Part shown: positions 1 through 64,000 of the stretch, piece after piece
Position numbering within the stretch: the first letter of the stretch is position 1
How the letters are laid out: each line of letters begins with the position of its first letter
Assembly (NCBI RefSeq): GCF_024105635.1
Contig: NZ_WYDQ01000001.1
Coordinates: forward strand, 1,922,001 to 1,986,000
Source: Oceanicola sp. 502str15
GTDB lineage: Bacteria; Pseudomonadota; Alphaproteobacteria; Rhodobacterales; Rhodobacteraceae
Length of the DNA: 64,000 nt
Direction of reading: 5' to 3'
The notes under the pieces: model-generated
The model's database searches: none
What the model was told of the DNA's origin: nothing
What the model saw: the letters and a program-made list of their open reading frames with translations, nothing else
Position numbers and translations under genes: made by a program

Positions 1-113
1 TTGGCCCGCTCCTTATCCACCACCCATGTTGGTTTTTTCGCCACGATCACGCTGCCTCCAGTTTCCGCGCCCCTGCATGGTCATGCCTGCGCAGAATCGC
101 AAGGTTTTTCGCC

Positions 114-142
114 TTGACGGCCCGGGGTGGGCTTTGTATTCC
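114..142 (+). promoter_or_regulatory. Probable promoter of the tRNA-Tyr gene
   Basis: A TTGACG box at 114-119 and a TATTCC box at 137-142 are separated by 17 bases, a standard housekeeping sigma-factor layout. The predicted start of transcription, near 149, lies about five bases before the mature tRNA end. Nothing else is recognisable in bases 1-113. Confidence 0.55.
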
Positions 143-153
143 GCTCCGGCGTC

Positions 154-237
154 GGGCGACGTGCTGCAAGGTGCGGCAGCGGACTGTAACTCCGCCGGGG
201 AGACCCACGCCTGGTTCGATTCCAGGGTCGCCCACCA
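154..237 (+). tRNA. tRNA-Tyr, anticodon GTA
   Basis: The acceptor arms GGGCGAC (154-160) and GTCGCCC pair fully and are followed by an encoded ACCA end. The anticodon stem GCGGA/TCCGC closes a seven-base loop containing GTA. The T arm is CCTGG-TTCGATT-CCAGG. A long variable arm lies between anticodon and T stems, as expected of bacterial tRNA-Tyr (class II). The D loop carries the usual GG pair. A run of seven T residues at 248-254 follows and may end transcription. The gene is convergent with the Wza-like gene. Confidence 0.95.
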
Positions 238-297
238 CTCCCCCTCCTTTTTTTCAGGATCGGAAGCGGTGAGCCCAGCGCAAACCTGCACAGAGGA

Positions 298-1659
298 TTA
301 GTTGGCCACCGCCTGCGCGCCCGTGGTGATGAGCGACGGCGTGATCTGGCGGACCACCCGGTTCCAGCGTGTCACCGGCTGCTCGGCCACGAAGACCACA
401 TCGTTGGGCCGCAGTTGGAACCGCGCCGCAAGGGTGATGTTCGCCGCGTTGCGTCCATCGAGGTGCCACGCGGTGACCGCGCCAAACTCGCGCGGATCGG
501 GCGATGCGCGCAGGACGTAGATTTCCTTCACGTTGCCGGTGTCGAGCGGGATGCCCCCTGCCCCTTCGAACAGCGCGTCGGCAAGGCTTGCCTGCCGTCC
601 GAGCGGCAGCGGAAAGCGGGCCTGCTGTCGGACTTCGCCGGTCAGGTAAACATAGTCCCGATCCACGGCATCAAACTCGACCTGCGAGCGGTAGTTCTGA
701 CGCGCCTCGTTGAGGGCATCGCGCCGGATGGCCACTTCGGTGGACAGTTCGGAGAGCGCATCGCGGCGTTGTTGGCTCCGGAAGCCCGCAAGCGTGATCT
801 GCTGTTCGAAATAGGCCTGCGCCTGGTCGAGCTCGTATTCTGTGTCGACGAAGACCGAGTCACCGTCGATCAGCCGAATGCGCTTGAGACCGGAACGGGC
901 GTAGAATTCGCGCAGCGGAACTTGGTAGAGCGCGCCGTCGCGGTAGATCCGAATCGAAGTATAATCCTGATCGGCGGCGGTAATGCCGCCAGCCGTGGCG
1001 AGCGCCTGATCGAGGTAGAGCGGCGTCAGCCGGATCGGGGCAACGCCGGGGTTGGTTACCGCGCCGCCGACAGAGACCTTCTGCGAATTGAACTCCGCGA
1101 TCTCCAGCGAGAACGTGGGGTCGATCTGCGCTTCGACCAGCCGTTGAAACAGCTCGTCCTCGGCCACTTCCACCGTCATGCCCGCAATCCGCACCCGGCC
1201 CACGCTGGGGATGTTGATCGAGCCGTCGTCCTGAACCGTATAGCCCTGCCGGGAGTTCTGCGCCGCGAGAAGGCCCGAAAGCTCCTCTACAGTGTCGCCG
1301 GTTTTCGGGGTGGCAAAGAGCACGACATCGCCCACGCCAATCACATAGGGCCCCGGGTTGGCCTGTGGCGGGAGGCGGGTTTCCAGCGTGCCCGGGCGGG
1401 AGGTGGGGTCGAACACCGGCTCGGGGACCGCTCCGCCGGTGCGCAGGCCACCGCCCGTTCCGGCGCCCGCCGAAAAGATCGCAGGGAGGGTCTTGGGGCG
1501 ATAGCTGGAGCGATTGGCGAGCAGGGTCGTTTCGGCATTGACCGGCACCACCCGAACCCGGGTGCCATCGGCCACCCCATCGCGCACCTTCGGGCTATAG
1601 TAGGCCGTGCCACAGGCTGCAAGGCTTGCCAGCAGGCAGATCATTCCGATTGTTTTCAT
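298..1659 (-). CDS. Outer-membrane polysaccharide export protein, Wza/GfcE family
   Basis: A 453-residue lipoprotein that should form the outer-membrane exit channel for an exopolysaccharide. The N-terminus has a short hydrophobic signal with lipobox LAAC, placing the lipidated Cys at about residue 16. A polysaccharide-export domain spans roughly residues 103-190 (GPYVIGVGDVV, then the PSVGRVRIAG strand), followed by SLBB-type beta-grasp segments from about 195 and again in the C-terminal third (YLTGEV). The open frame extends further upstream, but the ATG at 1659 is chosen because it starts the signal peptide exactly. It is the last gene of a minus-strand series after the YjbF and YjbH genes, 29 bases after yjbF. 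The partner is the Wzc-like kinase at 8484. Family assignment is firm; the sugar exported is unknown. Confidence 0.9.
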   Translation of the reverse strand: MKTIGMICLLASLAACGTAYYSPKVRDGVADGTRVRVVPVNAETTLLANRSSYRPKTLPAIFSAGAGTGGGLRTGGAVPEPVFDPTSRPGTLETRLPPQANPGPYVIGVGDVVLFATPKTGDTVEELSGLLAAQNSRQGYTVQDDGSINIPSVGRVRIAGMTVEVAEDELFQRLVEAQIDPTFSLEIAEFNSQKVSVGGAVTNPGVAPIRLTPLYLDQALATAGGITAADQDYTSIRIYRDGALYQVPLREFYARSGLKRIRLIDGDSVFVDTEYELDQAQAYFEQQITLAGFRSQQRRDALSELSTEVAIRRDALNEARQNYRSQVEFDAVDRDYVYLTGEVRQQARFPLPLGRQASLADALFEGAGGIPLDTGNVKEIYVLRASPDPREFGAVTAWHLDGRNAANITLAARFQLRPNDVVFVAEQPVTRWNRVVRQITPSLITTGAQAVAN

Positions 1660-1688
1660 TGCACCCGTCCCTTGCCTTGTCTCAACGC

Positions 1689-2378
1689 TTACTCGATCAC
1701 CTGTTGCATCACCAGTGGCCCGGTAAAATCCCCGGCCCATTGGCGGGATTGCACAACCCGGCCTGTCGCAAAGCTGATCCAATAGAGATTGGAGAAGCTC
1801 TGATCGAGGCTCTTGCAGTCTTCCTTCATCAACGCTGTCGCAACGCTGCGATAGGTTCCGGCCCGCGTGGCGACGTCGATGTTGCGGGGGTCTCTTCGGC
1901 TGACAACGCACAGGTAGGTGCGTGTCACGGCCTGGTTCTCGCCATTCAGAAATGTATGAAAGCGCTCTGCCGTTCCGCCTCTTCGGCGCAGGATCAGGGC
2001 CATGCTGTCGGAGACATTGGAGCCGAGCATGTCGCCGCCAAACCCGGCTGTGCCGACCAGAAACCCGTCGCGCAGCTTCAGGGCGATCCCGTCGGCGCTC
2101 ATGTAGGTGTCGACCCCGTCGCGCTGAACTTCGCGAACGGCGAAGCCCGCCAGCTCCTTGCGCTGGACCGTGACCTGCATCAGCGGTCGCCCGCTCTGCA
2201 CCATCTGGGTGAACCGTTCGGAGGCCTTGGCCCGGTTGTTGCGGGGGCTGGGGATCTCGTCACTGCCCACGCCAAGCCCGCCGCAGGCGGCAAGCGAAAG
2301 GCACAGCGGAACGAGCGCAAGGCGGCGCAGGGTCCGCGCCAGACGCGCGCTGCGGGATATGGGGAGTGCAAATGTCAT
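1689..2378 (-). CDS. yjbF: YjbF/GfcB-family lipoprotein of exopolysaccharide locus
   Basis: A 229-residue lipoprotein with an Arg-rich n-region, a hydrophobic stretch and lipobox LAAC (Cys about residue 32). The rest is soluble and matches the YjbF/GfcB family found in group 4 capsule and yjbEFGH operons, whose molecular role in secretion is still unclear. The gene starts 10 bases after the end of the YjbH gene and ends 29 bases before the Wza-like gene, so the three are very probably co-transcribed. The enterobacterial partner GfcC/YjbG is not encoded here. Confidence 0.8.
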   Translation of the reverse strand: MTFALPISRSARLARTLRRLALVPLCLSLAACGGLGVGSDEIPSPRNNRAKASERFTQMVQSGRPLMQVTVQRKELAGFAVREVQRDGVDTYMSADGIALKLRDGFLVGTAGFGGDMLGSNVSDSMALILRRRGGTAERFHTFLNGENQAVTRTYLCVVSRRDPRNIDVATRAGTYRSVATALMKEDCKSLDQSFSNLYWISFATGRVVQSRQWAGDFTGPLVMQQVIE

Positions 2379-2388
2379 ACGCGGCCCA

Positions 2389-4506
2389 TCACCTCAGGAA
2401 CTTGCCCCAGCTGTCTGTGACCTGCCGGCCCCGTGAAGGCTCGACCACCCCGTAGAGCCGGTTGCGGACGTTCAGGCGCGCGCCACCGTCGCGTTGAATC
2501 GGGCGGATCGTCTGGCCGATGGTGTTTTGCGAGGGCTGACCGATGATCCACGACAGGGGCACCTCGACGAAGAGCCCCTTGTCGAACGACCCCTCCCCGA
2601 AATCATCGAAGGACACGTCGGTGAGCGTGGCAAAGGCGCCGACCTTGACCCCGTTCTTGAACCGGCGGTCCAGCGTGAGGGTCGCCCCCCAGTCTCCGGC
2701 GAGGTAGCGGCCCACATCAAGCTGGCCGTGATAGCCGCGCCCGAGATCGTAGTAGGCGGAGGCATGGCCGGACCAGACGGAGTAATCCTGAAAGCCGAAG
2801 AGCTGATCGTAATCGCGCTGGACGGCATAGTTGAGCTCGGCCCCGAGCGCGAGGCGGCTGTTCACCGGATACCAGAGCAGCTCGGCGGAGATGCCGCCGA
2901 ACATCGGCTCGAGGTAACCCGCCGTCACGCGGCCGAACACGTCCTCACGGGGGCGGAAGAAATACTCGGCGGTCAGATGGCTGATCTCGATATCGGACTG
3001 CTGCGCATAGAGCACGGCATCGGAGCGCACATGGGGCAGCACGCTGTCCGAGCGCCGCTTTGCCTCCTCGATCGTGCTGGTCAGCGACTTGCGCAGCTGG
3101 CCCGAAAAGATCAGGCCGGGGCTTGGCTCCCATGCCGCATTGAGCTGAACACCGAACTCGTAGCGCAGCGGTTCCTGCGGATCGAAGAGCGAGAAGGCCG
3201 AATAGGGCGACAGCCCCCAGGAGAACCGCGGGTAAGCGCCCGGCACGCCCGACGCCCTGCCCACCCCGAAGGCATCAGAAATGTCGGCCCGCGCCAGCAT
3301 GTGCCACTCGCCTTCAAGCGCATGTTCCTGCTCTTCGAGGTCGGCGCGTTTGACCGAGACCGTGGTGAGCGGCATCCCTGCCCTTGTCAGCGTGATGTCG
3401 AAGGTCTCGATGCTGGGGTCGAGCGTATTGGCCAGCACGCGGGCGGTGCGCCCGAACGATTGGGCCGTCGCGCCGAACTGCTGGTTCTCGATCTGCACCC
3501 GCGCGGTCCGCGCGTCGAGCCGATAGCCATTCAGCCGGATCCCCTGCTCGCTCAACCGCCCGCGCAGGGCATCACGGGCAGCACCTGCGCGCCGCTCGTC
3601 GCCGCCGAGGTTCCAGCTCTGGCCCGCAACGGTCGCGCGCGGCAGCAAGGTGGGGGGCGCTGTTTCCTGCCCGCCGGGAACCGGAGGTCTGGCCGGGTCG
3701 ATGACGTAGGAGAACCGCACCCCGACCTTGTTGCCGTAGAGGTAGTAGGCCCCCATATCGAGCCCGTTGCGGAATTTGTAGCTGAGGCCGAAGTTGTAGG
3801 GCGAAGACTGCGGGTCGATCGAGATGTTGCTCTCGCGATCGTAGGTATCGCTGGAGTATTCCGCCACGAGGGTCAGCTGGTCGGTCGCGTGCCATTTGAC
3901 GCCACCGAAGAAGGCGGCATCGCCGCGGAACCATTGGCTGAAGCCGATTTCGCCGGTCAGCGTATCAAGATCGGGGCGGGTTTCGAAACGGTCGTCCAGA
4001 ATGCCAAGCGGATTATCGAATGCCCCGCGCCCGGCAAAGCGGCCCCATCCGATGCCGCCGGTGACTTGCAGTCGGGGCGTCACGTATTTGGAGGCAACGA
4101 TATACTCGCCGCTGTAAATGCCGGTGCCGCCAAAATCCCGCAGGCCCAATGACACCGCAGGCCAGATATCGTCTTCCTTGACCAGCAGGATGCTCAGATC
4201 GAAGCTTCTGTCGAAATACTCACTGCCCGGCGTATAGAGTTCGCCCTGCGCCGCGTAGCGGAACGAGCCCGAAATGCGGGGCGTGAGCTGGAAGGTGACT
4301 GTGTTGCGCCAGATCGGGCCGTAGTTGGCGGTGGTGAAGGCCAGGCTGCCATCGGGGAGCGCGTCGGCGGTCGGCATATCGACGAGGCCGGGGGTGCCGT
4401 AAAATGATAGATTCTGCGCCTCGGCTGGCGTCGACAGGCCGAGCATCACAGTGACGCAAGCACCGATTTTCTGAAGTCCAGTGGCCAATCCCGCCTCGCG
4501 CATCAT
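2389..4506 (-). CDS. yjbH: YjbH/GfcD-family exopolysaccharide outer-membrane protein
   Basis: About 705 residues with a signal peptide ending near TPAEA. The mature protein begins with a conserved NLSFYGTPGLVDMPTA segment typical of YjbH proteins and continues with many alternating aromatic and polar strands (QLTPRISGSFRY, LSYKFRNGLDMGAYY, LTAEYFFRPRE), consistent with an outer-membrane beta barrel. YjbH/GfcD proteins act in extracellular polysaccharide secretion, but their exact function is not settled. The frame is open to 4674. I prefer the ATG at 4506 because it gives a proper signal peptide, whereas the extension does not. A 183-base gap separates it from manC upstream; yjbF follows after 10 bases. 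Confidence 0.82.
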   Translation of the reverse strand: MMREAGLATGLQKIGACVTVMLGLSTPAEAQNLSFYGTPGLVDMPTADALPDGSLAFTTANYGPIWRNTVTFQLTPRISGSFRYAAQGELYTPGSEYFDRSFDLSILLVKEDDIWPAVSLGLRDFGGTGIYSGEYIVASKYVTPRLQVTGGIGWGRFAGRGAFDNPLGILDDRFETRPDLDTLTGEIGFSQWFRGDAAFFGGVKWHATDQLTLVAEYSSDTYDRESNISIDPQSSPYNFGLSYKFRNGLDMGAYYLYGNKVGVRFSYVIDPARPPVPGGQETAPPTLLPRATVAGQSWNLGGDERRAGAARDALRGRLSEQGIRLNGYRLDARTARVQIENQQFGATAQSFGRTARVLANTLDPSIETFDITLTRAGMPLTTVSVKRADLEEQEHALEGEWHMLARADISDAFGVGRASGVPGAYPRFSWGLSPYSAFSLFDPQEPLRYEFGVQLNAAWEPSPGLIFSGQLRKSLTSTIEEAKRRSDSVLPHVRSDAVLYAQQSDIEISHLTAEYFFRPREDVFGRVTAGYLEPMFGGISAELLWYPVNSRLALGAELNYAVQRDYDQLFGFQDYSVWSGHASAYYDLGRGYHGQLDVGRYLAGDWGATLTLDRRFKNGVKVGAFATLTDVSFDDFGEGSFDKGLFVEVPLSWIIGQPSQNTIGQTIRPIQRDGGARLNVRNRLYGVVEPSRGRQVTDSWGKFLR

Positions 4507-4689
4507 CCGTGTCTTTACCCTGGCACCTGCATCGCGAAAGCGGCCGATGACCGCCGATTGACTGGCACGTAAAACAACTCGGGGGATATTGCCCCATTTC
4601 CGTGGTCTCTGCCATACGATTGGCAGCCGTGCCCCGTGGTGGGGGAAATCCGCCGAATGCCCGGGGCCCGCCATTCCTTTGCCCTGTCG

Positions 4690-6111
4690 CTACTGCCGGG
4701 CGTAGACGTCTTCATACCGAACGATGTCGTCTTCACCGACATAAGTACCTGTCTGAACCTCGATCAGGACCATCGGCACCTTGCCGGGATTTTCCATGCG
4801 ATGCTTCGATCCGACCGGGATGTAGACGGACTCGTTCTCGGTCACCAGCTTCACCTCGTCGTTGATGGTGACGCGTGCCGTGCCCTCCACAACGATCCAG
4901 TGTTCGGAACGGTGAAAGTGGCTTTGCAGCGAGAGAGCCGCGCCGGGGTGCACGAGGATGCGCTTGACCTGAAAGCGGTCTCCCACCACGAGGCTTTCGA
5001 ACCATCCCCATGGGCGGTGATCCTTGGGGAACTCGGTCGCCTGCGGGGCCTTCTTCTGCTTCAGGGCAGAGACCGCGAGCTTGACGTCCTGCGCCCGCGA
5101 AATGTCGACCACCAGCACGGCGTCGTTCATCGCGATGGCCATGACGTTCTTGAGGCCGATGCCCACGACCTCGAGGCGGTCGCTGTCGGAGCGCAGCAGT
5201 GTGTCGTCGCAGTCGATGGCCGTGGCCTCGCCGGTGGCAACGACACCGCGGGCGTCGGGGGCGGCTTCGCGCCAGACGGCATCCCAGCCGCCGAGGTCGG
5301 ACCAATGGCCGGTGAAGGGCACGACGGCCAGATTGTCGGACCGCTCCATCACCGCGTAGTCGATCGAGATGTCCTCGGCCTGGCACCAGGGCTCGGGCGC
5401 GAGCCGCAGGAAGCCGAGGTCGGGCTTGCCCTGTTGCACCGCGTCGCGGACCGGGGCGACAATTTCGGGCGCATGTGCCTCGAATGCGGCCAGCATGTCC
5501 TTGGCGCGGAACAGGAAGATCCCGGCGTTCCAAAGGAAGGTGCCCTGCTCGAGCATCCGGGTGGCGGTGGCGAGATCGGGCTTTTCGACGAAGCGGCTCA
5601 GCGGGATCGGGGCAACTGCGTCACCCGGCTTTTCGGCCACCTCGAGGTAGCCATAGGCGGTTTCGGCATGGGTCGGGGTGATGCCGAAGGTCACGAGCTT
5701 GCCCTGCAGCACCGCCGACTTTCCCGCCTCGACGGCGGCATGAAACGCGGCCTCATCCGGGATCAGGTGGTCGGAGGGGGCCACGAGCAGCACCGCCTCG
5801 GGGTCTTCGTTCAGCGCGTAGAGGGCGGCGGCCAGAACGGCGGGCGCGGTGTTGCGCCCCTCCGGCTCGATCAGGATTGCACCCGGATCAATGCCCTGTG
5901 CGGCGAGCTGTTCGGTCACGATGAACCGGAAATCGGAGCCGGTCACGACGACCGGCGCCGCAAAGCCCGCCCCTGCCAGCCGCCCGGCCGAGCGTTGGAA
6001 CAGCGAGGTGTCTCCGACGATTTTCGAGAACTGCTTGGGGTAAGACTTTCGCGACAGCGGCCATAGCCGCGTGCCCGATCCACCGCAAAGGATGACGGGT
6101 GTTACCTTCAT
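4690..6111 (-). CDS. manC: Mannose-1-phosphate guanylyltransferase / mannose-6-phosphate isomerase
   Basis: A 473-residue bifunctional enzyme that makes GDP-mannose from mannose-1-phosphate and GTP and can interconvert mannose-6-phosphate and fructose-6-phosphate. The nucleotidyltransferase signature GGSGTRLWPLSR is at residues 10-21, followed by YPKQF and, further on, the FVEKP sugar-binding motif. The last ~110 residues form the cupin isomerase domain (PWGWFESL, HFHRSEHWIVVEGTA, IPVGSKHRMENPG). Length is normal for the type II PMI family. It lies between the ExoY-type transferase (50 bases upstream) and the YjbH gene, so GDP-mannose or a derived sugar is a likely building block of the polymer made here. 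Confidence 0.95.
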   Translation of the reverse strand: MKVTPVILCGGSGTRLWPLSRKSYPKQFSKIVGDTSLFQRSAGRLAGAGFAAPVVVTGSDFRFIVTEQLAAQGIDPGAILIEPEGRNTAPAVLAAALYALNEDPEAVLLVAPSDHLIPDEAAFHAAVEAGKSAVLQGKLVTFGITPTHAETAYGYLEVAEKPGDAVAPIPLSRFVEKPDLATATRMLEQGTFLWNAGIFLFRAKDMLAAFEAHAPEIVAPVRDAVQQGKPDLGFLRLAPEPWCQAEDISIDYAVMERSDNLAVVPFTGHWSDLGGWDAVWREAAPDARGVVATGEATAIDCDDTLLRSDSDRLEVVGIGLKNVMAIAMNDAVLVVDISRAQDVKLAVSALKQKKAPQATEFPKDHRPWGWFESLVVGDRFQVKRILVHPGAALSLQSHFHRSEHWIVVEGTARVTINDEVKLVTENESVYIPVGSKHRMENPGKVPMVLIEVQTGTYVGEDDIVRYEDVYARQ

Positions 6112-6160
6112 TTCAGCGATCCATTTTCATTACGTCGACGGGCAAGCCGCTGCGGCGAGA

Positions 6161-6841
6161 CTACCGACCGGTTCTGCGCAGGACAACGCCAGCGGTGCGG
6201 GCAATGAGCTGGACATCGGTCCAGAAGCCGAGGCTGCGGGCGTAATCGGCATCGAGCTGCACGCGCTCTGCGTAGGAGATGTCATTGCGGCCAAGCACCT
6301 GCCACGGTCCGGTGATGCCGGGCCGCATCGACAGGTAGGCCTGGCGCATGGTTCCGTAGCGGGACAGTTCCTCGTCGACGATCGGGCGCGGTCCGACAAA
6401 GCTCATGTCGCCACGGAGCACGTTCCACACCTGCGGCAACTCATCGAGGCTGGTCTTGCGGATGAACTGCCCGAAGCGGGTGATGCGGGGGTCGTTCTCG
6501 AGCTTGAAGTCGCGGGCCCATTCGGCTGCGGCCGTCGGGTGTGCCTCGAGATGTGCTTTCAGCTTTTTCTCCGCGTCCGCAACCATGGAGCGAATCTTCC
6601 AGCAGTTGAACCTGCGGCCGCCAAGCCCGATCCGGCTGTGGGCAAACAGACTCGGCCCGCCGTCACGCCGCACGATGGCACAGAGTGTCAAAATGACCGG
6701 GGCAAGAAGCGGAAGCAGCACGAGGGCAAGCGCGATATCGAATGCCCTCTTGCCGACACGTGCATATCCACGGTCATGATCGGCCAGAGAATGCTCGGCG
6801 AATTCCACCGGATGAGCATCCGAAATTTTGGCAAGTTTCAA
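6161..6841 (-). CDS. ExoY-type undecaprenyl-phosphate sugar phosphotransferase
   Basis: A 226-residue bacterial sugar transferase of the polyprenyl-phosphate hexose-1-phosphate transferase family, which starts repeat-unit synthesis by loading the first sugar on undecaprenyl phosphate at the inner membrane. One hydrophobic anchor lies at about residues 34-56 (AFDIALALVLLPLLAPVIL). The catalytic core shows KIRSM, RKTSLDELPQVWNVLRGDMS, FVGPRP and RPGITGPWQV. The protein is short, like ExoY, and lacks the extra N-terminal membrane domain of WbaP or WcaJ. It precedes manC by 50 bases in the same direction. Which sugar it transfers cannot be read from sequence. Confidence 0.92.
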   Translation of the reverse strand: MKLAKISDAHPVEFAEHSLADHDRGYARVGKRAFDIALALVLLPLLAPVILTLCAIVRRDGGPSLFAHSRIGLGGRRFNCWKIRSMVADAEKKLKAHLEAHPTAAAEWARDFKLENDPRITRFGQFIRKTSLDELPQVWNVLRGDMSFVGPRPIVDEELSRYGTMRQAYLSMRPGITGPWQVLGRNDISYAERVQLDADYARSLGFWTDVQLIARTAGVVLRRTGR

Positions 6842-7220
6842 CTAATTATCCCCCAAACAGGTAACTCCTACACCTTCCAACACTAGGAGCGCCGGGGCAG
6901 CGGTGCGAGGAATACGGGTCCACGAACTCTCGGTGTCGTGAATAGCCTTCGAAAGATCAAAAATCCATCGCATTTTGGTTAACTTTTAATCGGCAGGCAA
7001 AACTCCGCATGCCATGGTGGCACGACCGGGAGCCGGACTGGCGGTATGTGCCAGTTCGACTCGGGGCGAGATTCGACTCAGGGCCTTGCCAACATGGGCC
7101 GGGGCGGCACGGAGGGAGTTTGGTTTTCAGAGATTTGGCCGCTCGCGTCACCACAGCGCGCCTCCGCCGAGCGCGCAGGAGATCCTGCACTTAGGCGCTC
7201 GGCGGAGGTATTGGAGTTTT
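6842..7220. other. Gene-free stretch upstream of the ExoY-type gene
   Basis: This 379-base interval between two minus-strand genes has no convincing coding frame. It should carry the promoter of the exoY-like/manC operon; an AT-rich patch around 6960-6990 is the likeliest place, but I cannot assign boxes with confidence. A large inverted repeat at 7161-7208 is listed separately. Confidence 0.6.
7161..7208. repeat. Nested inverted repeat, 14-bp arms around an inner palindrome
   Basis: The arm CCTCCGCCGAGCGC (7161-7174) is the exact reverse complement of 7195-7208. Between them, GCAGGAGATCCTGC (7175-7188) is itself palindromic. The structure lies just after the stop of the ClpP-like gene and could be a terminator or cruciform, but no T-run directly follows it on either strand (TTTTTT appears on the plus strand at 7217-7222). 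Confidence 0.75.
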
Positions 7221-7739
7221 TTAGCGCGGGCTTATCTGGGCCGGGCAGGACTCAATTCCGAGCCGAATCAACTGCTCGCCCTTCATTCGATAAAACCCGG
7301 TGATCCGCGTGCGCCCTTCGGCCATGTACCACTGGGCAATTGAAGGCGGATAGTGGCTGGCAATCACACGGGAGGTGTAATCGAACTGAGCCTGGGTCAT
7401 GCGGCCAATGGCCATGGCCGGCCCGTGAAACCCGAAGGTCGTCTTCGGGGAGATACAGACGTCATCGGCGCCAAGGTACATCGTACAGGTCGAAAAGCAG
7501 ACCTTGCCACGGATCTCGACCCGCTGGCCGCTGTCGCGAATCTCGCGCAACTCCTTCAGCCGCGCCCGAATGAAGCCGCCCCTGTCATTGCCGACGATCA
7601 CCGTCGGCGCGACATTGACCGGCGCCGCCGATGCGCCCTGGAGCGACGGCGCGATGGCCACGACGAGAGGGAGAATACAGAGAGAACGCCGCACATGACG
7701 ACATGCCGACCGAAGGCCGGAAAACGCTTTCCATTCCAT
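7221..7739 (-). CDS. Secreted ClpP-like (COG3904-type) protein in the exopolysaccharide locus
   Basis: A protein of about 172 residues with an N-terminal hydrophobic signal (LCILPLVVAIAPSLQGASA). The body resembles periplasmic ClpP/crotonase-fold proteins: a strand VEIRGKVCFSTCTMYLGA, where a Ser sits in the position of the ClpP nucleophile region, and then TTFGFHGP, where the His would match the fold's active-site area. Two Cys residues flank the Ser and could be disulphide-bonded in the periplasm. The open frame continues to 7799; the ATG at 7739 is preferred because the signal peptide follows it. The gene is 379 bases from the exoY-like gene and separated from the YjbE-like gene by a terminator. 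Substrate and activity are unknown; fold assignment is moderate. Confidence 0.6.
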   Translation of the reverse strand: MEWKAFSGLRSACRHVRRSLCILPLVVAIAPSLQGASAAPVNVAPTVIVGNDRGGFIRARLKELREIRDSGQRVEIRGKVCFSTCTMYLGADDVCISPKTTFGFHGPAMAIGRMTQAQFDYTSRVIASHYPPSIAQWYMAEGRTRITGFYRMKGEQLIRLGIESCPAQISPR

Positions 7740-7882
7740 GAAGCACCACCTTTTTCTTGCCGGCACCCCGCTGACGAAGACAGCGAAGCGCACGGCCACC
7801 CATTGCCCGGACAGGTAAACATGGGACGATTAAGGCGGGGTTTATGGCTCCAGATCGAACCTGAACGAATTTCATCAAATCC

Positions 7883-7914
7883 AAAAATGACAAGGCCGCC
7901 CCGTCAGGGCGGCC
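7883..7914 (-). terminator. Intrinsic terminator after the YjbE-like gene
   Basis: Read on the minus strand, GGCCGCC-CTGACGG-GGCGGCC forms a seven-pair GC stem (7894-7900 with 7908-7914) followed after five bases by TTTTT (7887-7883). It follows the small Thr/Gly-repeat gene by 26 bases. Confidence 0.8.
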
Positions 7915-7939
7915 CGAGCCGGTCGGTCTTTGGGCGGGC

Positions 7940-8227
7940 TTAGTTGGTGGTGCCCGTCGTTCCGGTTGTGCCGGTGGTGCCCGTCGTGCCGGTGGACCCC
8001 CCACCGCCGCCAAGACCGCCAGCCAGCAGGGCCAGCGCCGGAAGCGCCAAAAGGCCGCCGTTGGTGGCAAACCGCGGCACGCGCTGCGTCTGGGTGCACT
8101 CGGTCCGGCCGATGTTCTCTTCTTCCGCACAGTCGATAACGGAAACGGATTGGGAAAGGGCCGGGCTCATGGATGCGGTCAGAGCGAAGGCGGCAATCAT
8201 TACTCGAGTTTTCATCGTGGACTCCAT
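7940..8227 (-). CDS. Small secreted Gly/Thr-repeat protein, YjbE/GfcA-like
   Basis: A 95-residue protein with a cleavable signal peptide (hydrophobic MIAAFALTASMSPALS), a short middle part with two Cys residues, a second hydrophobic segment (LLALPALALLAGG) and a C-terminal tail of Gly5 followed by five Thr-Gly-Thr units ending in Asn. A very small exported peptide ending in Thr-rich repeats is the hallmark of YjbE/GfcA, the first gene product of the yjb and gfc polysaccharide operons, whose function is undefined. The ATG at 8227 is chosen because AAGGAG lies nine bases upstream; ATG 8215 is the alternative. It is divergent from the Wzc-like gene. The similarity is in composition and context rather than alignable sequence. 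Confidence 0.6.
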   Translation of the reverse strand: MESTMKTRVMIAAFALTASMSPALSQSVSVIDCAEEENIGRTECTQTQRVPRFATNGGLLALPALALLAGGLGGGGGSTGTTGTTGTTGTTGTTN

Positions 8228-8291
8228 TTGGCTGCTCTCCTTCTACCATACTCTCAAACCTGCCTGAAGACCCCTCCACACACACTGCATG

Positions 8292-8319
8292 TTGAACGGC
8301 AATTTTCGGCTGGTATGAT
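8292..8319 (+). promoter_or_regulatory. Probable promoter of the Wzc-like gene
   Basis: TTGAAC (8292-8297) and TATGAT (8314-8319) are spaced 16 bases apart, giving a leader of about 155 bases before the start codon at 8484. A small palindrome TCGACAAGTCGA at 8350-8361 in that leader could bind a regulator. The 8228-8483 interval otherwise holds no gene. Confidence 0.55.
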
Positions 8320-8483
8320 GAAATCCTGTGCGTTTCTTGGCATGATAGCTCGACAAGTCGACTTCCATGTCGCAATCACATACCGCGCGCCGCTTCATGG
8401 ACCCTGTGAACGGCAAACATGTGAATGGAACGTTGGCCGAGGCGAGTGTCACGTCGTCGTGGATCTGGGGAATGGTTTAGGCA

Positions 8484-10634
8484 ATGCAGAAAGCAGTCGG
8501 TTTTTCAGGCGGCAGTAGTGTGGACGGGCACCAATCAATCCCTGCGAGTGAAGACGATGTCATTGATCTGGGCGCGCTTGTTGCGACCCTCTGGCGCGGA
8601 AAGTGGGTTGTCGCGATCTTCGCGGTCCTCGCGATTCTGATCGGCGGCTACTATGCCTACGTCGTTGCAGTGCCGACCTATCGCGCGACGGCGGTCGTCA
8701 TGCTCGAGACCCAGCAACAATCTGTGGTTGATATCGAGAGCGTGGTGAGCGGCCTGTCGGCCGATACCGTGACCATCAACTCCGAGATTGAGGTTCTGAA
8801 ATCGCGCAGCTTGGCCGGCCGGGTTGCGGACCGGCTGGACCTGAGCGCGAACCCCGAGTTCAACTCCGCCCTGCGGACCCCGAGCCCGGTTGCCGTGCTG
8901 AAAGGCCGGGTGGAGGGCTTCCTGTTCGGCGAACCGGAAAGCACGGCCCTCCCCGAGGAGATGCAGGCCATCATCCAACGCAACCGGACGATCGACGCGC
9001 TTCTCTCGAGGGTCTCGATGTCGAACGTGCCCAACAGCCTCGTTTTCCACATCACGGCCACCTCCGAGTCGCCCACCGATGCGACGGCAATCGCCGATAC
9101 CTTCGCGGAGCTCTACATTCTCAACCAGCTCGACGTGAAATTCGAGGCGACGCAGCAGGCAACCTCCTGGCTGACGGAGCGGGTGGGTGAGCTGCGGGTG
9201 GAGCTGGAAACGGCCGAGGCCAAGCTGGCGGACTTCAACTCCAGCATCGAGCTCGTGTCGGTCGAGAACCTTCAGGCGATGGAACGCCAGCTCAAGGAAC
9301 TGCGCGACCGGATCTCGCTTTCGACCGAGACGCTGGCCAGCCAGCGTGCGCGGATTGCCGCGATGGAGGCCGCCGAGGACCGCAGCGCGCAGGCCGAACT
9401 TTCGGCCGACCCGCAGTTGCGGCGGTTTCTGCCGCGGGTCGATGAGGATGCGACCGTCGCCGAAGCCTTCGACACCCGTTATGCTCAGCTGATCGAGCGC
9501 GCCAGCCTCGACCTGAACCGCACCGCGCAGCAGCTGACCTCGCTGGAGGCTTCCGAGGTGGAGCTGGCCCGGCGCATCGACAGCCAGGGCGACGACCTGA
9601 TTGCGCTGCAACAGATGCAACGCGAAGCCGAGGCGAGCCGGGCGCTCTACGAATACTTTCTCGGCCGCCTCAAGGAGACCTCGGCGCAGGCCGGCATTCA
9701 GCAGGCCGACAGCCGGATCCTCTCTGCCGCAGTCGTTCCGCAGTTTCCCTCGGAGCCCCGCAAATCGCTGATCCTTGCGATGTCTGCCATGCTTGGCCTC
9801 ATGCTCGGTGCGGGCGCCGTTCTGCTGCGAGAGGCGCGCAACAGCACCTTCCGCAGTTCGATGGAGCTGGAGGCCGCGACCGGCATCAACGTGATGGGGC
9901 AGATCCCCCGCATTCCGGCGCGTTCACGTCGCCGGGTGCTGGATTACCTGCGCACAAAAACGACCTCTTCCACCGCCGAAGCCGTGCGAAACCTGCGCAC
10001 TTCCGTGCTACTTTCCAACGTCGACGCGCCACCCAAGGTGATTGTCTCGACATCCTCCGTTCCCGGCGAGGGCAAGACGACCAACTCGCTCGGCCTGGCC
10101 CACAACCTCGTGGGCATGGGCAAGAAAGTGCTGCTTATTGAAGGGGATATCCGCCGGCGGACCCTGAACGAGTATTTCGACAAGGCCCCGAGCAAGGGCC
10201 TCGTTTCGCTGATCAGCGGCGACGCGACGCGCGACGAAACGGTGCACCTGTCGGAGGACTTCGGATTTCATATCCTGATGGGCGAGAAGACCAGCGTGAA
10301 CGCCGCCGACCTCTTCTCGTCGAACAAGTTCCACGATCTCATCACCGACCTGCGCAGCGAGTTCGATGCCATCATCATCGACACGCCGCCCGTGCTGATC
10401 GTGCCCGATGCCCGGATCATCTCGCAGGAAGCCGATGCGGTTCTGTTCACCGTCAAGTGGGACAGCACCTCGCGGGCGCAGGTGCTCGAGGCGTTGCGGC
10501 TGTTCCGGCAGGGCGACCAGAAGATCTCGGGGCTGGTGCTGTCGCAGATCAACCCGAAGGGGATGAAGCGCTATGGCTACGGCGGCAAGTATGGCGCCTA
10601 TGGCGGCTACGGCTCGAAGTATTACACCAACTGA
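8484..10634 (+). CDS. Polysaccharide copolymerase with tyrosine autokinase, Wzc/ExoP type
   Basis: A 716-residue inner-membrane protein controlling polymer length and export. Transmembrane helix 1 is at about 41-60, then a long periplasmic Wzz/GNVR coiled-coil region, and a second helix follows the PQFPSEPRK motif near residue 425 (ILAMSAMLGLMLGAGAVLL). The cytoplasmic BY-kinase domain has Walker A SSVPGEGKTT (about 524-533), Walker A' VLLIEGDIRRR and Walker B IIIDTPPV (about 630). The C-terminus is a tyrosine cluster: seven Tyr in the last ~21 residues, the expected autophosphorylation tail. It is divergent from the YjbE-like gene and followed by a strong terminator. No cognate low-molecular-weight phosphatase (Wzb/Etp) is encoded in the window. 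Confidence 0.93.
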   Translation: MQKAVGFSGGSSVDGHQSIPASEDDVIDLGALVATLWRGKWVVAIFAVLAILIGGYYAYVVAVPTYRATAVVMLETQQQSVVDIESVVSGLSADTVTINSEIEVLKSRSLAGRVADRLDLSANPEFNSALRTPSPVAVLKGRVEGFLFGEPESTALPEEMQAIIQRNRTIDALLSRVSMSNVPNSLVFHITATSESPTDATAIADTFAELYILNQLDVKFEATQQATSWLTERVGELRVELETAEAKLADFNSSIELVSVENLQAMERQLKELRDRISLSTETLASQRARIAAMEAAEDRSAQAELSADPQLRRFLPRVDEDATVAEAFDTRYAQLIERASLDLNRTAQQLTSLEASEVELARRIDSQGDDLIALQQMQREAEASRALYEYFLGRLKETSAQAGIQQADSRILSAAVVPQFPSEPRKSLILAMSAMLGLMLGAGAVLLREARNSTFRSSMELEAATGINVMGQIPRIPARSRRRVLDYLRTKTTSSTAEAVRNLRTSVLLSNVDAPPKVIVSTSSVPGEGKTTNSLGLAHNLVGMGKKVLLIEGDIRRRTLNEYFDKAPSKGLVSLISGDATRDETVHLSEDFGFHILMGEKTSVNAADLFSSNKFHDLITDLRSEFDAIIIDTPPVLIVPDARIISQEADAVLFTVKWDSTSRAQVLEALRLFRQGDQKISGLVLSQINPKGMKRYGYGGKYGAYGGYGSKYYTN

Positions 10635-10648
10635 CGCGTGACCAAATG

Positions 10649-10684
10649 AAAGGCCCGCCACCGGATGCCGGGGCGGGCCTTTTT
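10649..10684 (+). terminator. Intrinsic terminator after the Wzc-like gene
   Basis: AAGGCCCGCC (10650-10659) pairs with GGCGGGCCTT (10672-10681) across a 12-base loop and runs into TTTTT (10680-10684). It also separates this gene from convergent ligC. Confidence 0.9.
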
Positions 10685-10707
10685 GGTGCAGGCTGCCTTG
10701 CGGCGGA

Positions 10708-11655
10708 TCAGCTGGCGAAGCTCTTTTCGATCTTGTCCAGCGTCTCCATCGCGGCCAGCGCCGAGGCCACCGACCCGTTGGGCTCGCGCTTCTCGCGGAT
10801 GGCGGCGAAGAACTCACGGTCGATCAACTCGATGCCGTTGTTCGACACGGCTACGTCGCTGAGATCAATCGGGTTTTCCTTGCCGTCGAACAGGTCGTCG
10901 TAGCGGGCGATGTAGGTGCCGTTGTCGCAGATGTAGCGGAAGAAGGTGCCGAGGGGGCCGTCGTTGTTGAACGACAGGCTCAGGGTGCAGATCGCGCCCG
11001 AGGGCACCTTCATGCCGATCGACATGTCCATGGCGATGCCGAGCTCCGGGTGGTGCGGGCCTTGCAGGCCGAAGGCTTCCGAGCAGGTCTCGCCGGTCTG
11101 GTACTGGAACAGGTCGACCGTGTGGCAGGCGTGGTGCCAGAGCAGGTGATCAGTCCAGCTCCGGGGTTCTCCCTTGGCGTTCATGTTGGAGCGGCGGAAA
11201 AAGTAGGTTTGAACGTCCATCTGCTGGACCTTCAGCTCCCCAGCCTCGATCTTGTTGTGAATCCACTGGTGGGACGGGTTGAAGCGGCGGACCTGCCCGG
11301 CCATGGCCACGACGCCGGTTTCCTTCTGCTTCTCCACGAGGCGGCGGCTGTCTTCGAGCGTGTCGGCCATCGGGATCTCGATGAGCACGTGCTTGCCGGC
11401 CTCCATGCAGGCCACGCCCTGATCGGCGTGGAGCTGCGTGGGCGTGGCGAGGATCACCGCGTCCACGTCATCGCGGGCGATGCACTCATCCAGAGAGGTC
11501 GAGGCATGGCCGATGCCGCGCTCGGCGGCGAGGGCGTCGATCTTGGACTGGGTGGGCCCCATGACGCTGGTTACTTCGACGTCCTCGATTGCCGCCAGGG
11601 CATCCAGGTGCTTGATCCCGAAGGCCCCGTAGGCCCCCGCCACACATACGCGCAT
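10708..11655 (-). CDS. ligC: 4-carboxy-2-hydroxymuconate-6-semialdehyde dehydrogenase
   Basis: A 315-residue Gfo/Idh/MocA-family NAD(P) enzyme; 315 residues is also the length I recall for Sphingobium LigC. The Rossmann start MRVCVAGAYGAFGIKHLDAL carries the glycine motif, and a conserved dehydrogenase segment (MAGQVRRFNPSHQW) follows mid-protein. In the protocatechuate 4,5-cleavage pathway it oxidises the cyclised ring-fission product to 2-pyrone-4,6-dicarboxylate. The ATG at 11655 is chosen over the upstream in-frame ATG at 11706 because GGAAGGAAAG precedes it directly and the Rossmann fold begins there. It follows ligB by 19 bases, and ligI, which uses its product, lies in the opposite arm of the cluster. 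The role assignment relies on this context as much as on family. Confidence 0.9.
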   Translation of the reverse strand: MRVCVAGAYGAFGIKHLDALAAIEDVEVTSVMGPTQSKIDALAAERGIGHASTSLDECIARDDVDAVILATPTQLHADQGVACMEAGKHVLIEIPMADTLEDSRRLVEKQKETGVVAMAGQVRRFNPSHQWIHNKIEAGELKVQQMDVQTYFFRRSNMNAKGEPRSWTDHLLWHHACHTVDLFQYQTGETCSEAFGLQGPHHPELGIAMDMSIGMKVPSGAICTLSLSFNNDGPLGTFFRYICDNGTYIARYDDLFDGKENPIDLSDVAVSNNGIELIDREFFAAIREKREPNGSVASALAAMETLDKIEKSFAS

Positions 11656-11674
11656 TTTCTTTCCTTCCGCTGAA

Positions 11675-12917
<1,243 letters not shown>

Positions 12918-12921
<4 letters not shown>

Positions 12922-13859
12922 GAGAGTCCTCCCTGTTCGGCGGCGTTTTCGGCCTCCGAGAGCGCCGCGTTGATACGGTCGGCGCGGGTTGCGTAATCTG
13001 GGCCGGCGCCGGCAAGGTCGAGGGCCAGATCGCCGGCGCGCTGCTGCCATTCAACGATGGCGCGAGACATTTGCGAGGGCAATCCGAGTTCTTCCACCGT
13101 CCGCGCGACTTCGCGCATTTCGGCGGCCCGGCGCAGGCCGTGGGTTGTGGAACGTTCCATGTTGTAAGCCGCGCGGTCGGGCCAGGTCCAGCCGGGCATG
13201 GAGGCGTCGAGCGAGGCGATCACCGCCTCATCGACCCCGGCGCGGCGCCCGGCCAGCACGCATTCGAGTGTCAGCGCCTCGATGCCCTTCACCATGACCG
13301 AGCGGATCATCTTGGTGGCGCTGGCCGTTCCAATGGCGGGGCCAGCGGTTTTGGCCTCCATATCAAGTGCTTGCAGCATCTCTGCGGCCTCGTCGGCGCA
13401 GGGGCCCGAGACCAGAAGCGGGGTGCGGTGCAGCTTGGGGTGCACCGGCGCCATGACGGCGGTGTCGACGTAGCGAATGCCCCTGCCCTGCAACAGGTCG
13501 GCGTTGCGGCGCTTGGTGCCGGGGGAGCAGGAGTTGCAATCGAAGAACCAGGTCTGCGGGGCGAGCACGTCGGCGGCCGCGGCTGCGGCGGCTTCGGCCT
13601 GGTCGGCGGTGACGAGGGAGAAGACGGCGGTTGCCTGCCCTGCGGCCTCGGCGAGGCTGTCAGCGCCCGCTACCCCTACTCTTTGGTAATCATTTCTCTT
13701 TATATCAGCCGTTGCAGGCGCATCCGTCTTGATATCGAAGCCCGCGAGATCAGCGTCCAGCCCGGCGCCGATCCAGCCGGTGGCAAAGGCTTGGCCAGCC
13801 TCGCCAAAGCCGAGGATGGCGAGTTTGATCCTGTTTGAAAGCTGCGCATTGGCGGACAT
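12918..13859 (-). CDS. NAD(P)-dependent dehydrogenase, 6PGDH/DUF1932 type, in the lig operon
   Basis: About 313 residues. An N-terminal NAD(P)-binding Rossmann domain (KLAILGFGEAGQAFATGW) is followed by a hydroxyacid-dehydrogenase-like core with FFDCNSCSPGTKR, and a C-terminal helical DUF1932 domain (SATKMIRSVMVKGIEALTLEC). The Lys in SATKMIRS fits the catalytic Lys of beta-hydroxyacid dehydrogenases. The start is fixed by GGAGG ahead of ATG 13859; the frame continues upstream without a ribosome site. It overlaps ligA by four bases. All standard steps of the 4,5-cleavage pathway are covered by other genes here, so its substrate is unknown; a related hydroxyacid or an upstream aromatic intermediate is possible. 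Confidence 0.75.
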
Positions 13860-13936
13860 CGTGCCACCTCCTCGTGACGTGCTGCGGTGTAACCCAACAA
13901 GCGGGACGCAAAAAATTCGAAAGCCGGGCGGGCAAT

Positions 13937-15187
13937 TCAAATTTTGGATAGGGGCTCCTCTGAAAGCGTGGCGCCAATCTCCCGCAGGCGAGTGATGAGG
14001 CGGCCCTGTGCGGGCGTGGGGTGCCAGCCCTTGCGGAAGGTCAGGCCGATGCTGCGCTCGTTGTTCTCCAGCGGAATCGGAAGCGTGGTGAGCACGCCCG
14101 ACTCTTCTTCCAGCGCGATCTGACGCCGCGACATGATGGTGATGTAGTCACCCCGCATCATCAGCCCGCGCACCATCACCAGCGATGACGACACGATCTT
14201 GACGGGGGTGCCGGGCAGGCTCGGGATCTTCAGGGTTTCCGACAGGTAGCTGCCCGCGGGCGTTGCGAGGGGCGGTGCGATCCAGGGGTATTGGAGCGTG
14301 TCGTCGAGGCTCACGCTGGACCGACCGACGAGCGGGTGGGTCTTGCTGACCACCACCGACAGCGGGTCGTCGAACAGCGGCTCCTGCTCCACGTCGTCAG
14401 CCGGAGAGGGTTGGCGCATGGCCCCGATCATGAAGTCGATCTCGCCGAAGCGCAGGGCCCTCAGAAGGTCGGGATACGGCCCTTCGACGGTGCGGATCTG
14501 GGGGGCGCCGGGCGAGGCGCCGATCACGTCGTCGATGGCTTGGGGCAGGATGGCGGTGCGGGCGAGCGGCATGGCCCCGACCGTGATGCGGGTGGCCTCG
14601 CGGCCCTGCGCCTCTGCAATCTCGTAGACCGCCTGCTGAAGCTCGGCCGCCGCCAGGCGGGCCTGACGCGCCAGAAGCTCCCCGGGGAGGGTCAGCGCCA
14701 CGCCGCGACGGTTGGACTCGAAGAAGCGGATGCCTGCCAAGCGCTGCAGATCCTTGGCGGCGCGATGCACCGAAGGCTGCGAGACACCAAGCGCCCGCGC
14801 CGCCTGCGAGTAGTTGCCCGCGGTGGCCATAGCGAGCAGGGTCCGCAGGTGCACGGGGGTCAGCGCGCCGTGAAAATCCTTGCGGGCGGCGCCCTCCCCG
14901 GCGAATTTCTCATCACGCCCGGCGCGGCGGGCCGCCTCCGCCGCCCCCTCCTGCAGCAGGTCGATCATCCGCTCCGCCCGCCGCCGGAAGAGCTGCCCCG
15001 CGCGGGTGCAGAACATCCCGTCGGGGCGACGGTCGAACAGCTTGGCACCCAGATTTTTCTCTATCTTGGCAATGGCATGGGTTACCGCAGGCTGGCTCAG
15101 ATGCACCATGTCGGCGGCCAGCGCCACCCGCCTGAGGCGCGCGGTTTCCACCACCGCTTGGAGGTGGCGTATGTTGGGAAAATCCAT
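13937..15187 (-). CDS. LysR-family regulator with two tandem HTH domains, probable lig regulator
   Basis: About 416 residues, some 110 longer than an ordinary LysR protein. The first winged HTH covers about residues 3-62 (LSQPAVTHAIAKIEKNLG, 30-47). A second complete HTH follows at about 113-170 (VSQPSVHRAAKDLQRLAG, 135-152). Only one substrate-binding domain follows (TVGAMPLARTAILPQAI onward). The start ATG 15187 begins the first domain. It lies between the two arms of the protocatechuate cluster, 77 bases before the dehydrogenase gene and divergent from galB, so it is the natural candidate to sense a pathway compound. The inducer is not predictable. Confidence 0.85.
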   Translation of the reverse strand: MDFPNIRHLQAVVETARLRRVALAADMVHLSQPAVTHAIAKIEKNLGAKLFDRRPDGMFCTRAGQLFRRRAERMIDLLQEGAAEAARRAGRDEKFAGEGAARKDFHGALTPVHLRTLLAMATAGNYSQAARALGVSQPSVHRAAKDLQRLAGIRFFESNRRGVALTLPGELLARQARLAAAELQQAVYEIAEAQGREATRITVGAMPLARTAILPQAIDDVIGASPGAPQIRTVEGPYPDLLRALRFGEIDFMIGAMRQPSPADDVEQEPLFDDPLSVVVSKTHPLVGRSSVSLDDTLQYPWIAPPLATPAGSYLSETLKIPSLPGTPVKIVSSSLVMVRGLMMRGDYITIMSRRQIALEEESGVLTTLPIPLENNERSIGLTFRKGWHPTPAQGRLITRLREIGATLSEEPLSKI

Positions 15188-15342
15188 TGCGGCAGGCAAC
15201 CATCATCAGCCAGGGCGGGTGCAAGAGCTATAGCAAGAATCAATCGGCTGGGCCAAGGTTGGAATTTCCGGCAGGCCCGGCGGATGCCTAGAACCGGGGC
15301 AACGCGCGGCCACTCCCGGCCGGCAAGAGGAGGATGCTTTCC

Positions 15343-16080
15343 ATGAGTGACAAGAAGACAGCGCTCGTCATCAGCGCCCATTCGGCCGATTTCGTCTGGC
15401 GGGCCGGTGGCGCCATCGCCCTGCACCAATCCAAGGGCTACGAGGTGACGGTGGTCTGCCTCAGCTACGGCGAGCGCGGCGAAAGCGCCAAGCTCTGGAA
15501 GCAGGAAGGCATGACGCTGGAGAAGGTGAAAGCCGCCCGGCAGGAAGAGGCAGAGAACGCCGCCGCCGCCCTCGGGATCAACGATATCCGCTTTCTGGAT
15601 CGCGGCGACTACCCGCTGGATCTGGGCCGCGAGACCCTCGACCAGATGGTCGACATCATCCGCGAAGTTCAGCCCAAGTTCATGTTTTCGCACTCGAAAT
15701 GGGACCCCTACAACACCGACCACATGCGCACCACCGACTTTGCGCTGGAGGCCCGGATGGTGGCGCAGGCCTGGGGCCACAACCCCGGCCAGAAGGTGCT
15801 GGGCGCGCCGCAGCTCTACCTCTTCGAGCCGCATCAGACCGAGCAGATGGAATGGCGCCCCAACGTGTTTCTCGACATCACCGAGGTCTGGGACAAGAAA
15901 TGGGCCGCGATCCAGTGCATGCAGGGGCAGGAGCACCTCTGGCACTTCTATGAGAACGTGGCCGAAAACCGCGGCAACCACTTCCGCCGCAACTCTGGCG
16001 GCCAGTCTGGCGGGCGCGATTGCCGCTATGCCGAGGGCTTCCAGTCGATCTTTCCGCGCACCGTGGATGAACTCGAATGA
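15343..16080 (+). CDS. galB: 4-oxalomesaconate hydratase, GalB type (PIG-L/LmbE fold)
   Basis: A 245-residue member of the zinc-dependent PIG-L/LmbE family. The metal motif is a variant: [13 protein letters not shown] replaces the usual [15 protein letters not shown] supplies the later His-containing motif. Pseudomonas GalB, from the same family, hydrates 4-oxalomesaconate to 4-carboxy-4-hydroxy-2-oxoadipate. The next gene, ligK, cleaves that product and overlaps it by ATGA (16077-16080). The ATG at 15343 is preferred because AGGAGG sits nine bases upstream; ATG 15334 would place that site too close. An unrelated deacetylase is possible by family alone, but the neighbours make the hydratase role very likely. 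Confidence 0.85.
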
Positions 16081-16769
16081 CCTACCAGCCGGGAACCACC
16101 GGGCTGGTGGTGCAGAACATCGAGCGGGCTGACCCTCAAGTCATTGACGGGCTTGCAGAATGTGGCGTGGCCACGGTGCATGAGGCGCAGGGGCGCAAGG
16201 GCCTTCTGGCCGCCCACATGCGCCCGATCTACAGCGGCGCGCGGGTGGCCGGCTCTGCCGTGACCATCCTCGCCCCGCCCTGCGACAACTGGATGATCCA
16301 TGTCGCCATCGAGCAGATCCAGCCCGGTGACATCCTCTGCCTCGGCACCATCACCCCCTCCAACGCGGGCTATTTCGGCGACCTTCTGGCCACCTCGGCC
16401 CAGGCGCGGGGCTGCCGGGGGCTGGTGATCGACGCGGGCGTGAGGGACGTTAAAGACCTGACGGAAATGGGTTTTCCGGTCTGGTCCAAGGCGGTCTTCG
16501 CGCAGGGCACCATCAAGGAAACCCTCGGTTCGGTGAACGTGCCGGTGGTCTGCGCCGATGCCATGGTCAACCCCGGCGACGTGCTGGTGGCCGATGATGA
16601 CGGCGTGGTCGTGGTGCGCCGCGAAGAGGCCGCCGAGGTGCTGGAAAAGGCCCGCGCGCGGGAGGCCAACGAGGCCGCCAAGCGGGCGAAGTTCGAGGCC
16701 GGCGAGCTGGGGCTCGACATCTACAAGATGCGCGAACGTCTGGCCGAGGCCGGATTGAAATATGTTTGA
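16077..16769 (+). CDS. ligK: 4-carboxy-4-hydroxy-2-oxoadipate aldolase / oxaloacetate decarboxylase
   Basis: A 230-residue RraA-like class II aldolase (LigK/GalC/ProA family). It splits 4-carboxy-4-hydroxy-2-oxoadipate into pyruvate and oxaloacetate, the last step of the pathway, and family members also decarboxylate oxaloacetate. The signature [27 protein letters not shown] region (about residues 100-126) holds the Arg and Asp of the divalent-metal site. It overlaps galB by four bases. A 150-base gap containing an array of 11-bp repeats separates it from galD. Confidence 0.92.
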
Positions 16770-16809
16770 GCAAATCGCTCTGCGGCGCGGAAAGGTAACA
16801 TGATACCAC

Positions 16810-16853
16810 GGGCACAACCCGTACACATCCCGTACACAACCTGTGCATACCGC
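16810..16853 (+). repeat. Array of four 11-bp direct repeats, consensus GTRCACAWCCC
   Basis: Consecutive units are GGGCACAACCC, GTACACATCCC, GTACACAACCT and GTGCATACCGC (16810, 16821, 16832, 16843). They lie in the ligK-galD gap. A second array with the same period, order and final GTGCATA unit is at 50312-50355. The function is unknown. Confidence 0.8.
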
Positions 16854-16919
16854 AGGTGCAGAAAGTAAAATATTCCATGACCCGGTGCGAGCGTTATGCA
16901 GGCGCAGAAAGGCAAGGCC

Positions 16920-17960
16920 ATGACTGATGGCATCAGATGCATGTGGATGCGGGGCGGCACCTCGAAGGGCGGATATTTTCTGGCCGAGGATCTGCCCGAG
17001 GGTCGCGATGCCTTTCTGCTCCGGGTCATGGGATCGCCCGATCCGCGCCAGATCGACGGGATGGGCGGCACCGATCCGCTGACCTCCAAGGTCGCGGTGG
17101 TGAAGCGCTCGGAGCGCGAGGGGGTCGATGTCGACTATCTCTTCCTCCAGGTCTTCGTCGACCAGCCCATCGTCACCGACGCGCAGAACTGCGGCAACAT
17201 CCTCGCCGGGGTCGGCCCCTTCGCCATCGAGCGCGGGCTGGTCACGGCGCAGGAGGGCGAAACGCCGGTGGCGATCTACATGGAGAACACCGGGCAGGTC
17301 GCCGTGGCGCGGGTCAGCACGCCGGGGGGCGTGGTGAACTACGGGGGCGAGGCCCGGATCGACGGGGTGCCGGGCAGTGCCGCCGCCGTGCCGATCGCCT
17401 TCAAGGATACCGCCGGGTCGAGCTGCGGCGCGCTGCTGCCCACCGGCAATGCGATGGACGTGATCGAGGGTGTCGACTGCACCCTGATCGACAACGGCAT
17501 GCCCTGCGTGGTGATGCGGGCCGCCGACATGGGGATCACCGGCGAGGAGACGCCGGAGGAGCTCGAGGGCAACGAGGGCCTGCGCAAGAAGCTGGAGGCG
17601 ATCCGGCTCAAGGCGGGGCCGCTGATGAACCTTGGCGACGTGGCCGAGAAATCGGTGCCGAAGATGACGATGGTGAGCGCCCCCAAGGCGGGCGCGATCT
17701 CCACCCGCACCTTCATTCCGCACCGCTGCCACAAGACAATCGGCGTGCTGGGCGCGGTCAGCGTGGCCACGGCCTGCCTGACGGAGGGCTCGCCCGCCTA
17801 TGATCTGGCCAACCGCGGCGAAGGCCGCGAGCGGGCGCTTTCGGTCGAGCATCCGACCGGCGAGATGACAGTGGTCGCCACGCTCGAGGGCGGCGACGTA
17901 ACCGAGGCGGCGATCCTTCGGACGGCGCGCAAACTGATGGACGGGGAGGTTTTCGCATGA
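16920..17960 (+). CDS. galD: 4-oxalomesaconate tautomerase (PrpF-like)
   Basis: A 346-residue PrpF-family isomerase (called GalD in Pseudomonas, LigU in Sphingobium) that converts the keto form of oxalomesaconate to the form used by the hydratase. It starts MTDGIRCMWMRGGTSKG, the typical PrpF opening. Two Cys-containing motifs of the fold are visible: SSCGALLPTGN and ATACLTEG. The ATG at 16920 follows AAAGGCAAGG closely; the upstream in-frame ATG at 16896 lacks such support. The stop overlaps the start of ligI (ATGA, 17957-17960). Confidence 0.9.
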   Translation: MTDGIRCMWMRGGTSKGGYFLAEDLPEGRDAFLLRVMGSPDPRQIDGMGGTDPLTSKVAVVKRSEREGVDVDYLFLQVFVDQPIVTDAQNCGNILAGVGPFAIERGLVTAQEGETPVAIYMENTGQVAVARVSTPGGVVNYGGEARIDGVPGSAAAVPIAFKDTAGSSCGALLPTGNAMDVIEGVDCTLIDNGMPCVVMRAADMGITGEETPEELEGNEGLRKKLEAIRLKAGPLMNLGDVAEKSVPKMTMVSAPKAGAISTRTFIPHRCHKTIGVLGAVSVATACLTEGSPAYDLANRGEGRERALSVEHPTGEMTVVATLEGGDVTEAAILRTARKLMDGEVFA

Positions 17961-18847
17961 GCGAGGCACAGGTGATGGACGCGGATTGGCTGGAGTTTCA
18001 CCCCGATCCCAAGACGCCCGATTTCAAGCTGCCCGAGGGGGCGGTGGATGCCCATTGCCACGTGTTCGGCCCCTCCCCCGACTTCCCCTTTGCGCCCGAG
18101 CGCAAGTACACGCCCTGCAACGCGGGCAAGGACAAGCTGTTCGAATTGCGCGACTTTCTCGGCTTCTCGCGCAACGTGATCGTGCAGGCCACCTGCCACG
18201 GCAAGGACAACCGGGCGATGGTGGATGCCTGCCGCGCCGCCGGAGATCTCGCCCGCGGCATCGCCTCTGTCGGCCCCGATGTGAGCGATGAGGAGCTGGC
18301 CGAGATGGACGCGGCAGGCGTGCGCGGCGTGCGGTTCAACTTCGTCAAGCGGCTGGTGGATGCCACGCCCAAGGAGGTCTTCATCGGCATCGCCGAGCGG
18401 ATCAAAGAGCTGGGCTGGCATATCGTCGTCTACTTCGAGGCCGCCGACCTCGAGGAGCTGGTGCCCTTCCTCGAAAGCCTGCCGACCGTGCTGGTGGTCG
18501 ATCACATGGGGCGGCCCGATGTGGCCAAGGGCGTCGATCACCCCGATTTCCAGCGGTTCATCAGCCTGATGGAGCGCAACGAGAACATCTGGAGCAAGGT
18601 CACCTGCCCCGAGCGGCTGAGCCTGCAAGGCCCGCCGTATGACGATGTGGTGCCCTTCTGCCGGGCCATCGTCGAGCGCTTCCCCGACCGCGTGCTCTGG
18701 GGCACCGACTGGCCCCATCCCAACATGAAAACCCACATGCCCGACGACGGGGCACTGGTGGATTACATCCCCCGCATCGCCCCCACCGAAGAGCAGCAGC
18801 GCAAACTCCTCATCGACAACCCGATGCGGCTCTACTGGGCGCGCTGA
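17957..18847 (+). CDS. ligI: 2-pyrone-4,6-dicarboxylate hydrolase
   Basis: A 296-residue amidohydrolase-superfamily lactonase. It opens 2-pyrone-4,6-dicarboxylate, the product of LigC, to 4-oxalomesaconate. The first metal motif VDAHCHVFGP lies near residue 30, and the late catalytic Asp is in WGTDWPHPN near residue 250; VDHMGRPD provides another conserved segment. It is the last gene of the plus-strand arm and overlaps galD by four bases. With LigAB, LigC, GalD, GalB and LigK the full route from protocatechuate to pyruvate and oxaloacetate is present. Confidence 0.93.
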   Translation: MSEAQVMDADWLEFHPDPKTPDFKLPEGAVDAHCHVFGPSPDFPFAPERKYTPCNAGKDKLFELRDFLGFSRNVIVQATCHGKDNRAMVDACRAAGDLARGIASVGPDVSDEELAEMDAAGVRGVRFNFVKRLVDATPKEVFIGIAERIKELGWHIVVYFEAADLEELVPFLESLPTVLVVDHMGRPDVAKGVDHPDFQRFISLMERNENIWSKVTCPERLSLQGPPYDDVVPFCRAIVERFPDRVLWGTDWPHPNMKTHMPDDGALVDYIPRIAPTEEQQRKLLIDNPMRLYWAR

Positions 18848-18870
18848 CCCCTGCCTGCCTGCCACTCCAT

Positions 18871-18895
18871 GAGCATTTTCTTGCTGAAAATACTC
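18871..18895 (-). repeat. Dispersed repeat / imperfect hairpin between convergent genes
   Basis: Read on the minus strand this is GAGTATTTTCAGCAAGAAAA followed by TGCTC. Its ends are self-complementary (GAG-ATTTTC with GAAAAT-CTC), so it may serve as a weak bidirectional terminator between ligI and the aldehyde dehydrogenase gene. Closely similar text recurs at 49268-49295, and a more distant version near 55252-55280. Confidence 0.6.
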
Positions 18896-18940
18896 ACAAA
18901 ATAAAAGACTTGCGCCGCAGGCGCACAATTGAACACGAGT

Positions 18941-20314
18941 TCAATTCAGGAAGTGCCCGAGGATCCGGCGGGTCCACTTGCCATAGGGCGGGCGGATCAG
19001 GTGGGCGCCGTTGGGGCGGCGTTGGGTGAAGACCGATTTGGCGTGGCTCATCGTTCGGAACCCCTCCGGCCCGTGGTAGGCACCGATGCCCGAGGCGCCG
19101 ATGCCGCCGAAGGGCATGTCGTCCACCGCGATGTGCAGCAGCGTATCGTTCACCGTGACCCCGCCCGAGGTGGTGCGGGTGAGCACGGCCTCGCGGGCGG
19201 CATCGTCGGGGCCGAAGTGGTAGAGCGCCAGCGGGCGGGGGCGGGCGTTGATGTGGGCGATGGCCTCTTCGATGCCGTCATAGGGCACCACGGGCAGGAG
19301 CGGGCCGAAGATCTCCTCCTGCATCACCTCCATCTCCTCCGTCACCTCCAGCAGCAGCGCCGGGGCGTTCTCGCCCTCGAAGAGCGGCAGGCGGCGGGCG
19401 CCCTGCCCTTCTGCCTTCTCGGCCAGCGCGGCGAGGCGGTCGGCGTGGCGGCTGTGGATCGGCAGGGTGAAGTTGGGGTCGTTCAGCCCCTCGGGGTAGA
19501 GCGCCTGCGCGGCCGATCTCATGCCCGCGCAGAAAGCTTCGACCTCGCCGCGCGGCACCAGCGCGTAGTCGGGTGCGATGCAGGTCTGCCCGCCGTTGAC
19601 CAGCTTGCCAAAGGCGATGGCGCCGCAGGCCTGGGCCATGTCGGCCCCCGGCGCGATCACCGCCGGGCTCTTGCCGCCCAGTTCCAGCGTCACCGGCGTG
19701 AGATTTGCGCTCGCCGCCTGCATCACCTTGCGGCCCACCTCGGTGCCGCCGGTGAAGAAGAGGTGATCGAAGGGCAGGCCCGAGAAGGCGGCCCCCACCT
19801 CGGGCCCGCCTTCGACCACGGCCACCTGGTCGGGGCGAAACAGGTCTTCGAGCAGGGCGCGCAGGGCGGCATTGCAGGCGGGGGTGAACTCGGAGGGTTT
19901 CAGCATCACCCGGTTGCCGGCGGCGAGGGCCGTGGCGAGCGGGGCGAGGGCCAGCAGGAAGGGGTAGTTCCAGGGCGAGACGATGCCCACCACCCCCTTG
20001 GGCTGGTAGTGGACCCGTGCCTTGCCCGGCCAGAGCGCGGGATGCACCCGCCGCCGCTCGGGCGCCATGAAGCGGCGCAGGTGGCGGTCGAGGTAGGTGA
20101 TGGTGTTGATCGCGGGGACGAGGTCGATCAGCTTGGTCTCGTCGCTTGCGCGGCGGCCGAAATCTTCGTTGGCCGCGGCCGCCAGCGCATCGGCGCGCGC
20201 CGAGACCGCCTTGGCCAGCCGCGACAGGTCTGCCCGGCGCGTGGCCAGTTCGGGCGGGGGCGCGGCGAGGAAGGCGCTGCGCTGGGTGTCGAGGAGCTGG
20301 TGCAGGTCGGTCAT
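18941..20314 (-). CDS. Coniferyl-aldehyde-dehydrogenase-like aldehyde dehydrogenase
   Basis: A 457-residue NAD(P) aldehyde dehydrogenase. Visible motifs are the cofactor segment GIVSPWNYPF, the catalytic Glu in LELGGKSP and the nucleophile Cys in NGGQTCIAPDY. Its length and its C-terminus (RPPYGKWTRRILGHFL) match the CalB-like coniferyl aldehyde dehydrogenase group, which oxidises lignin-derived aldehydes to acids, but relatives with broad substrate range exist. The start ATG 20314 overlaps the photolyase stop (ATGA), making it the third gene of a gloA-photolyase-aldehyde dehydrogenase operon. Its nearness to the protocatechuate genes suggests, but does not prove, a role in lignin monomer use; aldehyde detoxification would fit the glyoxalase neighbour. 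Confidence 0.75.
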   Translation of the reverse strand: MTDLHQLLDTQRSAFLAAPPPELATRRADLSRLAKAVSARADALAAAANEDFGRRASDETKLIDLVPAINTITYLDRHLRRFMAPERRRVHPALWPGKARVHYQPKGVVGIVSPWNYPFLLALAPLATALAAGNRVMLKPSEFTPACNAALRALLEDLFRPDQVAVVEGGPEVGAAFSGLPFDHLFFTGGTEVGRKVMQAASANLTPVTLELGGKSPAVIAPGADMAQACGAIAFGKLVNGGQTCIAPDYALVPRGEVEAFCAGMRSAAQALYPEGLNDPNFTLPIHSRHADRLAALAEKAEGQGARRLPLFEGENAPALLLEVTEEMEVMQEEIFGPLLPVVPYDGIEEAIAHINARPRPLALYHFGPDDAAREAVLTRTTSGGVTVNDTLLHIAVDDMPFGGIGASGIGAYHGPEGFRTMSHAKSVFTQRRPNGAHLIRPPYGKWTRRILGHFLN

Positions 20315-21855
20315 ACGGTTTCGCCTTTGCTCATTTTGTCGAGGAAGGTTTCGGCCTCGCCCAGCACGGTCTCGCGCCGGGCCTCCTCCATCCTGTCCCA
20401 TGTCCTGTACATCTGGGCCGTGCGCGGGTTGCCTTCAAACCGGTCGCGATGTCGCAGCAGGAAATGCCAGTAGAGCAGGTTGAAGGGGCAGGCCCCCTCG
20501 CCGGTTTTCTTTGTCACGGCATAGTCGCAACTGCCGCAGTAGTCGGACATCTTGTTGATGTAGTTGCCTGAAGAGACATAGGGCTTGGAGGCGATCACGC
20601 CACCATCGGCGAACTGGCTCATGCCGAGGGTGTTGGGGGCTTCGACCCATTCGAAGGCGTCGATGTAGACCTCGAGATACCATTCGTGCACCTCCGCCGG
20701 ATTGATCTGGGCGATCAGGGCGAAGTTGCCGGTGATCATCAGCCGCTGGATGTGGTGGGCGTAGGCCTCTTCCTCGGTCTGGCGGACGGCCTGGGCGAGG
20801 CAGTTCATGCGGGTTTTTGCGCCCCAGTAGAGCGGCGGCAGGCTGCGCTGGTGGTTCAGGGCGTTGCGGCGCACATAGTCCGGCCCCTCGTGGAAGTAGA
20901 TGCCGCGGACGTATTCGCGCCAGCCGAGGATCTGGCGGATGAAGCCCTCGGCGGCGTTGATCGGGGCCTTGCCGTCTTTCCACGCGGCCTCGACGCGCTG
21001 GCACACGTCGAGCGGGTCGAGCAGGCCGATGTTGAGGTAGGCGGAGATCAGGGCGTGGTAGAGGAAGCGCTGACCTTGCAGCATGGCGTCCTGATAGGTG
21101 CCGAAGTTCTCCAGCGCGTTTTCGATGAAATGGGTGAGCACCTCTTCGGCCTGCTCGGCGGTGGTGGCAAAGCCGAAGGGACGGAGCTTGCCGAAATTCG
21201 CCCCGAAGCGGTCTTCGACCAGCTTCAGCACCTCCTCTGTTGTCTCGTCGGGCTCGAACCAGAGGGGCTTGGGCAGGAAGAGGTCGTCTTCGGCGGGTTT
21301 GCGGTTGTCGTGGTCGTAATTCCACTTGTCGCCGGCGGGCTTGTCGCCCTCCATCAGCAGGCCGGTCTTGCGGCGCATCTCGCGGTAGAAATACTCCATC
21401 CGCAGCGCCTTGCGGTCCTTGGCCCAGCGCTCGAAGGTGTCGTGGCTGGCGATGAAGCGGGTGTCTTCGAGCAGCTCCACGTCCAGCGGGCAATCTTCCA
21501 GCGCCTCGATCAGGCGCCATTCGCCGGGGCGGGTGGCGAGCACCTCGCCTGCGCCGTGCTCCTCGGCGCGGCGGAGGAGTTCGCCGGGGATGGAGCCGGC
21601 GTTCTCGTCATCATCCAGACGGGTGTAGGCGACCTGCCAGCCATCTTCCGAGAGACGGGCGGCGAACTTGCGCATGGCGGCGAAGATCAGCGCGATCTTC
21701 TTGGGGTGGTGGCGAACATAGTCGGTTTCGGCCGCGACCTCGGCCATGACCACCACGTCCCTGCCCTTCTCCGCCGCCGCGAGGGCGGCGACGGAGGGGG
21801 TCAGCTGGTCTCCCAGAACGAGGACGAGACGCGCGGTGGACTTGGGCGCGCTCAC
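20311..21855 (-). CDS. FeS-type bacterial cryptochrome/(6-4) photolyase
   Basis: A 514-residue member of the FeS-BCP (PhrB/CryB) branch of the photolyase family. The N-terminal alpha/beta antenna domain starts LVLVLGDQLTP, and the FAD-binding helical domain follows. Cys352, Cys440, Cys443 and Cys456 (NCLAQ, CGSC, GACPFN) have exactly the spacing of the four [4Fe-4S] ligands of Agrobacterium PhrB. Related proteins repair (6-4) photoproducts or act as blue-light receptors such as Rhodobacter CryB; sequence alone does not decide. It overlaps gloA upstream and the aldehyde dehydrogenase downstream by four bases each. Confidence 0.9.
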   Translation of the reverse strand: MSAPKSTARLVLVLGDQLTPSVAALAAAEKGRDVVVMAEVAAETDYVRHHPKKIALIFAAMRKFAARLSEDGWQVAYTRLDDDENAGSIPGELLRRAEEHGAGEVLATRPGEWRLIEALEDCPLDVELLEDTRFIASHDTFERWAKDRKALRMEYFYREMRRKTGLLMEGDKPAGDKWNYDHDNRKPAEDDLFLPKPLWFEPDETTEEVLKLVEDRFGANFGKLRPFGFATTAEQAEEVLTHFIENALENFGTYQDAMLQGQRFLYHALISAYLNIGLLDPLDVCQRVEAAWKDGKAPINAAEGFIRQILGWREYVRGIYFHEGPDYVRRNALNHQRSLPPLYWGAKTRMNCLAQAVRQTEEEAYAHHIQRLMITGNFALIAQINPAEVHEWYLEVYIDAFEWVEAPNTLGMSQFADGGVIASKPYVSSGNYINKMSDYCGSCDYAVTKKTGEGACPFNLLYWHFLLRHRDRFEGNPRTAQMYRTWDRMEEARRETVLGEAETFLDKMSKGETV

Positions 21856-22295
21856 CAGTCGCCGGTATTTTCCATCGAGGCCCAGGGCTCCTGGGGGGCG
21901 AGGGCATCGCCCTCCTGGATCAGCTCGATCGAGATGTTGTCGGGCGATTTGACGAAGGCCATGTAGCCATCGCGCGGGGGTCGGTTGATGACCACGCCGG
22001 CGTCCATCAGCTTCTGGCAGGTGGCGTAGATGTCATCGACCCGGTAGGCGAGATGGCCCCAGGCGCGGGCGGTTTCGTACTTTTCGTCGCTGCCCCAGTT
22101 GTAGGTCAACTCAAGCTCGGGCGCGCGCGTTTCCTTGGCGCTGGCGGCATCCTTGGGCGCGGCGAGGAAGATCAGGGTGAACTTGCCCTTCTCGTTGTCG
22201 ATCCGGCGGATCTCTTCGAGACCGAACTTGGTGCACCAGAAATCGAGGCTTTCGTCGATGTCGGTGATGCGGACCATGGTGTGAACGTAGCGCAT
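21852..22295 (-). CDS. gloA: Lactoylglutathione lyase (glyoxalase I)
   Basis: A 147-residue VOC-fold enzyme converting the methylglyoxal-glutathione hemithioacetal to lactoylglutathione. It begins with RYVHTMVRITDIDESLDFW, carrying the first metal His, and continues with ELELTYNWGS and HLAYRVDDI; the last metal ligand is the Glu of SIELIQ. Length is normal. A strong AAAGGAGGGG site precedes the ATG. It is the first gene of the overlapping three-gene operon with the photolyase and the aldehyde dehydrogenase. Confidence 0.93.
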   Translation of the reverse strand: MRYVHTMVRITDIDESLDFWCTKFGLEEIRRIDNEKGKFTLIFLAAPKDAASAKETRAPELELTYNWGSDEKYETARAWGHLAYRVDDIYATCQKLMDAGVVINRPPRDGYMAFVKSPDNISIELIQEGDALAPQEPWASMENTGDW

Positions 22296-22349
22296 TGCTG
22301 CCCCTCCTTTGCTGTTGGGGCTGGATGATAGGGCGCAGGGCGCAAACGG

Positions 22350-22781
22350 CTAGGGGATGAGCACCTGTTTGCGCGGGATGATGGATTCCGACAGGGAGCC
22401 GTCGTCATACATCATGCGGATGGTCACGCTCTCGACCGATTTGGCAGGCGCCTTGACCAGCGGGATCGGGTCCGTGTCGACCATGACGTTGGGGTTGGAA
22501 AACTCGGTGTGGCAGTCGGCCATTTCCAGCTTACGGGTGGGCGGCTCGTCGTTGAAACCGAACTGCACCGCCTGCACGCCGCAACGCCAGGACACGATCG
22601 GGGTGAAGAAGACATAGTCTTCGCTGCCCTCGACGCGGATGGCGATCCACTTGTCCTTGATCGACTCGAGGATCGGGCGCACCTCTTCGGCGGTGGTGAA
22701 GTTTTCGGCCTGAAGGGCAAGCGGGCCTGTGGTCAGAAGGCTGGTGGCTGCGGCGACGGCGGCAATGGAGCGAAAACGCAT
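22350..22781 (-). CDS. Secreted protein of unknown function
   Basis: A 143-residue protein with a clear signal peptide (FRSIAAVAAATSLLTTGPLALQAENF). The mature part of about 118 residues has two Cys residues (WRCGV, ADCHTE), compatible with one periplasmic disulphide, and no membrane segment. A good AAAAGGGAAA ribosome site precedes ATG 22781. It sits 54 bases upstream of gloA in the same direction and is divergent from the glycosyltransferase-like gene. I do not recognise the family. Confidence 0.7.
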   Translation of the reverse strand: MRFRSIAAVAAATSLLTTGPLALQAENFTTAEEVRPILESIKDKWIAIRVEGSEDYVFFTPIVSWRCGVQAVQFGFNDEPPTRKLEMADCHTEFSNPNVMVDTDPIPLVKAPAKSVESVTIRMMYDDGSLSESIIPRKQVLIP

Positions 22782-22867
22782 CGGGGATTTCCCTTTTCGA
22801 CAAATGGACTTTGGCTATAGTGGCCCCCGAAAATGCGGGGCCCGGAAAAATCTTGGTCGGGAGCAGT

Positions 22868-23875
22868 ATGGCCACGAAGCGCAAAAAATCAAAGGCCTTC
22901 AACATCGTCGTCGTCGCCCAGGGTGGGCGGTTGCAGTATGAGGCGGCGCTTTTCGCGGCCTCGCTCCGGCACTTCGATGCAGGTTTCAAGGGGCGGCTCA
23001 TTGTGGCCGAGCCGCAGCCCGGCGCGCGCTGGGGGCAGGACCCGCGCATCACCTCGCCGGCGGTGCGCAAGCTCTTGGAGGAGGAGCTGGGGGCGGAGAT
23101 CGTGCCCTTCGAGAGCCGCCATTTCGGCGAGGCCTACCCCTATGGCAACAAGATCGAGGCGCTGCGCGAATTGCCCGAGGGCGAGCCGTTCGTGTTTTTT
23201 GACAGCGACACGCTGGTGACGGGCGCGCTTTCGGCGCTGAAGATCGATTTCGACCGCCCCGCCGCCTCGATGCGGCGCGAGGGCACGTGGCCGGAGGTGC
23301 CGCTGTATGGCCCCGGCTATGGCGGGATCTGGAAGAGCCTTTACGACAAGTTCGGGCTGGAGTTTGAGAGCACCCTCGATACCAGCCAGCCGGATGAATA
23401 CTGGCGGCGCTATCTCTATTTCAACGCCGGGTGGTTCTTTGGCCCCTGCGGCCCGAGTTTTGGCCGGCGGTTCGAGGAGTATGCGCTGGCGATCCGCGAT
23501 GACGGCCCCGACGAGCTGGCCTGTCAGGAGCTTGATCCCTGGCTCGACCAGGTTGCCCTGCCGCTGGTGATCCATTCCTTCGGCGGCGGACGGCCCGGCC
23601 CCGAGCTGGACGGGCTGGACGGCGATGTGACCTGCCACTGGCGGGTGATGTCGCTGCTCTATGCCCGCGAGGCCGATGCGGTGGTGGAGGCCCTGGGCGC
23701 GGTGACGGCGCCCAACAAGGTGAAGAAGGTTCTGAAGGAGTATGACCCCTTCAAGCGGTTGATTTTTCAGAACAAGGGCGAGAAGGCGCGGGCGCTGTTC
23801 GACCGGGCGCAGATGCCGCGCAAGGAGCAGGCGATCCGCAACCGGCTGAAGCGCGAGAACCTCTGGATGCGGTGA
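22868..23875 (+). CDS. Glycosyltransferase-like protein with a DSD motif
   Basis: A 335-residue cytosolic protein. The N-terminus is very basic (ATKRKKSKAFNIVVVAQ) and leads into a Rossmann-like beta-alpha unit. The segment PFVFFDSDTLVTG looks like the DxD metal/nucleotide-sugar motif of GT-A enzymes such as family 8. YLYFNAGWFFGPCGPSF resembles the acceptor/donor loop seen after DxD in those enzymes. The C-terminal helix is Lys/Arg-rich. The ATG at 22868 is chosen because GGGAGC precedes it; the frame is open from 22811. No polysaccharide genes adjoin it. The GT-A assignment is an inference from motifs. Confidence 0.55.
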   Translation: MATKRKKSKAFNIVVVAQGGRLQYEAALFAASLRHFDAGFKGRLIVAEPQPGARWGQDPRITSPAVRKLLEEELGAEIVPFESRHFGEAYPYGNKIEALRELPEGEPFVFFDSDTLVTGALSALKIDFDRPAASMRREGTWPEVPLYGPGYGGIWKSLYDKFGLEFESTLDTSQPDEYWRRYLYFNAGWFFGPCGPSFGRRFEEYALAIRDDGPDELACQELDPWLDQVALPLVIHSFGGGRPGPELDGLDGDVTCHWRVMSLLYAREADAVVEALGAVTAPNKVKKVLKEYDPFKRLIFQNKGEKARALFDRAQMPRKEQAIRNRLKRENLWMR

Positions 23876-23880
23876 GTTCG

Positions 23881-23904
23881 GAGGGTGGGGTGCACCCACC
23901 CCAT
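23881..23904. terminator. Compact hairpin between convergent genes
   Basis: GGGTGGGGTGCACCCACCCC can fold with GGTGGG/CCCACC pairing between the stop codons of the glycosyltransferase-like gene and the GIY-YIG gene. It lacks a T-run, so termination is inferred from position. Confidence 0.4.
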
Positions 23905-23908
23905 GGGG

Positions 23909-24235
23909 TCAGCGCAGCATCGGGGTGGCGTCGAGGCGGGTGGCCCATGCGGCGCGCCGGGCTTTGACGGCGTCGGCGCGGGCCAGCGGGCCGAGGTCGG
24001 CCGCGAGCGCTTCGAGGGTGTCTACCGTGAGGGTGCCGTCGTGGGCGGCCTGCATCCCTGCCACCGTGCAACTGCCCATGCGAAGCTGGAAGCGCAGGCG
24101 GTTTTCGGCGGCTGGAAGATTGGGCGTGGCGCCGACCCATGTTTTGCCGCCGGTGCGGGCGGCATAGATCACCCATGCATCGGCGGCCTCCTTGGCGGCG
24201 GTGCGGGCGGCGCGTCTGTCGATCCGGTCGGGCAT
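23909..24235 (-). CDS. GIY-YIG nuclease-superfamily protein
   Basis: A 108-residue protein. WVIYAARTGGKTWVGATPNL gives the two short strands of a GIY-YIG fold (VIY and WVG in place of GIY and YIG), followed by a helix rich in Arg (AENRLRFQLRMG) where the catalytic Arg would lie. The C-terminal half is helical. AAGGAG nine bases before ATG 24235 sets the start. It is divergent from the DUF2239 gene across a 61-base region that contains one good promoter and a palindrome. Whether it is an active nuclease cannot be told. Confidence 0.65.
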   Translation of the reverse strand: MPDRIDRRAARTAAKEAADAWVIYAARTGGKTWVGATPNLPAAENRLRFQLRMGSCTVAGMQAAHDGTLTVDTLEALAADLGPLARADAVKARRAAWATRLDATPMLR

Positions 24236-24261
24236 GGCGGGGCTCCTTCTGGCAGCGTGGA

Positions 24262-24289
24262 TTGACATCTTTTTACCCGGGTGTAAATA
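24262..24289 (+). promoter_or_regulatory. Promoter with embedded operator-like palindrome for the DUF2239 gene
   Basis: TTGACA (24262-24267) and TAAATA (24284-24289) are 16 bases apart. Between them lies TTTACCCGGGTGTAAA (24272-24287), whose outer five bases are inverted repeats and whose core ACCCGGGT is a perfect palindrome. The start of transcription would fall at about 24296, next to the ATG at 24297, so the mRNA may be leaderless. The palindrome could also control the divergent GIY-YIG gene. Confidence 0.6.
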
Positions 24290-24296
24290 GGGTGTC

Positions 24297-24824
24297 ATGG
24301 AGATGGAAGAGACATTCACCGCCTTCGAGGGCGCGACGAAGCTGGCCTGCGCCTCCCGCGAGGCGCTCACCGCCGCGCTGGTTGCCATGGGCTACGGCCC
24401 GGGGGCGGCGCTGCTGGTGTTCAGCGACGAGACGGGCCGGGAGACCGACCTTGACCTGTCGGCCGCGCCTCCCGCCCCTGCCCCGCGCAAGAGGGGCCGC
24501 CCCAAGCTGGGGGTGCAGGCGCGCGAGGTGACGCTGCTGCCGCGCCATTGGGACTGGCTTGGCCGCCAGCGCGGCGGATCATCGGCCGTGCTGCGCCGGT
24601 TGGTGGAAGAGGCCATGCGCCGCCCCGACCCGGCAGCGCGGCGCGATGCGACCTATGCCTTTTGCACCGCGATTGCCGGCGACCTGCCGGGCTATGAAGA
24701 GGCGATGCGGGCGCTTTACGCGGGAGAGGGCTTTGCGGGCGCGGTGGCGCATTGGCCAGAGGATATTCGGGCCCACGCGCTGTGGCTTGCCGGTCCGCGC
24801 GACGGCACCGCGCCTCAGCCGTAG
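24297..24824 (+). CDS. DUF2239 family protein with AT-hook-like motif
   Basis: A 175-residue protein of the DUF2239 family, function unknown. The N-terminal ~55 residues begin TFTAFEG. A basic patch RKRGRPKLG at about 62-70 matches an AT-hook core (RGRP), and a helical segment follows (REVTLLPRHWDWLGRQRGG, then AVLRRLVEEAMRRP) that looks suited to nucleic-acid binding. The start at 24297 (or ATG 24303) coincides with the predicted transcription start. The gene ends by overlapping the convergent lipoprotein gene by 10 bases. Confidence 0.75.
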   Translation: MEMEETFTAFEGATKLACASREALTAALVAMGYGPGAALLVFSDETGRETDLDLSAAPPAPAPRKRGRPKLGVQAREVTLLPRHWDWLGRQRGGSSAVLRRLVEEAMRRPDPAARRDATYAFCTAIAGDLPGYEEAMRALYAGEGFAGAVAHWPEDIRAHALWLAGPRDGTAPQP

Positions 24825-25144
24825 CCGCCGCCCTGCCCGCCGCGCAGATAGATGTTGTAGGCCTTCTCGCAGCCCGCCTGCGTGGGGGAGAAACACTTGA
24901 TCCACTGGCCGGTGGCGTTGAGTTCCCAGATCTCCTCGCTCTTGCCGTCAGAATAGATCGCCCGTTCGCGGCGGGTCTTGAAGGTGCGGGCGCCGATCTT
25001 GACCTCGCCGGGGGGCAGCTTCTCAACCTTCACGGGGCGCTCGATGCCGTACTTCGGCGCGATGCCGAGGCCGGTGCCCGTGCCGCAGGCCGCCAGGATG
25101 GAGACCGTTCCGAGCAGGATGGGGAGTTTCATGAGGGTGTTCAT
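24815..25144 (-). CDS. Small lipoprotein of unknown function
   Basis: A 109-residue protein with signal peptide and lipobox (TVSILAACGT), so the lipidated Cys is near residue 20. The mature part has short basic strands (EVKIGARTFKTRRERAIYS, EIWELNATGQWIKCF) and two further Cys residues (KCFS, GCEKAY) that may be bridged. The C-terminal end is Gly-rich. AGGAAAGG precedes ATG 25144. I do not recognise the family. Confidence 0.7.
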   Translation of the reverse strand: MNTLMKLPILLGTVSILAACGTGTGLGIAPKYGIERPVKVEKLPPGEVKIGARTFKTRRERAIYSDGKSEEIWELNATGQWIKCFSPTQAGCEKAYNIYLRGGQGGGYG

Positions 25145-25262
25145 TACATACCTTTCCTGAAATCTCGTGGCCGTGGATGACGGCGCAAAAGCATTGAACA
25201 ATGACCCAAGGTCACCCGGATCGGCGCTTTGTGTCAAATCGCGGGCCCCGTCCCTCCTTGGC

Positions 25263-25277
25263 GCATGAACTTCATGC
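25263..25277. promoter_or_regulatory. Perfect 15-bp palindrome upstream of metY
   Basis: GCATGAACTTCATGC is a perfect 7+1+7 inverted repeat about 85 bases before the metY start. A second small palindrome, TGACCCAAGGTCA, lies at 25202-25214. Both are plausible operators for methionine control; the regulator is not identified. Confidence 0.5.
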
Positions 25278-25362
25278 AGCGATTTCACGCCCGCCCCGAT
25301 TGCCCGATCCGGGGCTCTGGCCTAGGGTCGCGGCGACGAATTTTCCAACGGGAGGACAGACC

Positions 25363-26643
25363 ATGAGCTACGGCTTCGACACGCTGCAAATTCACGCGGG
25401 CGCACGCCCCGATCCGGCGACCGGCGCCCGGCAGACGCCGATCTACCAGAGCACCGCCTATGTGTTCCGCGATGCCGATCACGCTGCCGCGCTCTTCAAC
25501 CTTCAGGAAGTCGGCTACATCTACTCGCGTCTGACCAACCCGACGGTGGCGGTGCTGCAGGAGCGGATCGCCACGCTGGAGGGCGGCGCGGGCGCGGTCT
25601 GCTGCTCTTCGGGCCATGCGGCGCAGATCATGGCGCTGTTTCCGCTGATGGCGCCGGGGCGGAATGTGATCGTGTCGACAAGGCTTTACGGCGGGACCGT
25701 CACGCAAATGTCGCAGACCATCAAGCGCTTTGGCTGGTCGGCCAAGTTCGTGGATTTCGACGATCTGGAGGCGCTGGAAGCGGCGGTGGATGACGACACC
25801 CGCGCGATCTTCTGCGAGAGCGTGGCCAACCCGGGCGGCTACATCACCGACCTGCCGGCCATCGGCAAGCTGGCCAGGAAGGTGGGCCTGCCGCTGATCG
25901 TCGACAACACCTCGGCCACGCCCTACCTCTGCCGCCCGATCGAGCACGGGGCGACGCTGGTGGTGCATTCGACCACCAAGTACCTGACCGGCAACGGCAC
26001 CGTCACCGGCGGCTGCGTGGTGGACTCGGGCACCTTCGACTGGGCGGCTTCGGGCAAGTTTCCGTCGATGTCGGAGCCCGAGCCGGCCTACCACGGGCTG
26101 AAGTTTGCGGAGACCTTCGGGCCGCTGGCCTTCACCTTCCATTCCATTGCCGTGGGGCTGCGGGATCTGGGCATGACGATGAACCCGCAGGGCGCGCATT
26201 ACACGCTGATGGGCATCGAGACCCTGAGCCTGCGGATGGAGCGCCACGTCGCGAACGCGGTGAAGCTGGCCACCTGGCTGGAGACCCACCCCCATGTCGA
26301 GGCCGTGACCTACGCCGGTCTGCCCTCGTCGCCCTATGCCGGGCGGGTCAAGTCGGTGTGCCCCAAGGGCGCGGGCGCGCTGTTCACCATCGCGCTGAAG
26401 GGCGGATACGAGGGCTGCGTGCGGTTCGTGGACAGCCTTGAGCTGTTCAGCCACGTTGCCAACCTTGGCGACACCCGCAGCCTCGTGATCCATTCGGCCT
26501 CCACCACCCACCGCCAGCTCAGCCCCGAGCAGCAGGCGGCGGCGGGGGCGGCGCCCAACGTGGTGCGCCTCTCGGTCGGGCTGGAAGACGCCGAAGATCT
26601 GATTGCCGATCTGGAGCAGGCGCTGGAGAAGGCGCACGGCTGA
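25363..26643 (+). CDS. metY: O-acetylhomoserine aminocarboxypropyltransferase (sulfhydrylase)
   Basis: A 426-residue PLP enzyme of the Cys/Met metabolism family that makes homocysteine (or methionine) from O-acetylhomoserine and sulfide (or methanethiol). The start MSYGFDTLQIHAGARPDPATGARQ is characteristic. The PLP Lys lies in VVHSTTKYLTGNG and the aspartate that pairs with PLP in LPLIVDNTSATPYL; SRLTNPT is also conserved. The length matches MetY rather than the shorter MetB/MetZ group. GGGAGG ahead of ATG 25363 fixes the start. It is monocistronic, with a good terminator downstream. Confidence 0.93.
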   Translation: MSYGFDTLQIHAGARPDPATGARQTPIYQSTAYVFRDADHAAALFNLQEVGYIYSRLTNPTVAVLQERIATLEGGAGAVCCSSGHAAQIMALFPLMAPGRNVIVSTRLYGGTVTQMSQTIKRFGWSAKFVDFDDLEALEAAVDDDTRAIFCESVANPGGYITDLPAIGKLARKVGLPLIVDNTSATPYLCRPIEHGATLVVHSTTKYLTGNGTVTGGCVVDSGTFDWAASGKFPSMSEPEPAYHGLKFAETFGPLAFTFHSIAVGLRDLGMTMNPQGAHYTLMGIETLSLRMERHVANAVKLATWLETHPHVEAVTYAGLPSSPYAGRVKSVCPKGAGALFTIALKGGYEGCVRFVDSLELFSHVANLGDTRSLVIHSASTTHRQLSPEQQAAAGAAPNVVRLSVGLEDAEDLIADLEQALEKAHG

Positions 26644-26706
26644 CGGCGGGTTTCCGCCCGCGGCGGGCTTGCAGTTTCACGACATTGTCAGCCCCGAGAC
26701 CCCAGC

Positions 26707-26736
26707 AATCCGGCCCCTCTGCGGGCCGGATTTTTT
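26707..26736 (+). terminator. Intrinsic terminator after metY
   Basis: AATCCGGCCC (26707-26716) pairs with GGGCCGGATT (26723-26732) over a six-base loop and continues into TTTTTT. Confidence 0.9.
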
Positions 26737-26795
26737 GTTTTGCAACAAGTGGCTTGGGGGCGAGGTGAAGGTGATTGGCCGCAAGATGTGATAAA

Positions 26796-26824
26796 TTGAA
26801 AACCTGACGTTAAGCTTGTATAGA
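26796..26824 (+). promoter_or_regulatory. Promoter of the GspL/GspC-like gene
   Basis: TTGAAA (26796-26801), a 17-base spacer and TATAGA (26819-26824) predict a start near 26831. This rules out the in-frame ATG at 26827 and supports ATG 26884. The leader contains a small GGGCG/CGCCC hairpin at 26841-26857. Confidence 0.65.
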
Positions 26825-26883
26825 CTATGACAGCTACAAGCGGGCGCCCTGACGCCCGCCAGATTTGGCCAGAAAGCTCTTGG

Positions 26884-29800
26884 ATGACCCCTGAATTCGC
26901 GCTTGATCTCAGCCATGATGGCATTTCGCTGCTCCGCCGCGCCGAAGACGGCTGGCGGCAGGTGGGCGCCGTTTCGCTCGATGCCGACAGCCTGGTGGAG
27001 GATCTCGCGGCGCTGCGGGCGCAGGTCGAGGGCGAGGTGGCGGCCAAGCTGGTGATCCCCAACAGCCAGATCCTCTATTCGAGCTGCCCTGCCAGCGGCA
27101 AGGACGAGCTGGCCGACGAGGTTCGGGTGCGGGCGGCACTGGTGGGGGCGACGCCCTACGAGGTGTCGGACCTTGTGTTCGACTGGGAATCCGACGGCGA
27201 GACCTTGCAGATAGCCGTGGTGGCCCGCGAAACCCTTGAAGAGGCCCGCGCCTTTGCCGCCGAGCACGGGTTTGGCCCGGTCGGCTACGTGGCGGTGCCG
27301 CCGCGCGGGGCCTTCCTGCGCGAGCCGTTCTTCGGCCCCGCCGAGCGAGGCCCCGGCGCGGGGCCTGCGATGCTGGCCGAGGCCGAGCCGATCGAGGTGG
27401 TCGGGGCGTGGGAGGCGCAGAAGGTTGCCGAGCCGGAGCCGGAGGTGGAAGCCGCGCCGGTCGAGGTGAGCGTTGCGCTCGAGGCGGCGCTGGACGAGGC
27501 GGATGCCGGTGTGCCGGGTGAGGAAGCTGCCGCGATCGAGGTGGCGGACGAGGCTGATGCGGGGGCGGATTACGCGCCCTTGGTGGCTGCTGAAGAGGGT
27601 GCGGAGGAAGAGGCGGCGGTTGAGGCCGTGGCTCCGGGCGAGGCCGAGGAGGCTGCTGTTGATGCGCCAGTAGAGGCCGCCGAAGAGGGTGTGCCCGATG
27701 TGGCCGCGCCGGACGAGATTGAGGCTGCGGGCGCCGCTGAGGCGACTGTGGATGCCGCTGTAGAGGATGAGGCCGCCGCGCCGGATGCGGAAGAGACCGC
27801 GCCCGAGGTCGTTGCCGCGCGCGAAGCGCCTGAGATCGAGGCGCAGGGTGCGGACCTTGAGGGTCCGGTATCCGGGGCGGCGGTGGCTGCTGCTGATGCG
27901 CCCGTTGAGGAGGACTCCGAAGAGGCCGGGGCTGCTGTGGCCATGCCCGCGTTCAGCTCGATCCGCACGCAGGCCAGCGAGGGGCGTGCCCCCCGCCTTG
28001 GCGCGGCGGTGGACGGGCCGGGCGCAGGGCCGCGGCCGCGGCTGGGTGGAGCGACGCGGGACGATACGCCTGCCTCTCCGCCGGAGAAGACGCCATCGCT
28101 TGGCCGCAGCTCGGGCGAGGCCGCGAAGGGTGCCGCGCCGAAGGAGGCCGCGAAGGCCGAAACTGTAGCGCCCGCGCCGAGTGCCGCCTCGGTGGAGGCC
28201 GCGCCCGATGAGGCGCCCAAGGTTGCCGCCGCGCAGATTGCCCGGGAGGTCGCCGCGAGCACGCCTGCCGCCGACCCCGAACTGGCCCCGCAGGATGCCA
28301 GCCCGCGCAGCAAGGCTGCCTTTGCCGCCTTCCGCAGCAAGGTGGGCGGGCTGCGGCGCACCGAGAAGAGTGCCGATACCCTCACCCCCGAGATCATCGC
28401 CGCCCCCCTGCCCCGCCCGACCCCGGACGACCTGCCCGAGCGCCTTTCGCAGGAGCCGAAGGACGGTGATTTCACCCTGTTCGGCGCGAGGGGCAAGGAA
28501 AAGGCCAAGCCGAGCAAGGGCTTTCCGATCGGGCTGACGGTGGCGCTGCTGCTGTTGCTCGGGGCGGCCGGCCTGTGGTCGAAGATCTTCCTGGCGAGCG
28601 ACCAGAGCACGGCGCAGGACGGCCCGGTTGTGGCCGAGCAGAGCCTTGCCAGCGCGGCACCGCTGCTGGGGGCCGACGGGGCGCTGACCCGCTCGATCAC
28701 CTTCTCCGAAACCGGCACCAGCGGGGCGACCATCGCGCCCGGCGGCGAGGCCGAACTGGCCGAGGCGCTTTCGGCCCCGGCCCAGCCCGACCCCGCCACA
28801 GAGGGTGCGCCGGTTGTGGCGAGCCTTGCCGATGACCCGTTTTCGTCGCTGCCGGAGGAAGAGCCCCGGCTGGCCGAGCCGATGTTCGAGAACCCGCCCC
28901 TGCCCGAGTTCGACGCCGATGCGGACCCGGGCGCGGACGAGCTGGCCGACAGCGAGCCCGAGCCCGAGGCCGCCCCGGGCGAGCCTCTGACCCCCGAGGC
29001 CGCGCAGGCCGCCTATGCCGAGAGCGGCGTTTGGCAGCAGGCCCCCGAGCCGGGCCGGCTTCCGGCGGAGGACAACACCGACGATATCTACATCGCCTCG
29101 ATCGACCCGGAGGTGCAGCCCTATGATGCGGTTGCCCTGCCCCAGGCCCAGACCGGGAGCGGCAGCGATGCGGCCCTGCCCCGTCAGGCCAGCCCGATGC
29201 CGCCCGGTCAGGATGTGGAGTTTGCCGAGGATGGCAGCATCCGTCCGACCGAGGAGGGTGTTGTTACTGCCGATGGGGTGACGCTCTATGCCGGCCGCCC
29301 CCACGTGGTGCCCCGTGTGCGCCCCGGTGGCGCCGCGACGGCAGAGGCCGAGACTGCCGCGGCCGATGTGCCTGCCGCGGAGGACACCGCCGCCGAGGCC
29401 GATGCCCTGCTGGCCGGAAAGAGGCCCAAGGCGCGGCCCGAAGGCATTGTGGAAGAGAACGAGAAGGCCGAGCTTGGCGGGCGGACCCGCGCCGAGCTGG
29501 CCGGGCTGCGGCCCAAGGAGCGCCCGCAGTCGCTGCAGGATGAGGCGGAAGCCAGCCGTCAGGCCGCGATCGAGGAGGCGGTGCGCTCGAGCGAGGCGGA
29601 AAACGCCGAGCTGGCCGAGGATGAAACCCGCGCCGATGCCGAAGCCGAGGCCCGCGCCGAAGCCGAGCTGAAGAGCGCCTCGAAATACGCCGTGGCCTCC
29701 TCGCGCAAGCCCGCCAGCCGGCCGCGGGGCTTTGACGACAAGGTCGCCAGCGCTCGCCGGAAGGCCGAGGAAGAGGCCGAGGCGCAGGCCCGCGCCGCCG

Positions 29801-30165
29801 CGGCCGCCGCCGCCCGCGCCACCTCGCAACCCGAGGCGGAAAGCCGCGAGGAAGAGGTGCAGACCGCCTCTGCCGCCGTGGTGCTGCCGCGCAACCAGAA
29901 GGTTGCGCCCGCCGTGCCCTCGAGCGCCTCGGTGGCCAAGGCGGCCACCAACCGCAACGCGCTGAAGCTGCGCGACATCAACCTGATCGGCGTCTTCGGC
30001 TCGCCCAACCAGCGCCGCGCCCTCGTGCGGCTGCCCTCGGGCCGACTGCTGAAGGTGAAGCCCGGCGACCGGCTCGACGGGGGCAAGGTGGCCGCGATCG
30101 GCCAGAACCAGCTGCGTTACGTCAAGCGGGGCAAGAATATCACCCTCTCGATGCCCAGCGGCTGA
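26884..30165 (+). CDS. Large single-pass protein with GspL-like N-terminus and GspC/PilP-like C-terminus
   Basis: A 1093-residue protein not assigned to a named family. Residues 1-150 ([37 protein letters not shown]) resemble the actin-like cytoplasmic domain of GspL/PilM. Residues 150-545 are a low-complexity Ala/Glu/Pro region. One membrane helix is at about 547-570 ([17 protein letters not shown]). A second disordered Ala/Glu/Pro region follows. The last 69 residues ([58 protein letters not shown]) look like the periplasmic homology region of GspC/PilP. The promoter at 26796 supports this start. It has its own promoter, and kdsA lies 85 bases downstream. No other secretion genes are nearby. 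Both domain calls are motif-level inferences. Confidence 0.55.
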
Positions 30166-30250
30166 CAGGCCCCCTCCCCGGCGGGCCTGTTTGACATCCT
30201 CGCGCGGGCGGTGTTCCTGTGGCGCACATTCTGGCAGCAGGAGACAGGCC

Positions 30251-31069
30251 ATGAAATCGGTGGACCTCGGCGGGTTTTCCATTGGAAACGACAGGCCCTT
30301 TGCCCTGCTGGCCGGACCCTGCCAGCTTGAGAGCCTCGATCACGCGCGGATGCTGGCCGAACGGATCGGCGAGGCGGCCTCTGCGCGGAATATCCCCTTT
30401 GTCTTCAAGGCCAGCTACGACAAGGCCAACCGCACCTCGCTTTCGGGCAAGCGCGGGCTCGGGATCGAGAAGGGGCTGGAGGTGCTGGCGGCGGTGCGCG
30501 AGGAGTTCGGCTGCCCGGTGGTGACGGATGTGCATGACATTGCGCAGGCAGAGCGGGCCGGTGAGGTGGTGGATATCCTGCAGATCCCGGCGTTCCTGTG
30601 CCGCCAGACCGACCTGCTGCTGGCCGCCGGACAGACCGGCCGGGTGATCAACGTGAAGAAGGGCCAGTTTCTGGCGCCCTGGGACATGGGCAACGTGGCC
30701 GAGAAGATCGCGAGCACGGGCAACGAGCGGATCATGCTCTGCGAGCGGGGCACGAGCTTTGGTTACAACGCGCTGGTGAGCGACTTCCGCAGCCTGCCGA
30801 TCATGGCCGAAACCGGCTATCCGGTGGTGTTCGACGCCACCCATTCGGTGCAACAGCCCGGCGGGCTTGGCGGCTCGACGGGCGGCAAGCGGGAATACGT
30901 GCCGGTACTGGCGGCGGCGGCGATGGCGGTGGGCTGTGCGGCGGTCTTCATGGAGGTGCACGAAGACCCCGACAACGCGCCCTCGGACGGGCCGAACATG
31001 CTGCGGCTGGACGATCTGCCGGCAGTGCTCGACCGGCTGGCGGCGCTGGATGCGATCACCAAGGGGTAA
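30251..31069 (+). CDS. kdsA: 3-deoxy-8-phosphooctulonate (KDO-8-P) synthase
   Basis: A 272-residue aldolase joining phosphoenolpyruvate and arabinose-5-phosphate to make KDO-8-phosphate for lipopolysaccharide core. It begins with [16 protein letters not shown], and further hallmarks are [42 protein letters not shown] and [16 protein letters not shown], in the place of the asparagine-containing motif of metal-free enzymes, and the Cys of AGPC suggest the metal-dependent class. ATG 30251 follows AGGAGACAGGCC. A double inverted repeat immediately follows the stop codon. Confidence 0.95.
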
Positions 31070-31123
31070 GGCGGGACAAGTCCCGCCCTACGGGCCGGCA
31101 TGTAGGGCGGGACTTGTCCCGCC
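31070..31123. repeat. REP-like double inverted repeat between kdsA and hppD
   Basis: The 22-base arm at 31070-31091 (GGCGGGACAAGTCCCGCC plus CTAC) is the exact reverse complement of 31102-31123, with a 10-base loop. Each arm also contains the 18-base palindrome GGCGGGACAAGTCCCGCC. It starts one base after the kdsA stop and ends five bases from the hppD stop, so it probably ends transcription from both sides. Confidence 0.9.
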
Positions 31124-31128
31124 GCTGG

Positions 31129-32232
31129 TCAGGCGGCGTCTTCGGGCTTCAGCTCGCCGCTGTCGATCTGCTCCTGCTCGATGCTCTCGAACAGCGCCTT
31201 GAAGTTGCCCTCGCCGAAGCCATCATCGCCCTTGCGCTGGATGAACTCGAAGAAGATCGGGCCGATCACCGTTTTCGAGAAGATCTGCAGAAGGATGCGG
31301 GTTTCGCCGCCGTCCACCACGCCCTCGCCGTCGATCAGGATGCCGTGCTTCATCATCCGCTCGATCGGCTCGTCGTGGCCGACGACCCGGTCCTTGCTGA
31401 GCTTGTAGTAGGTCTCGGGCGGGCCGGGCATGAACTTGACGCCCATCTCCGCGATCTGGTCGGTCGCCTCGTAGATGTCGCGCGCGCCGACAGCGATGTG
31501 CTGGATGCCCTCGCCATTGTACTTTTTCAGGTAGGCGACGATCTGGCCGGTCTCGCCGCGGTCCTCGTTGATCGGAATGCGGATGCGCCCGCAGGGCGAG
31601 GTCAGGGCGCGGGAGAACAGGCCGGTGAACTTGCCCTCGATGTCGAAAAAGCGGATTTCGCGGAAGTTGAACAGCTTGCCGTAGAACTGGAACCACTTGT
31701 CCATGTTGCCCTTGAAGACGTTGTGGGTCAGGTGGTCGAGGTAGTAGAAGCCGACGCCCATGGGGTGGGCGCTGTCGTGCCAGTCGAACTCGGCGTTGTA
31801 GGCGCTGGTTTCGAAGTAGTCTTCGATGAAGTAGATCAGCGAGCCGCCGATGCCGCGGATGGCGGGCACGTCCATGGTTTTACCGGGGCCCTCGTAGGGC
31901 TCGGCGCCGTGCTTCAGGGCGTGATCAAAGGCGTGCTGCGCGTCGACCACGCGCCAGCCCATGGAGGGGGCGCAGGGGCCGTGCTCTTCAACAAAATCGC
32001 GGCCGTGGGTGCCCGGCTCATCGTTCAGCAGGTAGGAGATGTCGCCCTGCTGCCAGAGTTCGATGCGCTTGGTCTTGTGGGTGGCGACATGGGTGTAGCC
32101 CATGGCGCGGAAGGTTTCGCGCAGGTGCTCGGGGTCGGGGTGGGCGAATTCGACGAATTCGAAGCCGTCGGTGCCGGCGGGGTTTTCATCGGTGATGGTC
32201 GCCTTGGGGGCGTCGTGGGGGAAGGGGCCCAT
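31129..32232 (-). CDS. hppD: 4-hydroxyphenylpyruvate dioxygenase
   Basis: A 367-residue non-haem Fe(II) dioxygenase of tyrosine catabolism that converts 4-hydroxyphenylpyruvate to homogentisate. Two VOC-type halves are visible. The expected iron ligands are the His in GFYYLDHLTHNV, the His in GIQHIAVGA and the Glu in PIFFEFIQRKGDDGFGEGNF, the strongly conserved C-terminal block. AGGAG precedes ATG 32232. It is divergent from an Lrp/AsnC regulator gene across 129 bases, a common arrangement for amino-acid catabolic genes. The next enzymes, homogentisate dioxygenase and downstream steps, are not in the window. Confidence 0.96.
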   Translation of the reverse strand: MGPFPHDAPKATITDENPAGTDGFEFVEFAHPDPEHLRETFRAMGYTHVATHKTKRIELWQQGDISYLLNDEPGTHGRDFVEEHGPCAPSMGWRVVDAQHAFDHALKHGAEPYEGPGKTMDVPAIRGIGGSLIYFIEDYFETSAYNAEFDWHDSAHPMGVGFYYLDHLTHNVFKGNMDKWFQFYGKLFNFREIRFFDIEGKFTGLFSRALTSPCGRIRIPINEDRGETGQIVAYLKKYNGEGIQHIAVGARDIYEATDQIAEMGVKFMPGPPETYYKLSKDRVVGHDEPIERMMKHGILIDGEGVVDGGETRILLQIFSKTVIGPIFFEFIQRKGDDGFGEGNFKALFESIEQEQIDSGELKPEDAA

Positions 32233-32361
32233 GGGTGTCTCCTTTGCGCTTTGGGTGAGTTTAGCGCGGGAGATGGGCGGAGTGTGCGCGTTATTCCTCG
32301 CATTTCTCCGAAAATATACGTATCATCAGCGTCATTTCTCGCAATCACGCGGTTTGCACGC

Positions 32362-32820
32362 ATGACCTTGGACGCCACCGACTCCGCCCTGCTGCGGCTG
32401 CTTCAGCAGGATGCCAACCAGACCGCCGAGGCGCTTGGCGCGCGGCTGGGCCTCAGCCCGTCGCAGGCCGGTCGGCGGCGGCAGAGGCTGGAGGCGACCG
32501 GGCTGATTGCGGGCTACCATGCGCGGGTGGAGCCCGAGGCGGTTGGCCTCGGGGTGCAGGCGATGATCCAGGTGCACATGGCCGCCCATGCCCCGGATGC
32601 GGCGCAGAGCTTTGCCCGGCTGGTGGAGCGGCGCGACGAAATCGTGAGCGCATGGGTGATGACCGGCGATGCCGATTATCTGCTGCGGATCTACTGCAAC
32701 GACCTACCGGCGCTCAACCGGCTGGTGCAGGAGGTGCTGCTGCCCCACCCCTCGGTCGCCCGCGTGCAAAGCCAGATCGTGATGGCGCAGCTCAAGCCCG
32801 ATGGCCCCCTGCCCCTCTGA
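32362..32820 (+). CDS. Lrp/AsnC-family transcriptional regulator
   Basis: A 152-residue regulator. The N-terminal HTH starts LDATDSALLRLLQQDANQTAEALGARLGLSPSQAGRRRQRLE and ends in the usual GLIAGYHARVEPEAVG hinge. The C-terminal RAM domain carries AWVMTGDADYLLRIYCNDLPALN. Its divergence from hppD suggests it controls tyrosine degradation in response to an aromatic amino acid. The 32233-32361 interval is AT-rich around 32310-32330 (AAAATATACGTATCATC), a likely promoter and operator zone. Confidence 0.88.
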   Translation: MTLDATDSALLRLLQQDANQTAEALGARLGLSPSQAGRRRQRLEATGLIAGYHARVEPEAVGLGVQAMIQVHMAAHAPDAAQSFARLVERRDEIVSAWVMTGDADYLLRIYCNDLPALNRLVQEVLLPHPSVARVQSQIVMAQLKPDGPLPL

Positions 32821-32951
32821 GCCCGCGCCTGTAACCCGTTGAAGCAATTTGTGCCCCGGCTCGCGGGGATTTCAACGCCTTGGCGGGGCGGCGGCCATTC
32901 CATTTTGCCCGCCGCCTGATACTTCTGAATGGGTCGAAGAAAGCGGGTGCG

Positions 32952-34829
32952 ATGGAAGGATTCCTTTACCAGGCGGTGATCTACCTCAGCGCGGCGGTGG
33001 TGGCGGTGCCGATCTCGGCGCGGCTCGGGCTTGGCTCGGTGCTGGGCTACCTGCTCTCGGGCATCGTGATTGGGCCGATCCTCGGGCTGGTGGGCAGCGA
33101 AACGCAGGAACTGCAGCATTTTGCCGAGTTCGGCGTGGTGGTGATGCTGTTCCTGATCGGGCTGGAGCTGGAGCCGAAGGCGCTTTGGGCGATGCGGCAC
33201 CGGCTGATCGGACTTGGCGGGGCGCAGGTGGTGGGCACATCGCTGGTGATCGCGGGCTGCGGCGTGGCGCTTGGCCTGACGTGGAGCCTTGCGCTGGCCG
33301 TGGGCATGACCTTTGCCCTCTCCTCCACCGCCATCGTGCTTCAGACCCTCAGCGAGAAGGGGCTGATGCAATCGGCGGGCGGGCGCTCGATCATCTCGGT
33401 GCTGCTGACGCAGGATATCGCGGTGATCCCGATCCTCGCCATCCTGCCGCTGCTGCCGGTGGTGCTGGTGCCGCAGCTCGACCCGTCGGGCACGATCCAG
33501 GTCGGCGGCGAGGAGGCGCATCATGCGATGTCGCTGGTGGAAGGGCTGCCGGGCTGGGGCGTGGCGCTGGTGACCGTGGGCGCGGTGCTGGCGGTGATCC
33601 TTGCCGGCATCTTCCTGACGCGGCCGCTGTTCCGGTTCATCCACATGGCCAAGCTGCGCGAGCTCTACACCGCAACCGCGCTGCTGATGGTGGTGATGAT
33701 CGCCTTCCTGATGAATCTCGTGGGCCTCTCGCCGGCGCTTGGCACCTTTCTTGGCGGGGTGATGCTGGCGAACTCGGAGTTCCGGCACCAGATCGAGGCC
33801 GACCTGAACCCGTTCAAGGGCCTGCTGCTCGGCCTGTTCTTCATCACCGTGGGGGCGGGCATCAACTTCGGGGTGCTGTGGGACAACATCTTCACCATCG
33901 TCGGGCTGACGCTGGGGGTGATGCTGGTGAAGGGGCTGATCCTCTACGGGCTTGGCTGGATCTTTGGCCTGCGGGGCAAGGGGCAGTGGCTGTTCACGCT
34001 GGGGCTGGCGCAGGCGGGTGAATTCGGCTTCGTGCTGGTGGGCTTCATGACCGGGCAGAAGATGCTGGAGCCGGTGATGGCGCAGGTGCTGCTGCTGGTG
34101 GTCGCGATGACCATGCTGCTGACGCCGCTGTTCTTCATCCTCTACGAGAAGCTCTCGGAGCGGATGGCGGAAGAGAGCGACATGCCCGAGCCCGACGAGA
34201 TGGACGAGAACGCGCCCGTCATCATCGCCGGGTTGGGGCGGTTCGGGCAGGTGGTGAGCCGAATGGTGAGCGCGGCCGGGGTGCAGACCACGGTGCTGGA
34301 CCACAACCTCGAAACCATCAACCTGCTGCGCCGCTTCGGCTTCAAGGGGTTCTTCGGCGACCCGACACGGCCCGAGCTGCTGCACGCGGCGGGCATCCAC
34401 CATGCGCGGGTGCTGGTGGTGGCGCTCGACAATGCCAAGACCGCCGTGCAGCTGGTGCGCTATGCCCGCGAGGCGCGGCCCGACATTCATATCATCGCGC
34501 GCGCCCGCGACCGGCTGCATGTGTACGAGCTGTACCAGGCCGGGGCGAACGACATTGTGCGCGAGCTGTTCGACTCCAGCCTGCGGGCCGGGCGCTACGT
34601 GCTGGAGAACATGGAGTTCTCGGAGTTCGAGGCGGCCGAGGTGGAGCGCAGTTTCTACAAGCACGACCGGCACATCCTGCGCGAGCTGGCCGAGCTGTGG
34701 AAACCCGAGATTCCGCTGAGCCAGAACGAGCCCTACGTGACCCGCACCCGCGAGCTGAACTCCGAACTGGAGGCGGCCCTGGTGCGGGAGATCCAGGAGC
34801 AGCGGGCGCATCCGCGGGGCGACGACTAG
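32952..34829 (+). CDS. Kef-type monovalent cation:proton antiporter (CPA2) with RCK domain
   Basis: A 625-residue inner-membrane transporter. The N-terminal ~390 residues contain about a dozen hydrophobic helices of the Na/H exchanger fold (GSVLGYLLSGIVIGPILGLV, AEFGVVVMLFLIGLELEP, ALSSTAIVLQTLSE, LTQDIAVIPILAILPLLP, SPALGTFLGGVMLANSEFRHQIE). The C-terminal part is a TrkA-N/RCK domain with Rossmann motif IIAGLGRFGQVVSRMV and GDPTRPELL. This is the architecture of KefB/KefC glutathione-gated potassium efflux systems, although the KefF/KefG ancillary subunit is not present. Start ATG 32952 begins the first helix; a weak GGGTG precedes it. Confidence 0.88.
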   Translation: MEGFLYQAVIYLSAAVVAVPISARLGLGSVLGYLLSGIVIGPILGLVGSETQELQHFAEFGVVVMLFLIGLELEPKALWAMRHRLIGLGGAQVVGTSLVIAGCGVALGLTWSLALAVGMTFALSSTAIVLQTLSEKGLMQSAGGRSIISVLLTQDIAVIPILAILPLLPVVLVPQLDPSGTIQVGGEEAHHAMSLVEGLPGWGVALVTVGAVLAVILAGIFLTRPLFRFIHMAKLRELYTATALLMVVMIAFLMNLVGLSPALGTFLGGVMLANSEFRHQIEADLNPFKGLLLGLFFITVGAGINFGVLWDNIFTIVGLTLGVMLVKGLILYGLGWIFGLRGKGQWLFTLGLAQAGEFGFVLVGFMTGQKMLEPVMAQVLLLVVAMTMLLTPLFFILYEKLSERMAEESDMPEPDEMDENAPVIIAGLGRFGQVVSRMVSAAGVQTTVLDHNLETINLLRRFGFKGFFGDPTRPELLHAAGIHHARVLVVALDNAKTAVQLVRYAREARPDIHIIARARDRLHVYELYQAGANDIVRELFDSSLRAGRYVLENMEFSEFEAAEVERSFYKHDRHILRELAELWKPEIPLSQNEPYVTRTRELNSELEAALVREIQEQRAHPRGDD

Positions 34830-34879
34830 GCAGACACCTGTGCATCCGTTTTGGTTCCGCTCCCCTGCGGCCTTGCGAC

Positions 34880-34893
34880 TGTGCATTTGCACA
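34880..34893. promoter_or_regulatory. Palindrome TGTGCATTTGCACA upstream of the SDR gene
   Basis: A perfect 6+2+6 inverted repeat about 80 bases before the SDR start codon, flanked by a further CTGTGCAT at 34848-34855. It is a plausible operator, and its GTGCAT half-site also ends both 11-bp repeat arrays. Confidence 0.45.
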
Positions 34894-34972
34894 CAGGGCG
34901 GGCGGGCCTCCGGGCGCTATCTTTCTTTCAGGGCAGCCAAGCAAGACTGCTCGTGAAAGAAGGAGAAATATC

Positions 34973-35737
34973 ATGGACTTCCAGGACAAGATCGTGCTCA
35001 TCACCGGCGCCGCGGGCGGCATCGGGATTGCGGCGGCGCGGAAGTTTTCAGAGCAGGGCGCCAAGCTGGCGCTGGTGGACCTGAAGCGAGAGCCGCTGGA
35101 GACGGCGGCGGCGGGGCTCGACGGGGCGCTGCTGCTGACGGCGGATGTCAGCAAGGAGGCGGATGTGGCGGCCTATGTGAAGGCCACGGTCGAGAAATTC
35201 GGCCGGATCGACGTGTTCGTGAACAACGCCGGGATCAACGGCAAGTTCGCCCCGATCACCGAGCAGACGGTCGAGAACTTCACGGCCGTGCTGGGGGTGA
35301 ACGTGATGGGCGTGGCGCTGGGGCTGAAGCATGTGGTGGCGCAGATGAAGGAGCAGGGCGGCGGTGCGATCGTGAACACCGCCTCCAACGGCGGGCTGCT
35401 GGGGGCGCCGGGGATGAGCGCCTACACCGCCTCCAAGCACGCGGTGCTGGGGCTGAACAAGTCGGTGGCGCTGGAAGTGGCCGGTGAGGGCATTCGGGTG
35501 AATGCGGTCTGCCCCTCGGGGGTCGATACCCAGATGATGCGCTCGATCGAGAGCGGCGCGATGAAGGGGCACGAGGAGGAGGCGCGCAAGAAGTTCGAAG
35601 CCGCCGTGCCGATGGGGCGCTATGCGGAGTCCGAGGAGATTGCCGAGCTGATGGCCTTTCTGGCGAGCGACCGGGCGAGCTTCATCACCGGGGCCTATTA
35701 CCGGATTGACGGGGGCGGCGCGGCGCTGTCGGCCTGA
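34973..35737 (+). CDS. Short-chain dehydrogenase/reductase
   Basis: A 254-residue classical SDR enzyme. It has cofactor motif TGAAGGIG near residue 13, NNAG near residue 84, active-site Ser in NTASNGGLLG and YTASK near residue 148, and the C-terminal FITGAYYRIDGGGAALS typical of 3-oxoacyl-ACP-reductase-like members. An acidic residue after the second strand (LVDLKRE) favours NAD. AAGGAGAAATATC precedes ATG 34973. It stands alone between an antiporter gene and carD, so the substrate is unknown. Confidence 0.9.
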   Translation: MDFQDKIVLITGAAGGIGIAAARKFSEQGAKLALVDLKREPLETAAAGLDGALLLTADVSKEADVAAYVKATVEKFGRIDVFVNNAGINGKFAPITEQTVENFTAVLGVNVMGVALGLKHVVAQMKEQGGGAIVNTASNGGLLGAPGMSAYTASKHAVLGLNKSVALEVAGEGIRVNAVCPSGVDTQMMRSIESGAMKGHEEEARKKFEAAVPMGRYAESEEIAELMAFLASDRASFITGAYYRIDGGGAALSA

Positions 35738-35759
35738 GGGCCGGGGACCTGGAAACGCG

Positions 35760-35790
35760 AAGGGGCCGCGCCTTGCTGGCGCGACCCCTT
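35760..35790. terminator. Strong hairpin between convergent SDR and carD genes
   Basis: AAGGGGCCGCGCC (35760-35772) pairs with GGCGCGACCCCTT (35778-35790) with one mismatch and a five-base loop. The AA/TT ends make it usable in both directions. Confidence 0.75.
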
Positions 35791-35812
35791 GTAACGAGAA
35801 ACGGTGGCTGGG

Positions 35813-36325
35813 TCAGGCGGCAGCGGCGCGGCTGACCAGCACATCGTCGATCTGCTTCTGGGCACCGGCCTCGTCGCTGCCTGCAACGGCGGCGATTTCG
35901 CGGGTGAGACGCTCGAGCGCGGCTTCGTAGAGCTGACGCTCGGAGTAGCTCTGCTCGCGCTGGTCGTCGGTGCGGTGCAGGTCGCGGACCACCTCGGCAA
36001 TGGCGATCAGGTCGCCGGAGTTGATCTTTTGCTCATACTCCTGCGCCCGGCGCGACCACATGGCCTTTTTGACCTTGGCCTTGCCCTTGAGGGTCTTCAT
36101 CGCCAGCGACACGGTGTCGGGCGTGGAGAGCGAGCGCATGCCGACCTCGGTGGCCTTGTGCGTGGGCACGCGGAGGGTCATCTTGTCTTTCTCGAAGGAG
36201 ATCACGAAGAGCTCCAGCTCGAAGCCGGCGACCTCCTGCTTTTCGATCGAGACGATCTTGCCGACGCCGTGGGCCGGGTAGACGACAAAATCGTTGGGGC
36301 GAAACTCGGATTTCTTCTTGGTCAT
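35813..36325 (-). CDS. carD: CarD-family RNA polymerase-binding regulator
   Basis: A 170-residue CarD/CdnL protein that binds the RNA polymerase beta subunit and stabilises open complexes, especially at rRNA and growth-related promoters. The N-terminal Tudor-like domain reads FRPNDFVVYPAHGVGKIVSIEK, and the C-terminal helical DNA-binding domain includes AMWSRRAQEYEQKINSGDL. The Trp in that segment is the conserved residue that wedges at the upstream edge of the bubble. The leader on the minus strand contains a terminator-like hairpin at 36363-36403 and a candidate promoter at 36480-36507. Confidence 0.95.
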   Translation of the reverse strand: MTKKKSEFRPNDFVVYPAHGVGKIVSIEKQEVAGFELELFVISFEKDKMTLRVPTHKATEVGMRSLSTPDTVSLAMKTLKGKAKVKKAMWSRRAQEYEQKINSGDLIAIAEVVRDLHRTDDQREQSYSERQLYEAALERLTREIAAVAGSDEAGAQKQIDDVLVSRAAAA

Positions 36326-36360
36326 TCAGGGCCTTCCTTGAGCCGATCCTGAGGGGCCGA

Positions 36361-36403
36361 AAAGACCCTTTCCCGGCGGGCGTGCCTCCGGGAGCGGGTC
36401 TTG
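36361..36403 (-). terminator. Terminator-like hairpin upstream of carD
   Basis: On the minus strand AAGACCC-GCT-CCCGG pairs with CCGGG-AAA-GGGTCTT and is followed by TTTT (the AAGACCC arm is 36403-36397). It may end fdxA transcription or act as an attenuator in the carD leader. Confidence 0.65.
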
Positions 36404-36479
36404 TTTGCGCTTGGACATCTCCCGAAACAGCGAGCAGCGCGCGTTCGGGAACCTCAGAACTTATATTCCATCGTTCCAG

Positions 36480-36507
36480 AATGTATCACAAAAATGACGA
36501 TTCTCAA
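36480..36507 (-). promoter_or_regulatory. Candidate carD promoter
   Basis: On the minus strand TTGAGA (36507-36502) and TACATT (36485-36480) are 16 bases apart, in an AT-rich patch that stands out from its surroundings. Transcription would start near 36473 and cross the hairpin at 36403-36363 before carD. Confidence 0.4.
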
Positions 36508-36574
36508 AGCACCACGCAGTCGCGCAGGCGCGGCGTTTTGACCGTGCGGTCAATCCGGGGCGGTTCGAGCGGCC

Positions 36575-36910
36575 TCAGCCGCCCTCGCCCGGGGCCTCCG
36601 ACAGCAGCTCCAGCTTGCCGGGTTTGCCGTCCATCTCGTCGGCATTGGGCAGCGGATCCTTCTTGGTCACGATGACCGGCCACATCTCGGAATACTTGCG
36701 GTTGAACTCAACCCATTTTTCCATGTCCGGCTCGGTATCGGGGCGGATCGCGTCGGCCGGGCACTCGGGCTCGCAGACGCCGCAGTCGATGCATTCGTCG
36801 GGGTGGATCACCAGCATGTTCTCGCCCTCGTAGAAGCAATCCACGGGGCACACCTCGACGCAGTCGGTGTATTTGCAGGCGATGCAGTTGTCGTTGACGA
36901 TATAGGTCAT
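36575..36910 (-). CDS. fdxA: Seven-iron ferredoxin FdxA
   Basis: A 111-residue small electron carrier. Cys motifs are [14 protein letters not shown] near the N-terminus and [12 protein letters not shown] near residue 40. The first motif has an altered spacing (CxxCxxxxC) and is the usual site of the [3Fe-4S] cluster, the other being [4Fe-4S]. The C-terminal ~50 residues ([19 protein letters not shown]) are the extension typical of the alphaproteobacterial FdxA/FdIII group. It follows the S4 protein gene by 46 bases in the same direction. Confidence 0.96.
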
Positions 36911-36956
36911 TCGGGCCTCGGCAGTGTTGGAGGCAGAGGTATTTCAAACTTCGGGG

Positions 36957-37343
36957 TCATTCAAGCGACTTGCCACGCATTCGGAGCGCTGTGCGACGAT
37001 CCCGCGCGGAAGGGCGAACATCGGCCTTGGGTTGGCTCGGATCGGGGGACGGGCGTTCCGGCGGGGCGAGATCTTCGTAGAGGGCGCGGGCCTCGGGGGC
37101 CGGGCCGCGGCGGGTGCCGAGGGCAACGATGCGGATGACGCGGATGTGCGTATCCTTGGGAAAGGTCAGCGTGTCACCGGGGGAGACGGTGCGCGAGGGC
37201 TTGGAGATGGGGGTGCCGTCGACCCGCAGTTTGCCCTCGCCGACGATCTTTGCCGCGAGGCTGCGGGTCTTGAAGAAGCGGGCGTGGAACAGCCACTTGT
37301 CGATGCGCAGCGTGGGGCGCGGGCTGTCCCCGGCTTCGCTCAC
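36957..37343 (-). CDS. S4-domain RNA-binding protein, Hsp15/HslR-like
   Basis: A 128-residue protein whose N-terminal half is an S4 domain (RIDKWLFHARFFKTRSLAAKIVGEGKLRVDG, read in two parts), followed by VSPGDTL and a basic, Pro-rich tail. Hsp15 homologues bind stalled 50S subunits carrying a nascent chain. Its ATG overlaps the helicase stop (ATGA at 37343-37340), so both are made from one transcript, which suggests a joint role in RNA or ribosome maintenance. Confidence 0.85.
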   Translation of the reverse strand: MSEAGDSPRPTLRIDKWLFHARFFKTRSLAAKIVGEGKLRVDGTPISKPSRTVSPGDTLTFPKDTHIRVIRIVALGTRRGPAPEARALYEDLAPPERPSPDPSQPKADVRPSARDRRTALRMRGKSLE

Positions 37344-40270
37344 TCTTTCTTGAGACCCATCAGCGCCTGGGCGAAGGGGTTGTCGGGGTCGATCTGCTTT
37401 TCCTTGCGGGGCGGACGCGACTGGAAGTTCTTGGGGCCGTCATCGCGACGCGGACCGCCCTTGCCTCCGGGCTTGCCGCCCTGCCCGCCCTTGCCGCGGG
37501 GTTTGCCCTTGCCCTGACCCTTGGGGCGGTTGCCCTGCTGGTCGTTGCGGCGGGCGCCGCGGTTGCCGCCCCATGTGAAGGTGTAGAAGACCTCCATCTC
37601 GGGGCCTGCGATCTCGGCGTCGGGCGCGGTGCCCGGCAGGATCTCTTCAGCCGGGGTTTCGGCCACCGGCTCTTCGGGTGCGGGCTCGGCCGGGGTTTCG
37701 GCCACGGGCGCCACGCCCTCGTCGGGGAGGGCCTCGGCCGCCGGGGGCGTGTCGTCGGCGGGGGTTTCATCGGGCGTGGGCTGCTCGATGATGCCGCCCT
37801 CGGGCTGCGCCTCGGCCACGTCCATCACCGGCACGTCGCCTTCGGGGGCGGCGGCCCCTTCGGCCTCGGGCACGACGGCATCGACAGGTTTGACCTTGGC
37901 GCGCTCGCCCTTCTCGGCCTTGTAGCCCAGCCCGCCCATCAGGTCGGCGAACTGCTCCAGCGTCATGCCGGTGATCGAGAGCATGTCGGCATTGGCCTCG
38001 AAGCCGCTGCGGCTGTCCTGGCTGCGCAGCTGGTCGGCCAGACGCTCGAGCATGTCGATGCGGATGGCGCGGCTGCCGGCGGCGCGGTAGCCCGACATCG
38101 GCGCGTAGCCCTCGGGCATGCCCTGCGGCGCGGGAATGGTCACGAGGCCCGGGGGCGGGCTTTCGGGGAATTCCTGGAGGCCCTGCGCCAGCGACCAGAG
38201 CACCAGCCGCAGGCGGGTGGGTGCGGGCTTGAGCAGCAGGGGCATGAAGATGGTGAACTGGCCGAAGCGTACGCCATGCTTGCGCAGCGCGCCACGAGCG
38301 TCTTGATCGAGCGACTTCACGTCCTGCGCGACCTGATCGCGGGGGATGACGCCGAGCGCCTCGATGAGCTGGAAGCCGAAGCCCCGGGCCAGGCCGGTGA
38401 GCGCCTCGTCGTTCTGTACGTTCATCAGCGGCTCGAAGAGCGCGGCGATCTTGCGGTCGATGAAGTGCTGCAACCGGCGCGTGACTTTCTCGGCCACATC
38501 GGCGCCGGCCTCGTCGTCGACGAAGGCCTGAACCTGCGGCTTGAGCGCCTCGGGGCCCTTCACCAGCTTGCCGACGGCATGCTCGCCCCACATGAGGCCG
38601 CCCTGCTCGGTGTAGTCGAGTTCGGTATCGGGCGCGTTGTAGAAGCGGTCGGAGAGCAGCGAGAACTGCGGGCCGAGGGCGGCAACGGCGGCGGCGCGGA
38701 GGGTTTTTGCCTCGCCTGCGTCGCTGGTATCGGCCTGACGGAAACGGAAGCCTTCCAGCCGCCCGACCGTATGGCCCTCGATTACCACTTCACCCTTGTC
38801 GTTCACGTCGGCCACGAGGCTCTCCTTCTGTTTCAACCGCCGCAGCAATGCGCTGGTGCGCCGGTCGACAAATCTCTGGGTCAGTGCACCGTGAAGGGCA
38901 TCCGACAGGCGGTCTTCTACAGCGCGGGTCGCGCCGCGCCAATGGGATTCGTCGTCGAGCCAGCCCTTGCGCTGGGCGACGTAGGTCCATGTGCGGATAA
39001 ACGCCAACCGCTTGGACAACGTATCAATGTCGCCATCGGTTCGGTCGATGCGCTTGATCTGGCGGGCAAACCAGTCGTCGGGGATGCGGCCCAGCTCGTG
39101 CAGGTCGGCGAAGATCTTGGCCAGCATCGCGGCGTGTTCGCCGTGGGAGATGCCGCGGAAGTCGGGGATGCGGCAGACATCCCAGAGCAACCGGGTGTCG
39201 GCCCGCGAGATGGTGCGGGCGGCAAGCTCGGGCATGGCGGCAAGGGCCTTGAGCGCGCCGAGGTCGTCGGCCTCGCGGGCGCGGGCGAGCAGCGGGTTGT
39301 CGGGGCGGGCCTCGAGCGTGGCGATGAGGTGGGCGGGGGTGCGGTAATCCAGCTCGGGGTTGCGCCACTCGAGCTTGCGGATCGGCTCGAAGCGGTGCTC
39401 GGTGATGGCCTCGACCACCTCCTCGGAGAGCGGCGCGGCCTCGCCGGTCACGCCAAAGGAGCCGTCGCGCTGGTAGCGCCCGGCGCGGCCTGCGATCTGG
39501 CCCAGCTCCTGCGCGCTGAGCGGGCGCATCCGCCGCCCGTCGAACTTGGTGGTGGCTGAGAAGGCAACGTGGTGAAGGTCGAGGTTGAGGCCCATGCCGA
39601 TGGCATCGGTCGCCACGAGATAGTCGACATCGCCGTTCTGGTAGAGCGCGACCTGGGCATTGCGGGTGCGCGGGCTGAGCGCCCCCATGACCACCGCGCA
39701 GCCGCCCTTCTGGCGGCGGATCAGCTCGGCGATGGCATATACATTTTCAACCGAGAAGCCGACGATGGCGGAGCGCGCGGGCATCCGGCTTATCTTTTTC
39801 GAACCTCCGTAGGTGAGATGCGAAAACCGCTCGCGTTTGACGAACTGCGCCCTCGGCACCAGCGCGGCGATGGTGGAGCGCATGGTTTCTGCGCCCATGA
39901 AGATGGTTTCGAGCCGGCCGCGGGCGTTCAGCAGGCGGTCGGTGAAGACATGGCCGCGCTCGGGGTCGGCGCAGAGCTGGATCTCGTCGATCGCGAGAAA
40001 ATCATGCTCGCCGGTGACGGGCATCGACTCGACGGTGCAGACCCAGAAGCGGGCGCGGGGTGGCACGATGCGCTCTTCGCCGGTGAGCAGGGCGACCGCG
40101 TTGGGGCCGCGCAGCGCGACGATCTTGTCATAGACCTCGCGGGCCAGCAGCCGCAGCGGCAGGCCGATCACGCCGGTCGGATACGACAGCATCCGCTCGA
40201 TCGCAAAATGGGTCTTGCCGGTGTTTGTTGGCCCCAGAAGGGCCGTGATACGCGCGGTCTCGCCACCCAT
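37340..40270 (-). CDS. SUV3-like superfamily 2 RNA helicase
   Basis: A 976-residue ATP-dependent helicase. Motif I is GPTNTGKTH (about residues 13-21), motif II is IDEIQ (about 113), and the second RecA domain shows LVATDAIGMGLNL and QIAGRAGRY (motif VI). This set matches the SUV3/mitochondrial degradosome helicase family common in alphaproteobacteria. The C-terminal ~250 residues are low complexity: an acidic Ala/Pro/Glu stretch, then a very basic Gly/Lys/Arg segment (RRNDQQGNRPKGQGKGKPRG), which probably binds RNA. The gene is followed by the overlapping S4 gene. The frame starts at ATG 40270, directly ahead of the helicase fold. Confidence 0.88.
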   Translation of the reverse strand: MGGETARITALLGPTNTGKTHFAIERMLSYPTGVIGLPLRLLAREVYDKIVALRGPNAVALLTGEERIVPPRARFWVCTVESMPVTGEHDFLAIDEIQLCADPERGHVFTDRLLNARGRLETIFMGAETMRSTIAALVPRAQFVKRERFSHLTYGGSKKISRMPARSAIVGFSVENVYAIAELIRRQKGGCAVVMGALSPRTRNAQVALYQNGDVDYLVATDAIGMGLNLDLHHVAFSATTKFDGRRMRPLSAQELGQIAGRAGRYQRDGSFGVTGEAAPLSEEVVEAITEHRFEPIRKLEWRNPELDYRTPAHLIATLEARPDNPLLARAREADDLGALKALAAMPELAARTISRADTRLLWDVCRIPDFRGISHGEHAAMLAKIFADLHELGRIPDDWFARQIKRIDRTDGDIDTLSKRLAFIRTWTYVAQRKGWLDDESHWRGATRAVEDRLSDALHGALTQRFVDRRTSALLRRLKQKESLVADVNDKGEVVIEGHTVGRLEGFRFRQADTSDAGEAKTLRAAAVAALGPQFSLLSDRFYNAPDTELDYTEQGGLMWGEHAVGKLVKGPEALKPQVQAFVDDEAGADVAEKVTRRLQHFIDRKIAALFEPLMNVQNDEALTGLARGFGFQLIEALGVIPRDQVAQDVKSLDQDARGALRKHGVRFGQFTIFMPLLLKPAPTRLRLVLWSLAQGLQEFPESPPPGLVTIPAPQGMPEGYAPMSGYRAAGSRAIRIDMLERLADQLRSQDSRSGFEANADMLSITGMTLEQFADLMGGLGYKAEKGERAKVKPVDAVVPEAEGAAAPEGDVPVMDVAEAQPEGGIIEQPTPDETPADDTPPAAEALPDEGVAPVAETPAEPAPEEPVAETPAEEILPGTAPDAEIAGPEMEVFYTFTWGGNRGARRNDQQGNRPKGQGKGKPRGKGGQGGKPGGKGGPRRDDGPKNFQSRPPRKEKQIDPDNPFAQALMGLKKE

Positions 40271-40302
40271 CGGAGGCCTCTCTGGTCAGGCTTGGAGGGT
40301 CG

Positions 40303-40944
40303 TCAGATGCGCTTGCCCATGACGGTGAATTCCAGCCGTTCGACGGCCTCCTTCACATTGGGGCGATGCGGGTGGATTTCCAGCACTTTCTGGTAGGCGG
40401 TGAGGGCGCGGCTCTCTTCGCCCATCTGCTCCATGATCACCGCCAGCCCGGTGAGGGCCGCGAAGTGACGCGGGTTCAGCTCCAGCGTGCGGCGGATGTC
40501 CTCGAGCGCGAGGCCGTATTCGTCAAGCTGGAAGAAGGCGGTGGCGCGAGCGTTGAAGCCCTCGGCAAATTCGGGGGCGTGGTCGGTGAGCGCCGTGAGG
40601 TGCTCGATGGCGAGCGGGTAGTCTTCGCGCTCCAGCGCCTCGCGGCCCTGCTTGAGCAGCAGGTCCATGGAGGCGGAGCCGGAGCGCGACCACTCGATCC
40701 AGATCGCATCCTCGATGCGCTGCCAGCCCATCTGCTCGGGCTGGGAGAGTTCTGCGAAGAGCTGATCGAGCGAGGGGCGCCCGCCCTCGGGTTCGGGCGC
40801 GACCGCCACATCGGCGGAGGGCGTGGGCATTTCGGGCGGGGCGCCCGGTGCATCCTCTTCCTGCGCGGCAAGGGGTGCGGCAAATGCCAGCAGCACGGCA
40901 AATGCCGTGACGTGAAAGTTGAGGTGTCTGGCTATAACTCGCAT
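40303..40944 (-). CDS. Periplasmic tetratricopeptide-repeat protein
   Basis: A 213-residue exported protein. A signal peptide (FHVTAFAVLLAFAAPLAAQ) is followed by a Pro/Glu-rich linker and about three to four TPR units (LLKQGREALEREDYPLAIEHL, AEGFNARATAFFQLDEYGLALEDI, FAALTGLAVIMEQMGEESRAL). It probably serves as a protein interaction scaffold in the periplasm. The start ATG 40944 is chosen from the signal peptide; no clear ribosome-binding site precedes it. It lies 32 bases upstream of the helicase gene and is divergent from the SCP2 gene. Confidence 0.82.
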   Translation of the reverse strand: MRVIARHLNFHVTAFAVLLAFAAPLAAQEEDAPGAPPEMPTPSADVAVAPEPEGGRPSLDQLFAELSQPEQMGWQRIEDAIWIEWSRSGSASMDLLLKQGREALEREDYPLAIEHLTALTDHAPEFAEGFNARATAFFQLDEYGLALEDIRRTLELNPRHFAALTGLAVIMEQMGEESRALTAYQKVLEIHPHRPNVKEAVERLEFTVMGKRI

Positions 40945-41016
40945 ATCTGTGCATGAGTTTAGCGCAAGCGCCGGGGGAGCCAAGCCCCCGGTCGGTCACA
41001 TTGGAAGGAGATTGGC

Positions 41017-41304
41017 ATGAGTTCTGTGGTGGAGGGCGCCGTTGCGGCGCTGAATGCGAAGCTGGGCGGCGGTTTTGACGGCACGGCGAAGTTCGTGATC
41101 GAGGACGAAGGCGCGATCATGGTCGACAGCGACGGCGCCCGCGCCGGCGACGAGGAGGCCGAGGTGACGATGAGCGCCGATGCCGAGACCTTCGAGGCGA
41201 TTCTGTCGGGCGATCTCAACCCCACCGCCGCCTTCATGGGCGGACGGCTGAAGGTGGATGGTGACATGGGCATGGCGATGAAGCTCGGCGGCGCGCTGAG
41301 CTGA
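41017..41304 (+). CDS. SCP2 sterol-carrier-domain protein
   Basis: A 95-residue stand-alone SCP2-fold lipid-binding protein. It has the typical KFVIEDEGAIMVDS strand and the C-terminal LSGDLNPTAAFMGGRLKVDGDMGMAMKL signature (read in parts). GGAAGGAGATTGGC precedes ATG 41017. The lipase-like gene begins four bases after its stop, so the pair probably handles acyl lipids together. Confidence 0.9.
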   Translation: MSSVVEGAVAALNAKLGGGFDGTAKFVIEDEGAIMVDSDGARAGDEEAEVTMSADAETFEAILSGDLNPTAAFMGGRLKVDGDMGMAMKLGGALS

Positions 41305-41307
41305 TCG

Positions 41308-42267
41308 GTGCAGGAGGCCCCGCTATACGAGGAGGCCGACGGCCCCGAGGGGGGCCGCGCCTTTTGGCTGACCTGTGCCGACGGGGTGCGGGTGCGGATG
41401 GCCTGGTGGCCGGCGGAGGAGGCGAAGGGCCCCGCGAAGGGCACTGTGCTCTTCTTCCCCGGTCGCACCGAATACGTCGAGAAATATGGCCGCGCGGCGC
41501 GTGAATATGTTGCCGCCGGCTGGAACATGGCGGCGATGGACTGGCGCGGCCAGGGCCTTGCCGACCGCGCCCTGCCCGACCCGGCCACGGGCCATGTGAG
41601 CGAGTTCGACGACTACCAGCGCGACGTGGATGCGATGGTGGCGGCGGTGCGGGAGCTGGAAGCCGCCCCCCTGCCCCACGTGATGATCGGCCATTCGATG
41701 GGCGGGTGCATCGGCCTGAGGGCGGCGCATCGGATCGAGCTCGAGGCCGCCGCCTTCTCGGCTCCGATGTGGGGCATCCGGTTTCATCCGGTGGTGCGGC
41801 CGGCGGCCTGGGTGCTGTCGACGCTGTCGCGCCCGCTGGGCATGGGGGGCCGGTTTGCCCCCGGCACGGTGCCGGAGACCTATGCGCTGGCGGCCGAGTT
41901 CGAAAACAACATGCTGACCCGGGATGAGGAGATGTGGCACTACATGCGCGCCCAGCTCCTCGCGCATCCCGAGCTGTCGCTCGGCGGGCCGAGCCTGCAC
42001 TGGCTGAACCGGGCGCTGGTGGAAATGCGGGCGCTGTTGCGGATGCCCGCCCCCGACCTGCCCTGCCTGACCTATCTGGGCGGCAACGAGCGCATTGTCG
42101 ATCCGGGCGCGGTGCATCGGCGGATGGCCAGCTGGCCCGGCGCGGAGCTGGTGCAGCCCGAGGGGGCCGAGCACGAGATCCTGATGGAAACGCCCGAGGT
42201 GCGGGCCGATTTCTTTGCCCGGACGATCAAGTTTTTCAACACACATGCCAAGGCGGTGGCGGGCTGA
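41308..42267 (+). CDS. Alpha/beta hydrolase, monoacylglycerol lipase / lysophospholipase type
   Basis: A 319-residue serine hydrolase. The nucleophile elbow is IGHSMGGC (Ser about residue 133), the oxyanion strand begins GTVLFFPGRTEYVEKYG, and MDWRGQGLADR is typical of PldB-like lysophospholipases. The Asp is in NERIVDPG and the His in GAEHEIL. The start is GTG 41308, four bases after the SCP2 stop; GGAGGC just downstream of it leaves some doubt about the exact start. No signal peptide is seen. Confidence 0.85.
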   Translation: MQEAPLYEEADGPEGGRAFWLTCADGVRVRMAWWPAEEAKGPAKGTVLFFPGRTEYVEKYGRAAREYVAAGWNMAAMDWRGQGLADRALPDPATGHVSEFDDYQRDVDAMVAAVRELEAAPLPHVMIGHSMGGCIGLRAAHRIELEAAAFSAPMWGIRFHPVVRPAAWVLSTLSRPLGMGGRFAPGTVPETYALAAEFENNMLTRDEEMWHYMRAQLLAHPELSLGGPSLHWLNRALVEMRALLRMPAPDLPCLTYLGGNERIVDPGAVHRRMASWPGAELVQPEGAEHEILMETPEVRADFFARTIKFFNTHAKAVAG

Positions 42268-42299
42268 GGGCTGACCTGCCCGGCCGGCCGATGCGACCT

Positions 42300-42377
42300 G
42301 TCATCTTCGGGCTTGGTCCGGGGGTTTTATAGGGTGCGGGCCTGCGGGAGATCCTCGGGTCACGCCCGAGGATGACG
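42300..42377. repeat. REP-like inverted pair (GTCATCYTCGGGC family)
   Basis: GTCATCTTCGGGCTTGGTCC at 42300-42319 is a diverged inverted copy of the segment at 42350-42377, whose reverse strand begins CGTCATCCTCGGGC and which is itself a hairpin (ATCCTCGGG/CCCGAGGAT). It lies in the 210-base gap between convergent genes. Confidence 0.7.
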
Positions 42378-42422
42378 CGCGTGGGGGGGCGTGCGCGTAG
42401 GGGACACGGGGGGGGGCGCATG

Positions 42423-42450
42423 AAAAAGGCCCGCGCGGGCAGCGCGGGCC
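42423..42450 (-). terminator. Intrinsic terminator of degP
   Basis: On the minus strand GGCCCGCGC-TGCCC-GCGCGGGCC is a perfect nine-pair stem followed by TTTTT, 27 bases after the degP stop codon. Confidence 0.92.
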
Positions 42451-42477
42451 AGGTTTTCTCGCCAATGAGAACTCGGG

Positions 42478-43965
<1,488 letters not shown>

Positions 43966-44199
43966 TGGATGGTCTCCCTTGATCGTCGGGGCGACATGCC
44001 GGCGGGCGCTCGCGGCGGGCCGGTCAGTTGCCTCTTCTCTGCTTCCGCTTTTTTCCAGATAGGCACGCGGGAGCGCAACTCAATGGCTATCGCGGCGCGT
44101 CACTTGGACGTGAAGCCCGCGTCAGCTGTTGGGCGAAGTGTTTCAGCCAGCGCCTTCTGGCGCAAGGGCCCGTGTTGCCGCAGCAGATGAAATCTGCCG

Positions 44200-44394
44200 T
44201 CATCCGGCGATCCATGCCGCCGCCCAGAGCGAGAGGGCACCGGCGGTCAGGGCCAGCAGGCCAAGGGTGCGCCGGGCCTCGGGGGGCTGGGAGACGATCC
44301 AGCGGAGGATGTCCTCATAAAGCGAAGGGGCCAGTGCAAGCACCAGCCCCTCGACAATGCAGATGGCTCCCAGCGCGTAGAGCGCCATGGCCAT
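44200..44394 (-). CDS. DUF2065 family small membrane protein
   Basis: A 64-residue protein with two predicted membrane helices (ALYALGAICIVEGLVLALAP and LGLLALTAGALSLWAAAWI). DUF2065 proteins commonly follow hflC in proteobacteria, and here the start lies three bases after the hflC stop. A role linked to HflKC/FtsH is suggested only by this position. Confidence 0.85.
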   Translation of the reverse strand: MAMALYALGAICIVEGLVLALAPSLYEDILRWIVSQPPEARRTLGLLALTAGALSLWAAAWIAG

Positions 44395-44397
44395 GGG

Positions 44398-45585
44398 TCA
44401 GTTGCCCGTTTCTTCGGCCGGAGCCTCCTCGGGCGCGGTTTCCGCGGGTGCGGGCGCCTCCGGAGCGGTTTCTTCCGGCGCGGCCTCGGGGGCAGCCCCG
44501 TCGGTGGCCGGAGCCTCATCCCCGGCGGGAGCCGCCGAGTCGCCGGTGGCGCCGTCGCCCACGACGGAGGTGTCGGGCAGCTCCTCGATCACCGCTTCGG
44601 CTTCGCTGGCGGTCTCGGCTGCGCTTTCCTCAGCGGCGCGGATCGCGGCCTCGTTGGCCGCGCGGGCGGCGGCGGCGGCGGCCTCGTCGACCGGAGCCGG
44701 GGCCGCGCCGGCCTCGGACCCATCGGAGCGCAGGTAGTTGAAGAACTCTGAGTCCGGGCTCATCACCATGGAGGTGTTGCCGCCGTGGATCGCCGCCTCG
44801 TAGGCAGAGAGCGAACGGTAGAACTCGAAGAACTCCTCGTCCTGGCCATAGGCTTCGGCGAAGATCCGGTTGCGCTCGGCGTCGGCCTGACCCTGGATGA
44901 TGCGCGCATCCCGGTTGGCTTCGGCGATGATCTCCGAATAGGTCCGGTCTGCCGCCGCACGCACCCGCTGGCCGGCTTCCTGGCCTCGGGCCCGCTCGTC
45001 GATGGCTTCACGTTCCCGCTCCGCGATCATCCGCTTCAGGGTGGCGTCGAAGTTCTGCTCGGGCAGGTTGGTCTGGCGCAGGCGCACGTCGACCACTTCA
45101 ATGCCCAGCTCGGAGGCCCGGTCGTTCACCCGGTCTTCGATCTGGTCCATCAGCACGGTCCGCTCGGGCGACAGGATGGTGCTCGATGTCACCCCTTCGG
45201 CGCCGAGCACGGCCCGGATCTGACCATCGAGGATGTCGTTGAGCTGGATCTGCGCGGCGCGCTCGTCTCCGATGCCGATGGCCTGACGGAACTGCACCAT
45301 GTCGGTGATGCGCCAGAGCACGAAGGCGTCGACCACGAGGCGCCGGTCGTCGGCGGGCGTGACCTCGATGAGCGGGGTTTCGATGGAGAGGATACGGTCT
45401 TCGTATTCCACGACATCATCGAACAGCGGCACCTTGAAGTAGAGCCCGGGCTCGGTGCGCTGCTGCTTGATCTGGCCGAAGCGCAGGACAAGCACCTGCT
45501 CGCGTTCGTCGACGATGAAGATCGACGACAGAAGGGCCGCAAGCGCGATGGCGACGACGGGGATGAGATAGGTGAGACGGTTCAT
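44398..45585 (-). CDS. hflC: HflC, modulator of FtsH protease, with long acidic tail
   Basis: A 395-residue SPFH-domain membrane protein. One N-terminal anchor (LIPVVAIALAALLSSIFIV) is followed by the SPFH/Band-7 domain (EREQVLVLRFGQI, EPGLYFKVPLFDDV, ADDRRLVVDAF) and a coiled coil containing DARIIQGQADAERNRIFAEA. Residues after about 290 form an Ala/Glu/Pro-rich acidic tail of roughly 100 residues; standard HflC is near 300-330 residues, so this is an extension, predicted to lie in the periplasm. HflC and HflK together surround FtsH. The ATG overlaps the hflK stop at 45585. Confidence 0.93.
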   Translation of the reverse strand: MNRLTYLIPVVAIALAALLSSIFIVDEREQVLVLRFGQIKQQRTEPGLYFKVPLFDDVVEYEDRILSIETPLIEVTPADDRRLVVDAFVLWRITDMVQFRQAIGIGDERAAQIQLNDILDGQIRAVLGAEGVTSSTILSPERTVLMDQIEDRVNDRASELGIEVVDVRLRQTNLPEQNFDATLKRMIAEREREAIDERARGQEAGQRVRAAADRTYSEIIAEANRDARIIQGQADAERNRIFAEAYGQDEEFFEFYRSLSAYEAAIHGGNTSMVMSPDSEFFNYLRSDGSEAGAAPAPVDEAAAAAARAANEAAIRAAEESAAETASEAEAVIEELPDTSVVGDGATGDSAAPAGDEAPATDGAAPEAAPEETAPEAPAPAETAPEEAPAEETGN

Positions 45586-46829
45586 CAGTTGCTCCCTCCC
45601 GTGCTGCCGGTGCTGCTGCTGCCGCTGCCGGAACGACGCAGTTCGTTGAGCGGCAGGTAGGGCACGACGCCCTGACCTTGGCCATCCGATTGATTTTCGA
45701 GGATGATCTTGTCGACGTCGCCCAGGACCTTCTCCATTGTTTCGAGGTAGAGGCGCTTGCGCGTCACGCCGGGGGCGGCGCGATACTCTTCGAGCACCGA
45801 AAGGAAGCGCGAGCTTTCGCCGGTGGCCTGGTTGACCTGCTCGGAGCGGTAGGCCTCGGCGTTTTCGAGGATCCGGGCCGATTGGCCGCGGGCCTGGGCA
45901 AGACGCCCGTTGGCATAGGCATCGGCCTGGCGCTGCACCTGATCACGCTCCTGTTCGGCCGCCTGCACATCGCGGAAGGCGTCGATGACGGAGGTGTTCT
46001 TGGTGTCGCCGTTGATGTCGGTCACGGCGACCTGCTGCGCGGGCGGGTCCACCTTGTTGAAGTTGACGCGCACCACGTTGATGCCGGTTTTCTGCTGGTC
46101 GAGGATCTGCTGGATCAGCTCGTCCACCCCGGCTTCGATCGCGGCACGGTCGCGGTTGAGGATCGGCGCCAGCTCGGATTGCGCGATGACCTCGCGCATG
46201 GCGCTTTCGGCCACCGAGCGCACCGTGATCTCGGGCGCTTCGAGGGCGAAGAGGAAGTCGGCCGCGTTCTTCACGTTCCAGACCACCTGAAAGTCGATGT
46301 CGACGATGTTCTCGTCGGTGGTGAGCATCAGCCCGTCATTACCGGACTGGCCACGGCGCACGCCGATGTCTTCGGTGCGGTTGGTGGTGACGTCGATCAC
46401 CTCTGCCGTCACCAGCGGCCAGGGGGCAAAGTTGAGACCCTCGGTGCCGATGTCGGAGAACTCGCCAAGGAAAAGCTCGACCGACTGCTGTTCGGGCCGG
46501 ACGGTGTAGAAGCTGGCAAAGGCCCAGAGCAGGGCTGCCGCGCCTGCGCCGATGAGCAGGGTGCCGCGGGTGAGCCATGGGGCACCGCCGCCGCCGGGAC
46601 CACGCCCGCCGGGACCGCGGCCATTGCTGCCGCCGCCACGTCCGCCCATGAGCACCTTCAGCTGCTCCTGACCCTTCTTCATGATCTGGTCGATCTCGGG
46701 GATGCCGGACCCTTCACCGGGCCTGCGCCCGCCTCCGGGCCGGTTGGAACGGCCCTCGTCGTCGCCGTTGCCGCCTCCGCCGCCGGACGATCCGCCGCCG
46801 CCCCAGGGGCCGCCGTTGTTGCCAGCCAT
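45585..46829 (-). CDS. hflK: HflK, modulator of FtsH protease
   Basis: A 414-residue SPFH-domain protein. A cytoplasmic Gly-rich N-terminus (NNGGPWGGGGSSGGGGGNGDD) precedes one membrane helix (LLIGAGAAALLWAFASFYTV) and the Band-7 domain starting RPEQQSVELFLGEF. The C-terminal coiled-coil segment includes QRQADAYANGRLAQARGQS and ends with a Ser/Gly tail. HflK and HflC assemble into a large ring around FtsH hexamers in the inner membrane. AAGAGGAAAGAGACACAT precedes the ATG. The stop and the hflC start share a base (TGATG). Confidence 0.95.
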   Translation of the reverse strand: MAGNNGGPWGGGGSSGGGGGNGDDEGRSNRPGGGRRPGEGSGIPEIDQIMKKGQEQLKVLMGGRGGGSNGRGPGGRGPGGGGAPWLTRGTLLIGAGAAALLWAFASFYTVRPEQQSVELFLGEFSDIGTEGLNFAPWPLVTAEVIDVTTNRTEDIGVRRGQSGNDGLMLTTDENIVDIDFQVVWNVKNAADFLFALEAPEITVRSVAESAMREVIAQSELAPILNRDRAAIEAGVDELIQQILDQQKTGINVVRVNFNKVDPPAQQVAVTDINGDTKNTSVIDAFRDVQAAEQERDQVQRQADAYANGRLAQARGQSARILENAEAYRSEQVNQATGESSRFLSVLEEYRAAPGVTRKRLYLETMEKVLGDVDKIILENQSDGQGQGVVPYLPLNELRRSGSGSSSTGSTGGSN

Positions 46830-46943
46830 ATGTGTCTCTTTCCTCTTCCTTGCCGACCCGCCTTGTGTGGCGGGACTTGGTGATTGTCTAGCACAAGTGG
46901 CTACGGGAGCGCCAAATGCAACCGTTTCGGGGTGTTTAGGGCC

Positions 46944-48314
46944 CTAACGGGTGGGTGACTTCATGGTCACCAGCTCCTCGGCCATCGTGGGGTGCACCGC
47001 GCAGGTGCGATCGAAATCTTCCTTGGTGGCGCCCATCTTGATGGCGATGCCGGCGAGCTGGATCATCTCGCCTGCCTCGGGCGCCACGATGTGGCAGCCG
47101 AGGACCTTGCGGGTGTCCTTGCCGACGATGAGCTTCATCAGCACCCGGTCCTCGGTATGGGCGAAGGCGGTTTTCATCGGGCGGAAGGCGGTGGAATAGA
47201 CCTCGAAGGCCTCGCCGCCTGCCTCCATGGCGCGCTCGGCCTCGTTCTCGGTCATGCCGACGGTGCCGAGCTCGGGCTGGGTGTAGACGGCGGAGGGCAC
47301 CAGCTCGTGGTCGACCGGGGTGGGGGTGCCGTGGAACACGGTGTTGACGAAGGCCACCCCCTCGCGGATCGCCACGGGGGTCAGCTCTATGCGGCCGGTC
47401 ACGTCGCCAATGGCGTAGATCGAGGGCACGCCGGTCTGGCTGTATTCGTTGACGACGATTTCGCCGGAGCGGCCCAGCTCGACGCCGGCCTCCTCCAGCC
47501 CGAGGCCCTTGGTGTTGGGGTCGCGGCCGGTGGCGAAGAGGATCTTGTTGTAAATCCCTTCGTGGCCGGTGGTGGTGCGGACCGACACGCCGTTTTCGAG
47601 TTTCTGCATGTCGGTGATCGAGGTGCCAGTGTGGATCTCGATGCCGAGGCTGCGCATGTGGTCGGCGAGGTGTCCGCGGGCCTCGTCATCGAAGCCGCGC
47701 AGGATCTGGGCGCCGCGCAGGAAGATCGTGGTCTTCACGCCGAGGCCATTGAGAATGCAGGCCATTTCGCAGGCGATGAAGCCACCGCCGATGATCAGGA
47801 TGCTCTCTGGCAACTCGTCGAAGAGGAACACGTCGTTGGAGCTGATGCCGAACTCCTCGGCCCCCTCGAGCGGCGGAAAGCTGGGGGTGCCGCCGGTGGC
47901 GATGAGGATGTGGCGGCATGTGAACTCGGTGCCGTCGGCGAGGGCGACGGTGTGCGGGTCTTTCACCACGGCGCGTTGGGCGTGGATCTCGACACCGGCC
48001 TTTTCGAGGTTGCGGGTGTAGATCTGCTCGAGCCGGTCAAGCTCGGCGTGGAGGTGATGGCGGAACTGCGACCAGTCGAAGCCCTTGGCCTCGACATCCC
48101 AGCCATAGGCCTTCGCCAGCTTGATTTCTTCAGGGAAATGGGAGGCATAGACCATCAGCTTTTTCGGCACGCAACCGCGGATGACGCAGGTGCCGCCCAT
48201 GCGATACTCTTCCGCCAGCCCCACTTTCGCGCCCGCTTCGGAGCTTGCCAGCCGCGCCGCGCGCACCCCGCCGGAGCCGCCGCCGATGACGAAGAGGTCG
48301 TAATCAAATTCCAT
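46944..48314 (-). CDS. gor: Glutathione-disulfide reductase
   Basis: A 456-residue FAD/NADPH flavoprotein reducing GSSG. The FAD motif GGGSGGVRAARLA is at the N-terminus, the redox-active pair in GGTCVIRGCVPKK (CX4C), the NADPH motif IIGGGFIACEMA near residue 178, and the C-terminal active-site base in TCAVHPTMAEE. ATG 48314 follows AAGGCAGACC. rpiA is 35 bases upstream on the same strand; since RpiA acts in the pentose phosphate pathway that supplies NADPH, joint expression makes sense. Confidence 0.95.
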   Translation of the reverse strand: MEFDYDLFVIGGGSGGVRAARLASSEAGAKVGLAEEYRMGGTCVIRGCVPKKLMVYASHFPEEIKLAKAYGWDVEAKGFDWSQFRHHLHAELDRLEQIYTRNLEKAGVEIHAQRAVVKDPHTVALADGTEFTCRHILIATGGTPSFPPLEGAEEFGISSNDVFLFDELPESILIIGGGFIACEMACILNGLGVKTTIFLRGAQILRGFDDEARGHLADHMRSLGIEIHTGTSITDMQKLENGVSVRTTTGHEGIYNKILFATGRDPNTKGLGLEEAGVELGRSGEIVVNEYSQTGVPSIYAIGDVTGRIELTPVAIREGVAFVNTVFHGTPTPVDHELVPSAVYTQPELGTVGMTENEAERAMEAGGEAFEVYSTAFRPMKTAFAHTEDRVLMKLIVGKDTRKVLGCHIVAPEAGEMIQLAGIAIKMGATKEDFDRTCAVHPTMAEELVTMKSPTR

Positions 48315-48349
48315 TGGTCTGCCTTGCCTAGCTTGCCGCCCTCTCCTCC

Positions 48350-49129
48350 TCAGAGGTCGGCGAAGATGTTGTCTCCCTCGAGAAGGTCGATTTTCTCTTC
48401 CTCCTCGGTGCCTTCGTTGATGTCGCGCACCTGCACCCGGCCATCGCCGTGACCGATGATCACCACATCGCAGATATCTATGAAGAGCCCGTTTTCAACC
48501 ACGCCGGGCACCTGATTGAGCACAAGTGACAGCTGGCGGGCATTGCCGATGCGGCGCAGGTGCAGGTCGATGATGTAGTTGCCCTCGTCGGTGACGTAGG
48601 GCGCGTCGTCGTTCATGCGCAGCGAGGTGTCGCGGCCCAGAACGTCCATGTTGATCAGGGTTTCCTCGACCAGCGCCTTGGTGGTCTGCCAGCCGAAGGG
48701 GATGACCTCGATGGGCAGGGGGAAGGCCCCGAGCGCGGTGACGTCCTTGGCGGCGTCGGCGATCACCACCATGCGGTCCGACGCGGTGGCGACGATCTTT
48801 TCCTGCAGGAGCGCCCCGCCGCCGCCCTTGATGAGGTTGAGTTCACCGTCGAATTCGTCGGCCCCGTCGATTGTGAGATCGAGCCACTGGGCCTCGTCGA
48901 GCGAGGTGACCGGAATGCCCAGTTCGCGGGCCAGGTCGGCGGTGCGGGTGGAGGTGGGAATGCCCATGATATCAAGCTTTTCGGCCTGCATCTTCTCGGC
49001 CAGGCAGCGCACCATCCAGGCCGCCGTGGAGCCGGTGCCAAGACCGATGCGCATGCCGTCCTGCACGTAGTCCACCGCCCGTTTGGCGGCGACGAACTTG
49101 GCCTTGTCGATCGGCGAAAGGTCTGTCAT
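48350..49129 (-). CDS. rpiA: Ribose-5-phosphate isomerase A
   Basis: A 259-residue RpiA. Motifs are GLGTGSTAAWMV (phosphate binding), DGADEFDGELNLIKGGGGALLQEK holding the catalytic Asp and Lys region (read in two parts), and VIPFGWQTT. It interconverts ribose-5-phosphate and ribulose-5-phosphate. GGGAGACCCGCCG precedes ATG 49129. The C-terminus is slightly longer than in E. coli (219 residues), with an acidic end (NEGTEEEEKIDLLEG). Confidence 0.96.
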   Translation of the reverse strand: MTDLSPIDKAKFVAAKRAVDYVQDGMRIGLGTGSTAAWMVRCLAEKMQAEKLDIMGIPTSTRTADLARELGIPVTSLDEAQWLDLTIDGADEFDGELNLIKGGGGALLQEKIVATASDRMVVIADAAKDVTALGAFPLPIEVIPFGWQTTKALVEETLINMDVLGRDTSLRMNDDAPYVTDEGNYIIDLHLRRIGNARQLSLVLNQVPGVVENGLFIDICDVVIIGHGDGRVQVRDINEGTEEEEKIDLLEGDNIFADL

Positions 49130-49242
49130 CGGCGGGTCTCCCGTGGTGGCAGGCAGGCTGTCGGTCGCGCCCGGTTATAGGGCCAAGGGGCGCAGGGCGC
49201 GAGGGCAAAAGCGGCGGTGGTGCGCTTTGTTGGGGGGCCGCG

Positions 49243-49295
49243 GTGGGGGCTCTGCCCCCACACCCCCGGAGATATTTGCAGCAAGAAAATGAGCA
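49243..49295. repeat. GC hairpin plus dispersed repeat copy
   Basis: GTGGGGGC-TCT-GCCCCCAC (49243-49261) is a perfect eight-pair hairpin, followed by GGAGATATTTGCAGCAAGAA and AATGAGCA (49268-49295). The second part matches the reverse of 18871-18895. It lies between the rpiA start and the CDF gene stop and may terminate the CDF transcript. Confidence 0.65.
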
Positions 49296-49304
49296 AGGCG
49301 CCGA

Positions 49305-50222
49305 TCAGCCATGGCCGATGAGGCGGGGATGGTCGCAGGCGTGGGCGGCGCATTCGAGTTCGAGGGTGGAGTGGTGGATGTGGAAGCGGGTTTCGAGTGT
49401 TGTCTTGAGGGCCGATTTGATTGCATCGGCCTCGTCCCAGCGGCCTGCCTCGATCACCACATGGGCCTCGAGCGCGGCCTCGTGTTCCTGCATCTGCCAG
49501 AGGTGGAGATGGTGCAGGGAGGCGACGCCGGGGGTGGCGGCAAGTTCTTGCGATACCTCGGAAATATCGAGGTTGGGCGGGGTGCCGAGCATGAGCATGC
49601 GGATCACGCCGGGCACCTCGGCCATGGCGTGCCAGAGGATGTAGGCGGAGATCAGCAGGGTCACCAACGGGTCGGCCAGGCGCCAGTCGTAGAGCAGGAT
49701 CAGCGTGCCGGCGACAATCACCGCGACCGAGCCCAGCGCATCGGCGAGGTTGTGCAGAAAGGCGGCGCGGATGTTGGCGGAGGTTTTCGACATGGCGAAG
49801 GTGAGCAGGGCTGTCACCGCGTCGATCACCAGCGCGATGGCGGCGATGATCACCACCGTCCAGCCCTCGACCGGCTCGGGGGCGAAGAGCCGCAGGATGC
49901 CCTCATAGGCGAGGTAGACTGCCAGCAATATCAGCGTGGTATAGTTGATCAGCGCCGCCACCATCTCGGCCCGGCCATAGCCGAAGGTCATCCCCTCGTC
50001 GGCCGGGCGGCGGGCGATGCGGCGGGCGACCACGGCGATGACGAGCGAGACCGCATCGGAGAGGTTGTGCAGCGCGTCGGCGATCAGCGCGAGCGAGCCG
50101 GAGAGGATGCCGCCGACGATCTGCGCCACCGTCAGCCCGAGGTTGACCGCCACGGCGAGGGCGAGTTTGGCATCCCCGGCTTCGGGGTCGACGTGGTGGT
50201 GATGGCTGTGATCGTGCGGCAT
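49305..50222 (-). CDS. Cation diffusion facilitator metal exporter
   Basis: A 305-residue CDF-family proton-coupled exporter, probably for Zn, Co or related divalent metals. The N-terminus is His-rich (HDHSHHHH). Six membrane helices follow, with the metal-site motif ADALHNLSDAVSLV in helix 2 and NLADALGSVAVIVAG in helix 5 (HxxxD and DxxxD-like). The C-terminal ~90 residues form the cytoplasmic ferredoxin-like domain (HHLHLWQMQEHEAALEAHVV). Length and His-rich start resemble the CzcD/DmeF type. ATG 50222 is chosen because it begins the His-rich segment. A regulator gene is not adjacent; an 11-bp repeat array lies upstream. Confidence 0.9.
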   Translation of the reverse strand: MPHDHSHHHHVDPEAGDAKLALAVAVNLGLTVAQIVGGILSGSLALIADALHNLSDAVSLVIAVVARRIARRPADEGMTFGYGRAEMVAALINYTTLILLAVYLAYEGILRLFAPEPVEGWTVVIIAAIALVIDAVTALLTFAMSKTSANIRAAFLHNLADALGSVAVIVAGTLILLYDWRLADPLVTLLISAYILWHAMAEVPGVIRMLMLGTPPNLDISEVSQELAATPGVASLHHLHLWQMQEHEAALEAHVVIEAGRWDEADAIKSALKTTLETRFHIHHSTLELECAAHACDHPRLIGHG

Positions 50223-50311
50223 GGGGCGGAGGGTAGCGCCGGGCGGGAGGGAGGCAATGCGGCAATGCGCCTGCGGAGGCGGCGGGGGGCGCGTTAACCA
50301 TGAAAAACGGA

Positions 50312-50355
50312 TGTCACACTGCGTGCACATCCCGTGCACAGCCCGTGCATATGCA
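50312..50355 (+). repeat. Second array of 11-bp direct repeats
   Basis: Units are TGTCACACTGC, GTGCACATCCC, GTGCACAGCCC and GTGCATATGCA (50312, 50323, 50334, 50345). Period, unit order and final GTGCATA unit match the array at 16810-16853. It lies between the CDF gene and the GNAT gene, about 90 bases upstream of the CDF start. Confidence 0.8.
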
Positions 50356-50376
50356 GTTTTGCAAGACGGCGGGCGG

Positions 50377-50904
50377 TTAACCCTGCGGGCGGCGGATGCG
50401 GGCGACGTGCATGGGCCGCAGCGGGTTGCCCTCGGGGATGGCGGGGTGGTCGAAGGCGAGGCTTGGCGCCTCTTTCATCCCGATCCGGGCCATGAGCGCG
50501 CAGGACGGCAGGTTGAGCCGGGGTGCGAAGGCGACGATCTCTGACTGTCCCTGCGCCCAGCCCCAGGCGAGCCAGGCGCGGGCGGCCTCTGTGGCGAGCC
50601 CCCTGCCCCATGCGGCAGGTGTGAAGCGCCAGCCGATCTCGACGCAGGGCGCGAGCGGAATGCCCTCGGGCCGGTTGAGGCCGCACATGCCGATGAGCTG
50701 GCCGCCCTGCGTGGTGACGGCGGAGAAGGCCATGCCTTCGGCCTGCCACTTGGCGGCGCAGCGGGCGAGCATGGCTTCGGTTTCGGCTGTCGTCTTCGGC
50801 GCGGGGAAGTAGCGCATCACCTGCGGGTCGGCGTTGATCGCGGCGAAGGCGGGGAGGTCGCTGGCCTCGAAGGGGCGGAGGTGAAGGCGGTCGGTCGTTA
50901 TCAT
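50377..50904 (-). CDS. GNAT-family N-acetyltransferase, RimJ/RimL-like
   Basis: A 175-residue acetyltransferase. The typical opening TDRLHLRPFEASDLPAFAAI is followed by the acetyl-CoA motif A region (WGRGLATEAARAWLAWGW) with a Gly-rich loop between Arg residues, and the C-terminal NLPSCALMARIGM. This subgroup modifies protein N-termini or small amines; the substrate is unknown. It begins seven bases after the stop of the small gene at 50912 and is probably co-transcribed with it. Confidence 0.88.
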   Translation of the reverse strand: MITTDRLHLRPFEASDLPAFAAINADPQVMRYFPAPKTTAETEAMLARCAAKWQAEGMAFSAVTTQGGQLIGMCGLNRPEGIPLAPCVEIGWRFTPAAWGRGLATEAARAWLAWGWAQGQSEIVAFAPRLNLPSCALMARIGMKEAPSLAFDHPAIPEGNPLRPMHVARIRRPQG

Positions 50905-50911
50905 GCTGCGC

Positions 50912-51292
50912 TCAGCGGTGAAATCCGGCGATGGCGACGTTGCCGGTGTTCAGGCGCGCGGCGAGGGTGGAGCCCTCGAGCCAGGCGCGGACCTCATCTG
51001 GGGCTTCACCGAGAAAGGTGATCTCTTCAAGGCGCGCGAGGCCATGCAGCGCATTCATCTCGGGCCAGGGCATCGCAAGCTCGTGGTGTCCGATCCAGGC
51101 CTCCGGGGAGGCGTAGTCGATCAGCCCGAGCGCGGTTGCGTTGTGCGGGTTCAGGAAGAAGCGGTAGCGCAGGACGCCGGGATGCCCCTCGCTCCGGACC
51201 CGCGCCACGAGGGCGGCGAAGGCTTCGGTGCAGGCCTCGGGCGGCGCGAGCAGGGCGTAGCGATTGTAGACGGTAAAGCTGGTGTCGGGCAT
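50912..51292 (-). CDS. Small protein, possible dimeric alpha/beta-barrel fold
   Basis: A 126-residue cytosolic protein I cannot assign firmly. The pattern of FTVYNRYAL strand, long helix (CTEAFAALVARVRSEGHPG), VLRYRFFLNPHNATALGLIDYAS strands and helical end resembles antibiotic-biosynthesis-monooxygenase (ABM-like) dimeric barrels. No catalytic residues are obvious. The start has no clear ribosome site. It lies seven bases upstream of the GNAT gene and is divergent from sdaA. Confidence 0.6.
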   Translation of the reverse strand: MPDTSFTVYNRYALLAPPEACTEAFAALVARVRSEGHPGVLRYRFFLNPHNATALGLIDYASPEAWIGHHELAMPWPEMNALHGLARLEEITFLGEAPDEVRAWLEGSTLAARLNTGNVAIAGFHR

Positions 51293-51398
51293 CAGGTTGG
51301 CCTTTCGGGGCGGCGGAGGGCTCCGGCGTTGCGCTTGCGTCCTTCGGAGTGTCGCTTTTGGTGGCGCTCAGGGGCGGCGGGGTGCCATGGTGGCGGCC

Positions 51399-52772
<1,374 letters not shown>

Positions 52773-52795
52773 GGGCTTGGCCAAGTGACTCGACC

Positions 52796-53596
52796 CTAGT
52801 AGGGTTTTTCCGCGCTTCTCGGACCGAGCTTTCCGATTTGGCCGGTCATATAGGTGGCACTGATGTCTGCACCTATCCCGAAGCCGCTGGTTTCAGCCAG
52901 AAAAAGCCTTGCACCTTTCATCCGCAATTCCAGGCCCGTTGAATTGAAGCCCGCAATAAAATTGACACCCAATCCAGTAAAAATTGACACATCGGCATAA
53001 GACCAATCGTGGCATGGTGTCTTCAATTTCACATTTGCAAAGGTTGTCGCCGAATAGAGCGTTGCGCCAACTGTGCCACCGACCCCAGCGACGATCAGCG
53101 GATACATGACCTCTGTCTGGCGATCTCTGTCGCGGGCATAGAGATTGCCGAAAGTGGCGACCGCAGCCGCCTTGGCGGCATTGCCGACTGTCAGCTCGAC
53201 ATCAAAATTCTTGCCACCAATCGGGCTGTATTGCCTTGCGCCCTCAACCCTTTGGGCTTCGAATGTGGTATTGTCCCGCCAGTCGGACATTCCGGCGATC
53301 TTCATCCAGATCCGGCCCTTGTTGCTCTTGATCCCCACGGTCATGGTGCCCGCAAGAACGCCGAACTTCTGGTCGCGGTGAGCATGGGAAATCGAGAACG
53401 CAGCGGTGAACTGGGTCCGCGCCGCATTGACACGGACATTGCTGATCTTGCCGTGGCAGGTTTTGCCCCAGCGACAGGTTCCGCGGTTGTTGGTGAAGTC
53501 GATCTCCATAACGGCGAATGGCGGGATGCCCCAGACCAGCTCGCTCTCAATATGCCACTTCTCCCCGCCCTGGTCGGGAAACAGATAGTCAGCCAT
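52796..53596 (-). CDS. Unrecognised protein in a low-GC island
   Basis: A 266-residue protein with no family I recognise. The N-terminal half (WHIESELVWGIPPFAVMEIDF, VNAARTQFTAAFSISHAHRD, KIAGMSDWRDNTTFEAQ) reads as beta strands with two Cys residues. The C-terminal half has small-residue-rich, amphipathic or weakly hydrophobic segments (VAGVGGTVGATLYSATTFAN, FTGLGVNFIAGFNST, GFGIGADISATYMTGQIG) that could contact a membrane. There is no signal peptide. GAGGAA precedes ATG 53596. Base composition is visibly poorer in GC than that of all neighbours, as is the following non-coding stretch, suggesting recent acquisition. Its gene neighbourhood gives no hint of function. Confidence 0.6.
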   Translation of the reverse strand: MADYLFPDQGGEKWHIESELVWGIPPFAVMEIDFTNNRGTCRWGKTCHGKISNVRVNAARTQFTAAFSISHAHRDQKFGVLAGTMTVGIKSNKGRIWMKIAGMSDWRDNTTFEAQRVEGARQYSPIGGKNFDVELTVGNAAKAAAVATFGNLYARDRDRQTEVMYPLIVAGVGGTVGATLYSATTFANVKLKTPCHDWSYADVSIFTGLGVNFIAGFNSTGLELRMKGARLFLAETSGFGIGADISATYMTGQIGKLGPRSAEKPY

Positions 53597-53977
53597 AATC
53601 TTATTCCTCAAATAGAAAAGGGGATACGTTCAAAACCAGATAAGTGAGTGGTGCCCGAAATACGGCCTCCAATCAGATACAGGCGCTCGAAAAGCGGAAT
53701 ACAACTTCCGGTTGATAGCGCGAGGAAATTCATAAAATTGCAGGCTCGAAGGTAGCCTATTTAGGCGATTCCGGCAATGAAGCCGTGTTACGGGGCGGGC
53801 ATGGCTGGGCCCGGAGGGCTTGGTTGGAGCCGCGCTTTGTAGCAAGGGGGCCGGCTAAGCCCCCGAGATCGTGGGACGTCTGCCGGCAAGCGTCGGCGGG
53901 GCGACCGGCGCAGGCGAGGAGCCCTGTGCCAGCCCAACCCCCTTGCCTCCTCCCACAAACCCTGCTCACCTCCCCCC
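53597..53977. other. Gene-free stretch, AT-richer half next to the orphan gene
   Basis: No credible coding frame is visible in this 381-base interval. Bases up to about 53780 share the lower GC of the orphan gene and should hold its promoter. A hairpin GGGGGC/GCCCCC lies at 53846-53864. The rest is GC-rich and precedes the DoeA-like gene, without a clear promoter or ribosome site. Confidence 0.55.
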
Positions 53978-55228
53978 ATGACCACCAAGCCCCATATCCG
54001 CTCCGCTCCGATGGCCCTTCAGGGCGGTTCTGCCCCGGCCACCTCCCTGCCCTCCTCGGCGCTGGCCTTTGCGCGGACCGAGTATCATGAGCGGCTTGCG
54101 GCCGTGCGGGCGTCGATGGAGGAGAAGGGGCTGGAGGTGTTGGTCATTTCGGACCCGTCCAACATGAACTGGCTGACCGGCTATGACGGCTGGTCGTTCT
54201 ACGTGCATCAGGCGGTGATCGTCTCGCTGAGGGACGATCCGGTCTGGTGGGGGCGGGGGATGGATGCGGCGGGGGCGCGGCGGACGGTCTGGATGAGCCA
54301 GGATCATATCTTCGGCTACGAGGACTGGCTGGTGCAGAACCCGGACGCGCATCCGATGACGGTGCTGGCGCAGCTGATGAGCGACAGCGGGCACGGGGCT
54401 TCGCGGATCGGGGTGGAGCTGGACAATTACTACTACTCGGCAGCGGCGCATCTGGCGCTGACGAAGGGGCTGCCGGAGGCGGATGTGGCCGATGCAACGG
54501 GCCTCGTGAACTGGTGCCGGGCGATAAAATCGCCCGCCGAGATCAGCTACATGCGCCGCGCGGGCGAGATCGTGACGGAGATGCACCGGGTGATCGCGGA
54601 GGTCGCGGAGCCGGGCATGCAGAAGAATGCGCTGGTGGCGGAGATCCTGAAGGCGGGCGCGCTCGGCACGCGGGGGGCCTGGGGCGACTATCCGGCGATC
54701 GTGCCGATGACGCCCTCGGGGATGGACGCGACGGCGCCGCATCTGACCTGGGACGGCGCGCCGATTCCGCGCGGGGAGCCGACCTTCTTCGAGATCGCGG
54801 GGTGCCACCGGCGGTATCACTGCCCGCAGAGCCGCACGCTGTTTTTCGGCGAGCCGCCCAACAAGTACCGCAAGGCCGAGGAGGCGCTGATGGCGGCCAC
54901 GGCGGCGGTGATGGGGGCGGCACGGCCCGGGGCGACCTGCGCCGAGGTGGCGCTGTCCTTCACCCAGACGCTCAACCGCTATGGCTTCGAGAAGAACAGC
55001 CGGTGCGGCTACTCGATCGGCCTTTCCTACCCGCCGGACTGGGGCGAGCGGACGATGAGCCTGCGGGAAGGTGACGAGACGGAGTTGCAGGCAGGCATGG
55101 TGTTTCACTTCATGCCGGGGCTCTGGCTGGACGATGGTGGGATCGAGCTGACGGAGACGATGCTGATCAACGAAGTGAGCGCGGAGTATCTGGCGATGAC
55201 GCCGCCGGGGTTGGTGGTGAAACCCTGA
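53978..55228 (+). CDS. doeA: Ectoine-hydrolase-like M24-family protein
   Basis: A 416-residue protein of the creatinase/aminopeptidase-P superfamily. DPSNMNWLTGYDGWSFYVHQ and DDPVWWGRGMDAAGARRTV are typical of DoeA, the hydrolase that opens ectoine to N-acetyl-diaminobutyrate. The pita-bread domain follows (IKSPAEISYMRRAGEIV, GLSYPPDWGERT). The usual five metal ligands of M24 peptidases look altered: FFEIAGCHRRYHCPQSRT stands where Asp ligands are expected, as in creatinase-like non-metal hydrolases. The start is uncertain, without a ribosome site at 53978. The other doe/eut and ectoine uptake genes are not in the window, so the substrate remains inferred. Confidence 0.7.
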   Translation: MTTKPHIRSAPMALQGGSAPATSLPSSALAFARTEYHERLAAVRASMEEKGLEVLVISDPSNMNWLTGYDGWSFYVHQAVIVSLRDDPVWWGRGMDAAGARRTVWMSQDHIFGYEDWLVQNPDAHPMTVLAQLMSDSGHGASRIGVELDNYYYSAAAHLALTKGLPEADVADATGLVNWCRAIKSPAEISYMRRAGEIVTEMHRVIAEVAEPGMQKNALVAEILKAGALGTRGAWGDYPAIVPMTPSGMDATAPHLTWDGAPIPRGEPTFFEIAGCHRRYHCPQSRTLFFGEPPNKYRKAEEALMAATAAVMGAARPGATCAEVALSFTQTLNRYGFEKNSRCGYSIGLSYPPDWGERTMSLREGDETELQAGMVFHFMPGLWLDDGGIELTETMLINEVSAEYLAMTPPGLVVKP

Positions 55229-55553
55229 AAATTTGAGTCGAATTGTTCTTTTTTTTGCCGGAAATATCCCCGCCGGAGGCATCTGATCTCTTTGGAACAC
55301 CCGCAGCGGCCATCGCTCGGGGGCCATCGAACGGAAGCCGTGCAGCGGGGCTTGCGACAGTTGCGTAGTGCAGGCCCGTCGATGGCCGGTCGACCCGGGC
55401 TGGGCGAAAACCGGCGCGGGTTCGGGGTGCGCCTTGCTCATCGCCGCGCCAGGGGGCAAGGTCCGGCCTGCGCGGAGAGTGACTTTTCAGAATTCGGGCC
55501 CAGCGCGCAACGACCCCGCCCGGATCGCCTTCACCTTGGATGTCAGGAAACCC
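55229..55553. other. Gene-free stretch between the DoeA-like and amidotransferase genes
   Basis: A run of eight T residues begins at 55249, 20 bases after the stop codon, and is followed by GCCGG-aaatatcccc-GCCGG, which on the minus strand reads CCTCCGGCGGGGATATTTCC. This resembles the dispersed repeat at 49268. The remaining ~270 bases are GC-rich and carry no convincing gene; the promoter of the downstream gene should be here. Confidence 0.5.
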
Positions 55554-56504
55554 ATGTGCCGCGTCTTTGCCTATATCGGGCCGGAAATCCCGCTTGAAAG
55601 CCTGCTTCTCGAGCCGGAGAACAGCCTGATCAACCAGAGCCTCGACCCGGAGTTGCATCCGCATCTTCAATTGGCGGGCTGGGGGTTTGGCGCGTGGAGC
55701 GAGCACCTGCTGAAGCCGGAGGAGCCGTTTCTCTACCATCGCCCCAAGGCGGCGTTTTACGACGACAATGCCAAGGGGATCATTCCCAGCCTTCAGGCCA
55801 GCACCTTGCTCTCCCATGTCAGGGCCTCCAGCTATCAGGCGGGTGTTGTGCAGGCGGATGAAAATTGCCATCCGTTCAGCTTTGAGGGAACGGATTGGAT
55901 CATTGCCCAGAACGGCGCCCTGCCGAACTGGCGGCTGTTGCAGCGGGAATTGCTGGCGCATTGCGAGGACCGCTTTCTGAGCCAGATGAAGGGCACGACA
56001 GATACGGAATTTCTGTATGTTCTGCTCCTGTCGCTGCTGGAGGGCGACAGTGACGCGGCGGTACAGGAGGGGTTCGAGCGGCTGCTGGCGGTCATTGTCG
56101 CGGCGATGAAGAAGCTTGATCTGGCGGCATTGACCAAGCTGAAGATCGCGCTGGTGTCGCCCAACCGGATCATCGGGGTCAACTACGGCTGCGGGCACGC
56201 GGGGGAGACGGATGTTGAGGGCGACTGGAAGGCCTTGCGCCCTTCCGCGCCCGGCAAGGACGACATGGCGCTCTCCATGCTGCTGGAGCCGATGTATCTG
56301 CTGATGGGCAAGAATTTTCTCGACCACGAGAAATCCTACAAGGTCGATGCCTGCCCGGATGGGGAGGCGACATCGGCGATTTTCGCCTCCGAGCCTCTGA
56401 CCGAGGATAGCGACGAGTGGCTTGAGATCGGGTTTGGGGAAATCGTGGCGCTCGAGCGCAAGGGTGAGCGAATTTCGAAGACCGTGCGCAAGCTGAAGAT
56501 GTGA
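55554..56504 (+). CDS. Class II glutamine amidotransferase, YafJ/EgtC-like
   Basis: A 316-residue Ntn-hydrolase. The start MCRVFAYIG makes Cys2 the catalytic nucleophile once Met is removed, which fixes the start at 55554, supported by AGGAA upstream. Further motifs are the LLSHVRAS strand with substrate Arg, NCHPFSFEGTDWIIAQNGAL (the N-G pair of the oxyanion hole) and GTTDTEFLYVLLLSLL. The family releases ammonia from glutamine or cleaves gamma-glutamyl bonds (EgtC in ergothioneine synthesis), but no ergothioneine genes are adjacent. It overlaps nothing; the next gene starts 41 bases after. Confidence 0.82.
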   Translation: MCRVFAYIGPEIPLESLLLEPENSLINQSLDPELHPHLQLAGWGFGAWSEHLLKPEEPFLYHRPKAAFYDDNAKGIIPSLQASTLLSHVRASSYQAGVVQADENCHPFSFEGTDWIIAQNGALPNWRLLQRELLAHCEDRFLSQMKGTTDTEFLYVLLLSLLEGDSDAAVQEGFERLLAVIVAAMKKLDLAALTKLKIALVSPNRIIGVNYGCGHAGETDVEGDWKALRPSAPGKDDMALSMLLEPMYLLMGKNFLDHEKSYKVDACPDGEATSAIFASEPLTEDSDEWLEIGFGEIVALERKGERISKTVRKLKM

Positions 56505-56545
56505 GCCTGCGGGCGCTTGCGCCTTCAGCAAGGGAAGGACCCTGC

Positions 56546-57130
56546 ATGGTTGATCGCTACCGGACATTCGAAGATCTCGCTGCCAATCACACGCCGGATG
56601 TCGACTACCGCATCCGCAGTGCGGATCGGGGCACTTCGGTGGTGATCCTTGCACCGCACGGGGGTTTCATCGAGCCCGAAACGGCCGAAATTGCCGAAGC
56701 CATCGCGGGGCGTGACCTTTCGTTCTATGCCTTCGAGGCGTTGGGGGCCGGGGCGCATGGGGATTTTCACGTCACCTCGCATCTCTTCGATGAGCCCTCT
56801 GCGCTGGATCTCGTGGGCAGGGCGGAGCTCGCGGTTGCGATTCACGGGCGAAAGGATGGCGCGGATGACGACGTGTGGCTGGGCGGGCGGGCGGCTGCTT
56901 TGCGCGATGCCATCGGTCGAGCGTTGAGGGCCGCCGACTTCGGGGCGGTGCCGAACACCACCCTGCCCGGGGTGCATGAGACCAACATCTGCAACCGGAC
57001 GCGCTCGGGCGAAGGGGTGCAGCTCGAGCTGTCCCGGTCGCTGCGTCGCAGGCTGGCGGATGAGCCGGCCCTGCTGGAAGCATTCTGCGGGGCGATCCGG
57101 CAGGCGATCGGGGCCGCGACTGCTGGCTGA
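56546..57130 (+). CDS. Poly-gamma-glutamate hydrolase family protein (PghP/YjqB-like, DUF867)
   Basis: A 194-residue protein of the DUF867 zinc-hydrolase family. Zinc-binding-type motifs are ILAPHGGFIEPETAEIA (HxxxxE), FHVTSHLFDEP and AVAIHGRKD, with LPGVHETNICNR towards the C-terminus. Members from phages cut poly-gamma-glutamate capsules, but many chromosomal homologues, often annotated as replication protein, have no tested role. AAGGGAAGGACCCTGC precedes ATG 56546. It lies just downstream of a glutamine amidotransferase gene; a common gamma-glutamyl theme is possible. Confidence 0.78.
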   Translation: MVDRYRTFEDLAANHTPDVDYRIRSADRGTSVVILAPHGGFIEPETAEIAEAIAGRDLSFYAFEALGAGAHGDFHVTSHLFDEPSALDLVGRAELAVAIHGRKDGADDDVWLGGRAAALRDAIGRALRAADFGAVPNTTLPGVHETNICNRTRSGEGVQLELSRSLRRRLADEPALLEAFCGAIRQAIGAATAG

Positions 57131-57204
57131 GGCGGAAGCAACTTGCGGACCCGCGCGCGACCCGTGTTAGGCTCCTGTGGAGGTCCACCGAGCAGGAGGT
57201 TTCC

Positions 57205-58155
57205 ATGAGACGCAGAATGCGCATTTTCGCCGCCTTGATCCTTACGTTGAGCAGCGCGGCATCCGGCCCATCCACGGCGCAATCCGGGATACCCGGCTGG
57301 CTGGCCGCCCATGTCGGCACCGGGGAGGGGCAGATTGCGCCCGTGGTGCTGGAGCGGGCGCGCGGGCTTTATCAGGAGCGGGTGAGACGGCGGGAGGTGA
57401 GGAACCCCTGCTACATGGCGATGGATGCCACCAAGCCCGGCGGGTCGGGGCGGTATTACATCATCTGCGAGCAGCAGCAGGTGTTTCGGGCGGTGTCATC
57501 AGGGCATGGCAACGGGCGCAAGTTGCAGAAGGCGAATTTTTCCAACGGGCGGCAGTGCTCGCGCAACTTCAGCAATGCGGAGGGCTCGAACCTGACGATG
57601 GGGGGCGAGTATGTGACGGCGGAGACGCGGACCTCGTTCAAGGGCTATGTCCGCCAGTCGGGCAAGCTGACGCCGTTTCAGCGCACCTTCCTGCTGTTCG
57701 ACGGCAGGGGCGAGACCGCCAACGCGCGCGAGCGGGCGATTGGCGGGCATCAGGCGGTGTTCGTGAAGTGGCAGTGCCGGGTAAAGATGCCGGGCAGCCC
57801 GTTTGCCGATGACGAGGGCTATGTGCCCTATGGCACGCTGGTGGATTACACCGGCGGGCGCAGCAACGGCTGCACCACATGGTCGGGGGAGACCACGCGG
57901 GAGATCCTGCGGCTGGTCGAGAAGAGCCCGACGACGCTGTATATCTACCCCGAGGGGCGCGACATCGACGCGGTGGCCAAGGCGGTGAAGGCGCGGGCTT
58001 CGGTTTCGGGGGCGGGTCTTTACTGGAACAGCGCCTGCCTGAGAGAGATCGGCGCGCCCCGGTTCTGGCCCAAGCGCCAGTTGCAGCCGGTCATCAACCG
58101 GTGGCGCAGGTCACTGCCGAAGTCGGAGCCGCGCGAGCTGCCGATCTGCCAGTGA
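57205..58155 (+). CDS. Secreted murein L,D-transpeptidase-like protein (YkuD_2)
   Basis: A 316-residue exported protein. A signal peptide with core IFAALILTLSSAASGPSTAQS is followed by a domain of the YkuD_2 type: NPCYMAMDATKPGGSGRYYI, VSSGHGNGRK and the catalytic-like segment TGGRSNGCTTWSGE, in which Cys would be the nucleophile and the usual RSHGC is replaced by RSNGC. The His of HGNG could complete the site. Seven or more other Cys residues suggest disulphides. A good GCAGGAGGTTTCC site precedes the ATG. It probably remodels peptidoglycan cross-links in the periplasm, but the missing His in the motif lowers certainty about activity. Confidence 0.75.
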   Translation: MRRRMRIFAALILTLSSAASGPSTAQSGIPGWLAAHVGTGEGQIAPVVLERARGLYQERVRRREVRNPCYMAMDATKPGGSGRYYIICEQQQVFRAVSSGHGNGRKLQKANFSNGRQCSRNFSNAEGSNLTMGGEYVTAETRTSFKGYVRQSGKLTPFQRTFLLFDGRGETANARERAIGGHQAVFVKWQCRVKMPGSPFADDEGYVPYGTLVDYTGGRSNGCTTWSGETTREILRLVEKSPTTLYIYPEGRDIDAVAKAVKARASVSGAGLYWNSACLREIGAPRFWPKRQLQPVINRWRRSLPKSEPRELPICQ

Positions 58156-58174
58156 GCCCCGGCGCGAGGGTGAC

Positions 58175-58203
58175 TTGCCGGGCGCGGCGGGCCGACATAT
58201 GAC
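58175..58203 (+). promoter_or_regulatory. Promoter of the EamA transporter gene, leaderless layout
   Basis: TTGCCG (58175-58180), a 17-base spacer and TATGAC (58198-58203) place the transcription start at about 58210, the A of the start codon. No ribosome-binding site precedes that ATG, so the transcript is probably leaderless. Confidence 0.55.
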
Positions 58204-58209
58204 TTTGTC

Positions 58210-59142
58210 ATGCAACAGGCGGACAGGCCCCTTCTAGGTATCACGCTCATGCTGGGGTTCTGCCTTCTGGCGCCCCTGGGCGATGCCACGGCCAAGCTGC
58301 TGGGCGGGCATGTGCCGCTGAGCCAGCTGGTGTTCTTCCGCTTTGCAATTCAGGCGGCGATCCTCGTGCCCGTGGTGCTGCTGGCGGGGGGCGCGCTGCG
58401 GATGAGCCGGCGGGCGCTGGGGTTTACGGCGCTGCGCACGCTGCTGCATATCGTCGGGATCGGGTCGATGTTTCTGTCGCTGCGCTTCCTGCCGTTGGCG
58501 GATGCGGTGGCGATCGCCTTCGTGATGCCCTTCTTCATGCTGCTGCTCGGCTGGTTCTTTCTGGGCGAGGAGGTGGGCGTGCGGCGGCTGACGGCCTGCG
58601 CGGTGGGCTTTGTCGGCACCTGCATGGTGATTCAACCGTCCTTCGTGGAGGTCGGCTGGGCGGCGCTGTTGCCGGTGCTGGTGGCGGTGAACTTCTCGTT
58701 CTTCATGCTGGTGACGCGGATGATGCGGGCCGATGTAGACCCGGTGGCGATGCAGTCGGTCAGCGGGCTGATGGGCACCGCCGTTCTGGCACCGCTGCTG
58801 CTGATTGCCGACGGCACGCTCTGGGCGGAGTTCGACGTGGTCTCCCCTGCCCCGCGCACCTGGGTGCTGATCGCGGCGATGGGCTGCATCGGCACCATGG
58901 CGCACCTGCTGATGACATGGAGCCTGCGCCACGCGCCCACGGCCACGCTGGCGCCGATGCAATACCTCGAGATCCCGTTTTCGGCCCTCATCGGCTGGAT
59001 GATCTTCAAGGAGTTTCCCAACGGGCTGGCACTGGCCGGGATCGGGGTGACGATGGGCGCGGGGCTCTACATCATCTGGCGCGAGCAGATGACAGGGCGG
59101 CAAAACCGGCAAGTAACGCGTCCAGCGCCTCCGGCGGCGTGA
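58210..59142 (+). CDS. EamA/DMT-family transporter
   Basis: A 310-residue inner-membrane protein with ten predicted helices in two EamA repeats (GITLMLGFCLLAPLGDATAKLL and LLPVLVAVNFSFFMLVTRMM begin each half). EamA proteins export metabolites or amino acids; the substrate is unknown. ATG 58210 coincides with the predicted transcription start. The 3' end overlaps the convergent thiamine diphosphokinase gene by 71 bases, which encodes the last ~23 residues (after GLYIIWREQM), a polar tail outside the membrane domain. Confidence 0.88.
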   Translation: MQQADRPLLGITLMLGFCLLAPLGDATAKLLGGHVPLSQLVFFRFAIQAAILVPVVLLAGGALRMSRRALGFTALRTLLHIVGIGSMFLSLRFLPLADAVAIAFVMPFFMLLLGWFFLGEEVGVRRLTACAVGFVGTCMVIQPSFVEVGWAALLPVLVAVNFSFFMLVTRMMRADVDPVAMQSVSGLMGTAVLAPLLLIADGTLWAEFDVVSPAPRTWVLIAAMGCIGTMAHLLMTWSLRHAPTATLAPMQYLEIPFSALIGWMIFKEFPNGLALAGIGVTMGAGLYIIWREQMTGRQNRQVTRPAPPAA

Positions 59143-59752
59143 TCACCACCATTCCCGGCGCATCGAAGCTCAGGCGCAGCGGGCCGGTGGTGCGGTTGGA
59201 GGTGCCGATCCGGCCTGCGGGCGCGAAGGCGAGCCCGTCGATCGGCCATTCGAGCCCCTCGGAGCGCCCTGTCACCTCGGCCAGCGGATAGAGCGACAGG
59301 CGCGTGCCCGCCGGCAGGTCGAGCGCGATTTCGGGCGGGGCGGCAAAGGCGATGTCATCGGCCCCGAGCAGCAGACAGGGCTGGTGGGGATGGCGCACCA
59401 GCGCCGTCAGCGCCGCGAGCTGATGGTCGAGCCGCCGCCCGAGAAAGCCGACCGCCAGCAGCATCGGCGCGCGCACCCGTTGCAGCACCTTCTCGAAGTC
59501 GGTGCTGTCCTGTTCGGCCACGTGATGCAGGGTTTCGGGCGCCAGCGCGGCGCGGGCTGCGGGGCTCAGACTGTCGAAATCTCCGATCACCGCCTCGGGC
59601 CTCAGCCCATGGGTAAGCGCCGCATCGGCCCCGCCATCGGCCGCAACCACCCTTGGGGCATGAATCAAGGCAGCATCAAGGCAGGCCTCGTTAACCTCAC
59701 CACCACCCAATAGGGTAATAATATCAGGGGAATCGATGAGGAGCGCCGCCAT
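59072..59752 (-). CDS. thiN: Thiamine diphosphokinase
   Basis: A 226-residue enzyme transferring pyrophosphate from ATP to thiamine to make thiamine diphosphate. Motifs are VVAADGGADAAL, AVIGDFDSLSP and EQDSTDFEKVLQ near the N-terminus, ALTALVRHP and a C-terminal beta domain with SLYPLAEVTG, WPIDGLAFAP and GTSNRTTGPLRLSF. ATG 59752 is the family-like start; an extension to 59857 is possible but has no support. The 3' ends of this gene and the convergent EamA gene overlap by 71 bases. No thiamine riboswitch is seen upstream. Confidence 0.9.
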   Translation of the reverse strand: MAALLIDSPDIITLLGGGEVNEACLDAALIHAPRVVAADGGADAALTHGLRPEAVIGDFDSLSPAARAALAPETLHHVAEQDSTDFEKVLQRVRAPMLLAVGFLGRRLDHQLAALTALVRHPHQPCLLLGADDIAFAAPPEIALDLPAGTRLSLYPLAEVTGRSEGLEWPIDGLAFAPAGRIGTSNRTTGPLRLSFDAPGMVVITPPEALDALLAGFAALSSARAR

Positions 59753-59890
59753 GGGAGGGGTATGCCCGCTTTGCCCGGTGGTCACAATGAAGCCCAGAAA
59801 TGATCCCGTAAAATTCCCCAGTCTGTTGCTTATGTCGAACCAATACGTGGTAAACAAACCCCGCTGGGCTATGAGAAAGCGAGCAGATCA

Positions 59891-62800
59891 ATGATGGGAT
59901 CGAGCAAGATTCTGACGGTGTCTTACGGCACCTTCTCGTGCACGCTGGAAGGCTTCGATGACTCTTTCGGCACGATGAAGGCGATTGCGGAGTATTTCCG
60001 TGATCTTGCGGCGGACGATCGCTATTTCGGGGCCGAGCCGCCGACGCCGGATGCAGACATGCTGCAACGGATCGCGGAAAAGGAAATTCAGCGCCGGGTC
60101 GAGGCGAAGGTTTCGAACGGTGGCATTCTGTTGCGGGCGGCCGAAGGGGCCGGCGTGGCAGCGCCGGCGCAGGTGGCTGCCCCGGTGGCGGAAGAGGCCG
60201 GAGGGGCCGCCGAGGCGGAGGCCGAGGTTGAGGTACCCGCGCAGGACGAGCCCGCCGCAGCGCCGGAAACCGCAGAGGCTGCACAACCCGCGCCCGAGGC
60301 ACAGCCCGTGGCCGAGGTGGCCGCGCCGGAGGCCCCGCTTGCGCTGGCCGAGGATGCTGGCGACGACGCCTATGCCGATCTGGCCAAGGCCCCTGCCGCC
60401 GCCGCTCAGGGCGACAGCGTGGCCGCCAAGCTGGCCCGCATCCGCGCCGTGGTGAACCGCGCCCGCCCTGAAGAGCCCGCGCCCGAGGCAACGCCCGCCC
60501 CCCGGGACATGACGGCCTACGAGGAAGCCGAAGAGGAGGCCCCGCTCGCCCTGCCCGAGTCCAGCGTGACCGAGGCTGCGGAGATCTCGGCCCAGGCCGA
60601 GGAGAAGGCTGACGAAACCACCGCCGAGAGCGTGCTGGCCGCGATGGCCGAGGTTGAGGATGAGGTTGCCGAGGAGGCTACCGTAGAGGTGGCTGAGGTA
60701 GAGGACTACGTGGCCGACGAGGCCGCCGTTGAGGTGGCTGAGGTAGAGGACGACCTTGCCGAAGAGGCTGCCGTTGAGGTGGCAGAGGTCGAGGACGACG
60801 TTGCCGAAGAGGCCGCTGTTGAGGTGGCCGAGGCTGAGGAAGACGTCGCCGAGGAGGCTGCCGTTGAGGTGGCCGAGGCTGAGGACGACGCTGCCGAGGA
60901 GGCCGCTGTTGAGGTGGCTGAGGTCGAGGACGACGTCGCCGAGGAGGCCGATGTTGAGGTGGCTGAGGTTGAGGAAGACTTTGCCGAGGAGGCTGCCGTT
61001 GAGGTGGCCGAGGCTGAGGACGACGTTGCCGAGGACGCCGCTGTTGAGGTGGCCGAGGTCGAGGAAGACGTCGCGGAGGAGGCTGCCGTTGAGGTGGCCG
61101 AGGTCGAGGAAGACCTTGCCGAGGAGGCTGCTGTTGAGGTGGCCGAGGTCGAGGGCGACGTCGCCGAGGAGGCTGCTGTTGAGGTGGCTGAGGCCGCGGA
61201 AGACGTCACCGAGGGCGCCGCTGTTGAGGTGGCTGAGGCTGAGGATGACGTCGACGAAGAGGCTGCCGTTGAGGTGGCCGAGGCTGAGGAAGACGTCGCC
61301 GAGGAGGCTGCTGTCGAGGTGGCCGAAGCTGAGGACGACGTGGCCGAGGAGGCTGCTGTCGAGGTGGCCGAGGATGATGGTGCGGATGACGAGGTCGATA
61401 TGGCCGACGTGATCGGGGCGCTTTCGGATGAGGATTATGGCTTCGGGGCTCTTGGGAGCGCTGAGGAGGTCGGGGCGGACGCCGAGGAAGAGGCCGAGGC
61501 GGCGTTTGCGCGGCTTGATGCGGCCGAGGCCGAGGTTGAGGCTGAGGCTGCGCCGGAGGAGGTGCTGGCCGTCGAGGCGCCGCGTCGGACCCGGGTGATC
61601 AAGGTGAAGCGTTCGGCCATGGCCTCCGCGATGGCGGCGATCGGGTTGAACAGGAGCCGCGCCGAGGAGGAAGTTGCCGAGGAGGGCGATGCGCCCTTTG
61701 CCGAGGACGAGGCCCAGGCGGGCGAGGCGGAAACCCGCGTGGAAGAAGCCCCGAGCAGCCTTTCGGCGGAAGCGGAGGCCGATCTTCTGGCCGAGCTTGC
61801 GGCGGTGGAGCTGGAGCTGTCTGCCGGTGACGCGGGCGTGGCAGAGGCCGATGATGCGGCGCGCGATGACGCGGCGCAGGATCTGCGCGGGGCGCTGGCC
61901 GATGAGCCGGGGCTTGCGGCCGGGATCGCATCGGGCGCCGAGCTGCACGATGATTACGACGACGAGGACGAGGGCGACGAGCTTGGCCCGGAGGCGCTCG
62001 AGGCGCTTTCCGCCGAGGTGATCGACCTCGAGGAAACCGAGGAGGAGCGGGCCGATGCCGCCTTTGAGGCGGAGGAAGACACCAGCGCGACCGACGACTC
62101 GCTGGCGGCCTTCTTTGCGCAGGAAGAGGCGCGGGACCGGGCTGACGAGGCGGTTTCTGACGAGGTGGTTGCCGAAGAGGTGGAAGACGCCGAGGTTGTC
62201 GACGAGGCCGAGGCGGCGACCGCCGTGGACGACGCCGACGACGAAGAGGATGCCGGCGCGCCCGCAGGGCAGGCGGTGGAAGGGCTGGTTGCCCAGATGG
62301 CCGCCGACGCCCAGAACGAAGCCCGCTACGAGGCCGCCCGCACCCGGCGCGACCGCATCGTGGAGAGCGAGCAGGCCGACGACCGCATGGACCGGCTGAT
62401 GGACGAGACCGAGGGCAAGCTGGCTGGCCCCGAGATGCAGCGCCGCCGCTCGGCGATTGCCCATCTCAAGGCCGCCGTGGCTGCGACCAAGGCCGAGGGA
62501 GAATCGCTTTCGGGGGCCGATGACGAGGCCCGCGTCTATCGCGACGACCTGGCCTCCGTTGTGCGCCCGGGCCGCCGTCAGGAAGACGTGGACAGCGAGG
62601 AGATGGGCCAGCCTGTTGCCGAGGAGCCGGAGGAGGTGTCCGGGTTCGAGGAAGAGCTGGAGGCCGAGGCCGAAGTGGGCTTCGAGGTGGCCGAGGAAAC
62701 GGCTGAAGAGGCTGTGGAAGAGGTTGCGGAGGAGGCCGAGGTTGTTGGCCTGCACCGCGATGAGGAGGCCGCATCCGAGGACGCTGCCCCGGCGCAGCCT

Positions 62801-63355
62801 GCCCGCCCGCGCCGCCCCGTGCTGCGCAAGACCGACACCCGCCGCCCGCGCAGCACCACCCCGCTGGTGCTCGTGACCGAGCAGCGCGTGGACGACGGCG
62901 AAGCGACCGGTGAGGCCGCAGCCCCGCGCCGCCCGGTGACCCCGGTGCGACCGCGCCGCGTGACCGACCGCACTCTTGATGCCGCGACCGACGAGGCCGC
63001 GCCTTCGGAGGCCAGCGAAATGGTGAAGACCGACGCGGAAGCCTCCGGCATCTTTGCCGATTGCGCCAACTTCGAGGAGTTTGCCGAGAAGATGGGCGCG
63101 CAGGGGCTGGAGGAAATGCTGGAATGCGCGGCGGCCTACTCTTCCTATGTGGAAGGGCGCGGCCACTTCTCGCACCCCCAGATCATGCGCCAGGTGGCCG
63201 AGCTGGAGAGCGTCGAGAGCTTTACCCGCGAGGACAGCCTGCGCAGCTTTGGTCAGCTTCTGCGGCAGGGCAAGATCCGGAAGTTGAGCCGGGGGCAGTT
63301 TACCCTTTCTCAATCTTCTCGGTTTACACAGGAGCAGCGCCGGGCTTCGTCCTGA
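59891..63355 (+). CDS. Large acidic protein with 16 tandem 15-residue repeats
   Basis: A 1154-residue protein not assigned to a characterised family. Residues 1-78 form an ordered domain ([39 protein letters not shown]). Residues 252-491 are 16 repeats of [15 protein letters not shown]. Long Ala/Glu/Asp-rich stretches surround them, interrupted by basic patches ([13 protein letters not shown] and [16 protein letters not shown]). The last ~110 residues are ordered again ([60 protein letters not shown]). No signal peptide or membrane helix is present. The repeats are helix-forming and may be coiled coil. Start ATG 59891 or 59894. Function unknown. Confidence 0.7.
60644..61363 (+). repeat. Tandem 45-bp coding repeat, 16 copies
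   Basis: Sixteen uninterrupted 45-base units encode 15 residues each, consensus [15 protein letters not shown]. Copies differ mainly at V/A, D/E and synonymous third positions (GTT/GTC, GAC/GAA). Near-identical blocks such as GAGGAGGCTGCTGTTGAGGT recur, so copy number is likely to vary between strains. Confidence 0.95.
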
Positions 63356-63385
63356 TACCGGCGCTGGTCAGGTGACGAGTTTTGG

Positions 63386-63418
63386 CGGGGCGGGCCTTCG
63401 GGCGCGCCCCGTCGTTTA
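63386..63418 (+). terminator. Terminator after the acidic repeat protein gene
   Basis: CGGGGCG (63386-63392) pairs with CGCCCCG (63405-63411) around an inner GCC-TTCG-GGC tetraloop hairpin, followed by TCGTTTATT. The region from here to 63621 contains no credible gene. Confidence 0.7.
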
Positions 63419-63621
63419 TTGTGCTGGTATGATTTGGTTTTTTCGAGACTTCGGCCTAGCCCTGCGGCGGGCCGGGCGGATCAGACATGCGGGCGAATCG
63501 GCTGCTTCTCGTGGGCTTCGGGATGGCCTGCCCGGCGCGGCCGGTGGGATCGGCCGCGCTCTTTGTGCCTTGGTGGCGCCCCCGCCGGTGGTGCGATGGC
63601 CCGCATCGGCGAGCGGCCTGC

Positions 63622-63837
63622 TCAGGCGTCGGGGTCGTCCTTTCCGACGCCGTAGAACACCTTGCGCACCGGGATCGTCCAGGCGACGCCGAGGATGACG
63701 AAGACCAGCAGTTCGACCAGCAGGGGCAGGTCGGGCAGCAGGCTTGTCAGCCACCAGGCGAAGGCGATGTAGAGCGGCAGCCCCACAAGCAGGATGACCA
63801 GGGACCAGCGCCGCCGTGCCTTGTAGCTGAGTGCCAT
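63622..63837 (-). CDS. DUF2842 family membrane protein
   Basis: A 71-residue protein with two membrane helices (WSLVILLVGLPLYIAFAWWL and LLVELLVFVILGVAWTIPV), a basic N-terminus (ALSYKARRR) and the C-terminal motif PVRKVFYGVGKDDP, all as in DUF2842, whose role is unknown. A GGGGGGCAGGGCG stretch precedes ATG 63837. It starts 13 bases after the purA stop in the same direction. Confidence 0.85.
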   Translation of the reverse strand: MALSYKARRRWSLVILLVGLPLYIAFAWWLTSLLPDLPLLVELLVFVILGVAWTIPVRKVFYGVGKDDPDA

Positions 63838-63850
63838 CGCCCTGCCCCCC

Positions 63851-64000
63851 TCAATCCGCGAAGGGGTCGGTGACGAGGATGGTGTCATCGCGCTCGGGCG
63901 AGGTGGAGAGCAGGGCCACCGGGCAGTCGATCAGCTCCTCGATCCGCTTGACGTATTTGATCGCATTGGCGGGCAGGTCGTTCCAGGAGCGGGCGCCCTC
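63851..64000 (-). CDS. purA: Adenylosuccinate synthetase, C-terminal end (cut by window edge)
   Basis: The last 49 codons of a gene running off the right edge. The translation begins [20 protein letters not shown] and continues [20 protein letters not shown], ending ILVTDPFAD, which is the standard PurA C-terminus: the LPANA-x-Y helix, [16 protein letters not shown] strand and terminal DPF. PurA joins IMP and aspartate using GTP in AMP synthesis. The DUF2842 gene follows by 13 bases. Confidence 0.93.

Follow-up and report, generated by a model that had tools for sequence, protein, structure and literature searches.

The window, that is, the whole 64,000-nucleotide stretch of Oceanicola sp. 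502str15 DNA analysed here, carries two arrays of four consecutive 11-bp units. Array 1 is flanked by RraA-like aldolase and PrpF-family genes, and array 2 by cation-efflux and GNAT genes. The arrays, their flanking motifs and the GC skew around them are as follows.

16001..64000, + strand: stretch in which the array strand has positive GC skew (2-kb bins, 0.007 to 0.231)
16794..16799, + strand: GGTAAC, left flank of array 1, a degenerate form of the (G)TTAACC flank
16810..16851, + strand: array 1, four 11-bp units GGGCACAACCC / GTACACATCCC / GTACACAACCT / GTGCATACC, PWM score 66.7; genome copy at C1:1938832
50293..50299, + strand: GTTAACC, left flank of array 2, followed by ATGAAAAA
50312..50353, + strand: array 2, four 11-bp units TGTCACACTGC / GTGCACATCCC / GTGCACAGCCC / GTGCATATG, PWM score 56.8; genome copy at C1:1972334
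50375..50382, + strand: GGTTAACC, right flank of array 2, in opposite orientation

Two matched four-unit arrays had been reported by an earlier reading of the letters of this DNA (the sequence-only reading), and both proved real at 16810 and 50312. The consensus proposed there, GTRCACAWCCC, is a poor fit to the first unit of array 2; the "TAAC-ATGA" text placed upstream of both arrays belongs to a flank that extends further and is conserved in part, (G)TTAACC...CGAAAA. The array 1 copy lacks a right-hand GTTAAC. Single units were not rare by themselves, as the window held 45 matches (≤2 mismatches) compared with a mean of 46 expected. GC skew on the array strand ranged from -0.011 to 0.037 in the window's first 16 kb, was positive after array 1 and was stronger after array 2. 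Rfam gave 0 matches in the window at the gathering threshold, and the array 2 region had no match among plasmid records. In the relative G015, another unit class occurs at the position of array 2 (L130 versus L066).

Both copies noted earlier belong to a chromosome total of about 55, dispersed over the 4.24-Mb contig C1 (4,239,389 bases). A two-unit pattern (≤2 mismatches) found 121 matches in the genome and 0 in the reversed control, and a pattern of the last two units (≤1 mismatch) found 53 matches, every one on contig C1, with 0 in the control. The 55 sites used below are these 53 matches plus two weaker copies (L059 and L079) from the two-unit search. In each own copy the unit, GTRCACANCCY, occurs four times, the last one reading GTRCATACG; two of the copies are degenerate. 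The aligned element is approximately cGTTAACC-NCGAAAA-[T/G]CACANCC-GTRCACANCC-GTRCACANCC-GTRCATACG-...TTTTTG...-GGTTAAC, of which the right flank comes in a few recurrent versions, the second GGTTAAC often lying about 20-30 bp past the array. The arrays form a discrete set. When a PWM trained on the 53 own arrays was used to scan 464 kb (the first 400-kb stretch and the window), eight arrays scored 39-72; seven of them were in the training set, and the untrained one scored 39. The next best scores, at most 11.4, were the same arrays one unit out of register, nothing else exceeded 12, and the best score on reversed sequence was below -12. No decayed copies were detected by the PWM in these 464 kb.

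By a simple codon-bias gene caller, none of the 55 arrays lay inside a gene, and two overlapped the next gene's predicted start by less than 10 bp. The flanking gene pairs were convergent in 19 cases, tandem in 31 and divergent in 5. Regulation of the neighbouring genes was not borne out: the 90 scanned proteins among the 110 direct neighbours contained 145 Pfam families, the commonest of which was found in only 4 proteins. Among those scanned, the genes beside the ~55 arrays have no common function. The spacing of the arrays was over-regular, with a CV of 0.68 for all 55 sites compared with 0.975 expected by chance (P=0.002), and the CV fell to 0.65 when the two weakest sites were dropped. 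Mean spacing was 77 kb, and the smallest gap, 14.6 kb, was reached in 0 of 20,000 random placements. Along the chromosome, array orientation flips many times.

At 54 of the 55 own sites, array strand and the sign of the GC skew in the surrounding 7-kb locus agreed. Taken per 3-kb side, the skew sign agreed with the array strand upstream at 53 of 55 and downstream at 53 of 55; the skew therefore retains its sign across the array, and no sign switch occurs at the site. Regression at the array loci gave a coefficient of 0.111 for array orientation (r=0.92) and of 0.015 for replichore arm at the best-fitting origin. A KOPS-like replichore guide was rejected on this small arm coefficient and on the many switches of orientation. 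As a side observation, dnaA (C1:2745015, - strand) lies within a long stretch of negative skew, with no skew switch at the gene.

The shape of the skew was examined in 0.86 Mb of continuous sequence (two 400-kb runs and the window) containing 15 arrays, and the profile was filtered to only those bins beyond the reach of other arrays. Filtered skew lay between -0.01 and 0.015 over the stretch -28 to -8 kb and reached 0.03 at -8 to -4 kb and 0.10 at -4 to 0 kb; downstream it was 0.12-0.13 at 0-8 kb, 0.09-0.11 at 8-24 kb, 0.07-0.09 at 24-36 kb, 0.04-0.05 at 36-44 kb and 0.01-0.02 beyond. The average profile is thus a sawtooth, which rises in the final 8 kb upstream of the array and fades one way by about 45 kb downstream. 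Farther upstream, the filtered bins from -52 to -32 kb (8-10 bins each) stood at 0.04-0.05, though they were near 0 unfiltered, and unfiltered downstream skew levelled at 0.03-0.05 from 36 to 60 kb. At the six arrays of the first stretch, the skew steps ranged from the 72nd to the 99.9th percentile, three of the six reaching only the 72nd-84th; the mean step was 0.122 (P=0.0007 for six arrays, by a resampling that ignores autocorrelation). Not all positive skew domains are headed by a recognised array: those at about 3470-3480 kb and 3585-3605 kb of C1 are not. Hidden degenerate arrays behind array-free skew domains were considered and dropped, as a PWM scan of the window and the first 400-kb run found none.

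Downstream, the array strand has more G than C and, in places, more T than A. In the first stretch and the window, the skew was seen at 4-fold sites and in intergenic DNA, and it shifted in genes on both strands, indicating that it is not a by-product of gene direction. Four-fold skew on the array strand was 0.22 in co-oriented and 0.45 in opposed genes at 0-8 kb, and 0.02 and 0.21, respectively, at 35-60 kb; in the bins from -60 to -8 kb it was -0.05 to 0.08 in co-oriented and 0.27 to 0.32 in opposed genes. Within 0-35 kb downstream, 97 genes were co-oriented with and 81 opposed to the arrays, which is no clear bias.

Among the relatives, the generic pattern GTRCAN6GTRCAN6GTRCA occurred in all seven genomes of the genus, with 0 in the controls. 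In the order, 70 of the 292 genomes sampled had it, spread over 29 of 112 genera, counts that take in single-match genomes and a genome (G044) with 12 control matches; a stricter own-type pattern was found in 42 of 390 genomes of the order. In other families of the class, the generic pattern occurred in 8 of 140 genomes and the dispersed set in none. Units fell into classes: the own genome has GTRCACA, the listed arrays of its congeners are nearly all ATGCACA, G060 and others have GTRCACC, and G047 has GTACAC[A/C]GGC. Among congener arrays fetched, 58 of 60 lay within 200 bp of the place of an own array (36/38 in G015, 18/18 in G019 and 4/4 in G390), and these same-place arrays mostly carry a different unit from the own one. 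Between G015 and G114, with 88-97% identity over 18 loci, the arrays were nearly unchanged. In other genera, the gene or genes next to the array were those next to an own array at 2 of 13 loci (L204 of G060 and L207 of G016); others, such as L206, share the own-array neighbourhood only.

Skew polarity was likewise shared. Array strand agreed with skew sign upstream and downstream, respectively, at 35/38 and 37/38 arrays in G015, 16/18 and 16/18 in G019, and 4/4 and 4/4 in G390, as well as, within 1.45 kb, at 8/8 and 8/8 in G060 and 4/5 and 5/5 in G016, the skew in the last two being weaker (means of ~0.05). A survey of records gave 80 listed loci from at least 120 stretches. Among the matches listed, the 62 arrays from Rhodobacteraceae records showed the polarity at 53/58 upstream and 55/56 downstream, 6 of the 62 coming from a record that may be G015 and so perhaps not being independent; the genera among the matches listed were Vannielia, Oceanicola, Harenicola, Marivivens, Thalassovita, Cognatishimia, Actibacterium and others. 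The polarity was not repeated in the 18 other hits among the matches listed (5/16 and 8/15).

All G019 arrays are of the congener class except L162 (C1:3313300-3320300), which is of the own class and whose counterpart is own L040 (C1:42500-49500). At L162, six adjacent 500-column bins, about 3 kb, were 92-98% identical to the own genome. The 17 other G019 loci had no such run at the array, the longest elsewhere being 1.5 kb (L423, off its array). Judged from this identity pattern, the patch looks like a recent homologous import between congeners that carried the array with it. The arrays are polar sites that stay in place while their recognition code changes, rather than local operators. The sequence-only reading had named random positions, lack of conservation in related strains and varying period as signs against a role, and none of these was seen in the genome and its relatives. 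Its proposal of cooperative protein binding on 11-bp repeats of one helical turn appears sound, as the period is kept in the unit classes seen and positions are conserved between species. A literature search covering open-access journal papers returned no description of such arrays or of a sawtooth skew in Rhodobacteraceae.

We infer that each array starts a one-way DNA process; the sign of the downstream skew is as in a strand that is often left single, or in a leading strand that departs from the array. Our leading guess, held tentatively, is GTA packaging with single-strand import, and unidirectional replication comes close behind. Whatever the process, a dedicated putative protein would bind the four in-phase units head to tail, and the bound array would start a processive one-way DNA reaction. 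The GTRCACA strand would be left exposed or inherited more often, so that it slowly gained G over C. In the GTA reading, packaging would begin near the array and proceed downstream in successive headfuls (~10 x 4.4 kb), and recipients would take up the same strand each time. Array alleles suiting the current machinery would be over-transmitted, which could yield fixed positions together with a changing code. In P22-like headful series, yield fades over about ten headfuls; DNA uptake, too, has a polarity. The direction, the ~45-kb length and the size of the imported 3-kb patch, which one GTA particle could carry, fit GTA headful packaging and single-strand uptake. Furthermore, the weak replichore skew and the lack of clear gene co-orientation favour a long single-stranded intermediate over ordinary forks. 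The own genome has a GTA cluster with terminase, portal, capsid and GTA_TIM genes. As a side observation, two genes just before the GTA terminase genes in this region (L191 2564-3670 and 3667-4182) are one with a PAAR motif and one whose ankyrin-repeat matches are weak and fall below cut-off.

Several results count against the GTA reading. GTA_TIM showed no association with arrays: 37 of 38 array-rich genomes had a hit, and so did 36 of 38 array-free ones; the array-rich G010 lacks it, and G102 and G111 have partial hits only, as do four array-free genomes. Near-array skew in G010, G102 and G111 (0.031, 20 arrays) did not differ from that in three GTA-positive genomes of genus g4 (0.042, 17 arrays; P=0.53). 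The putative TerS, taken by position as the small gene before the large terminase, had no Pfam or PHROG family and no visible DNA-binding domain. The start of the skew up to 8 kb before the array, the levelling of the unfiltered downstream skew, the skew domains without an array and the low percentiles of single arrays were also counted against it. Substitutions since the split of G015 and G114 (18 of 20 loci) gave 4-fold per-base ratios on the array strand of ~1.14 for C>G to G>C and ~1.02 for C>T to G>A, that is, no strong C loss, and all-site ratios were 0.86 and 0.81, in the opposite direction. These ratios do not bear out a present-day bias in the two genomes, and the process may be weak or episodic there. 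Separately, GafA was rejected as the binder, because its N-terminal recognition helix, VHASTILRQIRRFEQRRDDPL, is common to the own genome and G015 while the units differ (29 of 30 proteins were recovered for this comparison, G268 being missing). The GTA cluster was also rejected as an array site, a two-tandem-unit scan of six GTA clusters having given one chance-like hit. According to a 2019 paper, no GTA packaging start sites were known (PMC6854486). A 2024 review describes prominent packaging peaks in D. shibae, for which it judges chromosome architecture or protein occupancy the likelier cause, and reports GTA packaging in R. capsulatus as near even (PMC11841831).

Alternatively, and in our view nearly as likely, an array may be a one-way replication start made of a chain of weak DnaA-like sites, at which an initiator opens the DNA and a fork or displacement synthesis runs tens of kilobases downstream, routinely or as run-off under stress. 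The skew sign would then reflect a leading strand heading away from the array, and the units hold TRCACA or ATGCACA, near the DnaA box, with the 11-bp period corresponding to boxes set 2 bp apart. The DnaA box is TTATNCACA; the GTTAAC flanks resemble CtrA half-sites. Against the box itself the units gave no match, the own genome having GTRCACA and G060 GTRCACC, and the other class, NNATGCACA, agreeing at 7/9. TRCACC of G060 and its relatives breaks the DnaA core. One DnaA_C protein over cut-off was found per genome in the genus, and in its recognition segment, HTTVLYA[I/V]RKI, the own genome has I and six congeners V, one conservative change that coincides with unit class; the segment is otherwise identical despite the different unit. 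DnaA is thus unlikely as the binder. The downstream genes are not clearly co-oriented, no skew sign switch occurs at the array, and the replichore effect of 0.015 at array sites means that ordinary forks leave little skew, all of which weigh against a replication start. Viral contigs bear on it from the other side. Carriage of the arrays by viruses was rejected: the own-type pattern matched 0 viral contigs, and the other unit class occurred in 31, of which 11 were DnaA-box-type clusters by their flanks and the other 20 were unclassified. The 11 IMG/VR contigs, which look closely related, carry TTATGCACA arrays at 11-bp period beside TGTGGATAA, and the cluster is likely a phage replication origin, since seven of nine contigs with two flanks switch skew from negative to positive there. 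The recurrent form of this cluster is TGTGGATAA...TTATGCACAAC/TTATGCACAGC at 11-bp period (L341, L343-L345, L348, L353, L356, L362, L364, L367 and L369). Separately, a small alphaproteobacterial genome (G522, C4:51050-51164 and C28:8-122) contains a long tandem run of GTGCATAACCT, a DnaA-box-like satellite.

Arrays that anchor or load a chromosome-organising protein (for nucleoid occlusion, a domain boundary, or condensin or translocase loading) would account for their restriction to the main contig of the own genome, their over-regular spacing, polarity and conserved positions, with the skew as a side effect; yet we know of no way for such a protein to make composition strand-asymmetric, and we regard this as distinctly unlikely. 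The arrays might instead be rare, Chi-like sites that stop or switch a helicase-nuclease resecting DNA ends, with a polar effect: arrivals from one side would be arrested, leaving only opposite traffic downstream, and a polar barrier to two-way traffic would by reasoning yield a one-sided decay over tens of kilobases with the observed sign. This is improbable, because ~55 sites, 77 kb apart on average, fall far short of Chi densities, the skew is already rising 4-8 kb upstream, and both the even spacing and the unit turnover stay unexplained. Operators of a transcription factor regulon have a precedent in the head-to-tail binding of direct repeats, as in BldC with its 9-bp repeats (PMC5859096), but they are highly improbable here, given neighbours without common function, the rarity of divergent regions (5/55) and a polar skew that a regulon does not explain. 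Least probable of all, and close to negligible, are mobile repeat copies of the REP or MITE type spread by transposition: a multi-copy intergenic element with inverted GTTAAC-like flanks would suit them, but 58 of 60 congener arrays are at the same places and 2 of 13 other-genus loci have the same neighbouring gene or genes, with a different unit; the 464 kb scanned contain no decayed copies, and the spacing is over-regular.

Returning to the one-way start site, we propose, as a generalisation that we put somewhat short of an even chance, that members of the Rhodobacteraceae have tens of fixed polar start sites which mobilise DNA one way, by copying or packaging, for tens of kilobases and dominate the strand asymmetry of the chromosome. 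Sites and putative binder would change code together within a genus, possibly as DNA beside a matching array is over-transmitted, in the manner of a bacterial driven recombination or packaging hotspot. In bacteria, GC skew is usually taken to point to a single origin and a single terminus. Across the chromosome stretches read here, dozens of tiny arrays largely shape it instead, so that calling origins from skew may be misleading in such genomes, and some one-way DNA process seems to have been at work for long enough to leave its mark. Packaging of chromosomal DNA by the Dinoroseobacter shibae GTA is reportedly non-random. Should GTA packaging be the process, the arrays would be start sites of the kind suspected behind that pattern, and GTA-driven recombination would become directly testable; should it be replication, this bacterial chromosome would have numerous additional one-way starts. 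In both cases, that units change at fixed positions inside a single genus is an unusual genome-wide turnover of a DNA-binding code.

Compared with known systems, the arrays resemble headful pac and pseudo-pac sites in being polar sites tied to a one-way processive reaction, with a yield that in P22 fades over about ten headfuls; they differ in that tens of sites lie on a cellular chromosome and the putative GTA TerS has no visible DNA-binding domain. Like KOPS, SRS and other strand-biased guide motifs, their orientation is tied to strand composition, but they follow a local sawtooth that flips many times rather than two replichores, and consist of tens of 44-bp arrays rather than many octamers. 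With Chi sites they share a polar effect that fades with distance, whereas they are too rare and too long, and the upstream shoulder does not fit easily. By analogy with head-to-tail binding of the BldC and ParR type, about one helical turn per unit makes a cooperative filament plausible. The DnaA-box arrays of oriC and of some phages are alike in 11-bp period, head-to-tail polarity, a TRCACA or ATGCACA core close to TNCACA and a G-rich strand downstream; the arrays described here differ in being ~55 dispersed sites with a one-sided decaying skew rather than a two-sided switch, in changing unit class while the DnaA segment changes by at most one I/V, and in having CACC variants. Finally, the run-off origin of the Bartonella GTA, a chromosomal site with flanks that are over-represented in GTA particles (PMC11841831), is a single phage-derived site amplifying its flanks, unlike the ~55 one-way sites of this chromosome.
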